A DNA stretch of 64,000 bases from Chaenocephalus aceratus (taxonomy: Eukaryota; Chordata; Actinopteri; Perciformes; Channichthyidae): NCBI GenBank assembly GCA_023974075.1, contig CM043798.1:8449673-8513672 (forward strand), given 5' to 3'. The translations under genes and the position numbers were made by a program. Numbering within the stretch: position 1 is the first letter of the stretch; each line of letters begins with the position of its first letter. Of the stretch, positions 1 to 64,000 are shown one piece after another. The notes beneath the pieces were generated by a model. That model saw only the letters and a list, made by a program, of their open reading frames with translations, had not been told where the DNA came from and did not search any database.

Positions 1-359
1 ATGTTAGTAACTATTAAAGAAAGAATGGGGACAATTCTGTGTTAATGTAGTTTGACCATTGTAACTGCTGTGCAGACATACTGATAAAATAGGGCTTCTA
101 ACTAATTACCTTAAATAAAATCACTAATTAATTAAACCAGTTCAATACGCATTATTCTTATTCTTATCATTCTTTATGAGCGCAGTAACGGTAAGGTATC
201 TAATTACTTATTTATCTAGTATTCCATCAGATAATAACAGAGATGGTCAAACTGAAGTAGAGACATGGCAGAAATCCTACAATGAAGCGGGAACAGTGAA
301 GGGGAAGTCTCTTTGAAGAGGGTTTTAATAGTTTAAAGATCTTAATGCCCCTTGATCAT
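1..359. other. AT-rich intergenic stretch
   Basis: No ORF, repeat boundary or RNA structure that I can support. It lies outside the large palindrome that starts at 807. Confidence 0.4.
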
Positions 360-806
360 ATCTTTTTTTAAAAAGACTGTTTCTCTAAAAGGCAAGTTTT
401 GTGATTTTTAAGACTTTTTACAGACACTCGGCAGATTTGTGTGTAATTCTCTCACAAAGGAACAGTAAGTCTCTTACTTTTTTTGATAGTGTTTTTTATG
501 TATGACAACTTTACAACTGGTAGAAAGTTAAGTACTTTTTCTGAGCAGATTTTCTTTAAGACTGTGACTCTTAACAAACCAACCCCCCGAGAGACAGACA
601 TACTCATCCCCTTTTCAACGTATTTTGTTTTTGTCTTTCTCGCTTTTTTTTCCATTATATTTTTGGAAAAAACTACATAGTGATTGCTAGCAAAAAATAC
701 AACATGCAACTAATACATTATACAATATTACGACTTTTGGCGATATTTTCAACACAATATATTTGTACCTTTTTTTTTTTTTGTAGGACTTCAAGATATG
801 TTGCAT
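360..806. repeat. outer flank sharing sequence with the palindrome arm
   Basis: Roughly 360-480 resembles 2455-2560 inside the left arm: both contain an AAAGACTGTTTCTCTAAAAG block followed by GGCAGATTTGTGTGTAATTC. So the virus-like or transposon-like element probably extends left of the palindrome boundary at 807. This flank has no counterpart on the right side, where sequence beyond 7920 goes into a TG microsatellite. No coding potential is evident. Confidence 0.5.
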
Positions 807-1375
807 GTCATGCACGGTGTCATCTTTCTTGAAACTGATGTGCTGTCCGTTTTACAAACAAGTTATGTTTATGCTTCTTCATCCTCTGAATGTTCCTCCC
901 CCGTCCCTCTTCACAATAACAATCAAGGTGGATCTGTGAAATGAAACACCTCTTCCCAAAGCGTGACTACCCTATTGAGGGCATGCGTCTAAGGCAGTAG
1001 GGTCTAAATCGATGGGCCAGATATACTACCATGCAGAACGTACGGTATGTTTGAAAAAGACTAACCATTTATCCAGTTCAAGCTGTCTTTAAGATGTGAC
1101 ATCGCGCTCTGACTATTTCCCATAAAATCGTGACAAACTATTACTTGTTCTTAAATTTGACCTCTTGCTGCTTGGTTGAAAATGATAGATGAAAAAGAAC
1201 TTTTTTAAAAAGAGTCAAACCACAAATGTTTTTAAGATTGTTACAAAATGTAAAAAATAAAAAAGGTCTGGAGACAAAATTAATTCAGGTGACTCTGGCT
1301 TTATTAGGACAACAAACATATAATACAAATGGGTTAGGGGTTAAATATAACCATCGTGGACTTAATAGTCTAACA

Positions 1376-1960
1376 AAATACTTTTATCTGAATACATTTG
1401 TTCTTTTTAAGAGCACTTTTTGAAATTATTTATTTATTATTTCAGTGGAACAATCCAGTGTTTGTTAACATTAACGCTTTCTTCTCTTTTTCTTGTGTTA
1501 CTAAGATACTTTTAAACACACTTTGGTGTATGCAACACTTGTTCAGATAAACAAGGTTTTTTCTTTTCTGATAAACTTACATATTTTAGTTATTTTATGT
1601 TACCAAGATACTTTGAGATACACCCTGATGTACGCAACACTTAACAAAGGGTATAATATGAAGTAGTTGGTAAGGAAGGGGTTTTTCTTTAAGGGTGCAA
1701 AACTTTAGAACAGGGTAAAATATTCATTAATTTGTATTGAATTGAGTTTTCTTTTTTTTTGATTTTCAACATACTATATGACTTTTACATATTTCTGACG
1801 TACTATACTTTTTTGACTTTTTCTGTAGAATCCTGACAAAAACTATTACTTGTTCTTAAATGATGACCTATTGCTGGAGATGAGATGAAAAAGCTACAAC
1901 GCTTAAAGAACTTTTTTTCTAAAAACTCTCAATTCTACACTGACTCCCCCCACTCAACGC
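1376..1960 (+). repeat. direct repeat unit A in palindrome arm
   Basis: This segment is repeated in the same orientation at about 2627-3200, an offset near 1.24 kb. Shared landmarks are CTTGTGTTACTAAGATACTTTT, shortened here to its core TTACTAAGATACTTTT, then GATGTACGCAACACTTAACA and GGTAAGGAAGGGGTTTTTC. Further degenerate copies of the ACCAAGATACTTT motif lie near 2265 and 2385. The arm is therefore itself built of tandem duplications. Confidence 0.7.
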
Positions 1961-2035
1961 AATAAGTCCCACCCCACTCAGCAAATCCTCAAAAACGAAG
2001 GACCCCACCAAGACGACCGTTGAAAACTAGCCATG
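1925..2035 (+). promoter_or_regulatory. leader cassette 1 (putative promoter/5'UTR)
   Basis: A conserved leader block contains TCAATTCTA, GACTCCCCC, CAACGCAAT, CACTCAGCAAATC and AAACGAAGGACC, and ends in CTAGCCATGG. It recurs at about 3150-3264 and 4430-4510 and is mirrored in the right arm. In each case an ATG follows in the same context, so it is probably a shared promoter plus 5' leader. This is inferred from repetition only; no TATA box is certain, although CATCTAAAAC in copy 2 is TATA-like. Confidence 0.45.
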
Positions 2036-2230
2036 GATCTGAGAAAAACCAAGTCTGATGTAGCCTACCCTTATTATCACCAGGATAATAGATATGGGCT
2101 TAATGACTGGATGATACAATGTAGGGGAGAGGATGTTCCCGAAGAAGAGCTCTCCTCTATATGTAATAGTATTGTAAACGAAACATTTAAAGTGGTCCTG
2201 GAATCTTCATTTTTCAGAAACATTCTGTAA
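2033..2230 (+). CDS. 65-aa hybrid ORF in left arm
   Basis: I recognise no family. The ATG lies in CCATGG directly after leader cassette 1. The first ~42 residues (with GLNDW and GEDVPEEELSSI) match the N-terminal region of the basic-protein ORF in the loop (4588-5073). The last ~20 residues (VNETFKVVLESSF) match residues ~75-87 of the 250-aa ORF (3614-4366). The ORF therefore looks like a fusion made by internal deletion of a longer gene array, and is probably not an independent gene. An inverted copy lies at 6497-6694. Confidence 0.4.
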   Translation: MDLRKTKSDVAYPYYHQDNRYGLNDWMIQCRGEDVPEEELSSICNSIVNETFKVVLESSFFRNIL

Positions 2231-2626
2231 CATTACCGAAGAAATTACACTTACTCTTTTCTTGTGTTACCAAGATACTTTTAGATACAGTTTGGTGTCT
2301 GAAAACTGAAACTGGTTGAATATGAAGTATTTTATAAGGAATTCGGATTCTTTTAAAGGCAGATTTTGGCTTTTTTTTCTCTTGCCAAGATACTTTTAGA
2401 CACACTTTGAGGGATGCAAAACCTTAAAACTAGAAAATGAAGTACAGTCTGATTAGATTTTTTCTTAAAGACTGTTTCTCTAAAAGGTAAGTTTGTGATT
2501 TTAACAATTTTCCCTGACACTTGGCAGATTTGTGTGTAATTCTCTCACAACGGAACTGTAAGATACACTTTTTATGTATGCAAAACCTTAAACTTTTTTT
2601 TTTTTTTTTTTGAAAATAAAATACTT

Positions 2627-3200
2627 TGTCTGAATACATTTTCTTTAAAGGCACTTTTTTTTATTTTAACGCTATTTCAGTGGAAAAATACAGTTTTGTT
2701 GACATCAAGGCTTTTTTCTCTTTTCTTGTGTTACTAAGATACTTTTAGACACACTTTGATGTATGCAACACTTGTTCAGTTAAACAATGGGTTTTTTTTT
2801 CTGATAAACTTACATATTTTAGTTATTTTATATTACCAAGATACTTTGAGATACACCCTGATGTACGCAACACTTAACAAAGGCTATAATATGAAGTACT
2901 TGGTAAGGAAGGGGTTTTTCCTTAAGGGTACAAAACTTTAGAACAGGGTAAAATATTCATTAAATTGTATTGAATTGAGTTTTCTTTTTTGATTTTCAAC
3001 ATACTATTTGTACACAATGACTTTTCCATATTTCTGATAAACTATACTTTTTCCGTAAAATCACGACAAACTATTACTTATTCTTAAATTTCACCTATTG
3101 CTGGAGATGAGATGAAAAAAGCTACAACGCTTAAAGAACTTTTTTGCTAAAAACTCTCAATTCTATAATTGACTCCCCCATTCAACGCAATGAGCCCCAC
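2627..3200 (+). repeat. direct repeat unit B in palindrome arm
   Basis: Second copy of the unit at 1376-1960, followed like the first by a leader cassette and a CCATGG start context. Confidence 0.7.
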
Positions 3201-3264
3201 CCTCCACTCAGCAAATCATCTAAAACGAAGGACCTCGCTAAGACGATCATTGTAAACTAGCCAT
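3150..3264 (+). promoter_or_regulatory. leader cassette 2 (putative promoter/5'UTR)
   Basis: Second copy of the conserved leader. It ends at CCATGGAGCAGAG, where the ATG opens a short 28-codon frame. The longer 98-codon frame begins downstream in another phase. Confidence 0.45.
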
Positions 3265-3309
3265 GGAGCAGAGAAAAGCCAAGACTCCCCCCACGATTGT
3301 CGGAATGAC

Positions 3310-3606
3310 GTGCCCGATTTCTTCTTCAGAAACAATTACAAAGTGTTAATGAAAAGACTTTGGCTCGCCGACTTCGTTGCAGTGATTGACCAGAGTCTTA
3401 TTGAAAAAGGCATTTGCGAGGATAAACTGAGGATAGGACGCGCTTCGGAAGCTTTTCTGCACAAGCTTGTAAAATGCAGATGCCTCAAGCAGAGACTTGA
3501 AATATCCATACAGAGTTGGATGGAGAAGAAGAAGACTAACAAACAGCAGTCGGATGGAGAAGAAGCCAGGGACTTGTTCAATGCAGTGACTTTTTTCTTT
3601 AAGTAA
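3310..3606 (+). CDS. 98-aa ORF of unknown function
   Basis: The frame opens at a GTG (3310) and has no ATG at its head. The leader ATG at 3263 is in another frame and stops after 28 codons, so a frameshift near the C-run at about 3290 may separate start and body. The product would be a small, charged, mostly helical protein, acidic/aromatic at the N terminus (PDFFFRNNYKVL) with a lysine-rich KKKTNKQQ stretch near residue 75. I recognise no family. The 3' end lies 7 bp before the ATG of the 250-aa ORF, suggesting one transcript. The mirror copy at 5225-5416 (minus) is broken by one extra base. Confidence 0.35.
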   Translation: MPDFFFRNNYKVLMKRLWLADFVAVIDQSLIEKGICEDKLRIGRASEAFLHKLVKCRCLKQRLEISIQSWMEKKKTNKQQSDGEEARDLFNAVTFFFK

Positions 3607-3613
3607 AATAAAA

Positions 3614-4366
3614 ATGGGAAACTACTTTGCAAAACGCTCTGTATATTTTGATCATAATGTAGTCATTACCCGTTTAATAAATGTGGTGATGGGGACGATT
3701 GAAAACAGAACGAGTAGTGACCCCTGTGTAAAAAGAATGGCTGAAGTTTGTAAACTACAAGACATTTTGGATATCGTTCGTTCTGGCAGTACTATTCCGG
3801 GTCATTGGGAAACGCTTGTAAACGAAACATTTAAAGTGGTCCTGGAATCTTCATTTTCCGAAACATTCTGTAACATTATCTCAGAAATGAAACAAACATC
3901 AAAAATGTATCATGTGCTCTCATTGTATGCTCTGTTTGTAGATGTAATGCATCTGTGTGTTGAAAACAGCATACACGTGAATATTTTGACTGAAGTGAAA
4001 AAACTCCATCACGATATCTCCAATAATATGGGGAATTCTAAGCTGGAGACTGTCCTGGGGATGCTACAATCAGTATCACTATTGATTTTGTGTGTGAAAA
4101 AAATAAAAAAGTGTTTTTTACATCTAAAAAATGTTGTCATCATTTATAGCAAGGGGAGCGTGTCTGATACATGTGTATTACAGTCCTTCTTGTTGTGTTT
4201 TTCAGTGTTTTCTGTGTGTCTGTACACACAAAGCACACTTCATTATCTACTTTTCAGCTTTTTTAAAAAGAAAAGTGTATCTTTCGGTAACTTTCTCAGA
4301 GAATTTAAGCATAAATCTGTCAAATGTTCAAAACAGCCTTGTTTCACTGAAATACCCTCAAAATGA
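3614..4366 (+). CDS. 250-aa ORF, possibly tail-anchored
   Basis: It starts at an ATG and runs 250 codons. The first ~18 codons lie in the palindrome arm and the rest in the unique loop. Residues ~1-140 look like a compact helical protein. A hydrophobic segment at about 148-163 (VSLLILCV) is followed by a basic KKIKK cluster, as in tail-anchored membrane proteins. The frame beyond ~165 is low-complexity and may be fortuitous readthrough. The region around residues 97-116 (SLYALFVDVMHLCVEN) faintly recalls the BH1 area of Bcl-2-type proteins, which some large DNA viruses encode, but this is a guess. A structure prediction would decide. Confidence 0.35.
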   Translation: MGNYFAKRSVYFDHNVVITRLINVVMGTIENRTSSDPCVKRMAEVCKLQDILDIVRSGSTIPGHWETLVNETFKVVLESSFSETFCNIISEMKQTSKMYHVLSLYALFVDVMHLCVENSIHVNILTEVKKLHHDISNNMGNSKLETVLGMLQSVSLLILCVKKIKKCFLHLKNVVIIYSKGSVSDTCVLQSFLLCFSVFSVCLYTQSTLHYLLFSFFKKKSVSFGNFLREFKHKSVKCSKQPCFTEIPSK

Positions 4367-4424
4367 CAAACTGCCATAAGAGTCAGAATCCAAGCGAAAT
4401 CTCCTCAAACAGAGTACTTTCTAC

Positions 4425-4510
4425 AGATGAAGCCTTCCCACTCAACGCAATATGTCCCACCCACTCAGCAAATCATATAAAACTAAGGACGACCGTTAAA
4501 AACTAGCCAT
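4425..4510 (+). promoter_or_regulatory. leader cassette 3 (putative promoter/5'UTR)
   Basis: Third copy, located in the unique loop of the palindrome. It ends at GCCATGGATCTGAG, whose ATG begins the frame related to the basic protein but meets a frameshift after about five codons. Confidence 0.45.
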
Positions 4511-4587
4511 GGATCTGAGAAAAAAACAAGTCTGATGTAGCCTGCCCTTATTATCACCAGGATAATGGATATGGGCTTAATGACTGG

Positions 4588-5073
4588 ATGTTACAAAGTA
4601 GGGGAGAGGATGTTCCCGAAGAAGAGCTCTCGTCTATATCATATCCATGTAAGGTCTTTAGGACAAAAGAGGACCATGATAACATGACATATGAAGAATA
4701 TCTTTCTTTAAAAGATGGTATTATAGATAACCTTTATAGAAACAGTATATCTCATGCCACTCGCCAAGATCGCAAACGACAATTAGCAGAAAAGAATAGA
4801 AAAAGTAAAGAAAAACGAAGAAAAAGCAACATGAAAAGGAGAAGAAAAATTAAAAGCAAACGCAGAATGCGAATGAAAAGAAAAGGGACCATAGGACGCA
4901 AAACTAAAAAGACAAAAAGAAGGAAGGTGAAAAGAAAAAGAAACAAAGTGAAGAAATTTAAACTAGAGGATGGTGTTGTAGAGCCATTACCGGATCATAA
5001 TAATCTTATAGATCATCTCCCGCTAACCGACTGCTGCGAATGTGTTGAACAAATACCAATGACTACATTATGA
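4588..5073 (+). CDS. 161-aa highly basic protein ORF
   Basis: It starts at an ATG at 4588, although the related frame begins upstream at 4509 and is shifted by one extra A in an A-run. Residues ~1-65 are acidic to neutral (GEDVPEEELSS, then a Tyr/Leu-rich part). Residues ~66-125 are almost entirely Lys/Arg with a few Ser/Met. The C-terminal ~35 residues return to acidic and contain a CCECVEQ motif. The centre resembles DNA-condensing core proteins of DNA viruses or a nucleolar-type basic domain. The stop falls 16 bp inside the right arm. No family recognised. Confidence 0.4.
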   Translation: MLQSRGEDVPEEELSSISYPCKVFRTKEDHDNMTYEEYLSLKDGIIDNLYRNSISHATRQDRKRQLAEKNRKSKEKRRKSNMKRRRKIKSKRRMRMKRKGTIGRKTKKTKRRKVKRKRNKVKKFKLEDGVVEPLPDHNNLIDHLPLTDCCECVEQIPMTTL

Positions 5074-7920
5074 TCAAAATATACAGAGCGTTTTGCAAAG
5101 TAGTTTCCCATTTTTATTTTACTTAAAGAAAAAAGTCACTGCATTGAACAAGTCCCTGGCTTCTTCTCCATCCGACTGCTGTTTGTTAGTCTTCTTCTTC
5201 TCCATCCAACTCTGTATGGATATTTCAAGTCTCTGCTTGAGGCAATCTGCATTTTACAAGCTTGTGCAGAAAAGCTTCCGAAGCGCGTCCTATCCTCAGT
5301 TTATCCTCGCAAATGCCTTTTTCAATAAGACTCTGGTCAATCACTGCAACGAAGTCGGCGAGCCAAAGTCTTTTCATTAACACTTTGTAATTGTTTCTGA
5401 AGAAGAAATCGGGCATGTCATTCCGACAATCGTGGGGGAGTCTTGGCTTTTCTCTGCTCCATGGCTAGTTTACAATGATCGTCTTAGCGAGGTCCTTCGT
5501 TTTAGATGATTTGCTGAGTGGAGGGTGGGGCTCATTGCGTTGAATGGGGGAGTCAATTATAGAATTGAGAGTTTTTAGCAAAAAAGTTCTTTAAGCGTTG
5601 TAGCTTTTTCATCTCATCTCCAGCAATAGGTGAAATTTAAGAATAAGTAATAGTTTGTCGTGATTTTACGGAAAAAGTATAGTTTATCAGAAATATGGAA
5701 AAGTCATTGTGTACAAATAGTATGTTGAAAATCAAAAAAGAAAACTCAATTCAATACAATTTAATGAATATTTTACCCTGTTCTAAAGTTTTGTACCCTT
5801 AAGGAAAAACCCCTTCCTTACCAAGTACTTCATATTATAGCCTTTGTTAAGTGTTGCGTACATCAGGGTGTATCTCAAAGTATCTTGGTAATATAAAATA
5901 ACTAAAATATGTAAGTTTATCAGAAAAAAAAACCCATTGTTTAACTGAACAAGTGTTGCATACATCAAAGTGTGTCTAAAAGTATCTTAGTAACACAAGA
6001 AAAGAGAAAAAAAGCCTTGATGTCAAACAAAACTGTATTTTTCCACTGAAATAGCGTTAAAATAAAAAAAAGTGCCTTTAAAGAAAATGTATTCAGACAA
6101 AGTATTTTATTTTCAAAAAAAAAAAAAAAAAAGTTTAAGGTTTTGCATACATAAAAAGTGTATCTTACAGTTCCGTTGTGAGAGAATTACACACAAATCT
6201 GCCAAGTGTCAGGGAAAATTGTTAAAATCACAAACTTACCTTTTAGAGAAACAGTCTTTAAGAAAAAATCTAATCAGACTGTACTTCATTTTCTAGTTTT
6301 AAGGTTTTGCATCCCTCAAAGTGTGTCTAAAAGTATCTTGGCAAGAGAAAAAAAAGCCAAAATCTGCCTTTAAAAGAATCCGAATTCCTTATAAAATACT
6401 TCATATTCAACCAGTTTCAGTTTTCAGACACCAAACTGTATCTAAAAGTATCTTGGTAACACAAGAAAAAGAGTAAGTGTAATTTCTTCGGTAATGTTAC
6501 AGAATGTTTCTGAAAAATGAAGATTCCAGGACCACTTTAAATGTTTCGTTTACAATACTATTACATATAGAGGAGAGCTCTTCTTCGGGAACATCCTCTC
6601 CCCTACATTGTATCATCCAGTCATTAAGCCCATATCTATTATCCTGGTGATAATAAGGGTAGGCTACATCAGACTTGGTTTTTCTCAGATCCATGGCTAG
6701 TTTTCAACGGTCGTCTTGGTGGGGTCCTTCGTTTTAGATGATTTGCTGAGTGGGGTGGGACTTATTGCGTTGAGTGGGGGGAGTCAGTGTAGAATTGAGA
6801 GTTTTTAGAAAAAAAGTTCTTTAAGCGTTGTAGCTTTTTCATCTCATCTCCAGCAATAGGTCATCATTTAAGAACAAGTAATAGTTTTGTCAGGATTCTA
6901 CAGAAAAAAGTCAAAAAAGTATAGTACGTCAGAAATATGTAAAAGTCATATAGTATGTTGAAAATCAAAAAAAAAGAAAACTCAATTCAATACAAATTAA
7001 TGAATATTTTACCCTGTTCTAAAGTTTTGCACCCTTAAAGAAAAACCCCTTCCTTACCAACTACTTCATATTATACCCTTTGTTAAGTGTTGCGTACATC
7101 AGGGTGTATCTCAAAGTATCTTGGTAACATAAAATAACTAAAATATGTAAGTTTATCAGAAAAGAAAAAACCTTGTTTATCTGAACAAGTGTTGCATACA
7201 CCAAAGTGTGTTTAAAAGTATCTTAGTAACACAAGAAAAAGAGAAGAAAGCGTTAATGTTAACAAACACTGGATTGTTCCACTGAAATAATAAATAAATA
7301 ATTTCAAAAAGTGCTCTTAAAAAGAACAAATGTATTCAGATAAAAGTATTTTGTTAGACTATTAAGTCCACGATGGTTATATTTAACCCCTAACCCATTT
7401 GTATTATATGTTTGTTGTCCTAATAAAGCCAGAGTCACCTGAATTAATTTTGTCTCCAGACCTTTTTTATTTTTTACATTTTGTAACAATCTTAAAAACA
7501 TTTGTGGTTTGACTCTTTTTTAAAAAGTTCTTTTTCATCTATCATTTTCAACCAAGCAGCAAGAGGTCAAATTTAAGAACAAGTAATAGTTTGTCACGAT
7601 TTTATGGGAAATAGTCAGAGCGCGATGTCACATCTTAAAGACAGCTTGAACTGGATAAATGGTTAGTCTTTTTCAAACATACCGTACGTTCTGCATGGTA
7701 GTATATCTGGCCCATCGATTTAGACCCTACTACCTTAGACGCATGCCCTCAATAGGGTAGTCACGCTTTGGGAAGAGGTGTTTCATTTCACAGATCCACC
7801 TTGATTGTTATTGTGAAGAGGGACGGGGGAGGAACATTCAGAGGATGAAGAAGCATAAACATAACTTGTTTGTAAAACGGACAGCACATCAGTTTCAAGA
7901 AAGATGACACCGTGCATGAC
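5058..7920 (-). repeat. right arm of giant palindrome
   Basis: This is the inverted copy of 807-3667. Small differences break its mirror ORFs: the copy of the 98-aa ORF has one extra T near 5245 and reads only as 63 codons, whereas the mirror of the 65-aa ORF (6497-6694, minus) stays open. Beyond 7920 the symmetry stops within a few bases. Confidence 0.9.
6497..6694 (-). CDS. 65-aa hybrid ORF, mirror copy
   Basis: Inverted copy of 2033-2230 with the same 65 codons intact. Its preservation in both arms reflects the near-identity of the palindrome, not necessarily selection. Confidence 0.35.
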   Translation of the reverse strand: MDLRKTKSDVAYPYYHQDNRYGLNDWMIQCRGEDVPEEELSSICNSIVNETFKVVLESSFFRNIL

Positions 7921-7926
7921 AACACG

Positions 7927-7953
7927 ATTGACATGGCATTTGTATCACTACTA
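7927..7953. repeat. 27-bp sequence duplicated at 9680-9706
   Basis: The segment from GATTGACATGGC to TATCACTACT is present identically at 9680-9706 in direct orientation, with unrelated flanks. It may be a relic of a shared transposon end or of a rearrangement. Confidence 0.5.
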
Positions 7954-7957
7954 AGGG

Positions 7958-8072
<115 letters not shown>

Positions 8073-8280
8073 TTTGTTGTAGGTGTTGGTGGCAACACTC
8101 TCCACGTCGGCATTAGAGTGAGGGAGCACTAGAACAAGTTGAGCTATTTTAGTGAGCCTCCCAAACTGGCTCAAACCGGTCACCTTTAAAAAAAGGAACC
8201 AAGAGACTCTATTACTCAAATGCTTTGCTTTTGATTTCAATTGATTATGTGTATGTCATGTGGTGCCAAATATTTCTTAC

Positions 8281-8576
8281 CTTGCACTTGATTGAGGACA
8301 TACTCCCCAAAACTCCTCAACATTAAAGGTGGTGGGATCTTGGGGCATGGGGATATCCATCAGCTGATATTCCAGGAACTCCTCACACACCTTGTCCTGT
8401 TCCTCCGGCCCATGGAAAGGTAGTAGTTCCTGAAATCTAAAAAGAGCACCATGTGTAAAGAACTGATTAATGTATTCAATCAAAGTATTGAAATCCTGGA
8501 AAATGTTGAAACCCTTACCTGTCTATAAAGTATAGGGCAGAATGTCTAAATCCTACCCGGATACAGCCATGTTATT
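8281..8576 (-). pseudogene. two-exon coding fragment of unknown (probably transposon-derived) protein
   Basis: On the minus strand, 8519-8576 and 8281-8436 can be joined across an 82-bp intron. The donor is ACAG|GTAAGG at 8518, the acceptor is TTTTTAG| at 8437, and a further donor GCAAG|GTAAG follows at 8280. Both exons stay open in one phase. The second carries FQELLPFHGPEEQDK, then a Cys/Glu-rich helix and a Pro-rich MPQDPTTF region ending in EEFWG. I cannot name the family. Similar short exons occur in spliced transposase genes of fish DNA transposons. The upstream exon and any start codon are not visible. Confidence 0.35.
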
Positions 8577-8766
8577 TTCTAATTGGCTGTTCGACAGTTT
8601 ACATTCTTTTGATTGGTTGATGCGTGGCTACAGTGATTCTGTACTAGTTTGTTTACAAAATTGCGGCGCAACTTGGTGGGCGGTACCCTCTGCGTGAGAA
8701 ATACAAGGTGTGGCGTGTGAGCATGTGAATGGAGTGGAATGCGTGTGTCTCACGCCAAATGCGTGA

Positions 8767-8780
8767 GACTTGAGAGCCCT
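8767..8780 (+). mobile_element. hAT-type terminal inverted repeat, end 1
   Basis: ACTTGAGAGCCCTG, preceded by GCGTGAG, reads on the other strand as CAGGGCTCTCAAGT, a hAT-like CAG-start terminus. It abuts the L1 3' half at its right. The same 14 bp occur at 9833-9846, abutting the L1 5' half. Confidence 0.55.
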
Positions 8781-9350
8781 GCAAAAGGATTAGACAAATT
8801 ATACAATGCAAATTATACGCAGATCAATCAGAATATCAAGAGGGATTTATGTAGGTGGACAATACAGACCTTAGACCTTAGTTCAAGGATTGAAATAGTT
8901 AAAATGAATATACTGCCTAGGCTACTGTACCTTTACCAATCACTACCTATATCTATTCCACAAAGTCAATTTATGGAATGGGATAAATGGACTTCAAGGT
9001 TTTTTTGGGGGGGGAAAAGGCCCAGGATTAGGTTTGCGACACTGCAGCTACCCAAAGGGAGAGGAGGATTGGCAGTGCAGAGTTTCCAGGATTACTATTA
9101 TGCAGCACAAATCAGAACAGTGGCATGCTGGTGTAATATGGAATACGTAGCTAAATGGAAGGACATCGAAACAAATGGGGAAAACAACCAGAGTCAAAAA
9201 CTACTCGGGGATAAAGAATTATTCAGGACACAGGAAAACTTATTAGACCCAATCACAAAATTCACTTTAAACACTTGGAACACGGTAATAAAGAGATACA
9301 AAAATTTCATGTTATTTGCAAGTTACATTCAATACTATATACAGGATTAA
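8781..9350 (+). pseudogene. L1-clade LINE ORF2, C-terminal half
   Basis: The ORF2 region after the reverse-transcriptase palm is open for about 190 codons. Typical L1 landmarks are GLDKLYNANY, SRIEIVKMNILPRLLYLYQSLP, then RFFWGGKRPRI and QLPKGRGGLAVQSFQDYYYAAQ, ending at TAA 9348-9350. The first codons begin exactly where the minus-strand L1 half (9848 onward) stops: the shared target CAAAAG lies beside a hAT terminus in both. It is therefore the missing 3' half of that same L1, now in inverted orientation. Not functional. Confidence 0.8.
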
Positions 9351-9469
9351 CCACACAGGAAGTGGTTAGGAGGCGGGACATATATCCTATGTATATTAAT
9401 TGATTGAACACAACGGCATTTAATTTTTCTCATTTTTTAATTTTAATTTAATTTTAATTTTATTTTGTA

Positions 9470-9635
9470 AACCGGAAGCGGTGGCGGTACATCCGGTCGA
9501 ACGAGTCGGGACTTCCGGTATAATGAGGCGGGACTTCCGGTTTTCAAAATAAAAATAAAAAGGCGGGACTTCCGGTATAATGAGACGGGACTTCCGGTTT
9601 TCAAAATAAAAATAAAAAGGCGGGACTTCCGGCCA
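9470..9635. repeat. GGGACTTCCGG tandem array
   Basis: A ~55-60-bp unit repeats about two and a half times. It contains GGCGGGACTTCCGGTATAATGA and GGACTTCCGGTTTTC followed by an AAAATAAAAATAAAAA spacer. Five GGGACTTCCGG motifs occur, plus a CCGGAAGC in the opposite sense just upstream. ACTTCCGG is the core of ETS-factor (GABPA-type) sites. CpG-rich blocks alternate with AT-rich spacers. Confidence 0.8.
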
Positions 9636-9832
9636 AAAAGGGGCGGGGCGACCTGTCACTTTTTCTGCATACTAATGAGATTGACATGGCATTTGTATCA
9701 CTACTTCCCTTCACTAAGAATGAAATAAATATGTTTTTATTTGTATGAATTTATGTGTCATTTATCAGATAAGACCACCGTCCCCACCCAAAGCCCCGCC
9801 GCTGCCAAAATCTCACTCTGAACTCTGTTCAA

Positions 9833-9846
9833 AACTTGAGAGCCCT
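9833..9846 (-). mobile_element. hAT-type terminal inverted repeat, end 2
   Basis: A second ACTTGAGAGCCCTG, directly abutting L1 sequence at 9848. Together with 8767-8780 it shows that one hAT-like element split the L1 copy; the sixmer CAAAAG beside each end is the probable target duplication. Confidence 0.55.
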
Positions 9847-9847
9847 G

Positions 9848-11478
9848 CTTTTGTGATGTTAACCCCTAAATATTTAATTGTATCCATGTCCCATCTAATT
9901 CTGTATTTGTCTTTGATCTCTGGTGTTGGTGTGTAGTTTAGTGCTAAAATCTGTGTCTTTGTCACGTTTAGTTTGTACCCTGAGTATTGTCCATATTCCT
10001 CCAGTAAATCCATCAGTATCGGGAAGCCCACGTCTGGTCGCCCGTTAGTGCAGCTAGCTAACCAGATGCTAACAACACGTCCCTGCTGGCACCGGTCCCT
10101 CTCTCTCCCTCTCTCCCTCTCTCCCTCTCCGTCTCTCCCTCCCTCTCTCTCTATCACACTAAATGCGCTATTGCCACACACACAGAGCCGAGTTTGAATG
10201 ACGCAAGCACACGTTTATTTCCATGCAACTCTCTGATTGGTCTGGTGTCATGCCTCTGTTGCATTCACTGAACACGGGAAATTACAGTTCTGCCTTCCTC
10301 TCTTGTGTCATGATGAGGTTCACGTAAAGCAAGGTTAATGTATTATATTATTGAGGGAGAATTGTCCGGGGCTACAGAAAAAACATTCTGGGCTAAAGTC
10401 CCAATTTGTGTTCTAAACCTCCTGCCTCAACCCCCTTTATATTCTGGTTCTGCCTAATTGCTTGGGCCAATGGTTCGATGAAGATATCAAAAAGTGTTGG
10501 GGAGAGACAGCAGCCCTGTCTTGTCGACCTCTCTAATTTAATCCGATCCGTCAGACTACCGTTCACTTTCACTCTAGCTGTTGGTTCATGATGCAATGAT
10601 TTTATACATTTGATTGACTTTTCATTAAATCCAAACTTTTCTAAGACATTATACAAATAGACCCAATCCTATCAAAAGCTTTTTCTGCATCTATACTCAC
10701 TAAAATTGCACTGTCTCCCCTCCTTTGGGCCTCCTCCACTATATGAATTGTTTTCCTTATATTATCTTGCATCTGTCTCCCTCTAATAAAAACCAGTCTG
10801 GTCCTCATCTATAATGTCGGGCATGAATGTCTCAAATCTTTTCGAAATTATGGACGTATACATCTTGTAGTCTACATTAAGTATGGATATTGGTCTAAAG
10901 CTACTACATAATTCTTTATCCTTGCCTTCCTTGGGAATTGTAGTAATGATAGCATCTTTCCATGACGGGGGAGTTTTGTTCTCTTTCATAGTATATTTAA
11001 ATGATGCCAACAGTAAGGGTCTATTTCCGATTTGAATATCTTATAAAATTCGGATGGCAGCCTGTCGCTGCCTGGTGACTTGCTATTTTTAATTCTACTA
11101 ATTGCATCCCCCATCTCTTTTTCTGTAATATCTGAGTTCAATAACCTATTCTGTTCTTCTCCTATCGATGGTAGGTCCAGCCCCTCTAAAAATGCCTTCA
11201 TACTCTCTTCCTCTGCTGCAGTTGGTTGTGCGTATAGTGTCCTATAATAATCCTCAAATGCTCTCTCTATGTCCTCCGGCTCTCTTAGTAACTCATTGGT
11301 TTTAGGATTCCTAATCTTATGTATAGTGTTTAATGTTTGTTGTGGCCTTATCTTTCTAGCCAATAATGTATTTGCTTTGGGCCCCCCTTCATAATATGCC
11401 TGCTTTACAAACCTAGCTTTCTTCTCCACCTCTATTAATAATATATGTTCTATCTTTCTTCTAATGTCCTTGTGAAGC
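9848..11478 (-). pseudogene. L1-clade LINE ORF2, N-terminal part (interrupted)
   Basis: Minus-strand L1 ORF2 runs from the endonuclease/RT linker through the RT fingers and palm. Landmarks include [109 protein letters not shown] and IKYLGVNITK. Frames change near 11000, 10780 and 10660. An insertion (10042-10395) sits exactly where the catalytic YxDD should follow EHKLGL, and the YADD codons are absent. Upstream, the copy is cut at 11479 by an LTR-like repeat. Confidence 0.85.
10042..10395 (-). mobile_element. short non-autonomous repeat X inserted in L1
   Basis: In minus orientation this begins TAGCCCAGAATGTTTTTTC and ends GCTAGCTGCACTAACGG. A second copy of the same family lies at 15036-16118, enlarged by a nested element. 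It contains a (CCCTCTCT)n tract, a GACCAATCAGAGAG CCAAT-type block and an AATAAACGTG box on the other strand. The ends are not inverted repeats of each other, so the class is uncertain (SINE, solo LTR or a promoter-like fragment). Confidence 0.6.
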
Positions 11479-11826
11479 TGACCGTTGAGCGGCCCAGACC
11501 AAGCAAGGAGGCAGAGGCAGAACGTCCAAAAATATAACCCGACGTGGGCATTTATTAAAAACATGGGCACAACGTTCACAGCTTCAATCCTGCTGTTCTC
11601 CTTGCACACATCCTGCAGCCACAAGGATCTCACACACACACCCAGCCCTCTCAACAGACAGGGAAACAGAGCCTAAATACACACACTCTAATCAGCACAA
11701 CAAGACACAGGTGAGGGGGGGAAGAGACAACACAGGACACCAGGTGCACACAATCATCAGCCACAGACAACATATACTGTGCAATCACGCTAATAAAGTG
11801 CCATATTACCCGGCCTGAAGCCGTCA
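11479..11826 (-). mobile_element. probable solo LTR
   Basis: On the minus strand it runs from TGACGGCTTCAGG to GCTCAACGGTCA. It carries CACCTGGTG, a TTTAGGCTCTG promoter-like stretch and a TTTAATAAATGCCC polyadenylation box, a layout like the solo LTR at 61985-62385. It interrupts or truncates the L1 at 11478. I could not find a clean target duplication, so the outer boundary may lie a few bases further right. Confidence 0.45.
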
Positions 11827-11838
11827 GTCCATAGTGAC

Positions 11839-12440
11839 GGTCCACATTAATACAAATGATCCCAATACGTATGATTGTATGAACTATGAAAATATCTTAA
11901 AATCAATACAAATGTATTTATTATAAACGTTAGTCCTTAACATCTATCACTGTGTATATCACCATTCAAACATCTTTTAAAAGTTGAACAAACCCCACAG
12001 CTCAGTAAAGACTGTGAAATGTTGACTTTATTTGATCATTTCAGTAAAAACTAACGTTCATATGTCTCTTTTTGATTATAATACTGATGAACGTTCAGAA
12101 CAAAGCACTTTGGCAACTTACCACATACGTTTTAAAATGCTTAATAAGCACCGTAACTTTCATGATATCATTTCTCGGTCATAATCGTTTGTTTCCGTGA
12201 ACGGCCGACTGTTGAGTGACGGCAAATGCTGCGGCTGCAATGCATTGTGGGGCAGCATTTTCTCCTCTCCTTTCGGTGAGGGAGGTCCAGTGGTTCCTAA
12301 GCTAAAGGAGGTTATAAAGGAAGTTTGAAACCTCCTTTCCTTTCATTTGGAGAATTGGAACGGCACTGACATGGCTGTCACTGACATACTTCCGGGTCAT
12401 TTCACTTGGTTAGGAAGGTTCCTAAGCTAAATGGACTATT
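11839..12440 (+). repeat. left arm of 0.6-kb inverted repeat pair
   Basis: It runs from GGTCCACATTAATAC to CTAAATGGACTATT and is the reverse complement of 16219-16830 with moderate divergence. The arms enclose 3.8 kb filled by other nested elements. They could be long TIRs of one transposon (about 5 kb in total) or two opposed copies of a repeat. No clear target duplication was found beside the outer ends. Confidence 0.8.
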
Positions 12441-13440
12441 GGAACGCAACCAATATCTCGGAAAACAAACAAAAATAGAAATAAACATATATTACTGTCC
12501 AAGACCCTTAAACAGTAAAAGCTTGAAATGCAGACCTACAAACAGACTTAACATTAAACCTGACCGGAATAACGTCCTGTCCGGACATGGTCTGTATCAG
12601 TCTGTCCACAGGTTTGACCAGCCGGCCAAGTCGTGTTCTAACCTGAGTCTGCAGAGTGGAAAGGGCAGACCGTGCTTGTGAAGTCTGGTCAACGAAAGCC
12701 CTCAATGGCTAGGTCAGCGGCTCTGTTCACTCTTATCCCGTAATCTACTGGGCTCTCTCTGTGCTTAGGCATTGTGGCATAAAAGTCTGCAAGGGGAAGG
12801 CATGAGGAAGCATCACTGAAATACTGAAGAAGAATGTCATATATCAGTTCTGGTCTATTCTTTACATCAAGCGCTGCATTACTGCGCAGGGCAATCTTCA
12901 CAATGTCTCTGGCCTTGCCCGTCAGATGACTAATTATTTCCTCTGACTGTTCCTGCACCGGAACTCCTTGTTTTCTGAGGTAAATCTTAATGACATCAAT
13001 CCAGTCGTGGACTGAGAGTTTGTCAGTACTGTCACCTTTGAATCTCTGTAACTCTCTGTCAGGTTTAATATGTACTGTCACATGTGGGATGTCATGTCTG
13101 GTAGTCTCACATTGTGTATTGTTATTCACAGAAGCAGCATTACAATCAGTAATCATGTTTACAACACCAGCTGACATCAGCTTTGCCACAATAGATTCAC
13201 CGATTTGTGCTCCCAACTGTCCTACCATGTCTGTTAGATGGTGAATGGCTTCTACATCACTACCAGGGGTGGAAGTATATGGACCCTCCCTCACAGACAC
13301 TCTAGCGGGGGTATAACCAGGGCTCTGACCCAACCCAGTATCAGCATAACCATCCGGTTTAGCTGTTGAATGTTCCACTTCTCTACTGTTAGCAAGGTTA
13401 CTAAGCCAAGCACCTCTTCCTTATGGCAAAGTAGGACTTG
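12441..13440 (-). pseudogene. LTR-retrotransposon gag fragment
   Basis: Frame 12689-13378 on the minus strand encodes about 230 residues. A variable N-terminal part (with HHLTDMVGQLGAQ) is followed by a capsid-like helical region: HIKPDRELQRFKGDSTDKLSVHDWI, shown here as two landmarks RELQRFKGD and KLSVHDWI, then LTGKARDIVKIALRS and YDILLQYFSD. This layout is typical of Ty3- and BEL-type Gag. The frame begins at a non-ATG codon, so the true start may be upstream. A second frame (12508-12705, AFVDQTSQARSALSTLQTQ) continues the protein after a shift. Pol is absent. The LTR and PBS to its right place it as the 5' part of a minus-strand element. Confidence 0.6.
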
Positions 13441-13668
13441 AAAAATAATTTTCCATGTTCACTGTCGAGACTGCGTTTAACTTTTAAATAAAATGAATGA
13501 AGCATACATGGAAAGACACTGAGTAATACACTAAGGACAGGCAATGTAAAACATGAACCCTACAACCACATACCTTCACAAACTAACCACACAGTAAACT
13601 TGAATGAAGATCAGAGTAGCTGGCTGCACAGCATCCGCGGCGATGAGCATCAAGCTGATCTGACGATC

Positions 13669-13686
13669 CGAAGGGTCACGGCACCA
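13669..13686 (-). promoter_or_regulatory. primer-binding site of minus-strand LTR element
   Basis: Immediately after the LTR end (...CGTTACA on the minus strand) comes TGGTGCCGTGACCC, the usual TGG-start form of a tRNA primer-binding site. I do not assign the tRNA. Confidence 0.55.
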
Positions 13687-13687
13687 G

Positions 13688-14360
13688 TGTAACGGGTCAC
13701 AACCGTACGCGACCTGTTATCGATCAGGAAACGACAGCGAAGCATCTGGGTGTCTTTTCTGGCATTTATTCTGAGAACAAAAACAACCGTAAATATCACT
13801 CAAAAATACAATTTCTTAAGGTGAAAACTTAACAAAAATGGGTTAATAATATACCCAAATTGACACTTAACAACATACATCACTTTCATAAACTTAAATA
13901 GTTGGTTTACGACACAAAATTGTAATGAACTGTAACACAATTCTTAGCACAGCTTACCCTCAGCAGTGCTCACTTCAGTGTGAGGGGAAAGCAGAAATGA
14001 CATACAGCAAGTAGAAAACGATGTGCAACGGGAAAGTGCACTAGAAAGATTACTCGAAAATATTAAAAGGAAACAATCTCATAGAAATAAAATTCACAAC
14101 CTATTGTAAATCGTAATTTATAAACTAATAATTATGTATACACATTTTTAACTCTGTTATACTAGCATGTATGCTACGGAGCTAAACAACAAGGCAAGAG
14201 CTTGAGATGTTAGGGAAAACGTTGTTTTTATGCAAGCTAAAAAGAATGACCGAAACGTAGCAGACTACCTGTATAAGATTGCAATTGTAAACACGTTCTT
14301 GCTAGCCTAATATGAACCACTAGCTTGTGTTCATAGTAGGTTGGCATATTACACTGAACA
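13688..14360 (-). mobile_element. 5' LTR of gag-bearing retrotransposon
   Basis: 673 bp, starting TGTTCAGTGTAATATGCC and ending CCCGTTACA on the minus strand (TG...CA). It is followed by a PBS and then gag. Its first ~150 bp recur, diverged, at 25663-25806. I saw no partner 3' LTR in the window, so the element is truncated on its 3' side. Confidence 0.6.
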
Positions 14361-14411
14361 AGCCATTGACTCAGTCAGTGGCATCGCCTGGCCTGGGTAT
14401 CCGGGGCTTTA

Positions 14412-15032
14412 AGGCCCTGACACACCAACCCGATTTTGGGAGTCAGAGGCCGTCAGAGGCTGTCGGGCATTCGCGGCGCCGTAGTCAGGTTGGTGTGTCC
14501 CGCACCGTCGACCGTGACACGCCTTATTTGGACTGCCAGACCCGATGCATGGCCGATTCAACATGTTGAATCGGCCATGCATCGGGTCTGGCAGTCGGAC
14601 CAAATAATCACTCTGATTGGCTGTTCAGCTAGTGAATCAGTGCATGAGAAGCGAAGCGGAAGTGAGGGACGTAAACAAACCATTTAAGAAGGCATACACA
14701 GACTGCTATTCATTTTCATCTCATCATGGCGATCTGGAATGATGCAAACGAAGACCTGCTCATCACCTTGATCCAGGAGAGGCCAGCTCTGTATGATATT
14801 ACGGAGAAAAGATACTCTTCTTCTTCTCTGTCTTCCGGTTGTTGCCTCTTTTGAATGACGAATACACACTACCGCCGCCTGCTGGTAAGGAGAGTTATTG
14901 CCACTCACGCACTGAAGTCGGTGCAGTGTGTTCCCGTGCGACACATGGCCAAAACGCAGGAGAACACGGCCAGGCAACAGCCGACTTCAGCGTCGGCTAG
15001 TCCTCTGGTGACTGCTTGGTGTGTCAGGGCCT
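14412..15032. mobile_element. Harbinger-type MITE (621 bp)
   Basis: Terminal inverted repeats AGGCCCTGACACACCAA / TTGGTGTGTCAGGGCCT are flanked by the 3-bp duplication TTA (14409-14411 and 15033-15035), as expected for PIF/Harbinger. The interior has no transposase. It holds a perfect 66-bp palindrome, and a ~100-bp segment (14820-14915) that recurs inverted at 28180-28280. It inserted into the end of repeat X. Confidence 0.75.
14531..14596. repeat. perfect 66-bp palindrome
   Basis: The two 33-bp halves, GACTGCCAGACCCGATGCAT... and its exact reverse complement, meet at ACA|TGT with no spacer. It lies in the centre of the Harbinger MITE and could extrude as a cruciform. Confidence 0.9.
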
Positions 15033-15035
15033 TTA

Positions 15036-16118
15036 GCCCCGAATGTTTTTTCTGTAGCCCCGGACAATTCTCCCTCAATAATATAATACATTAACCTTGC
15101 TTTACGTGAACCTCATCATGACACAAGAGAGGAAGGCAGAACTGTAATTTCTCGTGTTCAGTGAATGCAACAGAGACATGACACCAGACCAATCAGAGAG
15201 TTGCATGGAAATAAACGTGTGCTTGTGTCATTCAAACTCGGCTCTGTGTGTGTGGCAATAGCGCATTTAATGTGATCAGTGTTGCCAACTTGGCGACTTT
15301 CTCGTTACATTTGGCGGCTTTCCAAACCCTCCGGCTACTTATTTTTGTCAAAAGCGACTAACGACTAATCTAACGACTTGTAATGGTGCTATTAAGGACT
15401 TTTCTGGTGTTTGGAGACTCACGTATTGTTCTGCAGTTAACGAGCTGCCGTGAGCCCCTCAGCCCTCCCATAGTACTCACAGGCGCGCAGACTCACAGTT
15501 GCCTCCCGCAGCAGCTCCGCTGCAGTCAGAGTAGAGAGGAGACAACCTCACTCTCCCGCGTCGAGACAGCTTCAGTCACTTAATCACCTCGTCCACTGTG
15601 TGTGTGCCTCTCTGACTGTGACAAGCTAAACATCCACGTAAGTCATCGTGTCACAGTCTAAACTGTATTCACAAAAGTACAGAAAGGAGTGGGAATCAAA
15701 TCCTGAGTTTAAAAGATGGTTGAAGACATTTATTGGAGATGACACACGGGCATACTATACTGCCTTTATTGTAATGGAGATTTCTACTAAAAACTACTAA
15801 AACTATTTCTACTTTCTACTTTTTCTAATAGAGACATTTCTGATCTACTGTCGTCTGGATTTACTCTGGTGGTTTCAAGTTTTGATCCTTGAAGGGGGTG
15901 GAACGTTATTTTACCGCCATTACATGATATGCAAATTGGGCGATGACGTCATTTAGGGACTTCTGGCGACTTTTCGGACAGCCAATAGCTACTTTCCTTA
16001 CTATGGAGTTGGCAACACTGAGTGTGATAGAGAGGGAGAGAGGGAGAGAGGGAGAGAGACGGACCGGTGCCAGCAGGGACCGTGTTGTTAGCATCTGGTT
16101 AGCTAGCTGCACTAACGG
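15036..16118 (+). mobile_element. repeat X, second copy, carrying a nested hAT MITE
   Basis: Same family as 10042-10395, here on the plus strand from GCCCCGAATGTTTTTTC to GCTAGCTGCACTAACGG. Without the nested element it is about 330 bp. Immediately downstream, at about 16190, GAGCCTCAG|GTGAGC looks like a splice donor, so X may include or neighbour a promoter and first exon. Confidence 0.6.
15277..16020. mobile_element. hAT-type MITE (744 bp)
   Basis: The 14-bp TIR CAGTGTTGCCAACT is perfect at both ends. The 8-bp flanks AATGTGAT (15269-15276) and AGTGTGAT (16021-16028) are a one-mismatch target duplication, and the empty site is visible in the other X copy (GTGTGATAGAGAG). The TIR-adjacent TTGGCGACTTTCTCG and its inverted remnant at the right end are typical of this fish hAT family. 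No transposase. Confidence 0.85.
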
Positions 16119-16218
16119 ACATAAGGAGCTGTTTGTTCCACAACAAGCTGGAGGAGAGTCCTCTCCTCTCAGACTGAGAGCCTCAGGTGAGCTAAAGGAC
16201 TATCTGAGGCTGAAGTCG

Positions 16219-16830
16219 AATAGTCCATTTAGCTTAGGAACCTTCCTAACGGAGTGAAATGACCCGGAAGTCCCTCAGTGGCAGCCATGATAAGTGCCGT
16301 TCGAATTCTCTAGTCTAGATGATAGGAAAGGAGGTTTCAAACTTCCTTTATAACCCCCTTTAGCTTAGGAACCACTGGACCTCCCTTACCGAAAGGAGAG
16401 GAGAAAATGCTGCCCCACAATGCCTTTCAGCCGCAGCATTTGCCGTCGCACAACAGTCGCACAACAGTTGGCCGTTCACGGAAACAAACGATTATGACCG
16501 AGAAATTATATCATGAAAGTTACGGTGCTTATTAAGCATTTTAAAACGTATGTGGTAAGTTGCCAAAGTGCTTTGTTTTGAACGTTCATCAGTATTATAA
16601 TCAAAAAGAGAAATATCAACGTTAGTTTTCACTGAAATTATCAAATAAAGTCAACATTTCACTGAGCTGTGTGGGGTTTATTCAACTTTTAAAAGATGTT
16701 TGAATGGTGATGTACACAGTGATAGATGTTAAGAACTAACGTTTATAATAAATACATTTGTATTGATTTTAAGATATTTTCATAGTTCATACAATCATAC
16801 GTATTGGGATCATTTGTATTAATGTGGACC
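16219..16830 (-). repeat. right arm of 0.6-kb inverted repeat pair
   Basis: Inverted counterpart of 11839-12440, ending AATGTGGACC. Internal landmarks shared with the left arm are CCGCAGCATTTGCCGTC, AACAAACGATTATGACCGA and AACGTATGTGGTAAGT, the last a possible splice donor. Confidence 0.8.
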
Positions 16831-16893
16831 GGAGGGAGAGGGTGACGAGCATAAGTTTCACTTTCCTTTTTTATTTCAATTCCAACTTTGGTC

Positions 16894-17179
16894 CATCCAT
16901 CCATCTTCTCCCGCTTATCCGTGGTCGGGTCGTGGGGGTAGCAGTTCCAGCAGAGAGCCCCAAACTTTCTTTTCCCTGGCGACATCAACCAGCTCTGACT
17001 GGGGGATCCCAAGGCGCTCCCAGGCCAGCGAAGAGATATAATCCCTCCACCTGGTCCTAGGTCTACCCCTTGGTCTCTTCCCAGCTGGACGTGCCTGGAA
17101 CACCTCCCTAGGGAGGCGCCCAGGTGGCATCCTAACTAGGTGCCCGAACCACCTCAACTGGCTTCTTTCGACGCCAGTT
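16894..17179 (-). mobile_element. 5'-truncated RTE/Rex3-like LINE tail
   Basis: On the minus strand the last ~80 codons of an RT-type polyprotein (WFGHLVRMPPGRLPREVFQA, then GKRPRGRPRTRWRDYI) run into a 3' end with (GATG)n. An 11-bp target duplication, CAACTTTGGTC, flanks it at 16883-16893 and 17180-17190, so it is a complete but severely 5'-truncated insertion. Clade assignment is by the tail form and from memory. Confidence 0.7.
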
Positions 17180-17551
17180 CAACTTTGGTCATGAAGAATA
17201 TGTTTCTCTGTTGTCCACAGGGGCGCCGTAAGGGGGTGAAAAGTTAGGATGATTCTAAGGGCCCATGACTGACAGGGGCCCCAAAACATTTTAGAACATT
17301 AAGAAAAAATCTTTAAGTAACCTTTCATCAATCATCAATAATTAACATTAATATAACGTCATATTGATGATGTACTCACTAAACTTATGATTCATTTAAC
17401 TTATTTTCTTCCAAAAGTTAATTATCCAAAGCATGAAACACCCCCCTCTATTTACAGGTTTGGTCCTGCCTCCAAACGCTGTGCAGCACCGGCCCTTTCT
17501 GGCAGAGAGTGAGAGCATGTGAGGAGGGATGCTAGTACTTACGTGTGTACG

Positions 17552-17663
17552 ATGTCTCAACGACTAACAAAGTCAGGCTTTCAAGAAAGAAAAGAAAGGA
17601 GAGAAAGACAAGAGAGAGGGACTAAAGGGCGACAGTATGTCACCCAGTTTTTCAAAAGAAAAG
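17552..17663 (+). pseudogene. hAT transposase N-terminal exon
   Basis: ATG at 17552 opens MSQRLTKSGFQERKERRE and a Lys/Arg-rich segment ending VTQFFKRK, followed by the splice donor AAG|GTGAGT. This matches the start of the DUF4371/ZMYM-like hAT transposases common in fish, which begin with a short Ser/Lys-rich tail and a T-x-FF motif before a zinc finger. The next exon is not recognisable here. Confidence 0.65.
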
Positions 17664-17752
17664 GTGAGTGTGGTCCATGAGTGGTGGAAATTAGTCTGTT
17701 AGCTAAGCGTAGTCCATTGTAAATAATAATTGTAATGTTTTGCTGACATTAA

Positions 17753-18135
17753 AGGTGGGGTAGGTAAGTTTGAGAAACCGGCTCGAGATACACTTTTTGT
17801 TATATTCCATGGAATGCTCTTAACATCCCGATAGCAATGAATATCTTAAGAGCTTTGACAAAAAATCCATTAAAAAATGTCATCTGTGGAAGCCGTGACG
17901 CTGTAAAAAGCACGACCAATCATCTGAGCCGGCCCGGCTAAAGTAACTGGATGGCCTACCTGCCTGTCAGCCTCCATCTGTGCACAAACTCATCTCGTGC
18001 CCTCATTGGTCATGTGCGCGTTCATGTGTGTGTTAGAGGAGGGGCTCTGTAAGGAAGTGGCAGATTGTTTCCGGTTGTGTATTTTCAAATTCTAGCGCAC
18101 TCGAGCTGGTTTCTCCAAAATTAACTACCCCACCT
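17753..18135. mobile_element. TTAA-flanked MITE (383 bp)
   Basis: TIR AGGTGGGGTAG with an extended inverted GAAACC region, flanked by TTAA at 17749-17752 and 18136-18139. TTAA duplications are made by piggyBac and Kolobok transposases; the family is not decided. No coding sequence. Confidence 0.75.
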
Positions 18136-18328
18136 TTAAGTACTGTTAATATCTTCACAGAAAATGCTGAGGTTTTTCATTTCACTCCTCTTTTAGCTGA
18201 CATTTAATAAATGCAGGTACATTTTTAGCAGCTATTCATACTAAATCAGTTGTCCCTCCCCCTGGTGCCAGGACCAACAGATCCATCTCTAGGCTCAGCA
18301 GCCCTGTCCCCCCATAAGGCTTTGCAGT

Positions 18329-18428
18329 CTTGCCATGCTGTCCATTGAAAGCCAGTTGGCTAGAAAGCTGGACTTCAAGGACTTGATCAGTGACTTTGCC
18401 TGTAAGAAGGCTAGGCGCTGGGCTCTTG
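18329..18428 (+). pseudogene. hAT transposase C-terminal (dimerisation) exon
   Basis: The frame LAMLSIESQLARKLDFKDL, then ISDFACKKARRWAL, follows an acceptor-like TTTGCAG and ends at a GTGAG donor-like site. The L-x-x-L-S-I-E-x-x-L...LDF-x-DLI-x-DFA pattern is the end of the hAT C-terminal dimerisation domain. In most family members it is the terminal exon. Confidence 0.75.
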
Positions 18429-19139
18429 GTGAGTAAGGCTGAGCCAGAGCTTGTGATAACTGTTAAAGGGCAAGGCTATGGTAACGATATTGGATCACTA
18501 CACACAAGATGCATGATGAGAAAAAGACTGAGAACAGGTAATAGGCTCTGATTTAGTACCACCATCCGGCCTTTCCATTTCCGTTTTGTTGTTCGTTTAC
18601 ACTTTAATACCCGCTTATTTTGTAGTTGGTACAGTATGTATATTTAATTAAAAAAACTGCTGCTTATGTTATTCTTTTTGTTATAGCATTTTATAAATGA
18701 TAATATTGGTATTAATGTTCACTTTATTTTAATTTAAGAGGTCATGTAAAGTTATATTTATTTAGATTTTTGAATGTTCCATTAACATTTTTTATTAAAA
18801 AGGCATGTAAACCATAAAAGATTACTATTGAGGTCTATTGTCAGGAATGTTAGTGTTATATCAAATAGTGAATTCTACTGCAGTAGAATGTTGCACGTCT
18901 GCACAGTGTTATATGTTCACCGCTCAGTGTCAGTAAATATTGTGCAGTTAGTATTGGACTACAAGCAAGCCTGTACAGGTAGAGTAATTTAAAGCCTAAA
19001 TGAGTCGGTTGGGTTCTGGAGGTGTGGTTACAGCATTGTGCTTGGTTGGCGTGGCCTGGGCCTGGTGGTGGGGCCCAATGTGATATATTTTCATGGGGCC
19101 CAATTTCCCAAAATCCCTGGCGGCGCCCCTGATTGTCCA

Positions 19140-20349
19140 CATTCATAAAGCATAAAGCAACAGCATCAGAGCACGGTGCAGAGTCTCTAGATGAGTCCGT
19201 CGTTCTTATTACACATCCATGTTGTAGTCCGCTGTATAGAAAACTGTAGTTTCCATAGTTTCCCCACAGCAGCAGACGCACAAAATGACGTCTGCTGGCG
19301 CATCATAAACACGTCGGATAGTGAAAGTGCATTCGGATTCTCTAAAATACCGCAGTCTCTTCTCCTAAGTCCTTTTGAATTCTCCTATCCACTATCCCTT
19401 AACCCCGTGACGTTTCACTCAGAGGTCAAGGAATAGGAGATAGGGTTAGAATTTAGGAGCTGATTTTTAAACTATCCGACCGCAACCAGAGTGTTTAGAT
19501 AGTTAACTTTAGTCTAAGTTATCTCAGTGGGCCAAACGGTTTGGTCACAAATTATTCAAAAGATTATTTCCGCGGCACACCTTCATATGATCATTATAGT
19601 TATAACAAAAATAAGAAAATAAAGGAAAAAACAGTAATGAAATAATATGGGAGTAAAACAAGAATACAGTTTGAAAGGGGAGTGATTTGTAAAATATCCA
19701 TAAAGAAAAAATAAATCTGTTTACAGTTCTGTTTCATATGGGTGTTGAGAGATGTATCCATAGATCTCTTAATGTTGCTGTGACGGGGTTCTATTTGTCC
19801 GTATGAAAACATAGGCTTAGTCGGTCGAATTTAGCTCCAAAACTTTAATTATGACAGCAACAACAAAATATACTGTTTGACAAAAGCGAAACAGCACAAC
19901 TTAAACAAACAAAATAAAAGTCACCAAATCAGGCCGTCCATCACTCATGGAGGGTAAACATGCTCTGGCTGTTGCCTTCACTGCAACAATCTCCCGAGTG
20001 AACAATCTCCAGGGCCAAACCCCGTCCCTTTTGAACCCATAGCCCCTCCCCACAGGCTTACCGTCAACAGGTTACACAATCAACTCAAAACCACATTGTC
20101 AACATAAAGATCCGACCCAAACATAAACAGGTTAACTACCTCTTAACAATCATTCCCCATAATTAACAAACGCAACATAAATAATAAATTGCATGGTTCA
20201 TGACATCCTTTACATCACGGAAGTGATGCGCCTCCGTCTTTTCCACATTCCCTTTGCTGGGGAGACGGCGGCCGCACGACGAATGGAAGAGAGTAGGACA
20301 TGTTTGGTGTGTGTGTGTGTCAGCTGTCAGTGGCGGAGCGAGTCACTCT
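19140..20349. other. non-coding stretch between hAT and LTR element
   Basis: No gene is supported. An inverted pair at about 19385-19400 and 19425-19445 (TCCTATCC...ATCCC / ATAGGAGATAGGG) suggests a small MITE remnant. 19600-20180 is AT-rich. At 20329 CAGTGGCGGAGCGAGTCAC has the form of a hAT terminus, and matching hAT-like leader sequence (GATCCGCTCCGTCAC) continues after the LTR element at 24068, so the LTR element appears to have landed inside a hAT end. Confidence 0.4.
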
Positions 20350-20672
20350 TGAAGAGTTTATCGCCGGCCACTAGAGGGCAGCGTCACTGCTGTCGCTGCC
20401 CGGATATGCCGTGCTTTGACCCGGTAGTGCCTAGCGGCCATTTTAGTTCACATGTTGTTCCTTCACTCCGCCTCGAGTTGAGACGTTCATCCACTCACTC
20501 ATGTAAGACTGTTTCCACTACTGTTTAGTGTGTCTTTAATATATGTGTATTGGTCATGACATGCATGTATGTAATACTTTGTCAGCTTATCCTGCGGCAT
20601 TGCTCTGTTTCAGGGTGTCGTCATCTTTGTCATTAAAGTACCAAGACTGACATTGAGGAGTGTGTTTCTTCA
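20350..20672 (+). repeat. 5' LTR
   Basis: 323 bp. The first part is GC-rich (CGCCGGCCACTAGAGGGCAG), and ATTAAAGTACC near the end may act in polyadenylation. Target duplication ACTCT at 20345-20349. Confidence 0.9.
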
Positions 20673-20682
20673 TGACGACAAC

Positions 20683-22500
20683 ATGGTCGTTGTTGGATGC
20701 CCTGTCCCCAGCTGCGAGTTCGAATCCCAAGACTTGTCTGAAGCACTCGTCATTGCTATATTGACGATTCATGGATTTAGCCACCAGCACGCAGCGCCTG
20801 TCATGGCCGCGCCAGCCCAGGCCCCAGCCCCTCACGGCCCGAGACTCGATCGGCCCAAAGTTGATGTGGGCGTGTCGATAGAGGAATGGAACGTGTTCAT
20901 CCGCCGTTGGGACGTATTCCATGCCAGCTCAGGCATAGGGGATGCCCAGGCCCCCTTCCAGCTGTTTCAGTGCGCTGGGTCTGTACTTGGAGACAGCCTG
21001 TTGAAAGCCGCCCCCGACGCCGCTTCCGGACCCTTGCCAGACCTAATCACCGTCATGCGTTCCCTAGCTGTCATCCCAGTCGCTACATGCGTCCTGCGCA
21101 CCGAGCTACTTCAGTTCCGCCAGGAACGCGATGAGACATTCCGTGCATTCGCTGCCAGAGTGCGGGGTAAAGCAGAGACATGCGCATATAATGCGGTATG
21201 CGAGTGTGGTAAGGACGTGGACTATACCGACCACATCATCCGTGATGTTCTGCTCAATGGCATTTATGACTCAGACATACGCCGCGAGACGCCGGGGACA
21301 CCTGACGTCCTGGTTAAGCCAGTTAATGACGTAATTGCACTCGTCGAGAACAGAGAGATGGCCCGTAACGCTCTCCCGTCGTCCTCCCTATCAGCCATGT
21401 CGTCATTCCGGCGCCTGAAGACGACTCCACAGACGAGCCCCGCCCCGAGCCCTGCGGACGGGGCTAAACGTGCCTCGTGCCCGGAATGTAAGAGCATCTT
21501 TAACGTCTTCACGGAGGGGCCTCGCGGGTAGAATCCTAAGCCTCACCAGGTGTGCATCGGCTGCTATAGGGCCCGCCGACGACAGAGGCGTCAACAACCG
21601 TCGTCCGGCAGTCAACAGGCCGCCATGGGGTCGGAGCCGGTCTCCCAGGTCTTATCGGTGCAAGCTGGGGCCCGCCCTGGCCGACGTCACAGGAGCCATC
21701 GCCGACGCCGCGCCCCTACGTCGCACGAATGTGTCAACAGGCAAGCACCTATCAGACTCGAGCACCACATCTTCTCCAAGGGCGAATGGAGACGGGCCAG
21801 GCTGAGAGACCACCCCCGAGCATTAATCACCATCTCGATGGACATGCCAGTCAGGCTGAGGGATGGCATCGGCAACCGGGGCTCGGCCGACGGAGCTCGG
21901 ATATCCGCCGTCGCGGACACTGGCGCGCAGTCGGACCTTTTGTCGCTGGAGGAGTTCCTGGCCTGCGGTTTCTCGCGGGACGACCTGCGACCCGTCAGCC
22001 TCAGCCTGTCAGCCACCAACCGCTTCCCTATATCCATCGAGGGGGCGTTCTTCGCTAGGCTCTCGACAACCTGCAGTGGGGGGCGTGTCATATCCTGCCG
22101 TTCCATGGTATATGTGAGCAGCTCGGTCCGGGCCATGTACCTCTCCTACGAGTCGTTGCTCAACCTCGGCCTCTTGCCCGTGAACTTCCCATCGGACGAC
22201 GTTGCAGGGAGGCACAAGGACAGGCGTAGCCCTGACACGGCTGACACGCCAGACCAGCCCTTGTCCGTCAATGCGACGAGGTCAGCCAACGGCGGCTGCG
22301 TGGGGCCAGGTGACCCCCGGGACGCCCAGTGCACATGTCCTCAGCGCACGGTCCCCCTGGCGCGCCCCGTAGCACTGCCATTCCCTTGTAAGCCAGAGAA
22401 CAATAACAGGATGAAAGATTGGCTACTCGGGAGATATGCCTCGTCAACGTTCAATACTTGCCCCCATCGAGCACTACCATGCATGGAGGGGCCACCTATC
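20683..22500 (+). pseudogene. gag-protease ORF with in-frame UAG
   Basis: The first ATG is at 20683, 11 bp after the LTR. Residues ~50-230 form a helical capsid-like region (SIEEWNVFIRRWDVF, LLQFRQERDETFRAFAARV). A C-x2-C...C-x2-C zinc-binding pair follows (CPEC near 21478, CIGC near 21553) with TAG at 21529-21531 between them, in the same frame as the rest. Then comes an aspartic protease with the active-site motif VADTGAQSDLL near 21910 and YLSYESLLNLGL near 22145. The UAG could be a read-through site but sits inside the zinc motif, so I think it is a lesion. The frame is lost near 22500. Confidence 0.75.
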
Positions 22501-22535
22501 GAGATGCACGTGGACCCCGCAGCTACGCCTAGAGC

Positions 22536-22742
22536 ATGTCACACACCGTGGCTACAGTGCCTCTACACTGGCAGCGGAGGGTCCACGATGACCTACTGCG
22601 GGACGAAGCCCTTGGGGTCATTGAACGTGTGCCATACGGCGAGCCTGTGACGTGGTGCCATCGTATGGTAGTCACTCGGAAGCACGACGGTTCCCCACGC
22701 AGGACCGTGGACCTCTCCCCCCTTAACAAGTTCTGCCAACGT
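22536..22742 (+). pseudogene. reverse transcriptase N-terminal fragment
   Basis: In the frame opening at 22536: PLHWQRRVHDDLLRDEALG, VIERVPYGEPVTWCHRMVV and RTVDLSPLNKFCQRE. These are the finger motifs that start Ty3-type RT. The frame differs from the protease frame by a shift around 22500-22540. The sequence jumps to integrase right after NKFCQRE, so palm, YxDD and RNase H are deleted. Confidence 0.8.
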
Positions 22743-23140
22743 GAGCTCTACGGCGGGTATTGCCCTGGCGGGCTCAGCTGGCCTGGTCCAACACCTCCGT
22801 TCATTCTTCGCCACCTTCGGCGTACCGGAGGAGCTCTCGAGCGACGGTGGTCCGGAATTCAAGGCGAGCCACACTGAGGACTTCCTCCGCTTATGGCACG
22901 TCAAACATCGTGTGTCGTCCGTTAGCTTCCCGCAGTCGAATGGGAGGGCAGAAGTTGCGGTTAAGACAGCTAAGCGCCTCCTGATGTCCAACACCGGCCC
23001 GTCGGGCGGCCTTGATCAGGACCGCTTCCTGCGTGCTATGCTGCAGCTTTGAAACACGCCTGACCCCGACTGCAACCTCTCGCCAGCGCAGATCATCTTC
23101 GGCCGCCCCCTTCGTGGCTCGCTCTCCTTCGTGGCTCGCT
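22743..23140 (+). pseudogene. integrase catalytic core fragment
   Basis: TTAGIALAGSAGLVQHL is a variant of the usual start; here the readable landmarks are HLRSFFATFGVPEELSSDGG, PEF, and SVSFPQSNGRAEVAVKTAKR. They provide the second Asp (SDGGPEF) and the Glu (GRAEV) of the D,D-35-E triad; the first Asp lies in the deleted part. A TGA stop follows LRAMLQL at 23050. The frame resumes as NTPDPDCNLSPAQIIFGRPL and is then disturbed by a ~20-bp tandem duplication (TGGCTCGCTCTCCTTCG) near 23115-23150. Confidence 0.8.
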
Positions 23141-23147
23141 CTCCTTC

Positions 23148-23636
23148 GTGAACCGCCTCGAGAAGTTCTCGAACCCGCACATCCGCCTGCTATGGCGCGA
23201 GGCATGGGCGGCGAAGGAGGACGCCCTTCTGACCCGTATGTCCCGTACCACCGAGTCCCTGGGGACTCACTCAAGACCGCTCCGCCCATTGGCACTCGGC
23301 GAAAGGGTATTCCTCCAGCAAGGCCCGAGCCCCCACAAATGGGACAGGTCAGGGATCGTGGTGGAGTCGCCGGGCCACGACCAGTATCGTATCAGGGTTG
23401 ACGGTTCAGGACGTTTGACACTGCGCAACCGGCGCTTCCTCCGTGCCTATACGCCGGCCACACCCTGCGCCCGTGAGCAGCCGGCTGCGCCCTTGCTGCC
23501 GCCCGCTGCGCTTCCCCACCGGCACCTGCTGGTGAGGCGTCCTCTGACCTCACCGTTCCTACGGGTGCCTTCCTGGGCGCACCGGTGCCGCAGTCGCCGC
23601 CGATGCTGCCCCAGCCTACTCGGCCAGGCCGCGTGA
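23148..23636 (+). pseudogene. integrase C-terminal region
   Basis: The open frame carries a helical segment (NPHIRLLWREAWAAKEDALL) and then GERVFLQQGPSPHKWDRSG and RNRRFLRAY, equivalent to the GPY/F-type SH3-like end of Ty3 integrases. The Pro/Arg-rich tail is compositionally GC-rich, as in the whole coding interior, and unlike the AT-rich flanks. Confidence 0.65.
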
Positions 23637-23727
23637 GGAGGCCGCCTGCACGTTACGAGCACGAGTCCGGCAGCTGGATTTAGACCGTTAACCTATTCCG
23701 GCCCATAGTTTTCCGGTCTGGGGGGGA

Positions 23728-24064
23728 TGAAGAGTTTATCGCCGGCCACTAGAGGGCAGCGTCACTGCTGTCGCTGCCCGGATATGCCGTGCTTTGACCC
23801 GGTAGTGCCTAGCGGCCATTTTAGTTCACATGTTGTTCATTCACTCCGCTTCGAGTTGAGACGTTCATCCACTCACTCATGTAAGACTGTTTCCACTACT
23901 GTTTAGTGTGTCTTTAATATATGTAATTGAATATATGTGTATTGGTCATGACATGCATGTATGTAATACTTTGTCAGCTTATCCTGCGGCATTGCTCTGT
24001 TTCAGGGTGTCGTCATCTTTGTTATTAAAGTAACAAGACTGACATTGAGGAGTGTGTTTCTTCA
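23728..24064 (+). repeat. 3' LTR
   Basis: 337 bp. It differs from the 5' LTR by a few substitutions and the extra 14-bp unit near 23926. Target duplication ACTCT follows at 24065-24069. Confidence 0.9.
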
Positions 24065-25662
24065 ACTCTGTGATCCGCTCCGTCACAGTTGCTCTCAAAG
24101 TGCACCAGATTGATGCTTTTAACTTCAATATTTAAAAAAAAATCTTCCCGGGGGAGCATCCCCCACGGACCCCCCTAGAGGAGGTGAGGTCCGCTCCCCA
24201 CTCGTAAAAAATAGCACTTTACCCCCTGCCTATATGCCGTGAGCTGATTATCGAGCCTTAATTGTAACAGTCGCGGTTGTACTGTGTTTGTGCGTGTGGG
24301 GAGTGTTGCAGTAAAAAAATCCACTGTAGCGCCTGCCGCCGCTTATAGTATCTTCTTGATTTTTTATATTCTATATTTCTATCACAGACCTTCTACTTTC
24401 CGCCTATGAAAGTATGTACTCTTAATATTTTTTTAATCAAATATAACACATAAAAACAATAATTCAATAACGTGCTTTAACCACTAGGCGGTGCACACAA
24501 GGTACACACAGCCATAATAACTTTTTATTATTAGTGTAGGACACTTATGTATGTATAATATCTGAATATGTGTAGTTTTATTCATGTTTTCACATAATTT
24601 TACAGCATATTGCTATACTATTTCAGACTCAGTATTTACATTCTTATATTCAAAGAAAATCAGTAATATCTTTAAAAACTACAAGTCCTTTTATATCAGC
24701 TGTGCACCGTTATGGTGTAAATATAACCTATCTATGAATTAGATCAAATGTAAAAGTCAGCCGAATTAGTGTTGATACTGCAAGGAGAAATTGAAGATGC
24801 TGTTTAATTGTTGATATATTTATGATCCACATCAAGTATTCAGTTTCAGTGGCATTTCTTCCAGTTTTTCCAAAGGTCTTCTCATCAGGGCTCTATAAAT
24901 AAAGAACTACGGCAGATCTGTAATATGTAATGCAGCCAAACCGTGTATTACAATGCCGTTATGTGATGACTTTCAAAGAGAAGAGCAAGAGCACTCGGAA
25001 TTAAGTATTCTTTTATTCTTTTAAAATGTTTTCCGGATTTCATATCATATAGACACCAAATCCCAGCATGCATTGCGGCTAACACATCTAATCAGCTAGC
25101 TTAAACCATATCTGAGGATCTTGGGTAATCGCTCGAAATGCCTACGTCTGTTTCCGATTATTTTTTATTTGAAATTCAGTTCCTGACGGACGCCAAAAAA
25201 GCCCGAAATTATGGAATTAAACCAATAAATAAAAGCAAGGATAATTGTGTGTTATTGGTGAGTAAATAACAGTGTATTCTTTTGAAAAGAATAACAAATT
25301 AGAAGGAAAATTTAAAAAATTTAAAAAATACAGATTTCAGTATCCTGAGGCTCTGAGCCCCATTTATTTTCCTCACAGACGGCAACAAAAGTCCGAAATT
25401 ATACGATTTAAAATAAAAGCAATAATTGTGGCTTGATATTGAGTAAGAACATGTTTTTATGAACCACACAGCTTCCGGTCTCCCACGACCCGACCGGAGA
25501 AAAATACGTGCTGCAGGCACGAAACACATTACCAGTAGAAATACATTGCTTTTAAAATTGTGCTGTGCAACACGAAAAAAAGGGGGAAATCGTGTTGGTG
25601 AACACGAATCAATAGATTACAAATCGTGTTGGTGAACACGAAATGCCATGAGACTAGGTTGA

Positions 25663-25806
25663 CATGCTAGGGAAAACATTGTTTTCATGCCAGCTACAAT
25701 GAATGACCGAACGTAGCAGACTACCCGTATAAGATGGCAATTGTAAACATGTTCTTGCTAGCCTAGACTAGCTGTTGTTCATAGTAGGTTGGCATATTAC
25801 ACTAAA
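25663..25806 (-). repeat. LTR fragment
   Basis: Diverged copy of the 14200-14360 end of the minus-strand LTR. It shares ACCGAACGTAGCAGACTACC (allowing one indel) and GTTCATAGTAGGTTGGCATA, and ends in TTACACTAAACA at the same boundary. Confidence 0.65.
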
Positions 25807-25991
25807 CAACTAGCAAACGTAGGTTAGCATATTAGCTGGAACGCTAACTGTGTTGATAGATAGATTAGATATACACTCCTACCACAACTACTACTAATGA
25901 ATCTAAAACAACTACGTTTCTCTAATATTTTGTGATTTGCATTTGATTTTCGTCCAGCTAGATTAGGAAACTCCTGGCGTATCTGGCGGAC

Positions 25992-26015
25992 AACACACAG
26001 ACACACACACACACA

Positions 26016-26046
<31 letters not shown>

Positions 26047-26047
26047 C
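25992..26047. repeat. (CA)n microsatellite
   Basis: CA units with a single missing A near 26022. Confidence 0.95.
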
Positions 26048-26450
26048 GGGATGACCACTGTGATGCCTCGTCCTAAAAAGCCCCGGCAGCAGCTTACAAA
26101 GCTACGATAGGCAAGATGCCGGAAACGCCTATAAGGGGAGGAATGGATGATATATAGCCTATGTATATTTACACATGTTCATTTTGTACATTTCTAAAAA
26201 TAAATGTTGATGGAAATACTTAGTAGCCTTTCTTCCCTGAATTATTTGCTCCTATAACATATCATTCATATATAGCAAACCATGATTTGATTTTTCATCA
26301 AACAGTAGTAGTTTATTACAGGTAAAAATAACTTACTCTTCTATAACAACAGTTGTAGGTACAGTTCGGTTAGTTAGCGTATTACATATACGGCTGTACC
26401 GACGCCTTGTAAGACTGATGTTCCGCTCAGAGCAAGCCGAAAAAAGCACT

Positions 26451-27409
26451 AGGCTTGTTTGAGACAAGCGAGACCGACGCAGACCTGCGCAATTGCGATC
26501 AACGTCTTGCTAGTGCGTTGCATGATGGTTAGTCATTTAGGCTCGCCTGAGACGTTGAAATCTCGCGGGACAAAGACGCCCGCAGCCTTGAGAGCGAGGT
26601 GCGGCGAGGCAGTGCAGTTCCTCTCCACGGGTTGCGGAAGCGAAATGCTTGATGGGAAACGACTCGCTGGTATCTCGAGCTGAGTGCTCATTGGTGGTTT
26701 TTACCACGTGCTGGTGATGAAAGTCTCTCATTGGCTCGGCTAAAGTTTGTTATTGTTTTGTGTCAGTTTTACGTCGCCACTTCCATTCACATTTTTCATC
26801 ATTGTTCCACAATGTTTATCATCATGAAATTAATATCTATATATTTTATACTATGCTATACTTGCACTGCTTACCGTTTTCGTACTTTATATATCTTAGC
26901 ATATTCATACACACTGTTCATACTGCTCACAGGCTGCTGTGTGTATCTAGTGTATTCCTACCCCTCACTGTTTATTCATCATTCAATTCATTCTATATTT
27001 TATTCTGTAGATTGTGTACATTACTTTTCACTTTACTGCTTGTTGCACCTGGTTAGAAGCTAAACTGCATTTCGTTGTCTCAGTACCTGTAATCTGTGCA
27101 ATAACAATAAAGTTTAATCTAATCTTGAGCAGGAACAAATGTATTTACTTAGTACATATCTGACATTAACGATTAAACACATTTGTGCATTCTTTATAAG
27201 TGCAAACCGAGTCAAGCCGACTCCGGAGGTGGCGGTATGCACCTTAAAGTTGTTTGCAATCTGCCAAAAAACCGAGAGAAGAAGCAGAAGATGAAAAAGC
27301 CGACTCCGAGCTGTCTGACTTCAGGCGAGATTTTTGAGACCTCCCCCGGGTGCAATCGGCTATTCTCGTCTACTTTCGAGGTGAGCCGCAGCTCGTCTCA
27401 AACAAGCCT
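26451..27409. mobile_element. TIR element, 959 bp, superfamily undecided
   Basis: The ends AGGCTTGTTTGAGACAAGC and GCTCGTCTCAAACAAGCCT are inverted repeats with one mismatch. ACT flanks both ends as a possible 3-bp duplication, which would fit Harbinger/ISL2EU-type elements. A retroposon tail (26760-27125) is nested inside. No transposase is readable. Confidence 0.6.
26760..27125 (+). mobile_element. LINE/SINE 3' tail
   Basis: It ends TGTGCAATAACAATAAAG followed by TTTAATCTAATCTT after CTGCATTTCGTTGTCTCAGT. This is a common fish non-LTR retroposon tail, with an AATAAA box and a TCTAA-type terminal repeat. It is 5'-truncated with no coding part. Confidence 0.55.
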
Positions 27410-27768
27410 ACTGTTAGACATGGGCGGAGCCTCTCTGGACAGATCAGAACAGAGTGGCCGAGCTGACCAATCAGAGCACACTGGGCTCACAGGGAGAGGG
27501 GTGCAAGAGCTCCAATGAGCCGTTTAGGACAGAGTGAATACCGGTGAATACACATACTTTACAGAGATGCTGTATGCGAAACCAATGTGAGTTTGGAAAA
27601 TTGCACAGTGTAAATCTGTTTTAGTATACCTCAACAATGGAATTATGATCAGTGGAAATGGCCATGACATGGGACCTTTAAATAATAGTGAAGTCACGTT
27701 GTAATAACAATTACTCAATTCTCTCAAGTTTTCTTTTTGTGCTTTGCCAAACGCCACTGTGTCAGGTG

Positions 27769-28537
27769 CAGAGATGGGGTCGTTACTAAAAAAAAGTAAT
27801 ATATTACATATTACATATTACTTTTAAAAAAAAGTAATATATTACACTACTTCGTTACTCTCTACATAAAGTAACTCATTACTTTACTCGTTACTTTACT
27901 CGTTACTTTACTCGCATGCCGGCCCGCCCCTCCCTGCAGGCAGATCACGCAGACTGCTAAAGTTTAAAATGTTCTCTTTAGTTCAGTTTCCATTGTCGCA
28001 TAAGACTGATCCAGATCCTGAATATTTTCCTATCTGACCATGGCTGTCCTCTGTCTCCTGCTATCTGTATATTTTGCGCAGTCTATCTCTGCTCACGCTG
28101 TTGCGTCGGCGTGTTCTCCTGCATGTTGGTCATGTGTTGCACTGGAACCAGACACCGCAAAGACTTCAGCCGAGCACGTACGAACTGCGCATGCGTGAGT
28201 GGCAATAACTCTCCTTACCAGCAGGCGGCGGTAGTGTGTATTCGTCATTCAAAAGAGGCAACAACCGGAAGACAGAGAAGAAGAACAGACTGCGTGATAT
28301 AAACAAACAACAAATAGCTGTGCGTTAGCTTCACCTTAGCATGTGTTCTTTGTAGGTGTTTGTTGAGGTTTGATTATGACTGATTTTAGTAAGTAACGAA
28401 GTAACGCGTGTCGGGGCAATGTTAGTAACTGTAGTGTGATTATAAAAGCAGCGCGTTACACTACTCCGTTACCGACAAAAGTAATATTATTATTATTACT
28501 AATATTGTTACTTTGTAACGCGTTACACCCAACTCTG
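27769..28537. mobile_element. hAT-like element with GTAAC-rich ends
   Basis: It starts CAGAGATGGGGTCGTTACT and ends GTAACGCGTTACACCCAACTCTG. The interior ends are full of GTTACTTTACTCG / AGTAACG units, the layout of the fish hAT family whose TIR reads CAGxGTTGGG(x)GTAAC. I found no matching 8-bp target duplication, so the ends may have been rearranged. It contains a ~100-bp block shared (inverted) with the Harbinger MITE at 14820-14915. Confidence 0.5.
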
Positions 28538-28549
28538 GCGCTGAAGCTC

Positions 28550-28735
28550 CTTTCTTATCTAAATGTAGCTCAGCGTAAGTTCAATCAGGAAGACAATATC
28601 ATCAGGTGTCACACGTTATCTCAATAAGCGATCAGGGGCCTCACGCCCCGGCTAGCCAATCATCGCACCTGCTAACCCCTTAAATCTGCTCTCCCCTCCC
28701 TGTCAGTTGTCATTTCAGGCGTCAACGCACAAGCA
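28550..28735 (+). repeat. dispersed LTR-like repeat, copy 1
   Basis: Nearly identical to 44905-45075. Both contain ATGTAGCTCAGCGTAA, TGTCACACGTTATCTCAATA, CACGCCCCGGCTAGCCAATC and CTTAAATCTGCTCTCCCCTC. The CCAAT plus TTAAAT spacing is promoter-like, as in an LTR or a retroelement 5' end. Confidence 0.75.
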
Positions 28736-30350
28736 GCAGCAGGGCTTCGGTCCAGCTGAGGGCTTCGTTCCAGCTCCAGGCATTATTCATCAGCTCCGCA
28801 GTCTTGCGGATTAAGCTACAGGCGGCGTTCCCCAGTCGGCTAGCGGGTCCAGCCGGCCGCCCCGCAAACCCGGACGCGGGAGGAAAAGACAAGGACATCG
28901 GGCTCCATGGAAGTTCCTCCGGCTTAATGGGAATGGCTACTTCACGCAAACAATTGACGCACGCCTTCAGTCTCTCGAGAAGGCATCACTGGCATCAGGG
29001 TAGCCTAATGCGGCGCTTCCGGCTTCAGGCGGAACGGGTCCTCATCGCATGCAGAGTTTTACCCATTCTGGCTTCAACCACAACCCCTCCTGCAGGCAGG
29101 CAGGGCTTAAGCTATATCCCATTGAAGCTACTTCCTCCTGCGCTCACTTTAAACAGGCGTCAGGGTAGCGCTGGCAAAAGGCAGTTGCAACAAATTCACG
29201 AGATGTTTCGTTATATTGTTGAGCAGAATGAGATCGCTACCCCTTTAAGAGAGGGGTGTGGCGCGTGCACGTGTGCATGGGTGTGGTAGAGCGAGCGAGC
29301 GGGATACATGTTTTCTAGAAGTAAACAAGATAGCAGAAGGAAGGTCCGTGATCTTGCGAATCTATCTTCCGAAACAGAAAAGCTAAATAAATGCAACGAC
29401 CTCCCAAGAAGAGCTCGCCTCTCTTCAGTCTTTCCGATAAATGTGTTATTGAACCCGAAGCGTTGCTTCTGCCTGGGAGACGACAGAGAGTCATCCCCCC
29501 CCCCGTTTCCTCGACTACGGTCTGGGAGCCGACAGGAAGTTTAACACTATGCATTGCTACCTTTAGTTCAGGGTTAAGGTGAGTTCCAGGCAGTGTTGGG
29601 CGTAACGTGTTACAGTATGGAGTTTCAGTGACGTATTTTTTTGCGTACGAAGATCGTAATGCATGTTAATGCAGTTCGGGTATTACTACCCATTACAATG
29701 CTCAGTAACTAACGCAGTTTCAAGCTTCATCTCAGTGTTACCTGAAATGAATGGTGTTTCGTAGGGCTTCTTTTCCTCAATGACCAAGTCGCTGCACATT
29801 CCTGTTTATGACACGCCCAGATACTAAATACATTAGGAATTCACTCCCAATATTAATTGAACGATTTATTGACTTAATGATCGTTTTTCTTTTTCTCCAC
29901 TAGAATATTCCGTTTTCGGTGCACCAACGGCTGGATCTGCGACAACAACATATTTTCGGCAGCACTGTCCAAATCCGTTCACAGTCTCTGATCCACTAAA
30001 TCCTTACACATTACAGAGGTAAATTAGGTTCAAAGGTGTAATATCGCGTCTGCGTCATGACGTAATTGTTTACGTCGCCGTTTTTCTCCCTTACTGCTGT
30101 CAAACAACATCATGGAGGATTGTGTCGGGTAGTTTTCAATCATACGAAGCCAGATTCAATCAGAACTACTTCTTCAACCTATACTTCTATATCGTATAAG
30201 GTTTCGCCCTCTAAGGCTATCGCTATTGGGTAATCCCCACTGCATGTGTGCAGCACTGACAGACTTATTCCACGCCCACCTATGACGTGGGCCCCACCTC
30301 CAGGCTCACTTCCGTATAAATAGGAAGTAGGCCCTACAATCCACTCCTAC
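28736..30350. other. gene-free stretch
   Basis: Open frames here (for example 28804-29289) are GC-driven and match nothing I know. At 29593 CAGTGTTGGGCGTAACGTGT is the start of another hAT-type end of the GTAAC family, without a visible partner. TCCCCACTGCATGTGTGCAGCACTG near 30235 forms a small inverted repeat. Confidence 0.4.
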
Positions 30351-30378
30351 TTTTCTTCAGCACTCCGTTGCAGAAGCA

Positions 30379-30978
30379 TTGACAGGCAAAACAAGTTCTT
30401 TTAAGAGCTACTTACTAAAATTCCTGGTTCCCCTGGGCCCATCCTCCCTCTCCTCCGGACGGGGGAAACAGGGTGGGGGCCCGGTGTCAACCCGACATAT
30501 GAGTTACGACCGGAGCTCACGGTGTGAGTTTTGCCGGGGATTAGAGCACGCAAGCGCGGCTCTCACTCCCCAGGTGTCGTGCACTCATTGTGTCCATCTC
30601 CCTCTGGCCCACAGACAGTGGATAGCGGACGCTCTCGCTGCTGCGGCCGAGGATGATTGGCTAGTTCAGGAGTTTTACTCTGTGGACCAAGCCCTTTATT
30701 TATTGGATCCGAGTGGCGGGCAGCAGTCAGGCGGTTCCTCCGCCCTCTCTCCCTCTCCTCCGGCAGGGGAGACGGGGCGGGGGCCCGGGGTCAGCCCGGT
30801 AGCCGAGCCTAGGTTCGGCTGCCGGGCTGACGACGGGTCAACGGGTCCCTCTATCCGCCATCACGGCTCTGCCGTCCATAGGCGGTATTCTCCAGGAACT
30901 CCCGGAGATCATCAGAAAGGCAGCCGCCTAATGAGATCTCCCCGTTCCCCCGGTTCAGGAGAGCTCTCCTCCGGATGA
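30379..30978 (+). pseudogene. DIRS-like gag ORF
   Basis: About 200 codons are open, but the frame begins at TTG; the first Met is residue ~41. A Cys/His cluster at residues ~48-80 (CEFCRGLEHA and CTHCVHLPLAHRQW) matches the zinc-finger-like start of DIRS Gag. A helical acidic part (AAAEDDWLVQEFYSVDQAL) follows, then Pro/Gly/Ser-rich low-complexity sequence. The ORF ends at AGCTCTCCTCCGG, a string that recurs beside other module insertions in this element. Confidence 0.6.
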
Positions 30979-31921
30979 CATAAAACTGCATAAGCAGCTG
31001 CCTCACAGCCTGTCGGTTGTTAGGCAGCCAAGCTTAAGGCTCAAACCAGCTGTCTTTAAAACCTGTCGGTTAATTAGACAGCCCGGGTTTGTTTCCTATG
31101 TCACAGATGTGCCTCCTACACACACCTCCGCTCATTCCTCAAGCAGGTTTGAGCATGAACCTCAATGTCCGTTTTACGAGTTTTCTCCTAAACGGCGACG
31201 TGAGGAGAGCCGCTGTGTAATACAGCGTGTGGAGCTGCATAAGCCAGCTGTTTGTTACCGGTACGGTTAACAGACAGCGGGGCTCGCCGTTTGAGCCGGC
31301 TGTAACCTGTTGGTTACCGCGGCAGCTGGGCTCGCGGCACAAGCCAGCTGTTATTAACCAGTCGGTTATTAAACAGCAGGGCTGGACGGTTAAACCTGAT
31401 GCTCCTAACCTGTCGGTTATAGGCAGCACGGTTTTTCCTCTGTCCCAGATGTGCCCATACTACACACGGTCGTAATGAGCCTAGGGCTGTTATTACCCAC
31501 TGTGTGAATAGCACTGCACACACCTCCGCTCATTCCCTCAGCGGGTTTGAGCGTGAACGCGCCTCAATGTCCAGTTTACGAGCCTTCTCCTAAACAGAGA
31601 CAGGATGAGAGCCGGTGTGAGATGCAGCGTGTGGAGGGCCCCTCGCAGCCTTTTCGGTCCGGGCCCCTCTTGGGCTGCTTCACGGGCAATGGCGGCGAGG
31701 GCTCTGACGTGGCTCGTCACCATGACAACCACAGCACATCCAAAACATGCGTGCGCTCTCATAGTATTACTCAGAGTGGTGACGCGTGTATTCGATGGAC
31801 AGATGGATAATAATAAGCAGCAAGGCCCACCGGGTAAGCCGGCTGCCCCTAACCTGTCGGTTATAGGCAGCATGGCTCACTGCATAACCGGCTGTCTTTA
31901 AAACCTGTTGGTTTTTAGGCA
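30975..31921 (+). repeat. DIRS internal module copies 1-2
   Basis: Repeated blocks contain CACACCTCCGCTCATTCC, TTTGAGCGTGAACGCGCCTC, CGAGCCTTCTCCTAAACAGA and, further on, GAGGGCTCTGACGTGGCTCG and CACCATGACAACCACAGC. Short stem-loop strings of the form ACCTGTCGGTTATAGGCAGC separate them. The same blocks recur at 32490-32880, 32985-33330 and 34022-34440. Confidence 0.8.
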
Positions 31922-32480
31922 GTGTTAGTGAATTCTAGAGCCCTGAAGGCAGGAGAGACTGAAAAGAGTCAAGGGACGCTTATAAAAGTTAACAGCATTT
32001 AATTACACAAAAGATGCGGTGGTGTACAACATGAAATGTGGAGTGGAGGCGGCTCTCCCCATGCGTCCGGTCAGCCGGAGGAAGAGGTCCATCTTTGGCT
32101 TGCTCTTCCTGTTGTCATCTGAGGTCTTCTCCTATTGGCCGACGTCGTCGGGGGGCGGGTCCAATGCAATTCCTGCCTTGTTCTGTCGTTAAATTACATC
32201 ATTCTGGTGTCTGTGGTTATTTAAACATTCCCTAATAAACGTTATTCAGCGGCAATAGATGAGTGCTAAACCCAGTGTGCTCAATGTACAACACCACATG
32301 TAATTTCACCGTTGATTCATGGTTTGAACATGCAGCATTTCGCCACATGCTAATGCTAACCGGAAGTGAAGCATTTTCAGAATAAAAGTATTAAGTTAAT
32401 AGTTAGTGAAATTCAGGCTTTTCAGAATAAAACTGATTTAAATTAAATAGTGTATTTAATTCAAATTACGCCATATCAAC
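31922..32480. other. unrelated insert between modules
   Basis: It begins TGTTAGTGAATTCTAGAGCC and lacks module motifs. It contains CTATTGGCCGACG and a TTATTTAAACATTCCC box and may be a solo LTR, but I could not define its end or a target duplication. No ORF. Confidence 0.35.
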
Positions 32481-32489
32481 ATTGATTTT

Positions 32490-33330
32490 AATTTCTAACA
32501 GCAGCTCGGATTTTTTTCCTCTGTCCCAAAACCTACCTCCTACACACGGTCGTAATGAGCCACGAGTGCCATTATTACAGTGTAGACAGCACTGCACACA
32601 CCTCCGCTCATCCCTTAGGGGTGTTGAGCGTGAACGCACCTTAAATGTCCGGTTTACGAGCCTTCTCCTAAACGCGACATAAGGAGAGCCTGTGTGAAAT
32701 GCAACGTCTGGAGGGCTCTGGCGTGGCTCGTCACCATGACAACCACAGCACATCCAGAGCAGGTTCGCGCCTTGAGGACGGCGCGTGGGTTAGATGGACA
32801 GAGGGAAGTTAATATGCAGCAAGGCTCCCCGGTTTAAGCCAGCTGCCAATAGCCTATTGGTTATTTGGCAGCATGGCTCGCTGCCTAAGCCGGCTGGGTT
32901 TGTTAACTTATCGGTTAATAAAACAGCTGGGCTTGCTATTCAAATCCGTCTACCGTAAACTTTTTGGGTTTAGGCAGCATGGATTTTTCCTCTGTCTCAG
33001 ACACCTCCTACCCACGGTTGTAATAAGCCCACGGAGGGCCATTATTACGCCTCGTGTGGACAGCACTGCACACACCTCCGCTCATCCCTTAGTGGTGTTG
33101 AGCGTGAATGCGCAGTTTACGAGTATTCTCCTAAACGACGACATATTGAGAGCCTGTGTGAAATGCAGCGTGTGGAGGGCTCTGGCGTGGTTTGTCACCA
33201 ACCACAGCACATCCAGAGAATGTACTCCCGGCACTATCAGAGTACTGTATGGTACTCAGGGTGGCGGCGAGTGTGTCTGATGGACAGATGGATGAGCAGG
33301 CGAATGGGCAGAGGGTAGTCTCTGCAATTC
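32490..33330 (+). repeat. DIRS internal module copies 3-4
   Basis: Two diverged copies of the module starting TTTTTCCTCTGTCCCA / GTTTTTCCTCTGTCTCAG, with CACACACCTCCGCTCATCCC and GTTTACGAG...CTCCTAAACG. Confidence 0.75.
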
Positions 33331-33429
33331 GCCTCTCCCCCCCGCAGTTCTACGGGATACAGGAAGTCCTGTCATCCCAGGAACAGTGTCTCGCGCTCCG
33401 TGCAGAGCGGCAGGAACTCTGGTTAAAGA

Positions 33430-33976
33430 AAGCCTTTTCCCGGGGTGCCTCAAAGGGAAGAAAATCAGGGTTTTTTACCCCCGCTATTTTCTGGTCCCGA
33501 AGGAGACGGGGCGGGGGGAATGAGACCCATCCTCGATCTGTCAGTGTCCAACAAGGGAATGGCCTTTTCCCATGCTGACGATCAAACAGGTGCTGGAGTG
33601 TGTTCACCAGGGAGGTGCACATCCATAGTCCTGAAGGATGCTTACCTCCACGTAACCATCATCCCGAAACACAGCAAATTCCTGCGTTTCTCATTCCTGG
33701 CTCCACACACTTTTTTCAAAGTGGGTGGAGACGGTTGGAGCAGCTACTCAGAATGGGGATGAGGGTTATTTTGCCTGGACGACCGGCTGTGGCTGGCTCG
33801 CTCCAGGGAGGAAGCGGTTTTTCAGACGATACAGCTCGTATCTCATCTGTCAAGCCTGGGTTTCATTATCAACTGGAAGAAGAGCTGTCCTCTTCCCTCC
33901 CAGACATTTAACTGGGAGTGGAACTGAACTCAGCCCGCATGAGAGCGCGACTCTCACAGCAGAGAATGGAGAAAGT
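33430..33976 (+). pseudogene. DIRS reverse transcriptase fragment
   Basis: Read across three frames: KSGFFTP/YF-type start, then GMRPILDLSVSNKGMAF, TSIVLKDAYLHVTIIPKHSK, FLRFSFLAP, and in another frame FCLDDRLWLARSREEAVFQ with the catalytic DD pair at about 33775-33784, then LSSLGFIINWKKSCPLPSQT. This order is that of the DIRS1 RT domain. At least three frameshifts or stops interrupt it. Confidence 0.75.
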
Positions 33977-33995
33977 GACAGCTCTCCTCCGGTGC

Positions 33996-34522
33996 AGCTG
34001 TTAACCTGTCGGTTAGCAGGCAGCATGGTTTTTCCTCTGTCCCAGATGTGCCTACTACACACGGTCGTAATGAGCCCAGGGCTGTTATTACGCACTGTGT
34101 GAATAGCACTGCACACACCTCCGCTCATTCCTCAGCAGGTTTGAGCGTGAACGCGCCTCAATGTCCAGTTTACGAGCCTTCTCCTAAACAGAGACAGGAT
34201 GAGAGCCGGTGTGAGATGCAGTGTGTGGAGGCCCCCTCGCAGCCTTTTCGGACCGGGCCCCTCTTGGGTTGCTTCACGGGCAACGGTGGCGAGGGCTCTG
34301 ACGTGGCTCGTCACCATGACAACCACAGCACATCCAGAGCAGGTCGTGCGCTCTCAGAGTATTACTCAGAGTGGCGACTCGCGTGTTCGATGGACAGATG
34401 GATAATAATAAGCAGCAAGGCTCACCGGTAAGCCGGCTGCCCCTGACCTGTCGGTTATAGGCATCATGGCTCGCTGCATAAACCGGCTGTCTTTAAAAAC
34501 CTATTGGTTTTTAAGCAGCTCG
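33996..34522 (+). repeat. DIRS internal module copy 5, inserted in the RT/RNase H region
   Basis: This module interrupts the coding region and is bracketed by a 19-bp direct repeat, GACAGCTCTCCTCCGGTGC, at 33977-33995 and 34523-34541. It begins AGCTGTTAACCTGTCGGTTA and ends GGTTTTTAAGCAGCTCG. The bracket looks like a target duplication or a recombination footprint. Confidence 0.75.
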
Positions 34523-34541
34523 GACAGCTCTCCTCCGGTGC

Positions 34542-34760
34542 GTCACAACCCGCGGGGTGGTGACAGCCCTCTCTGTGATGCAGCTGTTAGGCATGATATC
34601 AGCTGGTCATGTGGTGATTCCCCTGGGTCTCCTTCACAGTGAGGAGACTCCAGAGGTGGTTTATTTGCCTGCGTATCGACCCCGTGCGTCAGAGGAGACG
34701 CTATCCAAAGGTCCCTCAAACACTAAAAATGGTAATTATGCCTATAACTGGTGGTGGTAA
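34542..34760 (+). pseudogene. DIRS RT/RNase H continuation
   Basis: MQLLGMISAGHVVIPLGLLH in one frame and RRLQRWFICLRIDPVRQRRR in the next fit the segment after RT in fish DIRS proteins. It is separated from the preceding RT piece only by the inserted module. Confidence 0.55.
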
Positions 34761-34789
34761 CACGTCAGCATGTATACGTGTCAACTGTT

Positions 34790-35196
34790 CTCGTAACTGT
34801 CAGGCTATGACTCCGGGTCTGCGTACGCTAATCCTGCAAGTGCAGGTTGCGGACGTGGGTCCGCGTCACGTGCACGGGTCTGATTTTCAAGACCCGCTCC
34901 CGCCCCGCACCCGCGACGTGCAATACCGAACCCGCCCCGCTACCCGCACATATTGCCAATTAGTTCCGCAACCGACCCGACCCGTCGGCACAAGATCCGC
35001 AACCCGACCCGAACCCGCATAGCCTATATATCAGCAGTGAAAACGTGTAATTATTAACACACGCAGTTGCATATTTGTCTCAAAAAGCGTGGGATGTTGG
35101 TTACTTTCTCCATCTAGGATGACACCAAAAGCCTCCCAGACGTTGGATTTCGCTCTTGAGGAAGTGTTATTGAAAATGCTGTATTCTCCGCTGGAG
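34790..35196. mobile_element. left half of a CCCGACCC-rich DNA element split by the ERV
   Basis: GACCCGACCCGTCGG-type strings are dense here. One 50-bp unit (GTGCAGGTTGCGGACGTGGG, 34840-34860) is the same unit that is tandemly repeated at 44408-44600. A possible ORF start (ATGACACCAAAAGCCTCCC, 35120) follows. The other half lies at 44156-44407, after the ERV. Probably a hAT family, not proven. Confidence 0.45.
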
Positions 35197-35200
35197 AGCT

Positions 35201-36301
35201 TGTTGCGAGGTAGGGGTTTTTACAACCCAACTCCTCACCGCGTGTTGTTTTGACGAGTCCTGCTTGAAATCATAACAGGGAAGGAATTAGAAGACACCAG
35301 GATACCAGTTAAACAATAATCCGTTTTAATTAAACAAAGTAGTATAATGCAATACGATATAATATAATACATTACTTATACAATTCAAAGAGTCATATAA
35401 GCAATGTGTGGAGTACTCCCGCCCTTATTCACGCACTGCGGACATCCTATTCGTCTTGTCAGCGCTTGAAGAAGAGACCCAACCACCAGAAAAACATTTC
35501 CCTAATACAAAGAAGGGGTGTCGTTTCATTGGGGAGATACCAAAACGCTATCTCACAGGGAAATCAGTGCCTGGCAGCTTTGAAAGCCACAGGTGTTGGG
35601 AAGGCACCTCATTAAAACTCAAGGAAAATGTCCCTCCCATTTGTAAAACATATCGATGGTTTACCCCAGAAAACATTATCAGGGATAATCTTTACACTCC
35701 AAACAGAAATCACCCTTAATTCTGCATCTTCCTTCTTCACAAATAGCTTAAAACACTCTTTTGATAAACAGGTAAACAGTCAAAGAAAAAACTATTGTGC
35801 TCATCTATTTCTAACAAAAAAGGGAACATTGTTTCAGAAATCTATAAAAAAACCTCTCTATATTGGAGAGGAAAAATGTACCTTTTGTTCCTTCAACTAT
35901 TAACACACAGGAATGTATAAACTCACACATATACTTATTCAAGATACATAGATTTCCTTAAAACCTGGCCTGCCAGAGATCTCAAACAGAATTTCCTCTC
36001 CCCTGGCCCACTCACCCTGTGCTGCATACCTCGACCTCCCCCACTGCAATAAAACTTATTTTTACAGCCCTTTGTCTCTCGCCATTTTAGTCCTCACATT
36101 TATGAAAGGATAAAAACAGAGAAATCACTATAAAACACAAACACAGGTATTGCTTGAACAGTATTCACTTAACTGCTACCATTTGATAATTACCAGGGAA
36201 CTCAACAGACCTCTTTTAATGTCTGGAAATTGCAACAAGACTTTCTGCCCTTTTACATGTATCACAGTTCTTTGGTACAATATCTCACATCAGTTTCCAC
36301 A
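35201..36301 (-). repeat. ERV 3' LTR
   Basis: Identical to 43051-44151 apart from one noticed A/C difference (AAGGAAAATG here, AAGGAACATG there). The small plus-strand ORFs in both LTRs are on the antisense strand of the element and are not supported as genes. Confidence 0.9.
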
Positions 36302-36313
36302 ATTCCCTCTTTT
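36302..36313 (-). promoter_or_regulatory. ERV polypurine tract
   Basis: AAAAGAGGGAAT on the minus strand, abutting TGTGGAAACTG of the 3' LTR. Just upstream is a perfect 10-bp stem hairpin, TTGCACTCTT...AAGAGTGCAA. Confidence 0.65.
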
Positions 36314-36585
36314 GCACTCTTAAAAAGAGTGCAACTTACGCAAGGCACTTGAACCATAACTATTGTCGCTCCTCTCCACTGTGTTCATCTCTCAACATTA
36401 TATTTAGAGCCCTTTAAACATTTAGAAACAGCCCTTCATAGCAATTTCTTATAGCAGAAGGAGAGGGAGACCAAAACATGTCAAAAAGCTGAGTCCCCAT
36501 ACTCGTCCTCTCCCTCCGAGACATAGGCCAACAGAGGCATTTGATACGGGGGGAGAAGCATCTTTTCCTTCAATGGTGGAACTGA

Positions 36586-37113
36586 TTAGTCTGACACATA
36601 ATGAGCGGATGCACGGCACACCACAACACCCACATGATAGTCTCTGTCCATGGATATAACTCGAATGGTTTCATCAGACCCCTCTGAGGGCAGGATGGGC
36701 TGGTTACACGCAGCACATTTAGGCGCCAGGACCCTGTGGTAGTCTTTCAGACAGTAGATTTTATTCTCAGTGTCTACAGTGAAGGGCACTCCGTCCAGGC
36801 TCTCGTTGCAGATGACGCAGCGGAAACAACCGGGGCGGTACAACTTCCCCAGGGCCTGCCGGCCTGCATGTCCATGATCAGATGTCCACCTGCGTTGCAC
36901 TTGTCTGCAGACTGCTGGAACCCAGAGTACAGAAAGTCCTCTTCACAGAAAGCCCTTCCTGCGTCATAGTAGAACGCCTTCCCTCTCAGCCTTTGACTAC
37001 AGGCGCTGCAGGTGAAGCAGCTGTCATGGTAGAGGCTGCCCATAGCTTGGCAGGCCTGGCTGGCTCCATACACCGTCTTGTTGCACTTAACACACTCCTG
37101 TTTCAGCGAAGAG
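36586..37113 (-). pseudogene. captured Ajuba/LIMD1-family LIM-domain segment
   Basis: Minus-strand frames encode LIM domain 1 ([53 protein letters not shown]), LIM 2 ([36 protein letters not shown]) and the start of LIM 3 ([27 protein letters not shown]). This order and wording are those of the Ajuba/LIMD1/WTIP family, cytoplasmic adaptors in Hippo signalling, junctions and P-bodies; LIMD1 seems nearest. It is intronless. A CAGGCCGG duplication at the LIM1/LIM2 join shifts the frame, the second Cys of NACGH is Gly, and LIM 3 diverges after DYHV and ends at a stop at 36586. Probably not a working LIM protein. Confidence 0.8.
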
Positions 37114-37261
37114 TGGAGTCCCCTGTGCCGTCCTGGCTTGCCGTGTCTTTGTCCCCTCTGATTCGCTGACGGCGGCTTCTGGGCTGCCTGCTAGAGAGAT
37201 GTCTTCCTTCTCCTCCGGCTTGCTGATGGCGGCTTCCGAGTCGATGCTGAATAGATGTCTT

Positions 37262-37440
37262 CCCGATCTTCCTTCTCCGCTCCGATGATGATGCCTCCTG
37301 GGACGACTGCTGGATGGATGTCCTCTCGATCCTCCTTCTCCGCTCCGATGATGATGCCTCCTGGGACGACTGCTGGATGGATGTCCTCTCGATCCTCCTT
37401 CTCCGCTCCGATGATGATGCCTCCTGGGACGACTGCTTTG
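37262..37440 (-). repeat. 63-bp tandem repeat inside ERV coding region
   Basis: Nearly three copies of a 63-bp unit starting CTCCGCTCCGATGATGATGC on the plus strand. As 63 is divisible by 3, each frame repeats a 21-residue motif; in the integrase frame it is VVPGGIIIGAEKEDREDIHP. Confidence 0.9.
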
Positions 37441-37620
37441 ACGAGAGCCAGATCTGTCCTGATGTCGTCTAGGGTCCTCGCAGGTGTTCTCCCGACCGCA
37501 CACTGGCTCCAGTGGTACCAGCTGTCCCCCTTTCCTTCTAGGCGGACGGCATGGGATGTCCTCTGGGTCACTCGGTCGGGGCCGGAGAGCCTGGGGTTGA
37601 CAGTCAGCCTCCTGCGTCTC
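37434..37620 (-). pseudogene. ERV integrase C-terminal remnant
   Basis: On the minus strand LSGPDRVTQRTSHAVRLEG and KGDSWYHWSQCAVGR resemble the SH3-like end of gamma/epsilon-type retroviral integrases, where a GPY...TSHAVRL...W(V/H)H-S-x-C pattern is usual. It is followed by an acidic stretch and the 63-bp repeats, then a stop at 37191. Upstream frames (to 37780) are open but unrecognisable. This supports a retroviral pol origin and places the LIM segment where env would normally begin. Confidence 0.5.
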
Positions 37621-37779
37621 GGGTCCCCCTTTTGGCGTCAACAACCTGTGTGGAGAAATCTGATACAAATCCCTCAAGCCTACGCTCCGGGGCCCTCGGC
37701 TGTTTGACCCACCAGTGCGTGGCCACTTGGAGCCTGTTGGTGGGGTGTCTTAAAACAACAGACGTCTGTGAACAGGTTT

Positions 37780-40700
37780 TCTAAATTAATTGTGCAGCTT
37801 CAGAATCTTAATACTTGGACTGTGCCCACTAAATAAGAACCCCAACATCTTTAGGTAAACTAAATAACATATTTCCATAGCTCTGAATTTCTGACAAGCA
37901 TCTGTGTTTATTTTTTAAATGAAATCCCTGAGATCCCATTAAAAATCTAAATATGCTTTGAACTGCTAATGTTTCTGGTAAAGAAACACACTAATGTTAT
38001 GGATTCAAAAACAACCAAAATCACGATACTGACAAAGTGAATGGCTTCCTGGTGATACTGCTTCTACCCGTCAGTGCTTAGATATTATCCTACTGAAAAA
38101 ATGAATACAGAATTCCAACAAACTGTCATCAAATGTCTTTCTATTACAAATGTAGATGAAATGTATATCCCCATAATGACCTAAACAATAAAGTCTATGG
38201 CTTTTACTTCTTTACCAGGCTAGTTACATGATGTTGTCCAAATTACATTCTCATTCTCATTACATTACTATGTTTTAACTTTAACTGTAAATATGTTCTT
38301 TCTACATTTCAAACCTCAGTTACTTTAATACCTGTTGATTGAAACATTAGTTGACACATTACTCACAGGTCAGGTTCTTCAGTATTCCATTCTGGACTTA
38401 CATCTCTCACAGCAGCCCCTTGGCCACTGATTATTTATCTGTGTTACCTGCTATAACTCAATCAATATTAGAGACATGTCAACATTCATCAAACAGTGTG
38501 TTATCCCCAAATATGGAGCAGGTCAATTCTAAAACTGTCAATCAATGGTCAGATTGAACAATGGAGTTCGGCAGCAGGTCCCTTTCAGTCCCTAAATGAA
38601 AATTGAACATTGTGAGGTTTACACTCCCCCTTTTTTACACATTAACTCATGTGTAAACAAAATCCTGTATGGGAAGAAAACCTTCAGGTCATAATGGATT
38701 ATAAGACAATACCAAACATTTTTTCCCAAATGTACATCCATTATTTCCACAGTAAACACTTCAGTGAAATGAAGTGTTTCTCTCCATCTTTCAGTCCTAA
38801 AAGAAACCGAATCTTCAAATGTCATAGTTTGAGTTTCACATTCTGCAAACCGCCACCTCCTGTGGGAGTGAAATATCAAGTAGGTTAGAAACGGTTTCCC
38901 CTTTTGTGCAATGTTAGGAAACCTCTCATTTCACACATTATTATCACACAAAAATAATGTGTTAGTCCAAAACATGCTTGATTAGTCATCGTTTTAAATC
39001 ATGCAGTTGCACTGATCAGGTGCAAACATACACTCACTCACACTGTCAGGTTGTAAAGTCAGGTTTTGGTCAGGTACACCTCAGAGTCAGTCATTGAGAG
39101 TGCCTTCCCAAGTTACCCTGTCGGTCAGGGTCAAAGGTCAGTTGGTCTCAGTGTTTTTGGCCATGTGTCGTGCTCTGCAGAGACTCTGATGTTCCAGCAC
39201 AGGCCAGCATCCTCCGTCTATAAAAATCTGTATATATGGAGCGCCATCATTTATTAATTCACAATTCCAACTATAATGTTCAAGATATCTCTAACTTTTC
39301 ATTGGAACAGCGGTTTCCCAAATTCCCTGAAAAGTGTTAACCAAAAAATGTCACTTCCTTATTGTACTATTACTGCAATTCATTTACCCCTAATCAATAT
39401 CAACACGTCTAATAGATGTAATTCAGAAACTTGTGTACATCACTATTATCTTGTGTCAAAACATTATCAGGATCTGTAAAGCTCTGCTATGTATTCCATA
39501 ACTCATTCTATTAATTTATCTTCAATTCTGGTGCACTTAAAGAACAATGTTACCCTCTTTAACAGTGCGTGGAACCCTGGGTGTCCTGAACATGTAACAA
39601 TCACTCCTTCCTTTATCAAGGACCTAAAAACAGAAGTAATTTCATCAATGGTTTGTAGCTGAACTTAGGAATCATCCCTCATGGTAGGTATGTTTTTACT
39701 TTTTAACATCTCTAAATGTCAGTTAATTACCAACTAAATGAATGTCCATTAGGAGGTGGTGCCGCTAGTCCTCTAAACTCATAATCTGGTGCTGTGCGCT
39801 TCCTGTGAAGCTGCAAGTAAGATTTTAAAAACCACTGCAGGGTGGGTCGAGCGACCCCTCCTCCCTATTGGTCGTCAATAATATGCACCCTTACTGGGTG
39901 ATTGAAGGCCCCACATTATTTCCCATTTCAGCATCAGCCCTCTTTACTCTAAAATTACTTTTTAAATAGGAATATGTAGAAATGGAACAAATATTCAATC
40001 TTCAGAAAAGTTCTTAACCAATGTCTATCTAGTGAACAGCCAACATATTTTAAAATGTCAGATGTATAAAAATAAGCCTAAATACTCCCTTACCATCAAA
40101 GTCCAAATCTAGACACAAGGTGAACAGTTTTGGTAACGGACAATTTAATCTAAAAACAAAACAAAATTGGACTTGTATCCTTGTTATTTGTTCTTCAAAA
40201 TACATTAGCAAATACCCTGCGAAGTATTCGCAACCCAACTAACCCTCCCTAGGATATGAAATCCATTAATCCCTTTACTCATAGTTAGTTTATATGTCTA
40301 AATTATTATGTGTGACCTAATAATCAGATGTCTTGTTTGTCAACCAAGAATATTAAACTTTAATCTTTTCAGTATTCCAGACCATCGCTTAAACAATCAG
40401 CCTCCCCTCTCAAACACTAATGTTATTGTTGTACACCACCCTCTGGAAAACTCTTGCACAGTTATGCTGTCAAATCATCGCATATTTTCCTCAGAGTCTG
40501 AACCGTCTGAGACCAGCCTGTCTCAAGATCTTGTCACATTGTGAACAGTCAGTAATGCGTTGTCCTCTGCAGCTGTAGTCAATAGGATCAATGAAACTCT
40601 TGCACTGGGATGTCCTGAGGGGGAAGGCACCTCTGGATCAATGTGCTACAGTCAGCAGACACACTTGTCCTCTGCACAGCAGGAATCCCCAAAAACTGCT

Positions 40701-41370
40701 GTTCCTCTTCCCACCACTGTTGCCTTGGCAACGAGGTACACGCAAAATGTCAAACCCTCCTCAGATGCGTTCTTTGCACAGTTCTCCTGTTTCTGTAGTG
40801 AGCAACTCTTCACCAACACACTGATTCAGAGTACAACCCAAAGGTGGCGCACAACTTTCCAGTGCCGCTGTAAATCACAATAAAACCAGCAACTGGAGAT
40901 AAACTCAATTTAAATCTCTCCCCCAAAGGGCTACAAAATAAAACGGCTGAGTGTCTATATGGTCAGGAATGCTGAAACATGTGAATGTTAAAACAAATCA
41001 ATGGCAGTAGTCTACCCAGATTCTTTACTCCATTAAAAGTAGTAAAACCACATTGTAAAATCTCTTTTGTCTAGTTGAAGTCCTGCTTACTTCATTTTTA
41101 AAATCTTCTTTAATTTGAATTGTAAATGCAACATATGTTCTCTTTAGAACACAGATATGACAGTAGCTGCTGAAACTGGTTAATAGCAGTTTTCTGTCAA
41201 CCTAGTTAAGCCTGTTGTTGTTATATCTAGTAAATATATTTTTATTTCATGTTTACTCACAAAACAATATGACATTATTTAGAAACAAGTTTTACTCTCT
41301 TACCAATAGAGTTGTTCATCAGTGAGTTCAACAGATGCAGCCACCCCCGCTTGTCCCATAAATAAATTGG
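37780..41370. other. ERV interior without readable genes
   Basis: 3.6 kb of AT-rich sequence with no ORF over about 110 codons on either strand and no retroviral motif. It is neither LTR nor any repeat seen elsewhere in this window. It may be transduced host non-coding RNA or intron, or highly decayed pol; decay would be hard to reconcile with near-identical LTRs, so I prefer acquired sequence. Confidence 0.45.
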
Positions 41371-41376
41371 TTGTGG

Positions 41377-41601
41377 TTACGTCCCACCTGGACATAGCCA
41401 CCTCTGCGTCATATGCATATGCATAACTTTGGTCGTCTTTTCTATCATTTTTTTATGGAGGAACTCAAGGTCGGCACAAGCCTTTTTCTTGTCTCCCTGT
41501 TTGAGTCCACTGAGAATCAATCTCTCAGTCTGTCTCCATTGCTCTCGGAAACTTCCGGGAATTGGGACGTGTAAATCTTTATTTTCAAACTGTCCCTCCA
41601 T
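41377..41601 (-). CDS. 74-aa ORF of the ERV, unknown function
   Basis: It starts ATCACCATGGAGG, a strong Kozak context, about 1.45 kb downstream of the ERV 5' LTR. The protein is charged and helical: EGQFENKDLHVPIPGSF, then QWRQTERLILSGLKQGDKKK and ADLEFLHKKMIEKTTKV. I recognise no family. It could be an accessory or gag-derived product, or the first exon of a captured host message. The stop is TAA at 41377. Confidence 0.4.
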   Translation of the reverse strand: MEGQFENKDLHVPIPGSFREQWRQTERLILSGLKQGDKKKACADLEFLHKKMIEKTTKVMHMHMTQRWLCPGGT

Positions 41602-41791
41602 GGTGATTATATCTTATTTATCTGACTAGGTTGCTATGTGTTCAGTGTTATTTATTAATATAATGGACAATACTCGTCGTTACTCCTAACGTAGTTAATG
41701 TATTTATTTAACTGTCCTGCCCTTAATTCAAATGTGTAACTATTTTGAGTGTAAAAAACTGATGTATTACACCCCCACTTTGAATGATGTA

Positions 41792-41827
<36 letters not shown>

Positions 41828-42918
41828 TAATCAAGAAGTACTACCAGAAGCACTTATAATGCTATTAACGGACTGGCTTACCGAAAGGCAGTTGAGTAGT
41901 ACTTGAAATGTTTTGGCTCTATTAACCCAGATATATATTTCAATTATCCTGTGTTCTTATTTTTTATTTTCCTAGTCTAACGCACTTATTGTGAGTCGCT
42001 TCGGATTAAATGCGCCAGTCAAATGGAATGTACTAATGCAAGAAGTACTACAAAATACCTCCACCAGATGGCGGCACCTCACCAGTTCCACCTCACTTGA
42101 GGGGAAAGATGCTTCTGAGAGCAACCAGCTTAAACTTTGCGTATTTATCTGACTTTTTCTCCCTTATTTATTAGTAGTTATTCACATAAAATTATTCCCC
42201 GTACAGTCTATCGAGCTTTTTTGGTGCGATGTTTATTTCAACAGATAATGCGACCTTAGAATGCGCTTCGACACGGCTTTTCAGCTATGTGACATCCTCA
42301 TGGAGCCGAAACCCAGGTCAACAGAATCCTTTATCGTCACGTTTAGCTTCTTAGATTAATAACCCCACAGAACAAGAGAACGAGATTCCGTTCGTTTCAA
42401 AATGGCTTTTTGAAATTTGCGTATCTCTCCCTTGGATTTATCACATATAATACACTCCAGCGTCCTATGAGGCTGAAGAAGTATTATTCAGTTTCGCCCT
42501 GGATGGATATCTTTTCAGGAAATCCACTGGACTCGCACCGACTGAAATTGCCGACTTGATTTCCCTAAAACCAACGGGGCCTTGCACCATAAACTTACAT
42601 TTCTCGTCGCTTCACGTGTAGCATATCTCCTAGGTTCTCCGCCTTTGCTTTATCATCATAGTAGTCCAAAGTTACCTACTTTATTCTATATGTACTGCAC
42701 AATTATACCACAATTATAGTCCGTCGTTACCTATCTATGTTAATGTATGCATTACACTATCTTATTTGATTAGTAGTCCGTCGTTACCTACCTATACTAA
42801 TATATGCATTGCATTATTTTATCATCTAGTCTATGACACTGAGAAATATTCCTGACAACTCTAAAAAATTTGAATATATCCAAATCACAGATTTCGAGTG
42901 TAACGGGTATCCGTGCTT

Positions 42919-42920
42919 AC
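42919..42920 (-). promoter_or_regulatory. candidate ERV major splice donor
   Basis: On the minus strand AACACAG|GTAAGCACG lies 130 bp after the 5' LTR, the usual place for a retroviral leader donor. Confidence 0.45.
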
Positions 42921-43030
42921 CTGTGTTTTTGTATAGAGCTCTGTTTTTAGTTGTCAGAAGTATTTCGAGGTGCCCCCCTGGACAGCTTCGTCCGCTGGCT
43001 CCTGATGTGACTCCCTGTGAACTCCCACTC

Positions 43031-43048
43031 GCTAACGTCGGGTCACCA
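43031..43048 (-). promoter_or_regulatory. ERV primer-binding site
   Basis: TGGTGACCCGACGTTAGC on the minus strand, two bases after the LTR end CGCAACA. It has the TGG start and length of a tRNA PBS; I do not assign the tRNA. Confidence 0.65.
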
Positions 43049-43050
43049 CT

Positions 43051-44151
43051 TGTTGCGAGGTAGGGGTTTTTACAACCCAACTCCTCACCGCGTGTTGTTT
43101 TGACGAGTCCTGCTTGAAATCATAACAGGGAAGGAATTAGAAGACACCAGGATACCAGTTAAACAATAATCCGTTTTAATTAAACAAAGTAGTATAATGC
43201 AATACGATATAATATAATACATTACTTATACAATTCAAAGAGTCATATAAGCAATGTGTGGAGTACTCCCGCCCTTATTCACGCACTGCGGACATCCTAT
43301 TCGTCTTGTCAGCGCTTGAAGAAGAGACCCAACCACCAGAAAAACATTTCCCTAATACAAAGAAGGGGTGTCGTTTCATTGGGGAGATACCAAAACGCTA
43401 TCTCACAGGGAAATCAGTGCCTGGCAGCTTTGAAAGCCACAGGTGTTGGGAAGGCACCTCATTAAAACTCAAGGAACATGTCCCTCCCATTTGTAAAACA
43501 TATCGATGGTTTACCCCAGAAAACATTATCAGGGATAATCTTTACACTCCAAACAGAAATCACCCTTAATTCTGCATCTTCCTTCTTCACAAATAGCTTA
43601 AAACACTCTTTTGATAAACAGGTAAACAGTCAAAGAAAAAACTATTGTGCTCATCTATTTCTAACAAAAAAGGGAACATTGTTTCAGAAATCTATAAAAA
43701 AACCTCTCTATATTGGAGAGGAAAAATGTACCTTTTGTTCCTTCAACTATTAACACACAGGAATGTATAAACTCACACATATACTTATTCAAGATACATA
43801 GATTTCCTTAAAACCTGGCCTGCCAGAGATCTCAAACAGAATTTCCTCTCCCCTGGCCCACTCACCCTGTGCTGCATACCTCGACCTCCCCCACTGCAAT
43901 AAAACTTATTTTTACAGCCCTTTGTCTCTCGCCATTTTAGTCCTCACATTTATGAAAGGATAAAAACAGAGAAATCACTATAAAACACAAACACAGGTAT
44001 TGCTTGAACAGTATTCACTTAACTGCTACCATTTGATAATTACCAGGGAACTCAACAGACCTCTTTTAATGTCTGGAAATTGCAACAAGACTTTCTGCCC
44101 TTTTACATGTATCACAGTTCTTTGGTACAATATCTCACATCAGTTTCCACA
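43051..44151 (-). repeat. ERV 5' LTR
   Basis: The 1101-bp partner of 35201-36301, upstream in element orientation. It would hold promoter and enhancer; I did not find an unambiguous TATA box. Confidence 0.9.
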
Positions 44152-44155
44152 AGCT

Positions 44156-44407
44156 TCACCTCAGCCATTTCGAATGTGGCGCGCACAGCAGCAGATTGAT
44201 GCACTGCAGAGGTTATGATTATGCGCGGTCCCGCGGGGGAGAGGTCTGAGGATTTAAACATTAAACTAAATTATTATTATTTTAATATATTTATTATGTA
44301 ATACCCGTGACCCGACCCGCATCATCTTTGTTTTACACAGAACCGAACCCGCGAATCACCTTTTTTGCGGGTCACCCGTTGGGTACCCGACCCGATGCAG
44401 GACTCTG
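44156..44407. mobile_element. right half of CCCGACCC-rich DNA element
   Basis: Continues from the ERV target site and contains CGTGACCCGACCCGC and GGGTACCCGACCCGATG, ending near CAGGACTCTG. It pairs with 34790-35196 as the two sides of the ERV insertion site. Confidence 0.45.
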
Positions 44408-44600
44408 GTCCACGTTATGTTTAAACCTGCGGGTGCAGATTGCGGACATGGGTCCGCGTTATGTTTAACCCTGCGAGTGCAGGTTGTGGACGTGGGTCAG
44501 CGTTATGTTTAACCCTGCGGGTGCAGGTTGCGGCCAGTGGGTCTGCGTCATTTTAACCCTGCAGTGCAGGTTGCGGCCAGTGGGTCCGCGCATTTCTAAC
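44408..44600. repeat. ~50-bp minisatellite (four units)
   Basis: Units of the form CGTTATGTTTAACCCTGCGG + GTGCAGGTTGCGGACGTGGG, with shorter variants towards the right. A single unit occurs at 34815-34865. Confidence 0.85.
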
Positions 44601-44731
44601 CCCGCAGCCCGGAATCGATTATGGCGCTCATCACGTCCCCATGTTAATCTCTCATTTCATCCATAGATCTCCGCAGCCAGCAGCAAGGTAAGAATTGCTC
44701 ACAGCTCCGTACTTCATACTTCACTTCTTTT

Positions 44732-45277
44732 GGGGGTTCATCAGAGCGGTTCTTTCCCTCCTGAATGATCATCCTGCAAAACCGGGGCCTAATCGCCAAA
44801 ACATCATTACAGTTACTTGTTGTAATACGTCAATCACTATTCCCGCATATCATGTGTCCCGATAATAAACATGTAATTCATACATCACGTCTCTCCTGAT
44901 TGAAATGTAGCTCAGCGTAAATTCAATCAGGAAGACAATATCATCGGGTGTCACACGTTATCTCAATAAGCGATCAGGGGCGTCACGCCCCGGCTAGCCA
45001 ATCATCGCACCTGCTAAGCCCTTAAATCTGCTCTCCCCTCCCTGTCAGTTGTGATTTCAGGCGTCAACGCACAACCCTCCTCCACCCCTTCGTCTCCTGT
45101 CTCCTAATACAGGGCCAAGCTGAAACCTTCTCCCTGCAGATCGGACGAACTACTATCACCACCACCAGTGTCTAGACCCCGGGGGGTTCATCAGAGCAGT
45201 TATTTCCCTCCTGAGTGATCATCCTGCAAACCCGGGGCCTAATCGCCAAAACATCATTACAGTTGCTTGTCATGTGT
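44732..45277 (+). repeat. LTR-like repeat, tail then full head-to-tail copy
   Basis: A tail unit (44732-44905: GTTCATCAGAGCGGTT...CCCGATAATAAACATG...TCTCCTGATTGAA) is followed immediately by a head (44906 onward, same as 28550-28735) and again by the tail block from 45181, which is split by the transposon at 45285. The tail resumes at 48334-48385. AATAAA in the tail and CCAAT/TTAAAT in the head suggest an LTR family, present here as a direct head-to-tail pair. Confidence 0.65.
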
Positions 45278-45441
45278 CCCGATACAACACACTCTCACTC
45301 CATAATCGTCCAGGAGCGACGTTTGGTCAGGGTTCCGTGGCGTGCAGTTGTGACGCTCCTAGGCTCCTTCAGCTTCATAAAGAGACGCAAATAGCTTTCA
45401 ACTGATTGCAATGTATTCCCATCTGCAGCGGGATTTGACGC

Positions 45442-45575
45442 ACCCCACCCCCTTAACCTGTCTGCCTTTTTTCCCCTACTCCCCCCCCCCCCCCTACTCG
45501 ACTTGTAAAGCGACCTTGGGTTTCCTGAAAGGCGCTATAAAAATATTATATATTATTATTATTATCATTAAGGAT
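45442..45575 (+). mobile_element. LINE/SINE tail with (ATT)n
   Basis: CTTGTAAAGCGACCTTGGGT and GAAAGGCGCTATAAAAAT followed by TATTATTATTATTATC; this is a common fish retroposon 3' end. Confidence 0.6.
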
Positions 45576-46705
45576 AATTATGTGTTATTGTTGAGTAAAT
45601 GGAGAATTGCACAGGGGAAAATAACGTAGGCTATCTATGTCACAATTTTAGATGCGGATTTTGTTAAACTAATACGTTTGCGCTGTGGACCAACACTATA
45701 CATTGACGGGGTAACAATAAAGATAACACCATTAAACAGTTACACAACATAACAGAAATAATATCGATAGCAGCGTCCCTAGCAACAAGTAACAAGTAGT
45801 TAATAATAATAAAAGACATTAAGAAAAAGGCATTTTAAACAGTCATTAAAAAGCAACACAATCTACCTGCATTGCATTACTCTAAACGTGTAATAACGTG
45901 CTTTAACCAGTAGGTGGTTTGGGTTAAAAAACTGTCAAGTTTACAGTGTTAACAAAATAAAATATACTGCTGTTTCTGGTTTAGTTTACGACGGATATAT
46001 TTAGTTATTGGTTTGAAAAAACCAATAACTAAAAAAACCCACAGCAACACAGAAAAGATGGTCTTAACATGACCCAGCGGTCTAGTAGTTAATAAAAAAC
46101 AATAATATCAAAACAAAATATTACTAACTTTATTGTGAAATTCAAACTTCAGTAAAAGAATAGTTTCCGGTCTATTCTGAGCACGATCTCTGTAGATAAA
46201 TAAAAATAAAGAACTACGACAGATGTGTAATATATTTAATGCAGCCGAACCATTTATTACAATGCATTCATGTGATGACTTTCAAAGAGTAAAGCAAGCA
46301 CTGCTGAATAAAGTATGATTTTATCTTTTACGAAACGTTTTTTCTTATATGGAATGCAGTTGGAGGTCAACCAATCACAGAGCTTGAAAACTAATCACGG
46401 GGTTTGTCAAACAGAGCACATGGTGTAGTCCTAAACGATAGCTGGGGATTCTGGGTAGTGTAGTGTCTTCTGCCATCCTTTACTCCGAAAAAAGATTTGT
46501 TTCTCCGAATCGAAGGGGAAAAATACAAAAGCATTGCACACAATTTAAACCAATCAATGTTGTGTAATTAACAAGGATAATCTGGTGTTTTTTAGTCGAT
46601 GAGTAGTGCAGATATCACTGTAAAATCAATCGACAGTAAGGGGAATACTTACTTCCGGGTGTACAGTTCTCCGTTATCCAATGGGAATGAACGCTCACAT
46701 TGCCT
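45576..46705. repeat. dispersed AT-rich repeat shared with 24400-25270
   Basis: Stretches 45885-45910 and 46195-46340 match 24460-24490 and 24890-25030. No coding sequence. Confidence 0.6.
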
Positions 46706-46932
46706 TTAAAGGAATGGTCCACTCATTAGATAATTAATCAAAACTTCAGTATTTAGTGAAACATTATGTTTAAACCATACCCTGAAGAAATCAGTGATAT
46801 TCCCCGGTAAATAATGATTTTATAGCTCTTTGTTATCAAAACCTGTATATTCCGTCTGGCCGCCGCCATTTTCAGTAGTCACGTGATGGTCGTGACGTCA
46901 TCCATGCGTTCACTTTGTCAACACACGGAAAC

Positions 46933-47031
46933 ATGGCGGAGTATTTGAGTTCGGACTCGTCAGCAAAGGAAGAAGTTTTGACCAATGTGAAGAGATTGGA
47001 TGGGGGAATTCAGCCATACATATCAGTATGA
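46933..47031 (+). CDS. 32-aa ORF in Kolobok-like element
   Basis: Begins AACATGGCGGAG, a good start context, and reads MAEYLSSDSSAKEEVLTNVK and RLDGGIQPYISV. The acidic Ser-rich start followed by G-I-Q-P-Y resembles the N terminus of second proteins in some fish transposons. The rest of that protein is absent; a remnant only. Confidence 0.35.
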   Translation: MAEYLSSDSSAKEEVLTNVKRLDGGIQPYISV

Positions 47032-47469
47032 CAATACGACAACCTCTGTCCTTAGACCCTCACATCGTACAAGGAAAAACTTCCGAAGAAAACCCACAGT
47101 TTAAAGGGAACATGGGAGAAACCTCAGGGAGAGCAACAGAGGAGGGATCCCTCTCCCAGGACGGACAGACGTGCAATAGATGCCGTGTGTAAATTGAAAA
47201 GATAATACATTTGCAACATAGGTAGTCCAAATGTTTGGAAATGCATGTGTGTATAATAGGAAGATGATATAAGATACTATATGTATGCATGTAGTACCAC
47301 CCTTGCTAGCGATTCCCTCTCTAGTTTAGCATACTCAGCTTCGTTGTCCCTGGCCATAGAATCACGATTGTATGGGGCCGGAAAAAACTGGGGGGAAATA
47401 CACACTAGCCGGTACTACGCTATATGGAAAGGCCACCAAAAACTGTCCTGGCCTGGACGCTAAAGGACG

Positions 47470-47891
47470 TTAAAACGGGGCTAGCCGCTGCAATGGAAAT
47501 GCGCTATAACATACCTTATTCTTACTCCGAGCACTACTTCTGCTCCTCCGTCGCTTCACACTTGCAGAGGGCGGTTTCTCAACTGGCCGAACTGGTGTCC
47601 TGGTCGGTGATGACACCAGAAAGACCGATGGTACTGCATCTCCATTAAGTAATGGTTGTTCCATAAATCCCATGTTATGTTTTATCATACTCTCAGAGTA
47701 GTCGTCCGGACATTTGAAATGTTCGCTGCATACATGAGCCTGTGAATCTTTCGGTTCGGGCGGCCACATTTCGCTAGCCACTGCCTCCGAATGTACTTCT
47801 TACGCTTACCTTTTGGCAACAGATGGAACCGAGCATTCCGTGGATTGTTCCCATCAGAATTGTGGCAATATTTCGCGATACAGTGAGGCAT
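47470..47891 (-). pseudogene. THAP-domain protein fragment
   Basis: ATG at 47891 opens MPHCIAKYCHN, FHLLPKGKRKKYIRRQW in one frame; after a one-base shift near 47775 it continues as MWPPEPKDSQAHVCSEHFKC and DDYSES, ending in a basic KRRRSRSSARSK tail. The C-x4-C...W...C-x2-H pattern with AxxF-type spacing is the THAP DNA-binding zinc finger. It probably served as the transposon-end-binding domain of the transposase. The frameshift makes it inactive. Confidence 0.7.
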
Positions 47892-48861
47892 ATTTGAAGA
47901 GAGAAACTACAGTAAATAACATGGAGATCGACGTGTCTTCGAAAACCAAACGCATGGTTTACGTCACGTCCGGAAAATGGCGGCGCCCACAGTGTTGATG
48001 TTATTTCGGTATATAATCAGTTTAAAATCACTGATAATGTCATCGGATTAAAAAAAAAAAAAAAGACTGGCAGAGACTGGTCTGTTTTATCGGATGATAA
48101 TTATTTAAAAATGAGTGTCATGAGCATACCATTCCTTTAAGGGCAGCCGACACAAACGAATGCCTTGCTTCCATGAGCGTCAAATCCCGCCGCAGATGGG
48201 AATACATTGTAATCAGTTGAAAGCTATTTGCGTCCGTTTATGAAGCTGAAGGAGCCTAGGAGCGTCACAACTGCACGCCACGGGACCCTGACCAAACGTC
48301 GCTCCTGGACGATTATGGAGTGAGAGTGTGTTGCCCGATAATAAACATGTATTTCATACATCACGTCTCTCCTGATTGAACTGGTTTTATCAGTGAGGAA
48401 CAACAAACATAAAATGGACAAAAACCCACAGTACTGGACAAACAGTGACATCATCTGCTCACTTACTGTTCAGAGGTTAAATGAATTAGCAGCGATAAAA
48501 ATGTGTAGACGAACTATATCAGGAAATCTTTGATTCACTAAAAATCGAAATAATTAGTTATCTTTAAGAAAAAGTGTACCTCTTGCTTATCTTTCTTACA
48601 GTGCAGACGCTTTTCTGCTTGCTCCAGCCTCTGCTTACTTTTTATGCTGATTTTCCTACTCTTATTCTCTGAAAACTTCGAGCAGCGGCTCCTGGACATT
48701 AACTTATCACTGGGACAGTTCATCTTCGTAAATAGACGGAGGGTTTTAGCCATATTTCAACATTTTTACTACGACCTCAGTCTTACAGTAGCGTGGCCTA
48801 GCAACAGCTAAAGCCTGGTAGGCTACTGCATGCTATTTAGCTTAAGCTAGTTGGTAGCAAA

Positions 48862-50459
48862 ATGCCTCCGTTCTCTACAGATGACTTCCACAAACTTATA
48901 CAGAAGATAGCTGTGTTGGAAATGAAAATGCAACAGTTGGAAGTTAACGTGGAATTGAATGGACTATGTCGTGGGAATGACACCACTTTACCAGTGTTGC
49001 AAAATAATGGAGAAGGGTATGCTAACTCACAGCTAGTTAGCAGCTAAAAGGATTCCCAGGAAATCTACAAGTGGTAGTCCTCTCTGGAACTCTCTGGGTG
49101 CAAAGCCTAAGAGTAAATCATTTCCATGGGATTTGGGAGGACGGATAACAGGCAGAGCCCAGCGCTCTGAAATCTGTAATGCGACCGGCTGGCCTGCATT
49201 GTTGTCACCCAAGAAGAGCGCCTCTTCAACCCCTATTCATACTAGGAAACAGCAGTGGACAGCTGCTAAAGGGAGAATTACAAACAATCCTCCTAAACCA
49301 CCAAGTATGCCAATCCAGAACAGATACGCTCCGCTGAATCGGAGATCCCTTTCTGATGACCTGGATAACCTGTCCTCTTCACACAGCAGGGTAAGGACCA
49401 ATAGCTACTCCAAAAGTAAAAGGCTAGAGGGAAAGCTAACGACTGGGCCTGAAACTCTGATTGTGGGTGACTCTGCTGTAAGAGATGTAAAAGGTCTGTG
49501 TAGTAAGAACAACACCAAAGTACTCTGTTTTCCCAAGGATGTGGTCTCTGACTTGGCTGGGAAGATCCTGCATATTGGGGCTGAACATCTGACTGTGAAG
49601 AATGTGGTACTGCACATTGGAACAAATTATGTTGTGAAACAAGAGTCAGAAGTGCTGAAAAAAGACTTTAAATGTCTGTTGGAAACTGCCAGCTCTCTAA
49701 ATGCAGAGGTGTTCATCAGTGGCCCTCTACCGCCAGTCAGAAGAGGAGTGGAGAGATTCAGCAGATTGTTTGCACTGAACACCTGGCTTTCAACTGCCTG
49801 TACTGACCATTCTGTCCATTTTATTGACAATTTTAACTTTTTCTGGGACCGCAGACATCTTTGTAAGGCAGATGGAGTTTGCGTGAACAAGTCAGGAGTG
49901 AAATTGTTTATCTCTAACATATTCAACTGCCTGCATCATCAATCTGTTCCCTCTGCCAAGGACAAGCGGCAAGAGGAATCAAAACAAGAGAAAGACACAA
50001 CACATCGCGCAGAAAACCCTGAAGAATTATCACTGCACCCGCCTGAGGAATGTTCTGATTATGGGAGACCTATGAGACATATGGAGGAGTCTCCACTGCC
50101 CGTCACCCCCCCCCCCTGTCAACGCCTTTGAGGATACTCCGTTCACCCTTTCACCCTCGCCCACCCTCCTTGAGATCGCTGAACACACGAAGAAGATACA
50201 GAGGGTTGGCACCGATTCCTTCCTGGATTTCAAAGACCAAACTAAGGCGATACGCAGGGCTGGCAGCATGTCCTTTACCCCCGCTCCTCAACGACGCCCA
50301 CCAAAATCACCGCAGAGACGCGCACCATCTCCCCTGTCTTCATCACCGCGCCTACGTCAACCACCTCCCCCCCCTGGCAGCATGTCCTTTACCCCCGCAC
50401 CATCTCCCCCATCTCCTGATAAGGATGTGTGTGTACAAAACGCAACAAACTCTTACTGA
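48862..50459 (+). pseudogene. L2 ORF1 with SGNH esterase domain
   Basis: It starts at ATG 48862 (MPPFSTDDFHKLIQKIAVLE), a coiled-coil-like N terminus ending at TAA 49045. The body continues from 49133 in another frame. SGNH blocks are visible: TLIVGDSAVRDVKG (Ser, ~49460), NVVLHIGTNYV (Asn, ~49605), FISGPLPP (~49725) and KADGVCVNKSG (~49870), where the usual D-G-x-H has Cys for His. Near 50107-50116 a C-run shifts the frame into FEDTPFTLSPSPTLLEIAEH and a Pro-rich end (TAA/TGA near 50459). ORF1 binds LINE RNA; the esterase role is unclear even in intact copies. Confidence 0.75.
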
Positions 50460-50684
50460 TATGTGATGGGTCCAGGCTCAAGGGCGTATGGCACTCTCAA
50501 CTCTTTCCAGGACATGCCGGGGCCCTGCCTGCCTATAGCTTTGCCAATATCTGTGTTGATAGGTAATAGATTAAGAGCGGTGAATCATTTTAGAAACAGG
50601 AAGCGCTCAAACGTTTGTGTGAGTTTATCTAATTTAGCATTGATTCCATGTCAGCCACAGCTTGTTACAAAAAACATGACTGAT

Positions 50685-53491
50685 ACTGTGTTGAACTAGC
50701 TTTATTAAATGTCAGGTCTTTGGCAGGAAAAACATTTTTAATCAATGATTTTATCACTGAGCACAATCTCGATTTTATGTTTTTAACAGAAACTTGGATT
50801 GAACAAAATAACAGTGCAGCTGTTCTTATCGAATCAACCCCTCCCAACTTTAGTTTTATGAGTCAGAAAAGAATGCATAAGAAAGGGGGTGGAGTTGCTA
50901 TTCTGTTCAATGATTCCCTTCAATGCAGGAAGACATCGTATGGAAACTTTGATTCTTTTGAATATGTGGCCCTTCAGCTGAAATGCTCCTCTCGAGCTCT
51001 GTTCCTAAATATCTATAGACCACCCAAATACTGTGCAAGCTTTTTTGATGACTTTACTGAACTGCTGTCTATAGTGTGTATTGACTTTGACCGTCTAGTC
51101 ATTGTTGGTGATTTTAACATCCATGTTGACAACCCCCAGGACAGAGGGGCTAAAGAACTGTTTTGTGTTCTTGATAGCTATGGACTGACTCAGCATGTGA
51201 CGGAGCCCACGCACAATAAGGGGCACACTCTGGACTTAATTATCTCAAAGGGTCTGAATATCTCTAAGGTTGTGGTGACTGATGTTGCACTCTCTGACCA
51301 TTCCTGTGTTTTCTTTGAGAGCTCTATTTCTGTTCACAAAAATGTTCAAAAAGAGGTAACCACAAAGCGATATTTAACTGAAAATACTAGGGAAATGTTT
51401 ACTCAGAATTTTTCTTCCACACTTGCCCCTGCTAACATCTCAGTAAATGAGCTAGTAGATCATTTTAATTAAAAAATTAAAAATGTTATAGATGCCATTT
51501 CTCCAACTAAGGTAAAGGAAGTGACTGGGAAGAAAATATCTCCATGGAGAAAGGCCATGACCGTGAAAACAGAAAAAAGAGAATGTCGAAAAGCTGAACG
51601 CAGGTGGCGAAAAACAAATCTCCAGGTTCACTTTGAAATCTATAAAGAGAGACTTGGCCTTTATAATTTGGAATTGAAAAACGCACGACAATCGTTCTTC
51701 TCTGACATCATTACCAAAAACAAAAACAATGCACGTGCCTTGTTTGCTACCGTCGACAGACTAACTAACCCCCCAGTGTCAGTAGCCTCTGCATTTCTAT
51801 CCACCAGGGCGTGCAATGATTTTGCCTCCTTTTTCACTGACAAAATTCAGAAAATCAGACAAGCAGTCAGTGCCTCTGCATCAGGAACAGCAAATGCGTT
51901 GTCTCTGTGTCCACCTAATAACAATTCAAGCACCATGACACAATTCCATCAGATTAAGGATAAAAACCTAGAGGACATTATACAACTTCTGAAATCCTCC
52001 TCCTGCTGCCTTGATATTATTCCAACAGGATTTTTCACAGATGTTTTTCATTGCATGGCCTCAGATCTACTTCATATAGTAAACAAATCTCTTCACTCAG
52101 GTATTTTTCCACAGGCCCTGAAAACTGCAGTCATTAAACCGCTCTTAAAAAAGAATAATCTAGATGCTTCAGTAATGAACAATTACAGGCCCATATCAAA
52201 CCTCCCATTTCTGGGTAATATCATTGAAAAAGTGGTTTTTCAACAGTTGAGTAATTTCTTGCATTTAAATAACTGTTTGGATGTGTTCCAGTCAGGCTTT
52301 CGTCCAAACCACAGCACTGAGACTGCTCTTGTAAAGGTCTTTAATGACATCCACTTAAACACAGACAGTGGCAGAACTTCAGTGTTAGTATTATTAGATC
52401 TCAGTGCTGCGTTTGACACTGTTGACCACAGCATATTACTAGACCGACTGGAAAACTGGGTGGGACTTTCGGAAACAGTTCTAAATTGGTTTGAATCCTA
52501 CTTAAAGGACAGAAACAACTTTGTTTCTATAGGTACATACACATCTGAGTTGACAAATATGACATGTGGGGTTCCTCAAGGCTCCATCTCGGGGCCTCTT
52601 CTCTTTAACGTCTACATGCTACCACTGGCTCAGATAATGAAAAACAACAAAATAAGTTACCATAGCTATGCAGATGACACACAAATCTACGTAACAATTT
52701 CACCAGGAGACTATGCTCCAATTCAAACACTGGGTAAGTGCATTGAACAAATCAATGACTGGATGTGTCAGAACTTTCTCCAATTAAACAAAGATAAAAC
52801 TGAGGTAATGGTTTTTGGAGCAAAGTCAGAACGTATAAAAGTGAGCGCTGAGCTTCTGTCTGCAATGTTCAAAACAACAGATAAAGCCAGAAATCTAGGT
52901 GTAGTCATGGACTCTGACCTGAGTTTCAACAGTCACATTAAAACAGTTACTAAATCAGCCTACTATCACCTAAAGAATATATCTAGGAGACTAATGTCAC
53001 AGCAGGATTTGGAAATACTTGTCCATGCGTTTATATTCAGTAGACTCGACTACTGCAATGGTGTCTTCACAGGTCTCACTAAAGAATCTATTAGGAAGCT
53101 GCAGCTGATTCAGAACGCTGCTGCTCGAGTCCTCACTAACACTAAGAAAGTGGATCACATCACTCCTGTTCTGAAGTCTTTACACTGGCTTCCTGTGTGT
53201 CAAAGAATAGATTTCAAAATACTGCTGCTGGTTTATAAAGCACTGAATGGTTTAGGCCCAAATTACATTTCTGACCTCCTGCTAAATTATGAACCATCCA
53301 GATCTCTCAGGTCTTCAGGGACTGGTCAGCTTTCTGTCCCCAGAGTCAGAACTAAACATGGTAAAGCAGCGTTCAGTTATTATGCTCCAAATATCTGGAA
53401 CAAACTCCCAGAAACCTGCAGGTCCGCTGCAACTCTGACTACTTTTAAATCCAGGCTGAAGACTCTTCTTTTTGTTGCTGCTTTTAATTGA
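50685..53491 (+). pseudogene. L2 ORF2, endonuclease plus reverse transcriptase, one stop
   Basis: One frame throughout, interrupted only by TAA at 51470-51472. The head ELALLNVRSL has no upstream ATG. APE endonuclease landmarks are FLTETW (~50790), VGDFNIH (~51108) and LSDHS (~51292). RT landmarks are NNYRPISNLPFLGNIIEKVV (~52180), FQSGFRPNHSTETALVKVF, LLDLSAAFDTVDHSILLDRL, CGVPQGSISGPLLFNVYM and the catalytic YADDTQ at ~52668. The C-terminal LHWLPVCQRIDFKILLLVYK is typical of L2/Maui-type elements. A single mutation event separates it from an uninterrupted frame, so it is probably young. Confidence 0.85.
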
Positions 53492-53540
53492 ACTATTCAT
53501 ATCTTAGACTGCACCCTTGCCTTGCCTTGCCTTGCCTCTT

Positions 53541-54480
53541 ATTAATTATTGGTTAGCTCAGCTCCATTACATTTATAAAACCTCTTCATGTTTCACAAAG
53601 CACAACTATGATTTAATGAAATTATATTTTGTAACAAATTTTAACTTGGCTCAATCCTTAACGGAAAAAAATCTGATTTTGAAAACTGAACTGATATGCA
53701 TATCCAATTCGAAGGAGCAGTCAATAAACCCGCCAGGATAATTAAGAAAAGATAAATGCCAGCAATAAAAACATGTCAGGTGGTCCAATAACTACAACCA
53801 CAGTCTTATTCTAATCAAGATTGATTAAATCCATCCCAGTTTTGATATAATCTAATCAGCTCAGCAAAGGCTGAATAAATTATGAACTATTTGTTTTTAT
53901 AGGCAAATTGTACAGATTTTTACATAATGGGAACAACAGTCAAAAGGACTCCACAGTGTTAAAGAGACCAGTCTTAAAGCACCAGAACATCAGAGTTTCC
54001 TGAGCCAGCAGTTAACATGATACAAATGTCAATGTGGCTATTTAAAGTTACAGGAGTCAGAAGCATCTCTTTATGTTATTTTGTGTTTTTGGCGGATTGT
54101 AAACTAACTTTTAAAGGTTCATAACCAACTGTATCAGTTTGTGTAGAATCATAGCGATATATAATCTGAATATTGATTAATCCATAGAAATAAATAAATG
54201 AAGTTTTAAACAATCACAACCAATTTCCTAATACCCTTTAAACCCTCCTATTGTCTATGTTTCCCCCCCCCCCCCTTACTTTGGTGTTCGCGGTCAAATT
54301 TGACCGGTCCTGTTTTAACTGCTATTACATTAACACAAAAACCATTCATCATCACCAAATTTCATTTAACACCCTTTCAAACTGTACATATTGTATCAGA
54401 GTACTGGTACACATGAAAAACTGCAGTAAATATACAAAGAATAGATACTGAACATGTATTGTGTGTGCCAGGTGTGATCC
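53541..54480. other. non-coding stretch after LINE
   Basis: No gene. AACCCTCCTATTGTC at 54242, a C-run, and CGGTCAAATTTGACCGG at 54292 form the kind of end seen in small fish MITEs. A related TTTTTGACCGGGAACACC lies at 54970, so 54240-54985 may be one MITE expanded by the TG tract. No duplication was confirmed. Confidence 0.4.
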
Positions 54481-54487
54481 ATGTGGG

Positions 54488-54590
54488 GGGATAATAATAA
54501 TAATAATAATAATCCTTATATTTATTATAGCGCTTTATCAAAGACTCTCAAAGCGCTTTACAAATTCACATTATACATACAGATCATACA
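54488..54590 (+). repeat. (AAT)n followed by SINE-like tail sequence
   Basis: ATAATAATAATAATAATAAT then ATAGCGCTTTATCAAAGACT and AAAGCGCTTTACAAATTC, a common vertebrate retroposon-end wording. Confidence 0.5.
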
Positions 54591-54660
54591 TGTAATGGTC
54601 ATCTACTGTGGACAATACCCACAGGGATGGGCACATAAGAGCGGGAAATGTGTCAAATTG

Positions 54661-54795
<135 letters not shown>

Positions 54796-54985
54796 TGGGG
54801 GGGGGGTTGTGTGTGTTTGTGTGTGCCAAGTGTGATTCACATGGGGGGATTGGGCACATAAGGGGGGGAACACATCTGGAGTATGTGTGTGTGTGTGGGG
54901 GGGGGGGGGGTTTGTGTGTGTGTTTTATCTGATCCGGATGGCTACTAATTCCTTTTCTTTATGGCGGTAATTTTTGACCGGGAAC

Positions 54986-57950
54986 ACCATGGGTGTTACA
55001 AAGTTGACTACATACAAAATAACAATCATTTCAAAATCTGTGAAAAATGTACATTAGTGCAAGACTGTCCATAGCAGCGTAAAAACTGTCTGACCGATGT
55101 ACTACTTTCATCAATCATAACTGTTTAGTTTTACATTCGATTGCATTAAGGCTTTATGATATCCTTCACAGTAGACATTTGAACATTATGAAATTGCTGA
55201 TCACCACTTTCATTGAATTTTGGATGATCTATTGATTGCTGTGTCTTTAATATGTATACGTATAAATGCGTCTTTTATATATTATGTATATACATATTTT
55301 TATATTTTTATTTTGTATTCCTCTGGAATTGTGGGAAACAGTATTTCGATCTCTCTGTCTGTACACACAAACTGAAAGATTGACAATAAAGTAGACTTTG
55401 ATCACATTCTTACATTAAATATAATTGAGAAGAGCTACCATAGTCTGAATTACTTTATTTATTTGATGATATGGTAGTAACCCCTTTCACACTTTCTGAC
55501 AGACACATTGTGATGTGATCTAGTGAGACTGAGAGTGTAAGCATAAAGTGCCACACAATGCCTTATTATGAATAAACCTGTTTGTTAGGTCAGGGAGGCA
55601 GCAGCAGAACAGAGCACAGGGCTACCCTGCAGTCACTCAGGGTGTTGACTTTGCATGGGGCTGAAGGCCACTTCAACACATGTAAATCTCCTGTTACCAA
55701 GGCCATCTCTAGGATTCACTCCCAACAACTGTCTCTGACATCTCACTAAACTGTGGCAAACTTTACCTCGGCAGAAAAACAGACAATGTTTTTTCAGATA
55801 GGGATCTATTTTGGAGCGTGCTCTTTCAGTCTTTTGTAGCGTGTTACGTACACTAAATGACTGTCCATTGTGATGGTTATTGGAAAGTATTGTGGAAACA
55901 GAAGACTGTAGAGAAGACAATAGAGCAAGAAGAGAACACTAAAAGGAGCATAGCAAATGATCCTGCTGCCAAAGCAAATGTATGTGTAAAAAAACGTAAA
56001 TGACATGCAAGTTGCAAATAGTTAGACACAGTTTATGTCTTCATATTGCGATGCATAGATTTATTTTATATGTTTGTGGTTATGGTTGTACATTAATTTA
56101 ACACGGTAGAAAAATTAAATAAAAAACAGAGCAGTGTATTACAAATTCCTTGTTAATTATTCCAAAGTTAATTCTGTGTTATGTGATCTTTTTCCAAATG
56201 CTTGTACCCCATGTTGAAACCTGGAGTCCTTATGAGGCAGTGAAAAAAAGCACTGTCTGAAAATGTGATAAACAGTCAAATGCATTGCATCATTTCTTAT
56301 TGGACACTGGATACCACATGCTAACACAAAGCAATTACCTTCATTTTAGAATTTCTTGCAGTATCTCAACTAAATGTGTCCTATGTGTCACTTTTACCAA
56401 TCATTCAGACATTATACATTATAACAACAGCAAGAAAAAAAGATGATAGTTTAGAAATGTTCTACATATATTTCCCCTCTTTCATATTTATCCAAAATAT
56501 GTTGTATTAAATCATAGTAAATGAATCATTTAACGAAAACATGTACATTGCTCCCACACTAACAGTTGACTTTGTTGCTATAAGAGATGAATTGTGTAAT
56601 AGAGAGTGTGTACAAAAGAAGGGTCTCCTTGAGCCTGTGAATTTATCTTGAAAAATAAATGTCTCCAAAAACTCAATATGTTAGTATAGATTTGTGTAAG
56701 GTGTTCAATATCAGAGTCTGAAATGTGAAACTGGCCTCATGGTAGGATCACATGAAAGAATGGAGCTCTACCACCACTTACTGGTAGAGTTACAGCAAGA
56801 CAGGAAGAAGACAGGAAGAAGAAGAAGCTATAACATTCCTGAATTAGATCAATAAATATATCTGAAAATAAGCGTGGAGTGAATAGAGGAGATACACTGT
56901 ATTAAATTAAACAATGTGAGTCACAAAGCAGACAGTGACTGGTTGAATTTATTCAGGGCATCTTGTCACCATTGATAACGGTCTGGTATGGGATACAAAT
57001 TAAGCTCAGGGCAAAGGAAATGGGAATAATTATTGACTAAAACCTCAAAGATCAGAGGCTGAAAACTCCCCACACTTTAATCCATGACTAAACGCACGCC
57101 CTCACGATCAATGACTGATGACCCTCTTCCCCCCGACCACCATCTTTGAAAATCTCCACCTGGCAGCCACTAAAGGTCACTAGGAGTCTTGGGACAAAGC
57201 TGTGCAGCTTATACTGTAAATACTAAAAAGTCTAATTCTTATGCTATATGGAAATGTACTATATGTTGTTTCAGTAACACTTGCTATGACCCCCATGTAA
57301 GAAAAGGATACAACATACATTAAAACATAATAGAGCACTGTATGATCATAGCATGCTTACAAATTCACAAGCATTAAAAGAATAATTAATAAATCAACTT
57401 TTTAAATTCCTTATCACTGTAATAATGCACTCATGTGGGATTATAATTTACTCTAAGTGGTCATTGTTTTCTTTAACTAAAGTGAAAAAATATTTTTAAT
57501 TTACTTTAAAAATAGCTGAAAGTAACATATTTTCTAATTATAAGTAATAAAGACGCACCAGCAATTATGATGATACTTATAGGTCATTATAATCCTTCGT
57601 GTTATATGATTGGTATCATTTTTATAAATAAAATGCAAAGTGATAAAGCATTATATTTTTCAGTGCTTATTAATATAATTATAAAGTGCAATACGAATAT
57701 TATATGAATGCATTCTAAGTATGTTCATAATGCATTAAAGACATTGGTGTTTAATGAAATGATTTAAACTAATATTGTCCTGGTTTTAAGAGCCTCAAAT
57801 AAAAGAGTTCTGCAGTGTGGCAAAGAAACAAAGGCATACATCTATGTCAACATATAATACAAATAATACAGCAAATCAATCAAGTCATAGATGAAGTGAA
57901 ATACATTCAAATAAAAGGTTTGTAGCATAAATTAAACAATAAAGACCAAA
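54986..57950. other. gene-free intergenic DNA
   Basis: AT-rich. A retroposon-like tail with GACAATAAAGTAGACTTTGA lies at 55380-55400, and a small AGGAAGAAGACAGGAAGAAG purine tract at 56800. No ORF, tRNA or splice pattern that I would defend. Confidence 0.5.
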
Positions 57951-58867
57951 AGGAAACTCACATCGTCAGAGACACATGAGGGGAGCAGGACTGGAGACAC
58001 TTTGCTGTCAGTCTGTCTGCTCGGTCAGTCTCTGTCTGATCCTCTGACCTGATCCCACCTGCTGTCACTGTCCAACCAGGAGCCTTGTGCAACAGGCAGG
58101 TCACGTTTATCAGTCCAGGGGCGGTGTGTGAAGCAGCACAGGGGAATTCACAACAGTTGCAATTATTTATTTGTGGACGTTTGTCCTTTATTTGCACTGA
58201 CGGTACGTGCCGTTCTGTCAGACGTTGCAGATGTAGGGAGATGTATTGCACCAAACTTCAACTTGATTAACGACGACTAACCCTGTACCTGCTACACACA
58301 ACCATCTGGAAAATAAAATATAACAGCACAAACCTGGCAGAGCAGAGGAAGAATGCTTTTATTTCTGCAACCATGACATCGTGCACATGACTTGCACCAC
58401 TAGGAGCAGCCTATCTAAGCAAAATGAATAGTTGGCATGAACACAGTGATCGATATTAGTGGTATGTGTCATGGGATGTTATGCCTTTAAAAGCATTTAT
58501 GACTATCAAGCTTCATTGGGAGCTATAGACAGTCCATGGCTACAACACTGCCTCACAGGAACAGGAAATGCAAAGCGGAAGATTCTAAGATTGGACGATA
58601 AGCTTCTGTCTGCACGCTTTAGGACACGTTAACTTATAACCCTTGAGAGATCACAGATTGGCCTAAAAATAGCACCTCATTTATCTTTATTGGTGCAGAG
58701 GCATTGTGGCTGATCATACAGACATTACACATTAGATTCAAGGTAAACATCAATATACCAAATATTGGAACAGAGGTTGTCAAAGTGCAATTAAGATCAA
58801 TAATATATCTGTATATACATATATTAGACTAATATACAAAATGCAGTCTCCCACTTCCACCCGTCTG

Positions 58868-58919
<52 letters not shown>

Positions 58920-60000
58920 GTGTTGCATTACAATCACCAATTCACATCGCCTTGAATTATTGTTTTATTATTGTATCTTTATTTAATTGGGCAGTGTAAT
59001 TGAGATGAGTCTCTCGTTTTCCAGAGAAAAACCTGTTTGCCATCAAATACAATTTTATTTATTTTAACAGCGTTTCAAAAATAAACAGTTTATTTGCTGA
59101 AGGAACAACATACTTAAACCTGGCTTTTTTGAGTTACCGATGAGTATGTTTCAGCAGAAACACGAGTCACTGTATTTCATTTGGCTGTTCTCTTCCCTTA
59201 TGCATGCTCCCCGTGAAATTGAAAAGACAGTTGCTCTCACATGTTGGCAGGGAAAGAACACTTCCATCAATGCTGAACCAAAACATTTAGAAATTAGGTC
59301 AAATACCTCAAATATCAAAGTATCCTCATTCAACGATTCGTAAGAGAAAAAGCCGGAAAGTCTTTACAGATGTACAATCATATTTTTAAGGCTGGTCATT
59401 CCTCTAGTACATGGATTCCTCCTAACACAAGACATGTAGTTCCATGTTTGCATCACTCACTATCAAACCCAGAATGTTTTCATTCGTTTTTAGCAACATT
59501 GTTACGACCCAACTTTAACCTCTCTAGATGAACATTGTTTCAGAGCAATTTAAAATGAAAATAATCTGAGAATGCATAAGAAACGTACAAATGATGGCAT
59601 TAAAAAGCAGCCTACATGTCCTGAGAATAACAATACGTGCCGTGTTCGACTGAGACTTCTAGCGACTGTGCTTAAAGCCTAGAAATAAAATGGCTGAAAA
59701 AACTAAATTGGGTTTAAAGGCTTTAATGTACTCAAACATCTGTATGAAGCTTCCATTGCTTCATTAACTGAACCTTTAGGATTCTCAAGAGATACAATTA
59801 AAAACATGAGTCATTTGCATTATTTACTAAATAACTAATAGTTAAACAGATGATACGGTGACTCTGCGTGTCCCCACTGTCAGAACCTATTACCTCGTTC
59901 CTTTTCCAGATCCTCAAATTTCACAAGAAAAGGGTTCCGTGGTGTTTTCAGTTTCCTTGTGTGGTAGCCCCCGCTGTGGAGGGTCCTAGGACTGGTCACA
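57951..60000. other. intergenic DNA downstream of mir-223
   Basis: Contains a (CA)n tract (58869-58916). 57963-58100 is GC-richer and could be read as a short minus-strand exon ending GACGATG|TGAGTTTCC, but nothing else supports it. Otherwise nothing recognisable. Confidence 0.45.
58869..58916. repeat. (CA)n microsatellite
   Basis: 24 CA units. Confidence 0.95.
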
Positions 60001-60024
60001 TTTGGAGAAAAGTGACACCTCACT

Positions 60025-60046
60025 TGGGGTATTTGACAAACTGACA
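60025..60046 (-). ncRNA. mir223: mature miR-223-3p
   Basis: 22 nt, beginning TGTCAGTTTGTC and ending AAATACCCCA on the minus strand. The seed is GTCAGTT. This is the dominant arm in vertebrates. Confidence 0.95.
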
Positions 60047-60067
60047 CTCAGCGAAACAAGAGTGTCA

Positions 60068-60089
60068 AACTCAGCTTGTCAAATACACG
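60068..60089 (-). ncRNA. mir223: mature miR-223-5p
   Basis: 22 nt, beginning CGTGTATTTGAC on the minus strand and ending AAGCTGAGTT; same as the known vertebrate passenger arm. Confidence 0.9.
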
Positions 60090-60136
60090 AAGTGGGGGCC
60101 TGATCCGGGGAAGACTGGCTCTGTGGAGTAAACAAC

Positions 60137-60330
60137 CTGCAGCAAACAAACATTAAGGAAGTAAGAAAGCATGTTTATATTTGACACAAAGCTCTAATGT
60201 CGTTTAGAGAGAAGATTCAGATGTGTTACCTGAGTGTGTGAAGCAGAAGAGTCCGTGTGCTCCTTCCTCCCTCAGGAGCTCGTACTGTTGACACTGTGCA
60301 CAAACACCTCGTTTGACCATTGAGCAAAGA
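60137..60330 (-). ncRNA. mir223: putative pri-mir-223 first exon and short intron
   Basis: On the minus strand CACACTCAG|GTAACAC at 60230/60229 is a good donor. TTTGCTGCAG| at 60137, preceded by a T-rich TGTTTGTTTG, is a good acceptor. This gives a ~93-bp intron and an exon 2 that starts at 60136 and contains the hairpin. Exon 1 would span 60230 to about 60310-60330. The transcription start is not visible from sequence alone. RNA-seq or CAGE would settle it. Confidence 0.45.
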
Positions 60331-60336
60331 GGAAGT
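60328..60336 (+). promoter_or_regulatory. PU.1/ETS-like site upstream of mir-223
   Basis: AGAGGAAGT, preceded by AA, is a consensus PU.1 (SPI1) site lying just upstream of the inferred pri-mir-223 first exon. PU.1 control of mir-223 is established in mammals; here it is inferred. Confidence 0.45.
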
Positions 60337-60410
60337 CAGAACAAGGAAGATAACTGCGAAGCCAGAGCTCAGGAAATATGTTGAAATGAAGTGTCAACAT
60401 GTCGTGATTG

Positions 60411-60419
60411 TGAAATGCC
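60411..60419 (+). promoter_or_regulatory. C/EBP-like site upstream of mir-223
   Basis: TTGTGAAAT fits the TTNNGNAAT C/EBP pattern, about 80 bp upstream of the PU.1-like site. Position is approximate within a few bases. C/EBP input into mir-223 is known in mammals. Confidence 0.35.
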
Positions 60420-60589
60420 GTTTGTGGCTCACAGTTTTGTAGATAATGGTTTGCTGAGACACATTCGTCTTTTGTGGCATTTGATGTGTGTTCACTATGT
60501 GTGTACAGAATGTGCTGAAGGAACTGAGAGTCACAGGAGAAAGAACATTTCAGATCCGATGGTGTAGAGTTTTAATGGCATTTTACAGT

Positions 60590-60785
60590 TCATTTAATTT
60601 AAATATATTCCAATGTTCAGTATTTCATTTTACATTCTTTGTGTTACCATTCTCTTGCACTATTTGTATTTCTATTTCTTCTTGCACTTCTTGTACTTCT
60701 TGTTGTGTCTTACTCTTAAACCAATGACTTTCATTGCCAAAACTACACTGTAAGCTATGACAATAAAGCCCTTGAAATATTCATC
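60590..60785 (+). mobile_element. retroposon 3' tail
   Basis: T-rich sequence with CTTCTTGCACTTCTTGTACT ending CTATGACAATAAAGCCCTTG, the usual form of a fish LINE/SINE tail with a polyadenylation box. 5'-truncated. Confidence 0.45.
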
Positions 60786-61250
60786 TTAAGATTTGTGTTC
60801 AAAATGTGATCAAATGAACTGCTCTATTCTTGGTATCGTACCTCCATTAACGGCAATGTTAGCCATACTTTTTCAAATGTTAGGCCATGTTTCGTCCTGC
60901 TGATTGGTGGTCCATCTGTCCGTTTGCCCCCCTGTGCAGCAAAGCTACACGCATCAGGGCGATGACAACTAGTTCCACATGGACACACCTAATAGCCAAT
61001 GTATTAAGCCCAACCAGGACTCAGTCCATGCAATTATGTTATGATGTCTGGACTCTTGTTTTTCCAAGTAAAACTCTATCAAAGTCACTTTTTCTTGCCT
61101 CACCGCTGTACTTTTTGCAACAGCCAGAATGTGCTGCACGCTGTAACTTCCCCCTGTTGCTCAGGACCAACGCACCACCATTACTCTCTGGACTTCCCTC
61201 TGCAGACACCACCCTGCTGTAGGTTAGCTTCTCTAATACAGAGGGACTGG

Positions 61251-61395
61251 ATATACTGTATACTGAACATAGTATACTGTATGCTGAACATACTGTATAC
61301 TGAACATACTGTATACTGAACATACTGTATACTGGATATACTGTATACTGAACATACTGTATACTGAACATACTGTATACTGGATATACTGTATG
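61251..61395. repeat. 16-bp minisatellite
   Basis: About nine copies of CATACTGTATACTGAA with GGATATACTG variants. Each unit contains the palindrome GTATAC. Confidence 0.9.
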
Positions 61396-61624
61396 CTAGC
61401 TGTTTGTACAGTTTACACAGCACTGTTACTTGTATCCTTGTATTTTAAAGCTGTTTGTTTCATTAGATTTATTGCCTCTATTTTTTTATTTTTTTATTTA
61501 TACAGGTGTAAAATCTCATTGAAACACAAGGTCTCATTTTCAAGAGAGACCTGTCTATAGTGGTTGTTTTTGAAGGTTTCAAAGTTGAAATGTGCGTAAA
61601 AATAAACTTGCCTTGCCTTCAGTA

Positions 61625-62420
61625 TTTTACAGAACAGCAAAGTACAGTACAGTACAGTATATTATAGAATAGTATAGTATAGTAAAGTATTGTTGTGTAT
61701 TGTATATTTGAGTTAACAACCTATAGTATATTATATTCTAGTGTAGTATAGTATAGTATCATATAAAAATGTATAGTATATTATATTATAGTTTACTATA
61801 GAATAGTATAGTACAGTACAGTGCAGAATAGTATAGTCTAGAATACAAGGGTATAGAAGAGTATAGTATAGTACAGTGCAGTGTAGAATTGTATGTTATA
61901 GTATAGTATTGTTGTGTATTGTATATTCTAGTTTACAGTATAGTTAATAATACAGTAAAGTGTAGAATAGCATAATATAGTATGTGTCACGATCTGTCTA
62001 TGTTTTATTTTGTCCTGTCTAGATCTGTCTTTGTTTTCCTGTTTTAGTTTGAAAAGTGTTCACCCCTCGTCTTGTCTGTGGCTTCCTGTCTGTGTTCCCT
62101 CCTGCCTGATTACCTGGTTGTGTTCACCTGGTGCCCCTGTGTGTTCTCCTCCCTCCTCACCTGTGTCTTGTTTGTTTGATTAGTCCTGTGTGCATTTAGG
62201 TTCTGCTTTTTCTGTAGGTCTTTGTGAGATTCTTGACGTTGTTGGATGGATTTTGGTTCGTACGAGTTTGTGGTTTGCCTTGCTTTACTTTGTTTGCCTG
62301 GCCTTTCCCATAAATAAAGGAGTTGATTCAACCAACGGGTTGCTGCATTTGGGTCCTATGAATACCTTGCCGTCCAGCCGTAACAGTATGATGTTATATG
62401 GTACAGTATAATATACAATA
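61625..62420. repeat. (AGTAT)n-type degenerate microsatellite, interrupted
   Basis: Degenerate TATAGTATAGTA units run from about 61640 to 61984 and resume at 62391; the solo LTR at 61985-62385 inserted into them. Confidence 0.8.
61985..62385 (+). mobile_element. solo LTR (401 bp), Ty3/gypsy-like
   Basis: Starts TGTCACGATCTGTC and ends CAGCCGTAACA (TG...CA). An exact 5-bp duplication GTATG lies at 61980-61984 and 62386-62390. CCCATAAATAAAGGAG supplies a polyadenylation box. CACCTGGTG and TGTGTCTTG blocks resemble those of the minus-strand LTR at 11479-11826, suggesting related families. Confidence 0.85.
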
Positions 62421-62439
62421 GTTACTGTAGTAAGTAGCA

Positions 62440-62872
62440 CACTAATAATTCCCAACCTTTCTCTAAAATTGAGTAAGCTTACTACTACTCTTTAGCAAGT
62501 GACATATTTTATAAAAAAAAACTATACTAGAACTATACGATTGACCTGAATAGTGAATGCAGTTCTGCAGGTCGTTGTGTAAAGCGATCTCTCAGGATGA
62601 ACTCCTGTGGATGTTGCATCATGTTGAGCTGTGTGTTGCAGCACAGCATCGTGTGTTGCAGCTCTTCACTGTGCACTGATCCTAAATCTTCAAAATGTTT
62701 TTTAAAAATGTTTTCACCGAAATAAATAAGATCCTGAGATATGGGCTTACTGTGTGCATTTTTTCTTTAAAGTTGTCCAATACCTTTTATTAAAAAAAGA
62801 AGCCCCCACAACCCATGCGTAGCATTAGCAACCCCAATTTGGGGTCCTGGCTCCAAGGTTGAGAACCAGTGG
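62440..62872. mobile_element. possible hAT/Charlie-like MITE
   Basis: The right end CCAAGGTTGAGAACCAGTGG resembles the inverted form of Charlie-type termini (CAxTGGTTCTCAACC). The left end CTAATAATTCCCAACCTTTC is a diverged partner. No target duplication found. Confidence 0.35.
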
Positions 62873-64000
62873 AGCGGCACTATTGTGCTATTTTAAAATA
62901 GGATAATCAGTCTTGCATGTGGGTGATCAGATATTTTGTGAAATAACTTTCGGTTATTATGTGGCACACCTTTGTCTTGATATTTTAAAGTTCACATACT
63001 GTGCAACAAGTTAAAGTTGCACAGATAGTCTTATGGTCATATTTATTCATTTAAATATAGAGGCCTGAGCCTTTCAAACTGAATTTAGGGAGATTGCCTT
63101 TTAAAAATAGTATTACCTGCTTAGACTGCGCACAGTTTGCATTTTTCATGCCATTTTGTGAGCAACAAGTGAGGGTTTTGCAATATACTGGTATTGGTGA
63201 TAACCACCATTTAAAATAAGACAACATACAAGATATAAATCTTAGATTATAATGGGCATAATAATTATGTAGTAAATCTGATATAGTGATAAGTGACATG
63301 TTTGAGAATTCATTAGACAAAACCTGTGAGGTCTAGAACACTATTTGGCATTTTAAGAATAATATAAATGAAAGGTCTTGAAGGTCGAGGGATAAATTCA
63401 GAGTGCTGACAAACTGAAGAAGAAGAGAGAACAGATACAGAAGTCCTGAGTCATTCTGTGTTCAGACAGTGAGACTCATGGCAGCTTATCTCTGAGTGGC
63501 AGTTCAAAGTGTGAAACATTTCAACACCCTTCTCTGGCCATAATACCACACATATAGGGGAAGTGGGAGAAGAAAAAAACACCACCACCCTGTTGTTGAG
63601 AAAGAGATGGTCCGATTGTTTAACAAGAATTAACTGAATTTGCTACAGCCAAGTTACCTTGCACTATATGTATTGACCAAGAATACTTGCATTCAAACAT
63701 TTGTAATTTAGTTACCACAAGTAGAAATGCAGTAAGTGTATTGCAAAACTAAAGTGATATGCTGTGACAAACTGAGAGCTGCATGGGTTTTGAATTGCAA
63801 ACAGAAAGAGTTTCCTGTCACTGTCCTTATTTGAGTCATAAAATTGAATTTAAAAAATGTAACACGTTTTTTCATGAGGGAGAAATCCATTCCCTCACAT
63901 TTTAGTGCATGTCACTATATTTAATATTGTGCGATCATTTTTGGTCATGTACAGCCATTCTCTAATCTGATGATCAATCTGAAATTCTATTCTGAGAATT
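62873..64000. other. gene-free intergenic DNA
   Basis: AT-rich; only short fortuitous ORFs; no repeats or RNA structures that I can support. Confidence 0.5.

Follow-up and report, generated by a model that had tools for sequence, protein, structure and literature searches.

The window analysed here, a stretch of 64,000 nucleotides from Chaenocephalus aceratus, contains an LTR element at 35201-44151 on the minus strand (Table 1). Its two LTRs have TGT..ACA ends and differ at one of 1101 bases, with AGCT on both sides. By eye, a PBS-like sequence, TGGTGACCCGACG, lies two bases beyond the 5' LTR on the minus strand; we take the sequence TGGTGACCCGACGT to be tRNA-Trp-like. The polypurine tract was also seen by eye, at its expected place. 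Paired LTRs with TG..CA ends, a target-site duplication of 4-6 bp, a PBS and a polypurine tract characterize LTR retroelements and ERVs, and all of them were found here, just as the original prediction had described this pair of LTRs, the AGCT duplication and both minus-strand priming sites. Of gag, pro, pol and env, only an integrase tail is recognisable, so this is a defective derivative and not a complete ERV. Judged from its sequence, the element is non-autonomous. The candidate leader splice donor is a weak match, since 0.68 such matches are expected by chance in the 64-kb window.

Table 1. Features of the LTR element and its captured limd1 segment (positions in the window).
Feature	Position	Strand	Remark
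Target-site duplication AGCT, left	35197..35200	.	flanks 3' LTR
3' LTR, 1101 bp	35201..36301	-	pair comparison: 1 difference to 5' LTR
Polypurine tract AAAAGAGGGAAT, A/G-rich, just before 3' LTR	36302..36313	-	by eye
Viral sequence downstream of capture	36314..36592	-	part matches P0009, P0040/P0042 tails
Filler, 37 bases, right junction	36593..36629	-	also present in copy L043
limd1 exon 7, first 52 of 69 bases	36630..36681	-	against resident gene
limd1 exon 6, 52 bases	36682..36733	-	against resident gene
limd1 exon 5, 133 bases here, 131 in host	36734..36866	-	against resident gene
limd1 exon 4, 63 bases, with a changed cysteine in LIM2	36867..36929	-	
limd1 exon 3, 68 bases	36930..36997	-	against resident gene
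limd1 exon 2, 100 bases here, 102 in host	36998..37097	-	against resident gene
Pol tail: integrase C-terminal region and repeat-bearing extension, frames broken	37098..37690	-	
Tandem repeat of 63 bp (3.1 copies; 21-aa repeats in translation)	37245..37437	-	similar in siblings P0001, P0003
A+T-rich interior, no recognisable viral genes	37800..43034	-	
Candidate leader splice donor CAG/GTAAGCA	42914..42923	-	motif match
PBS-like site TGGTGACCCGACGT	43035..43048	-	by eye
5' LTR, 1101 bp	43051..44151	-	paired with 35201..36301
Target-site duplication AGCT, right	44152..44155	.	flanks 5' LTR

The integrase assignment was made through relatives and not by a direct Pfam match, of which ORF 37194-37637 itself has none. 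All 11 proteins found share 54-83% identity with this ORF across the aligned portion (62% in Gymnodraco, 80% in Pseudochaenichthys), and one of them, P0011, matches Pfam MLVIN_C, which bears out the integrase-like end that had been predicted. The tail found no credible match among solved structures. A Pfam scan of 143 pieces of at least 28 aa (62 on the minus strand and 81 on the plus strand) gave no retroviral gene; the sole viral name, Baculo_8kDa (E 0.0012), was taken as chance. Against solved structures, ORF 41380-41613 had one match at E 1.2 and the pol-like piece 39506-39664 had none, so we make no claim of gag or RT. IMG/VR scans with the pol tail, one interior ORF and the LIM ORF gave no relative, and the LTR-PBS pattern had 0 matches in viral_contigs and 0 in genome_contigs. 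A stretch of about 1.5 kb of the interior is common to six of the seven other LIM-carrying copies (1401-1500 bases covered; 497 in the seventh), and the gene-free interior has moved as a unit, as in LARDs.

The segment at 36630-37097 on the minus strand corresponds to exons 2-6 of resident limd1 and the first 52 of the 69 bases of exon 7 (exon 1 was taken as the exon ending in DDYFG). There is no intron, and 450 of 464 aligned bases are identical. The resident gene, on C16, has GT-AG introns, and five exon joins are intronless in the element. By comparison of the sequences the donor is limd1 of the same genome, not ajuba or wtip. The Ajuba/LIMD1 identity proposed earlier is thus narrowed to host limd1 exons 2-7, and the proposed check against the host gene did find these exon joins. 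An intronless LIM piece had been placed at 36586-37113, which is right in kind but overshoots: 36586-36592 and 37098-37113 are viral and 36593-36629 is filler. We also considered this filler as a LIM3 remnant, but it shows no LIM3 similarity and 315 of 500 shuffles score as high.

Pfam LIM was matched in two different frames (E 1.8e-12 and 1e-11). The LIM frame is lost through 2 extra nt where exons 4 and 5 meet, in line with the frameshift of the original prediction, and close to the left edge the segment is 2 nt shorter than the host. LIM3 is truncated, and the element lacks the N-terminal part of LIMD1.

The first base of limd1 exon 2 forms the left edge, and the right edge falls within exon 7. 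Intronless exons whose left edge is a splice boundary point to a host mRNA captured by retroviral transduction, with the joined host exons lying between the LTRs. An intronless copy of several exons could also be a LINE-made processed pseudogene of limd1 that inserted into a provirus and has since travelled with it. Retrocopies made by LINEs retain the 3' end, whereas this piece stops inside exon 7, and no later exon, 3' UTR or poly(A) occurs in the sequence that follows. The left edge is moreover the exon boundary in 50 of 50 copies, and we consider this origin very unlikely. Host intron 1 also ends in CAG, the three bases before exon 2 in the element, which makes a microhomology join possible at the left junction.

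We read 60 copies of the family, 40 found by LIM query and 20 as pol-tail copies. The proposed search for siblings with and without the insert thus has its answer: LIM is present in 57 and absent in 3. The sharing count used the 50 copies whose LIM match spans 400 bases or more; seven with an internal LIM deletion and the three without LIM were excluded. In all 50, including those with small variants inside the exon, GAAACAG precedes exon 2. Four differences from resident limd1 are common to 50, 50, 49 and 49 of the 50. For one of the four, at base 64 of the segment, Eleginops LIMD1 has the state of the copies, so it was probably the resident gene that changed. The LIM piece is also found in copies without this LTR and in two Champsocephalus proteins.

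Eight LIM-carrying insertions, the 35201-44151 element and seven others, each have their own LTR pair. The 4-bp target-site duplication is perfect in seven and agrees at three of four bases in the other. Between the LTRs there is one substitution in the 35201-44151 element and 0, 1, 1, 0, 1, 0 and 6 in the seven others, whose gapped bases number 0, 6, 0, 0, 3, 5 and 3.

The single LTR difference in 1101 bases would agree with a very recent capture of limd1 within this one provirus, as the original prediction had it. That version is now hardly credible, because the segment differs from resident limd1 at 14 of 464 bases, about 33 times the LTR difference, the junction and the differences are shared among the 50 long-LIM copies, and two Champsocephalus proteins hold the same piece. 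What stands of it is a transduced host LIM in a young insertion. These comparisons indicate that the insertion is young, and that the LIM capture is older, in an ancestor of the many-copy family.

Relatives without the host piece exist (three of 20 pol-tail copies, and also P0009, a LIM-less sibling). The original prediction had named LIM-less siblings, with a junction outside the LTRs, as evidence against it. Such siblings were found, yet the LIM junctions are internal to the LTR pair, as expected of transduction. The viral sequence after the capture shares tail matches with P0009 and with the Champsocephalus LIM copies P0040 and P0042; the P0009 match scores 45, narrowly above all 500 shuffles (maximum 44). 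No GT donor was visible on the viral side of the three LIM-less copies, and their BLAST match to the left flank breaks off 82 to 135 bases short of the insertion point; these copies have diverged at the left flank where the donor was sought. By eye, little viral sequence was lost after pol at the LIM site.

Non-fixed variants among 40 LIM copies fall 17/14/18 over the codon positions (p = 0.77), a count that includes three mismatches in the uncertainly aligned exon 4/5 join. Two of the 50 long-LIM copies keep a LIM frame without interruption across the matched region (start codon not required). The even spread and the few intact frames make LIM look like a neutral passenger, without detectable selection on the copies read. 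A working LIM protein kept by element or host would find support in the two uninterrupted copies and in gene models with the LIM piece predicted in Champsocephalus and, less surely, in Pseudochaenichthys. The codon-position spread, the frame-breaking 2-nt insertion between exons 4 and 5 in 34 of 40 copies, the cut LIM3 and the missing N-terminal part argue against it, and we regard it as improbable. The original prediction had also put LIM under putative LTR control; the pattern of change speaks against an importance of the LIM protein. For annotation, LIM "genes" predicted in icefish (P0040, P0042, perhaps P0037) can turn out to be element pieces.

We are highly confident that this is a non-autonomous endogenous retroviral element carrying a transduced, spliced fragment of host limd1. 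Splicing may have joined a proviral transcript to limd1 exon 2 in an ancestral icefish, the junction itself lying at the exon boundary. Template switching by reverse transcriptase would then have linked exon 7 back to the viral sequence that immediately follows pol, and related elements probably supplied the enzymes that copied the chimera in trans. The chimera spread as independent insertions, the 35201-44151 copy very recently. There is also a slim chance that the family is more than a passenger, the near-identical limd1 copies, in scores, altering resident limd1 in icefish through small RNAs or LIM-only peptides. LTRs or neighbouring genes, in either orientation, could be the source of such RNAs. 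LIMD1 takes part in Hippo signalling, HIF oxygen sensing and bone turnover, and icefish are haemoglobin-less and weakly ossified. If that reading were true, these roles would bear on both icefish traits.

LIMD1 is described as a tumour suppressor. In v-onc capture, too, the left junction is at a splice boundary, the right one is inside an exon and the viral genes are defective. The icefish element differs as a germline family and not a tumour virus, with its piece after pol, and is not known to have transforming activity. Acute transforming retroviruses likewise carry spliced host exons between viral sequences (PMC4299795).

Chong et al. (2014, PMC4299795) describe KIT-ligand and nectin3 mRNA captured by crocodilian ERVs (CrocERV29 and CrocERV31, respectively). 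As in icefish, host mRNA lies between LTRs and downstream of pol, the capture is older than single insertions (inferred to precede species splits), and relatives without the piece exist. Unlike the icefish element, they have captured frames with reported purifying selection, and nectin3 is described there in six insertions of A. mississippiensis and in an A. sinensis group that has no complete frame (PMC4299795). The icefish piece contains exons 2-7 only, its frame is broken in almost every copy read, no sign of selection was seen, and the copies are more numerous.

LARDs, described from barley and relatives (Kalendar et al. 2004, cited in PMC6431247), also have a long gene-free interior between mobile LTRs and are moved in trans; the icefish element is instead retroviral and vertebrate, and contains an integrase remnant and a piece of host cDNA. 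FAM8A1 is likewise a host gene inside a germline endogenous retrovirus, having been transduced by a human one (Jamain et al. 2001, cited in PMC6987440), but it is another gene and the case is from primates. A term search of the fish-ERV review PMC4977317 gave no mention of host genes, capture, transduction, oncogenes or cyclin. Capture of host genes by ERVs is known, and icefish limd1 is an amplified fish variant of it. Host-gene capture by a germline retroelement is seldom found in one genome together with the donor, with relatives lacking the piece and with numerous daughter copies. As junctions and later decay are readable in tens of copies, it becomes possible to test how transduction proceeds step by step and what becomes of a captured gene.

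The LIM piece in the element is made of host limd1 exons 2-7. In the resident limd1 gene on contig C16 these exons extend over about 10 kb with GT-AG introns (exon 1 being counted as the exon whose end reads DDYFG), whereas in the element they are connected by five joins with zero introns, and 450 of 464 aligned bases are the same as in the resident gene. By protein sequence the piece is closest to LIMD1: Eleginops LIMD1 was nearest with 141 of 152 equal residues, other LIMD1-named proteins had 120-138 (herring was the exception, 93), WTIP-named proteins had at most 116 and one unnamed protein 117, in a comparison table that takes in only proteins aligning at least 70 residues on both halves. 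For the LIM2 half alone, an ajuba-named protein had 60 of 76 equal residues versus 72 of 76 for Eleginops LIMD1.

Two LIM domains, in different frames, were identified in the element with Pfam. There was no retroviral gene among 62 minus-strand pieces of at least 28 aa, and the sole viral name among 81 plus-strand pieces, Baculo_8kDa (E 0.0012), was taken as a chance match. The pol tail is a remnant of the integrase C-terminal region, and no gene could be recognised in the A+T-rich interior. Other features of the window are listed together with the element.

Features of the element, of the rest of the window and of one further copy (window coordinates unless a copy is named)
Feature	Position	Strand	Remarks
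LTR element	35201-44151	minus	two 1101-bp LTRs with a single difference; AGCT on either flank
PBS-like site and polypurine tract	inside element	minus	by eye
LIM piece	36630-37097		limd1 exons 2-7
Pol tail	37098-37690		upstream of LIM piece
Inverted repeat, about 2.86 kb	806-3667 and 5058-7921		99.5% identical; 1390-bp spacer
Integrase-core-like fragment	22741-23052	plus	below Pfam cut-off
LINE-like set	49133-53491	plus	weak GDSL-like ORF (match below Pfam cut-off), endonuclease ORF and reverse-transcriptase ORF in a row
mir-223 microRNA precursor	60007-60113	minus	Rfam 95.1 bits; about 16 kb from element
241-aa frame with PPPY motif	L087:775-1500	minus	where other copies have the shared interior

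Copies were searched for in the genome of the host, the blackfin icefish Chaenocephalus aceratus (1,064,297,438 bp, 3032 contigs), in which the window occupies positions 8449673-8513672 of contig C14. The first-look candidates, unverified as copies, numbered 281 for a 121-bp LIM query, 705 for the pol tail and 1077 for the LTR; 40 were scored for each query, and all 40 LIM matches were at 99-100%. We read 60 LIM surroundings: the window copy and 39 others from the LIM query, which carry LIM by selection, and 20 pol-tail places drawn from the 34 absent from the LIM-query set. Long LIM was present in 50, LIM with an internal deletion in seven, and three had no LIM. Four differences from resident limd1 were common to 50, 50, 49 and 49 of the 50 long-LIM copies; at one of them Eleginops LIMD1 matches the copies, so it was probably resident limd1 that changed. 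This LTR follows in 21 of the 39 other LIM-query copies, and the remaining 18 gave no match to it; the five of these 18 that were read (L002, L021, L035, L039 and L043) show a different LTR-like start after the polypurine tract. In two pairs of LIM copies (L006/L007 on contig C22, L029/L030 on C6) the members share one orientation and are separated by about 7 kb; in L030 the PBS sequence comes after the LTR, resembling a tandem pair with one LTR in common.

The LIM piece begins at base 1 of exon 2, directly after GAAACAG, which precedes exon 2 in all 50 long-LIM copies, and stops at base 52 of exon 7; 37 bases of filler come next, then viral sequence. Three features are typical of retroviral transduction: the left junction coincides with an exon boundary, the exons are spliced, and the right junction falls within an exon. 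In that scenario, splicing would have joined a proviral transcript to limd1 exon 2, and a template switch would then have led from limd1 back to viral RNA. Judged by eye, the viral sequence of the LIM-less copies appears to pick up again near the insertion point, so little would have been lost there; on the left flank their BLAST match ends 82-135 bases short of this point. The three LIM-less copies read are diverged and have no clear GT donor at the viral side, which together with the 37-base filler weighs against transduction. A microhomology join at the left edge is possible, because CAG closes host intron 1 as well as standing before exon 2 in the element.

Two predicted Champsocephalus proteins, P0040 and P0042, have the same LIM with derived YDAG residues, the deletion found in the seven internally deleted Chaenocephalus copies, and matching viral sequence downstream of LIM (score 61; the shuffle maxima were 37 and 29, and none of 500 shuffles scored as high). 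Because these proteins also hold the chimera, the capture probably happened before the Chaenocephalus and Champsocephalus icefishes diverged. P0009 of Pseudochaenichthys looks like the LIM-less form, as it skips 524 bases, LIM among them. Its tail score of 45 is narrowly above the shuffle maximum of 44, which is weak as a single match, so the LIM-less form rests on the three genome copies rather than on P0009. The predicted "genes" P0037 (Pseudochaenichthys), P0040 and P0042 contain LIM pieces resembling the captured one; P0037, TRIM29-like by name, has no flanking viral sequence, so its element origin is putative.

One substitution in 1101 LTR bases places the insertion of the window element at 0.05-0.18 million years, with an upper bound near 1.0, under assumed rates of 1e-8 to 2.5e-9. 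Seven other LIM-carrying copies had 0, 1, 1, 0, 1, 0 and 6 LTR-LTR substitutions, plus small gaps. Between the LIM piece and resident limd1, 14 of 464 bases differ (3.0%). This is about 33-fold above the LTR difference, so the capture long preceded the window insertion.

A 1.5-kb interior stretch recurs in six of seven LIM-carrying copies, so a unit without viral genes itself moves, and it would behave as large retrotransposon derivatives do, being moved in trans. The seventh copy, L087, has 497 bases of the stretch in common, followed by the 241-aa frame, which appears gag-like by eye only and has no Pfam match. Among 40 copies, 49 LIM variants were not fixed: 17 at codon position 1, 14 at position 2 and 18 at position 3 (p = 0.77). 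In 34 of these copies an insertion of 2 nt sits where exons 4 and 5 meet; the LIM frame is uninterrupted over the matched stretch in only two of 50 copies. This fits a neutral passenger.

A survey of open-licence PMC literature, mostly at the level of listings, turned up neither a capture of limd1 nor an element of this kind in icefish. Capture of host mRNA by an ERV is already known, as described for crocodilian KIT-ligand and nectin3 (PMC4299795).
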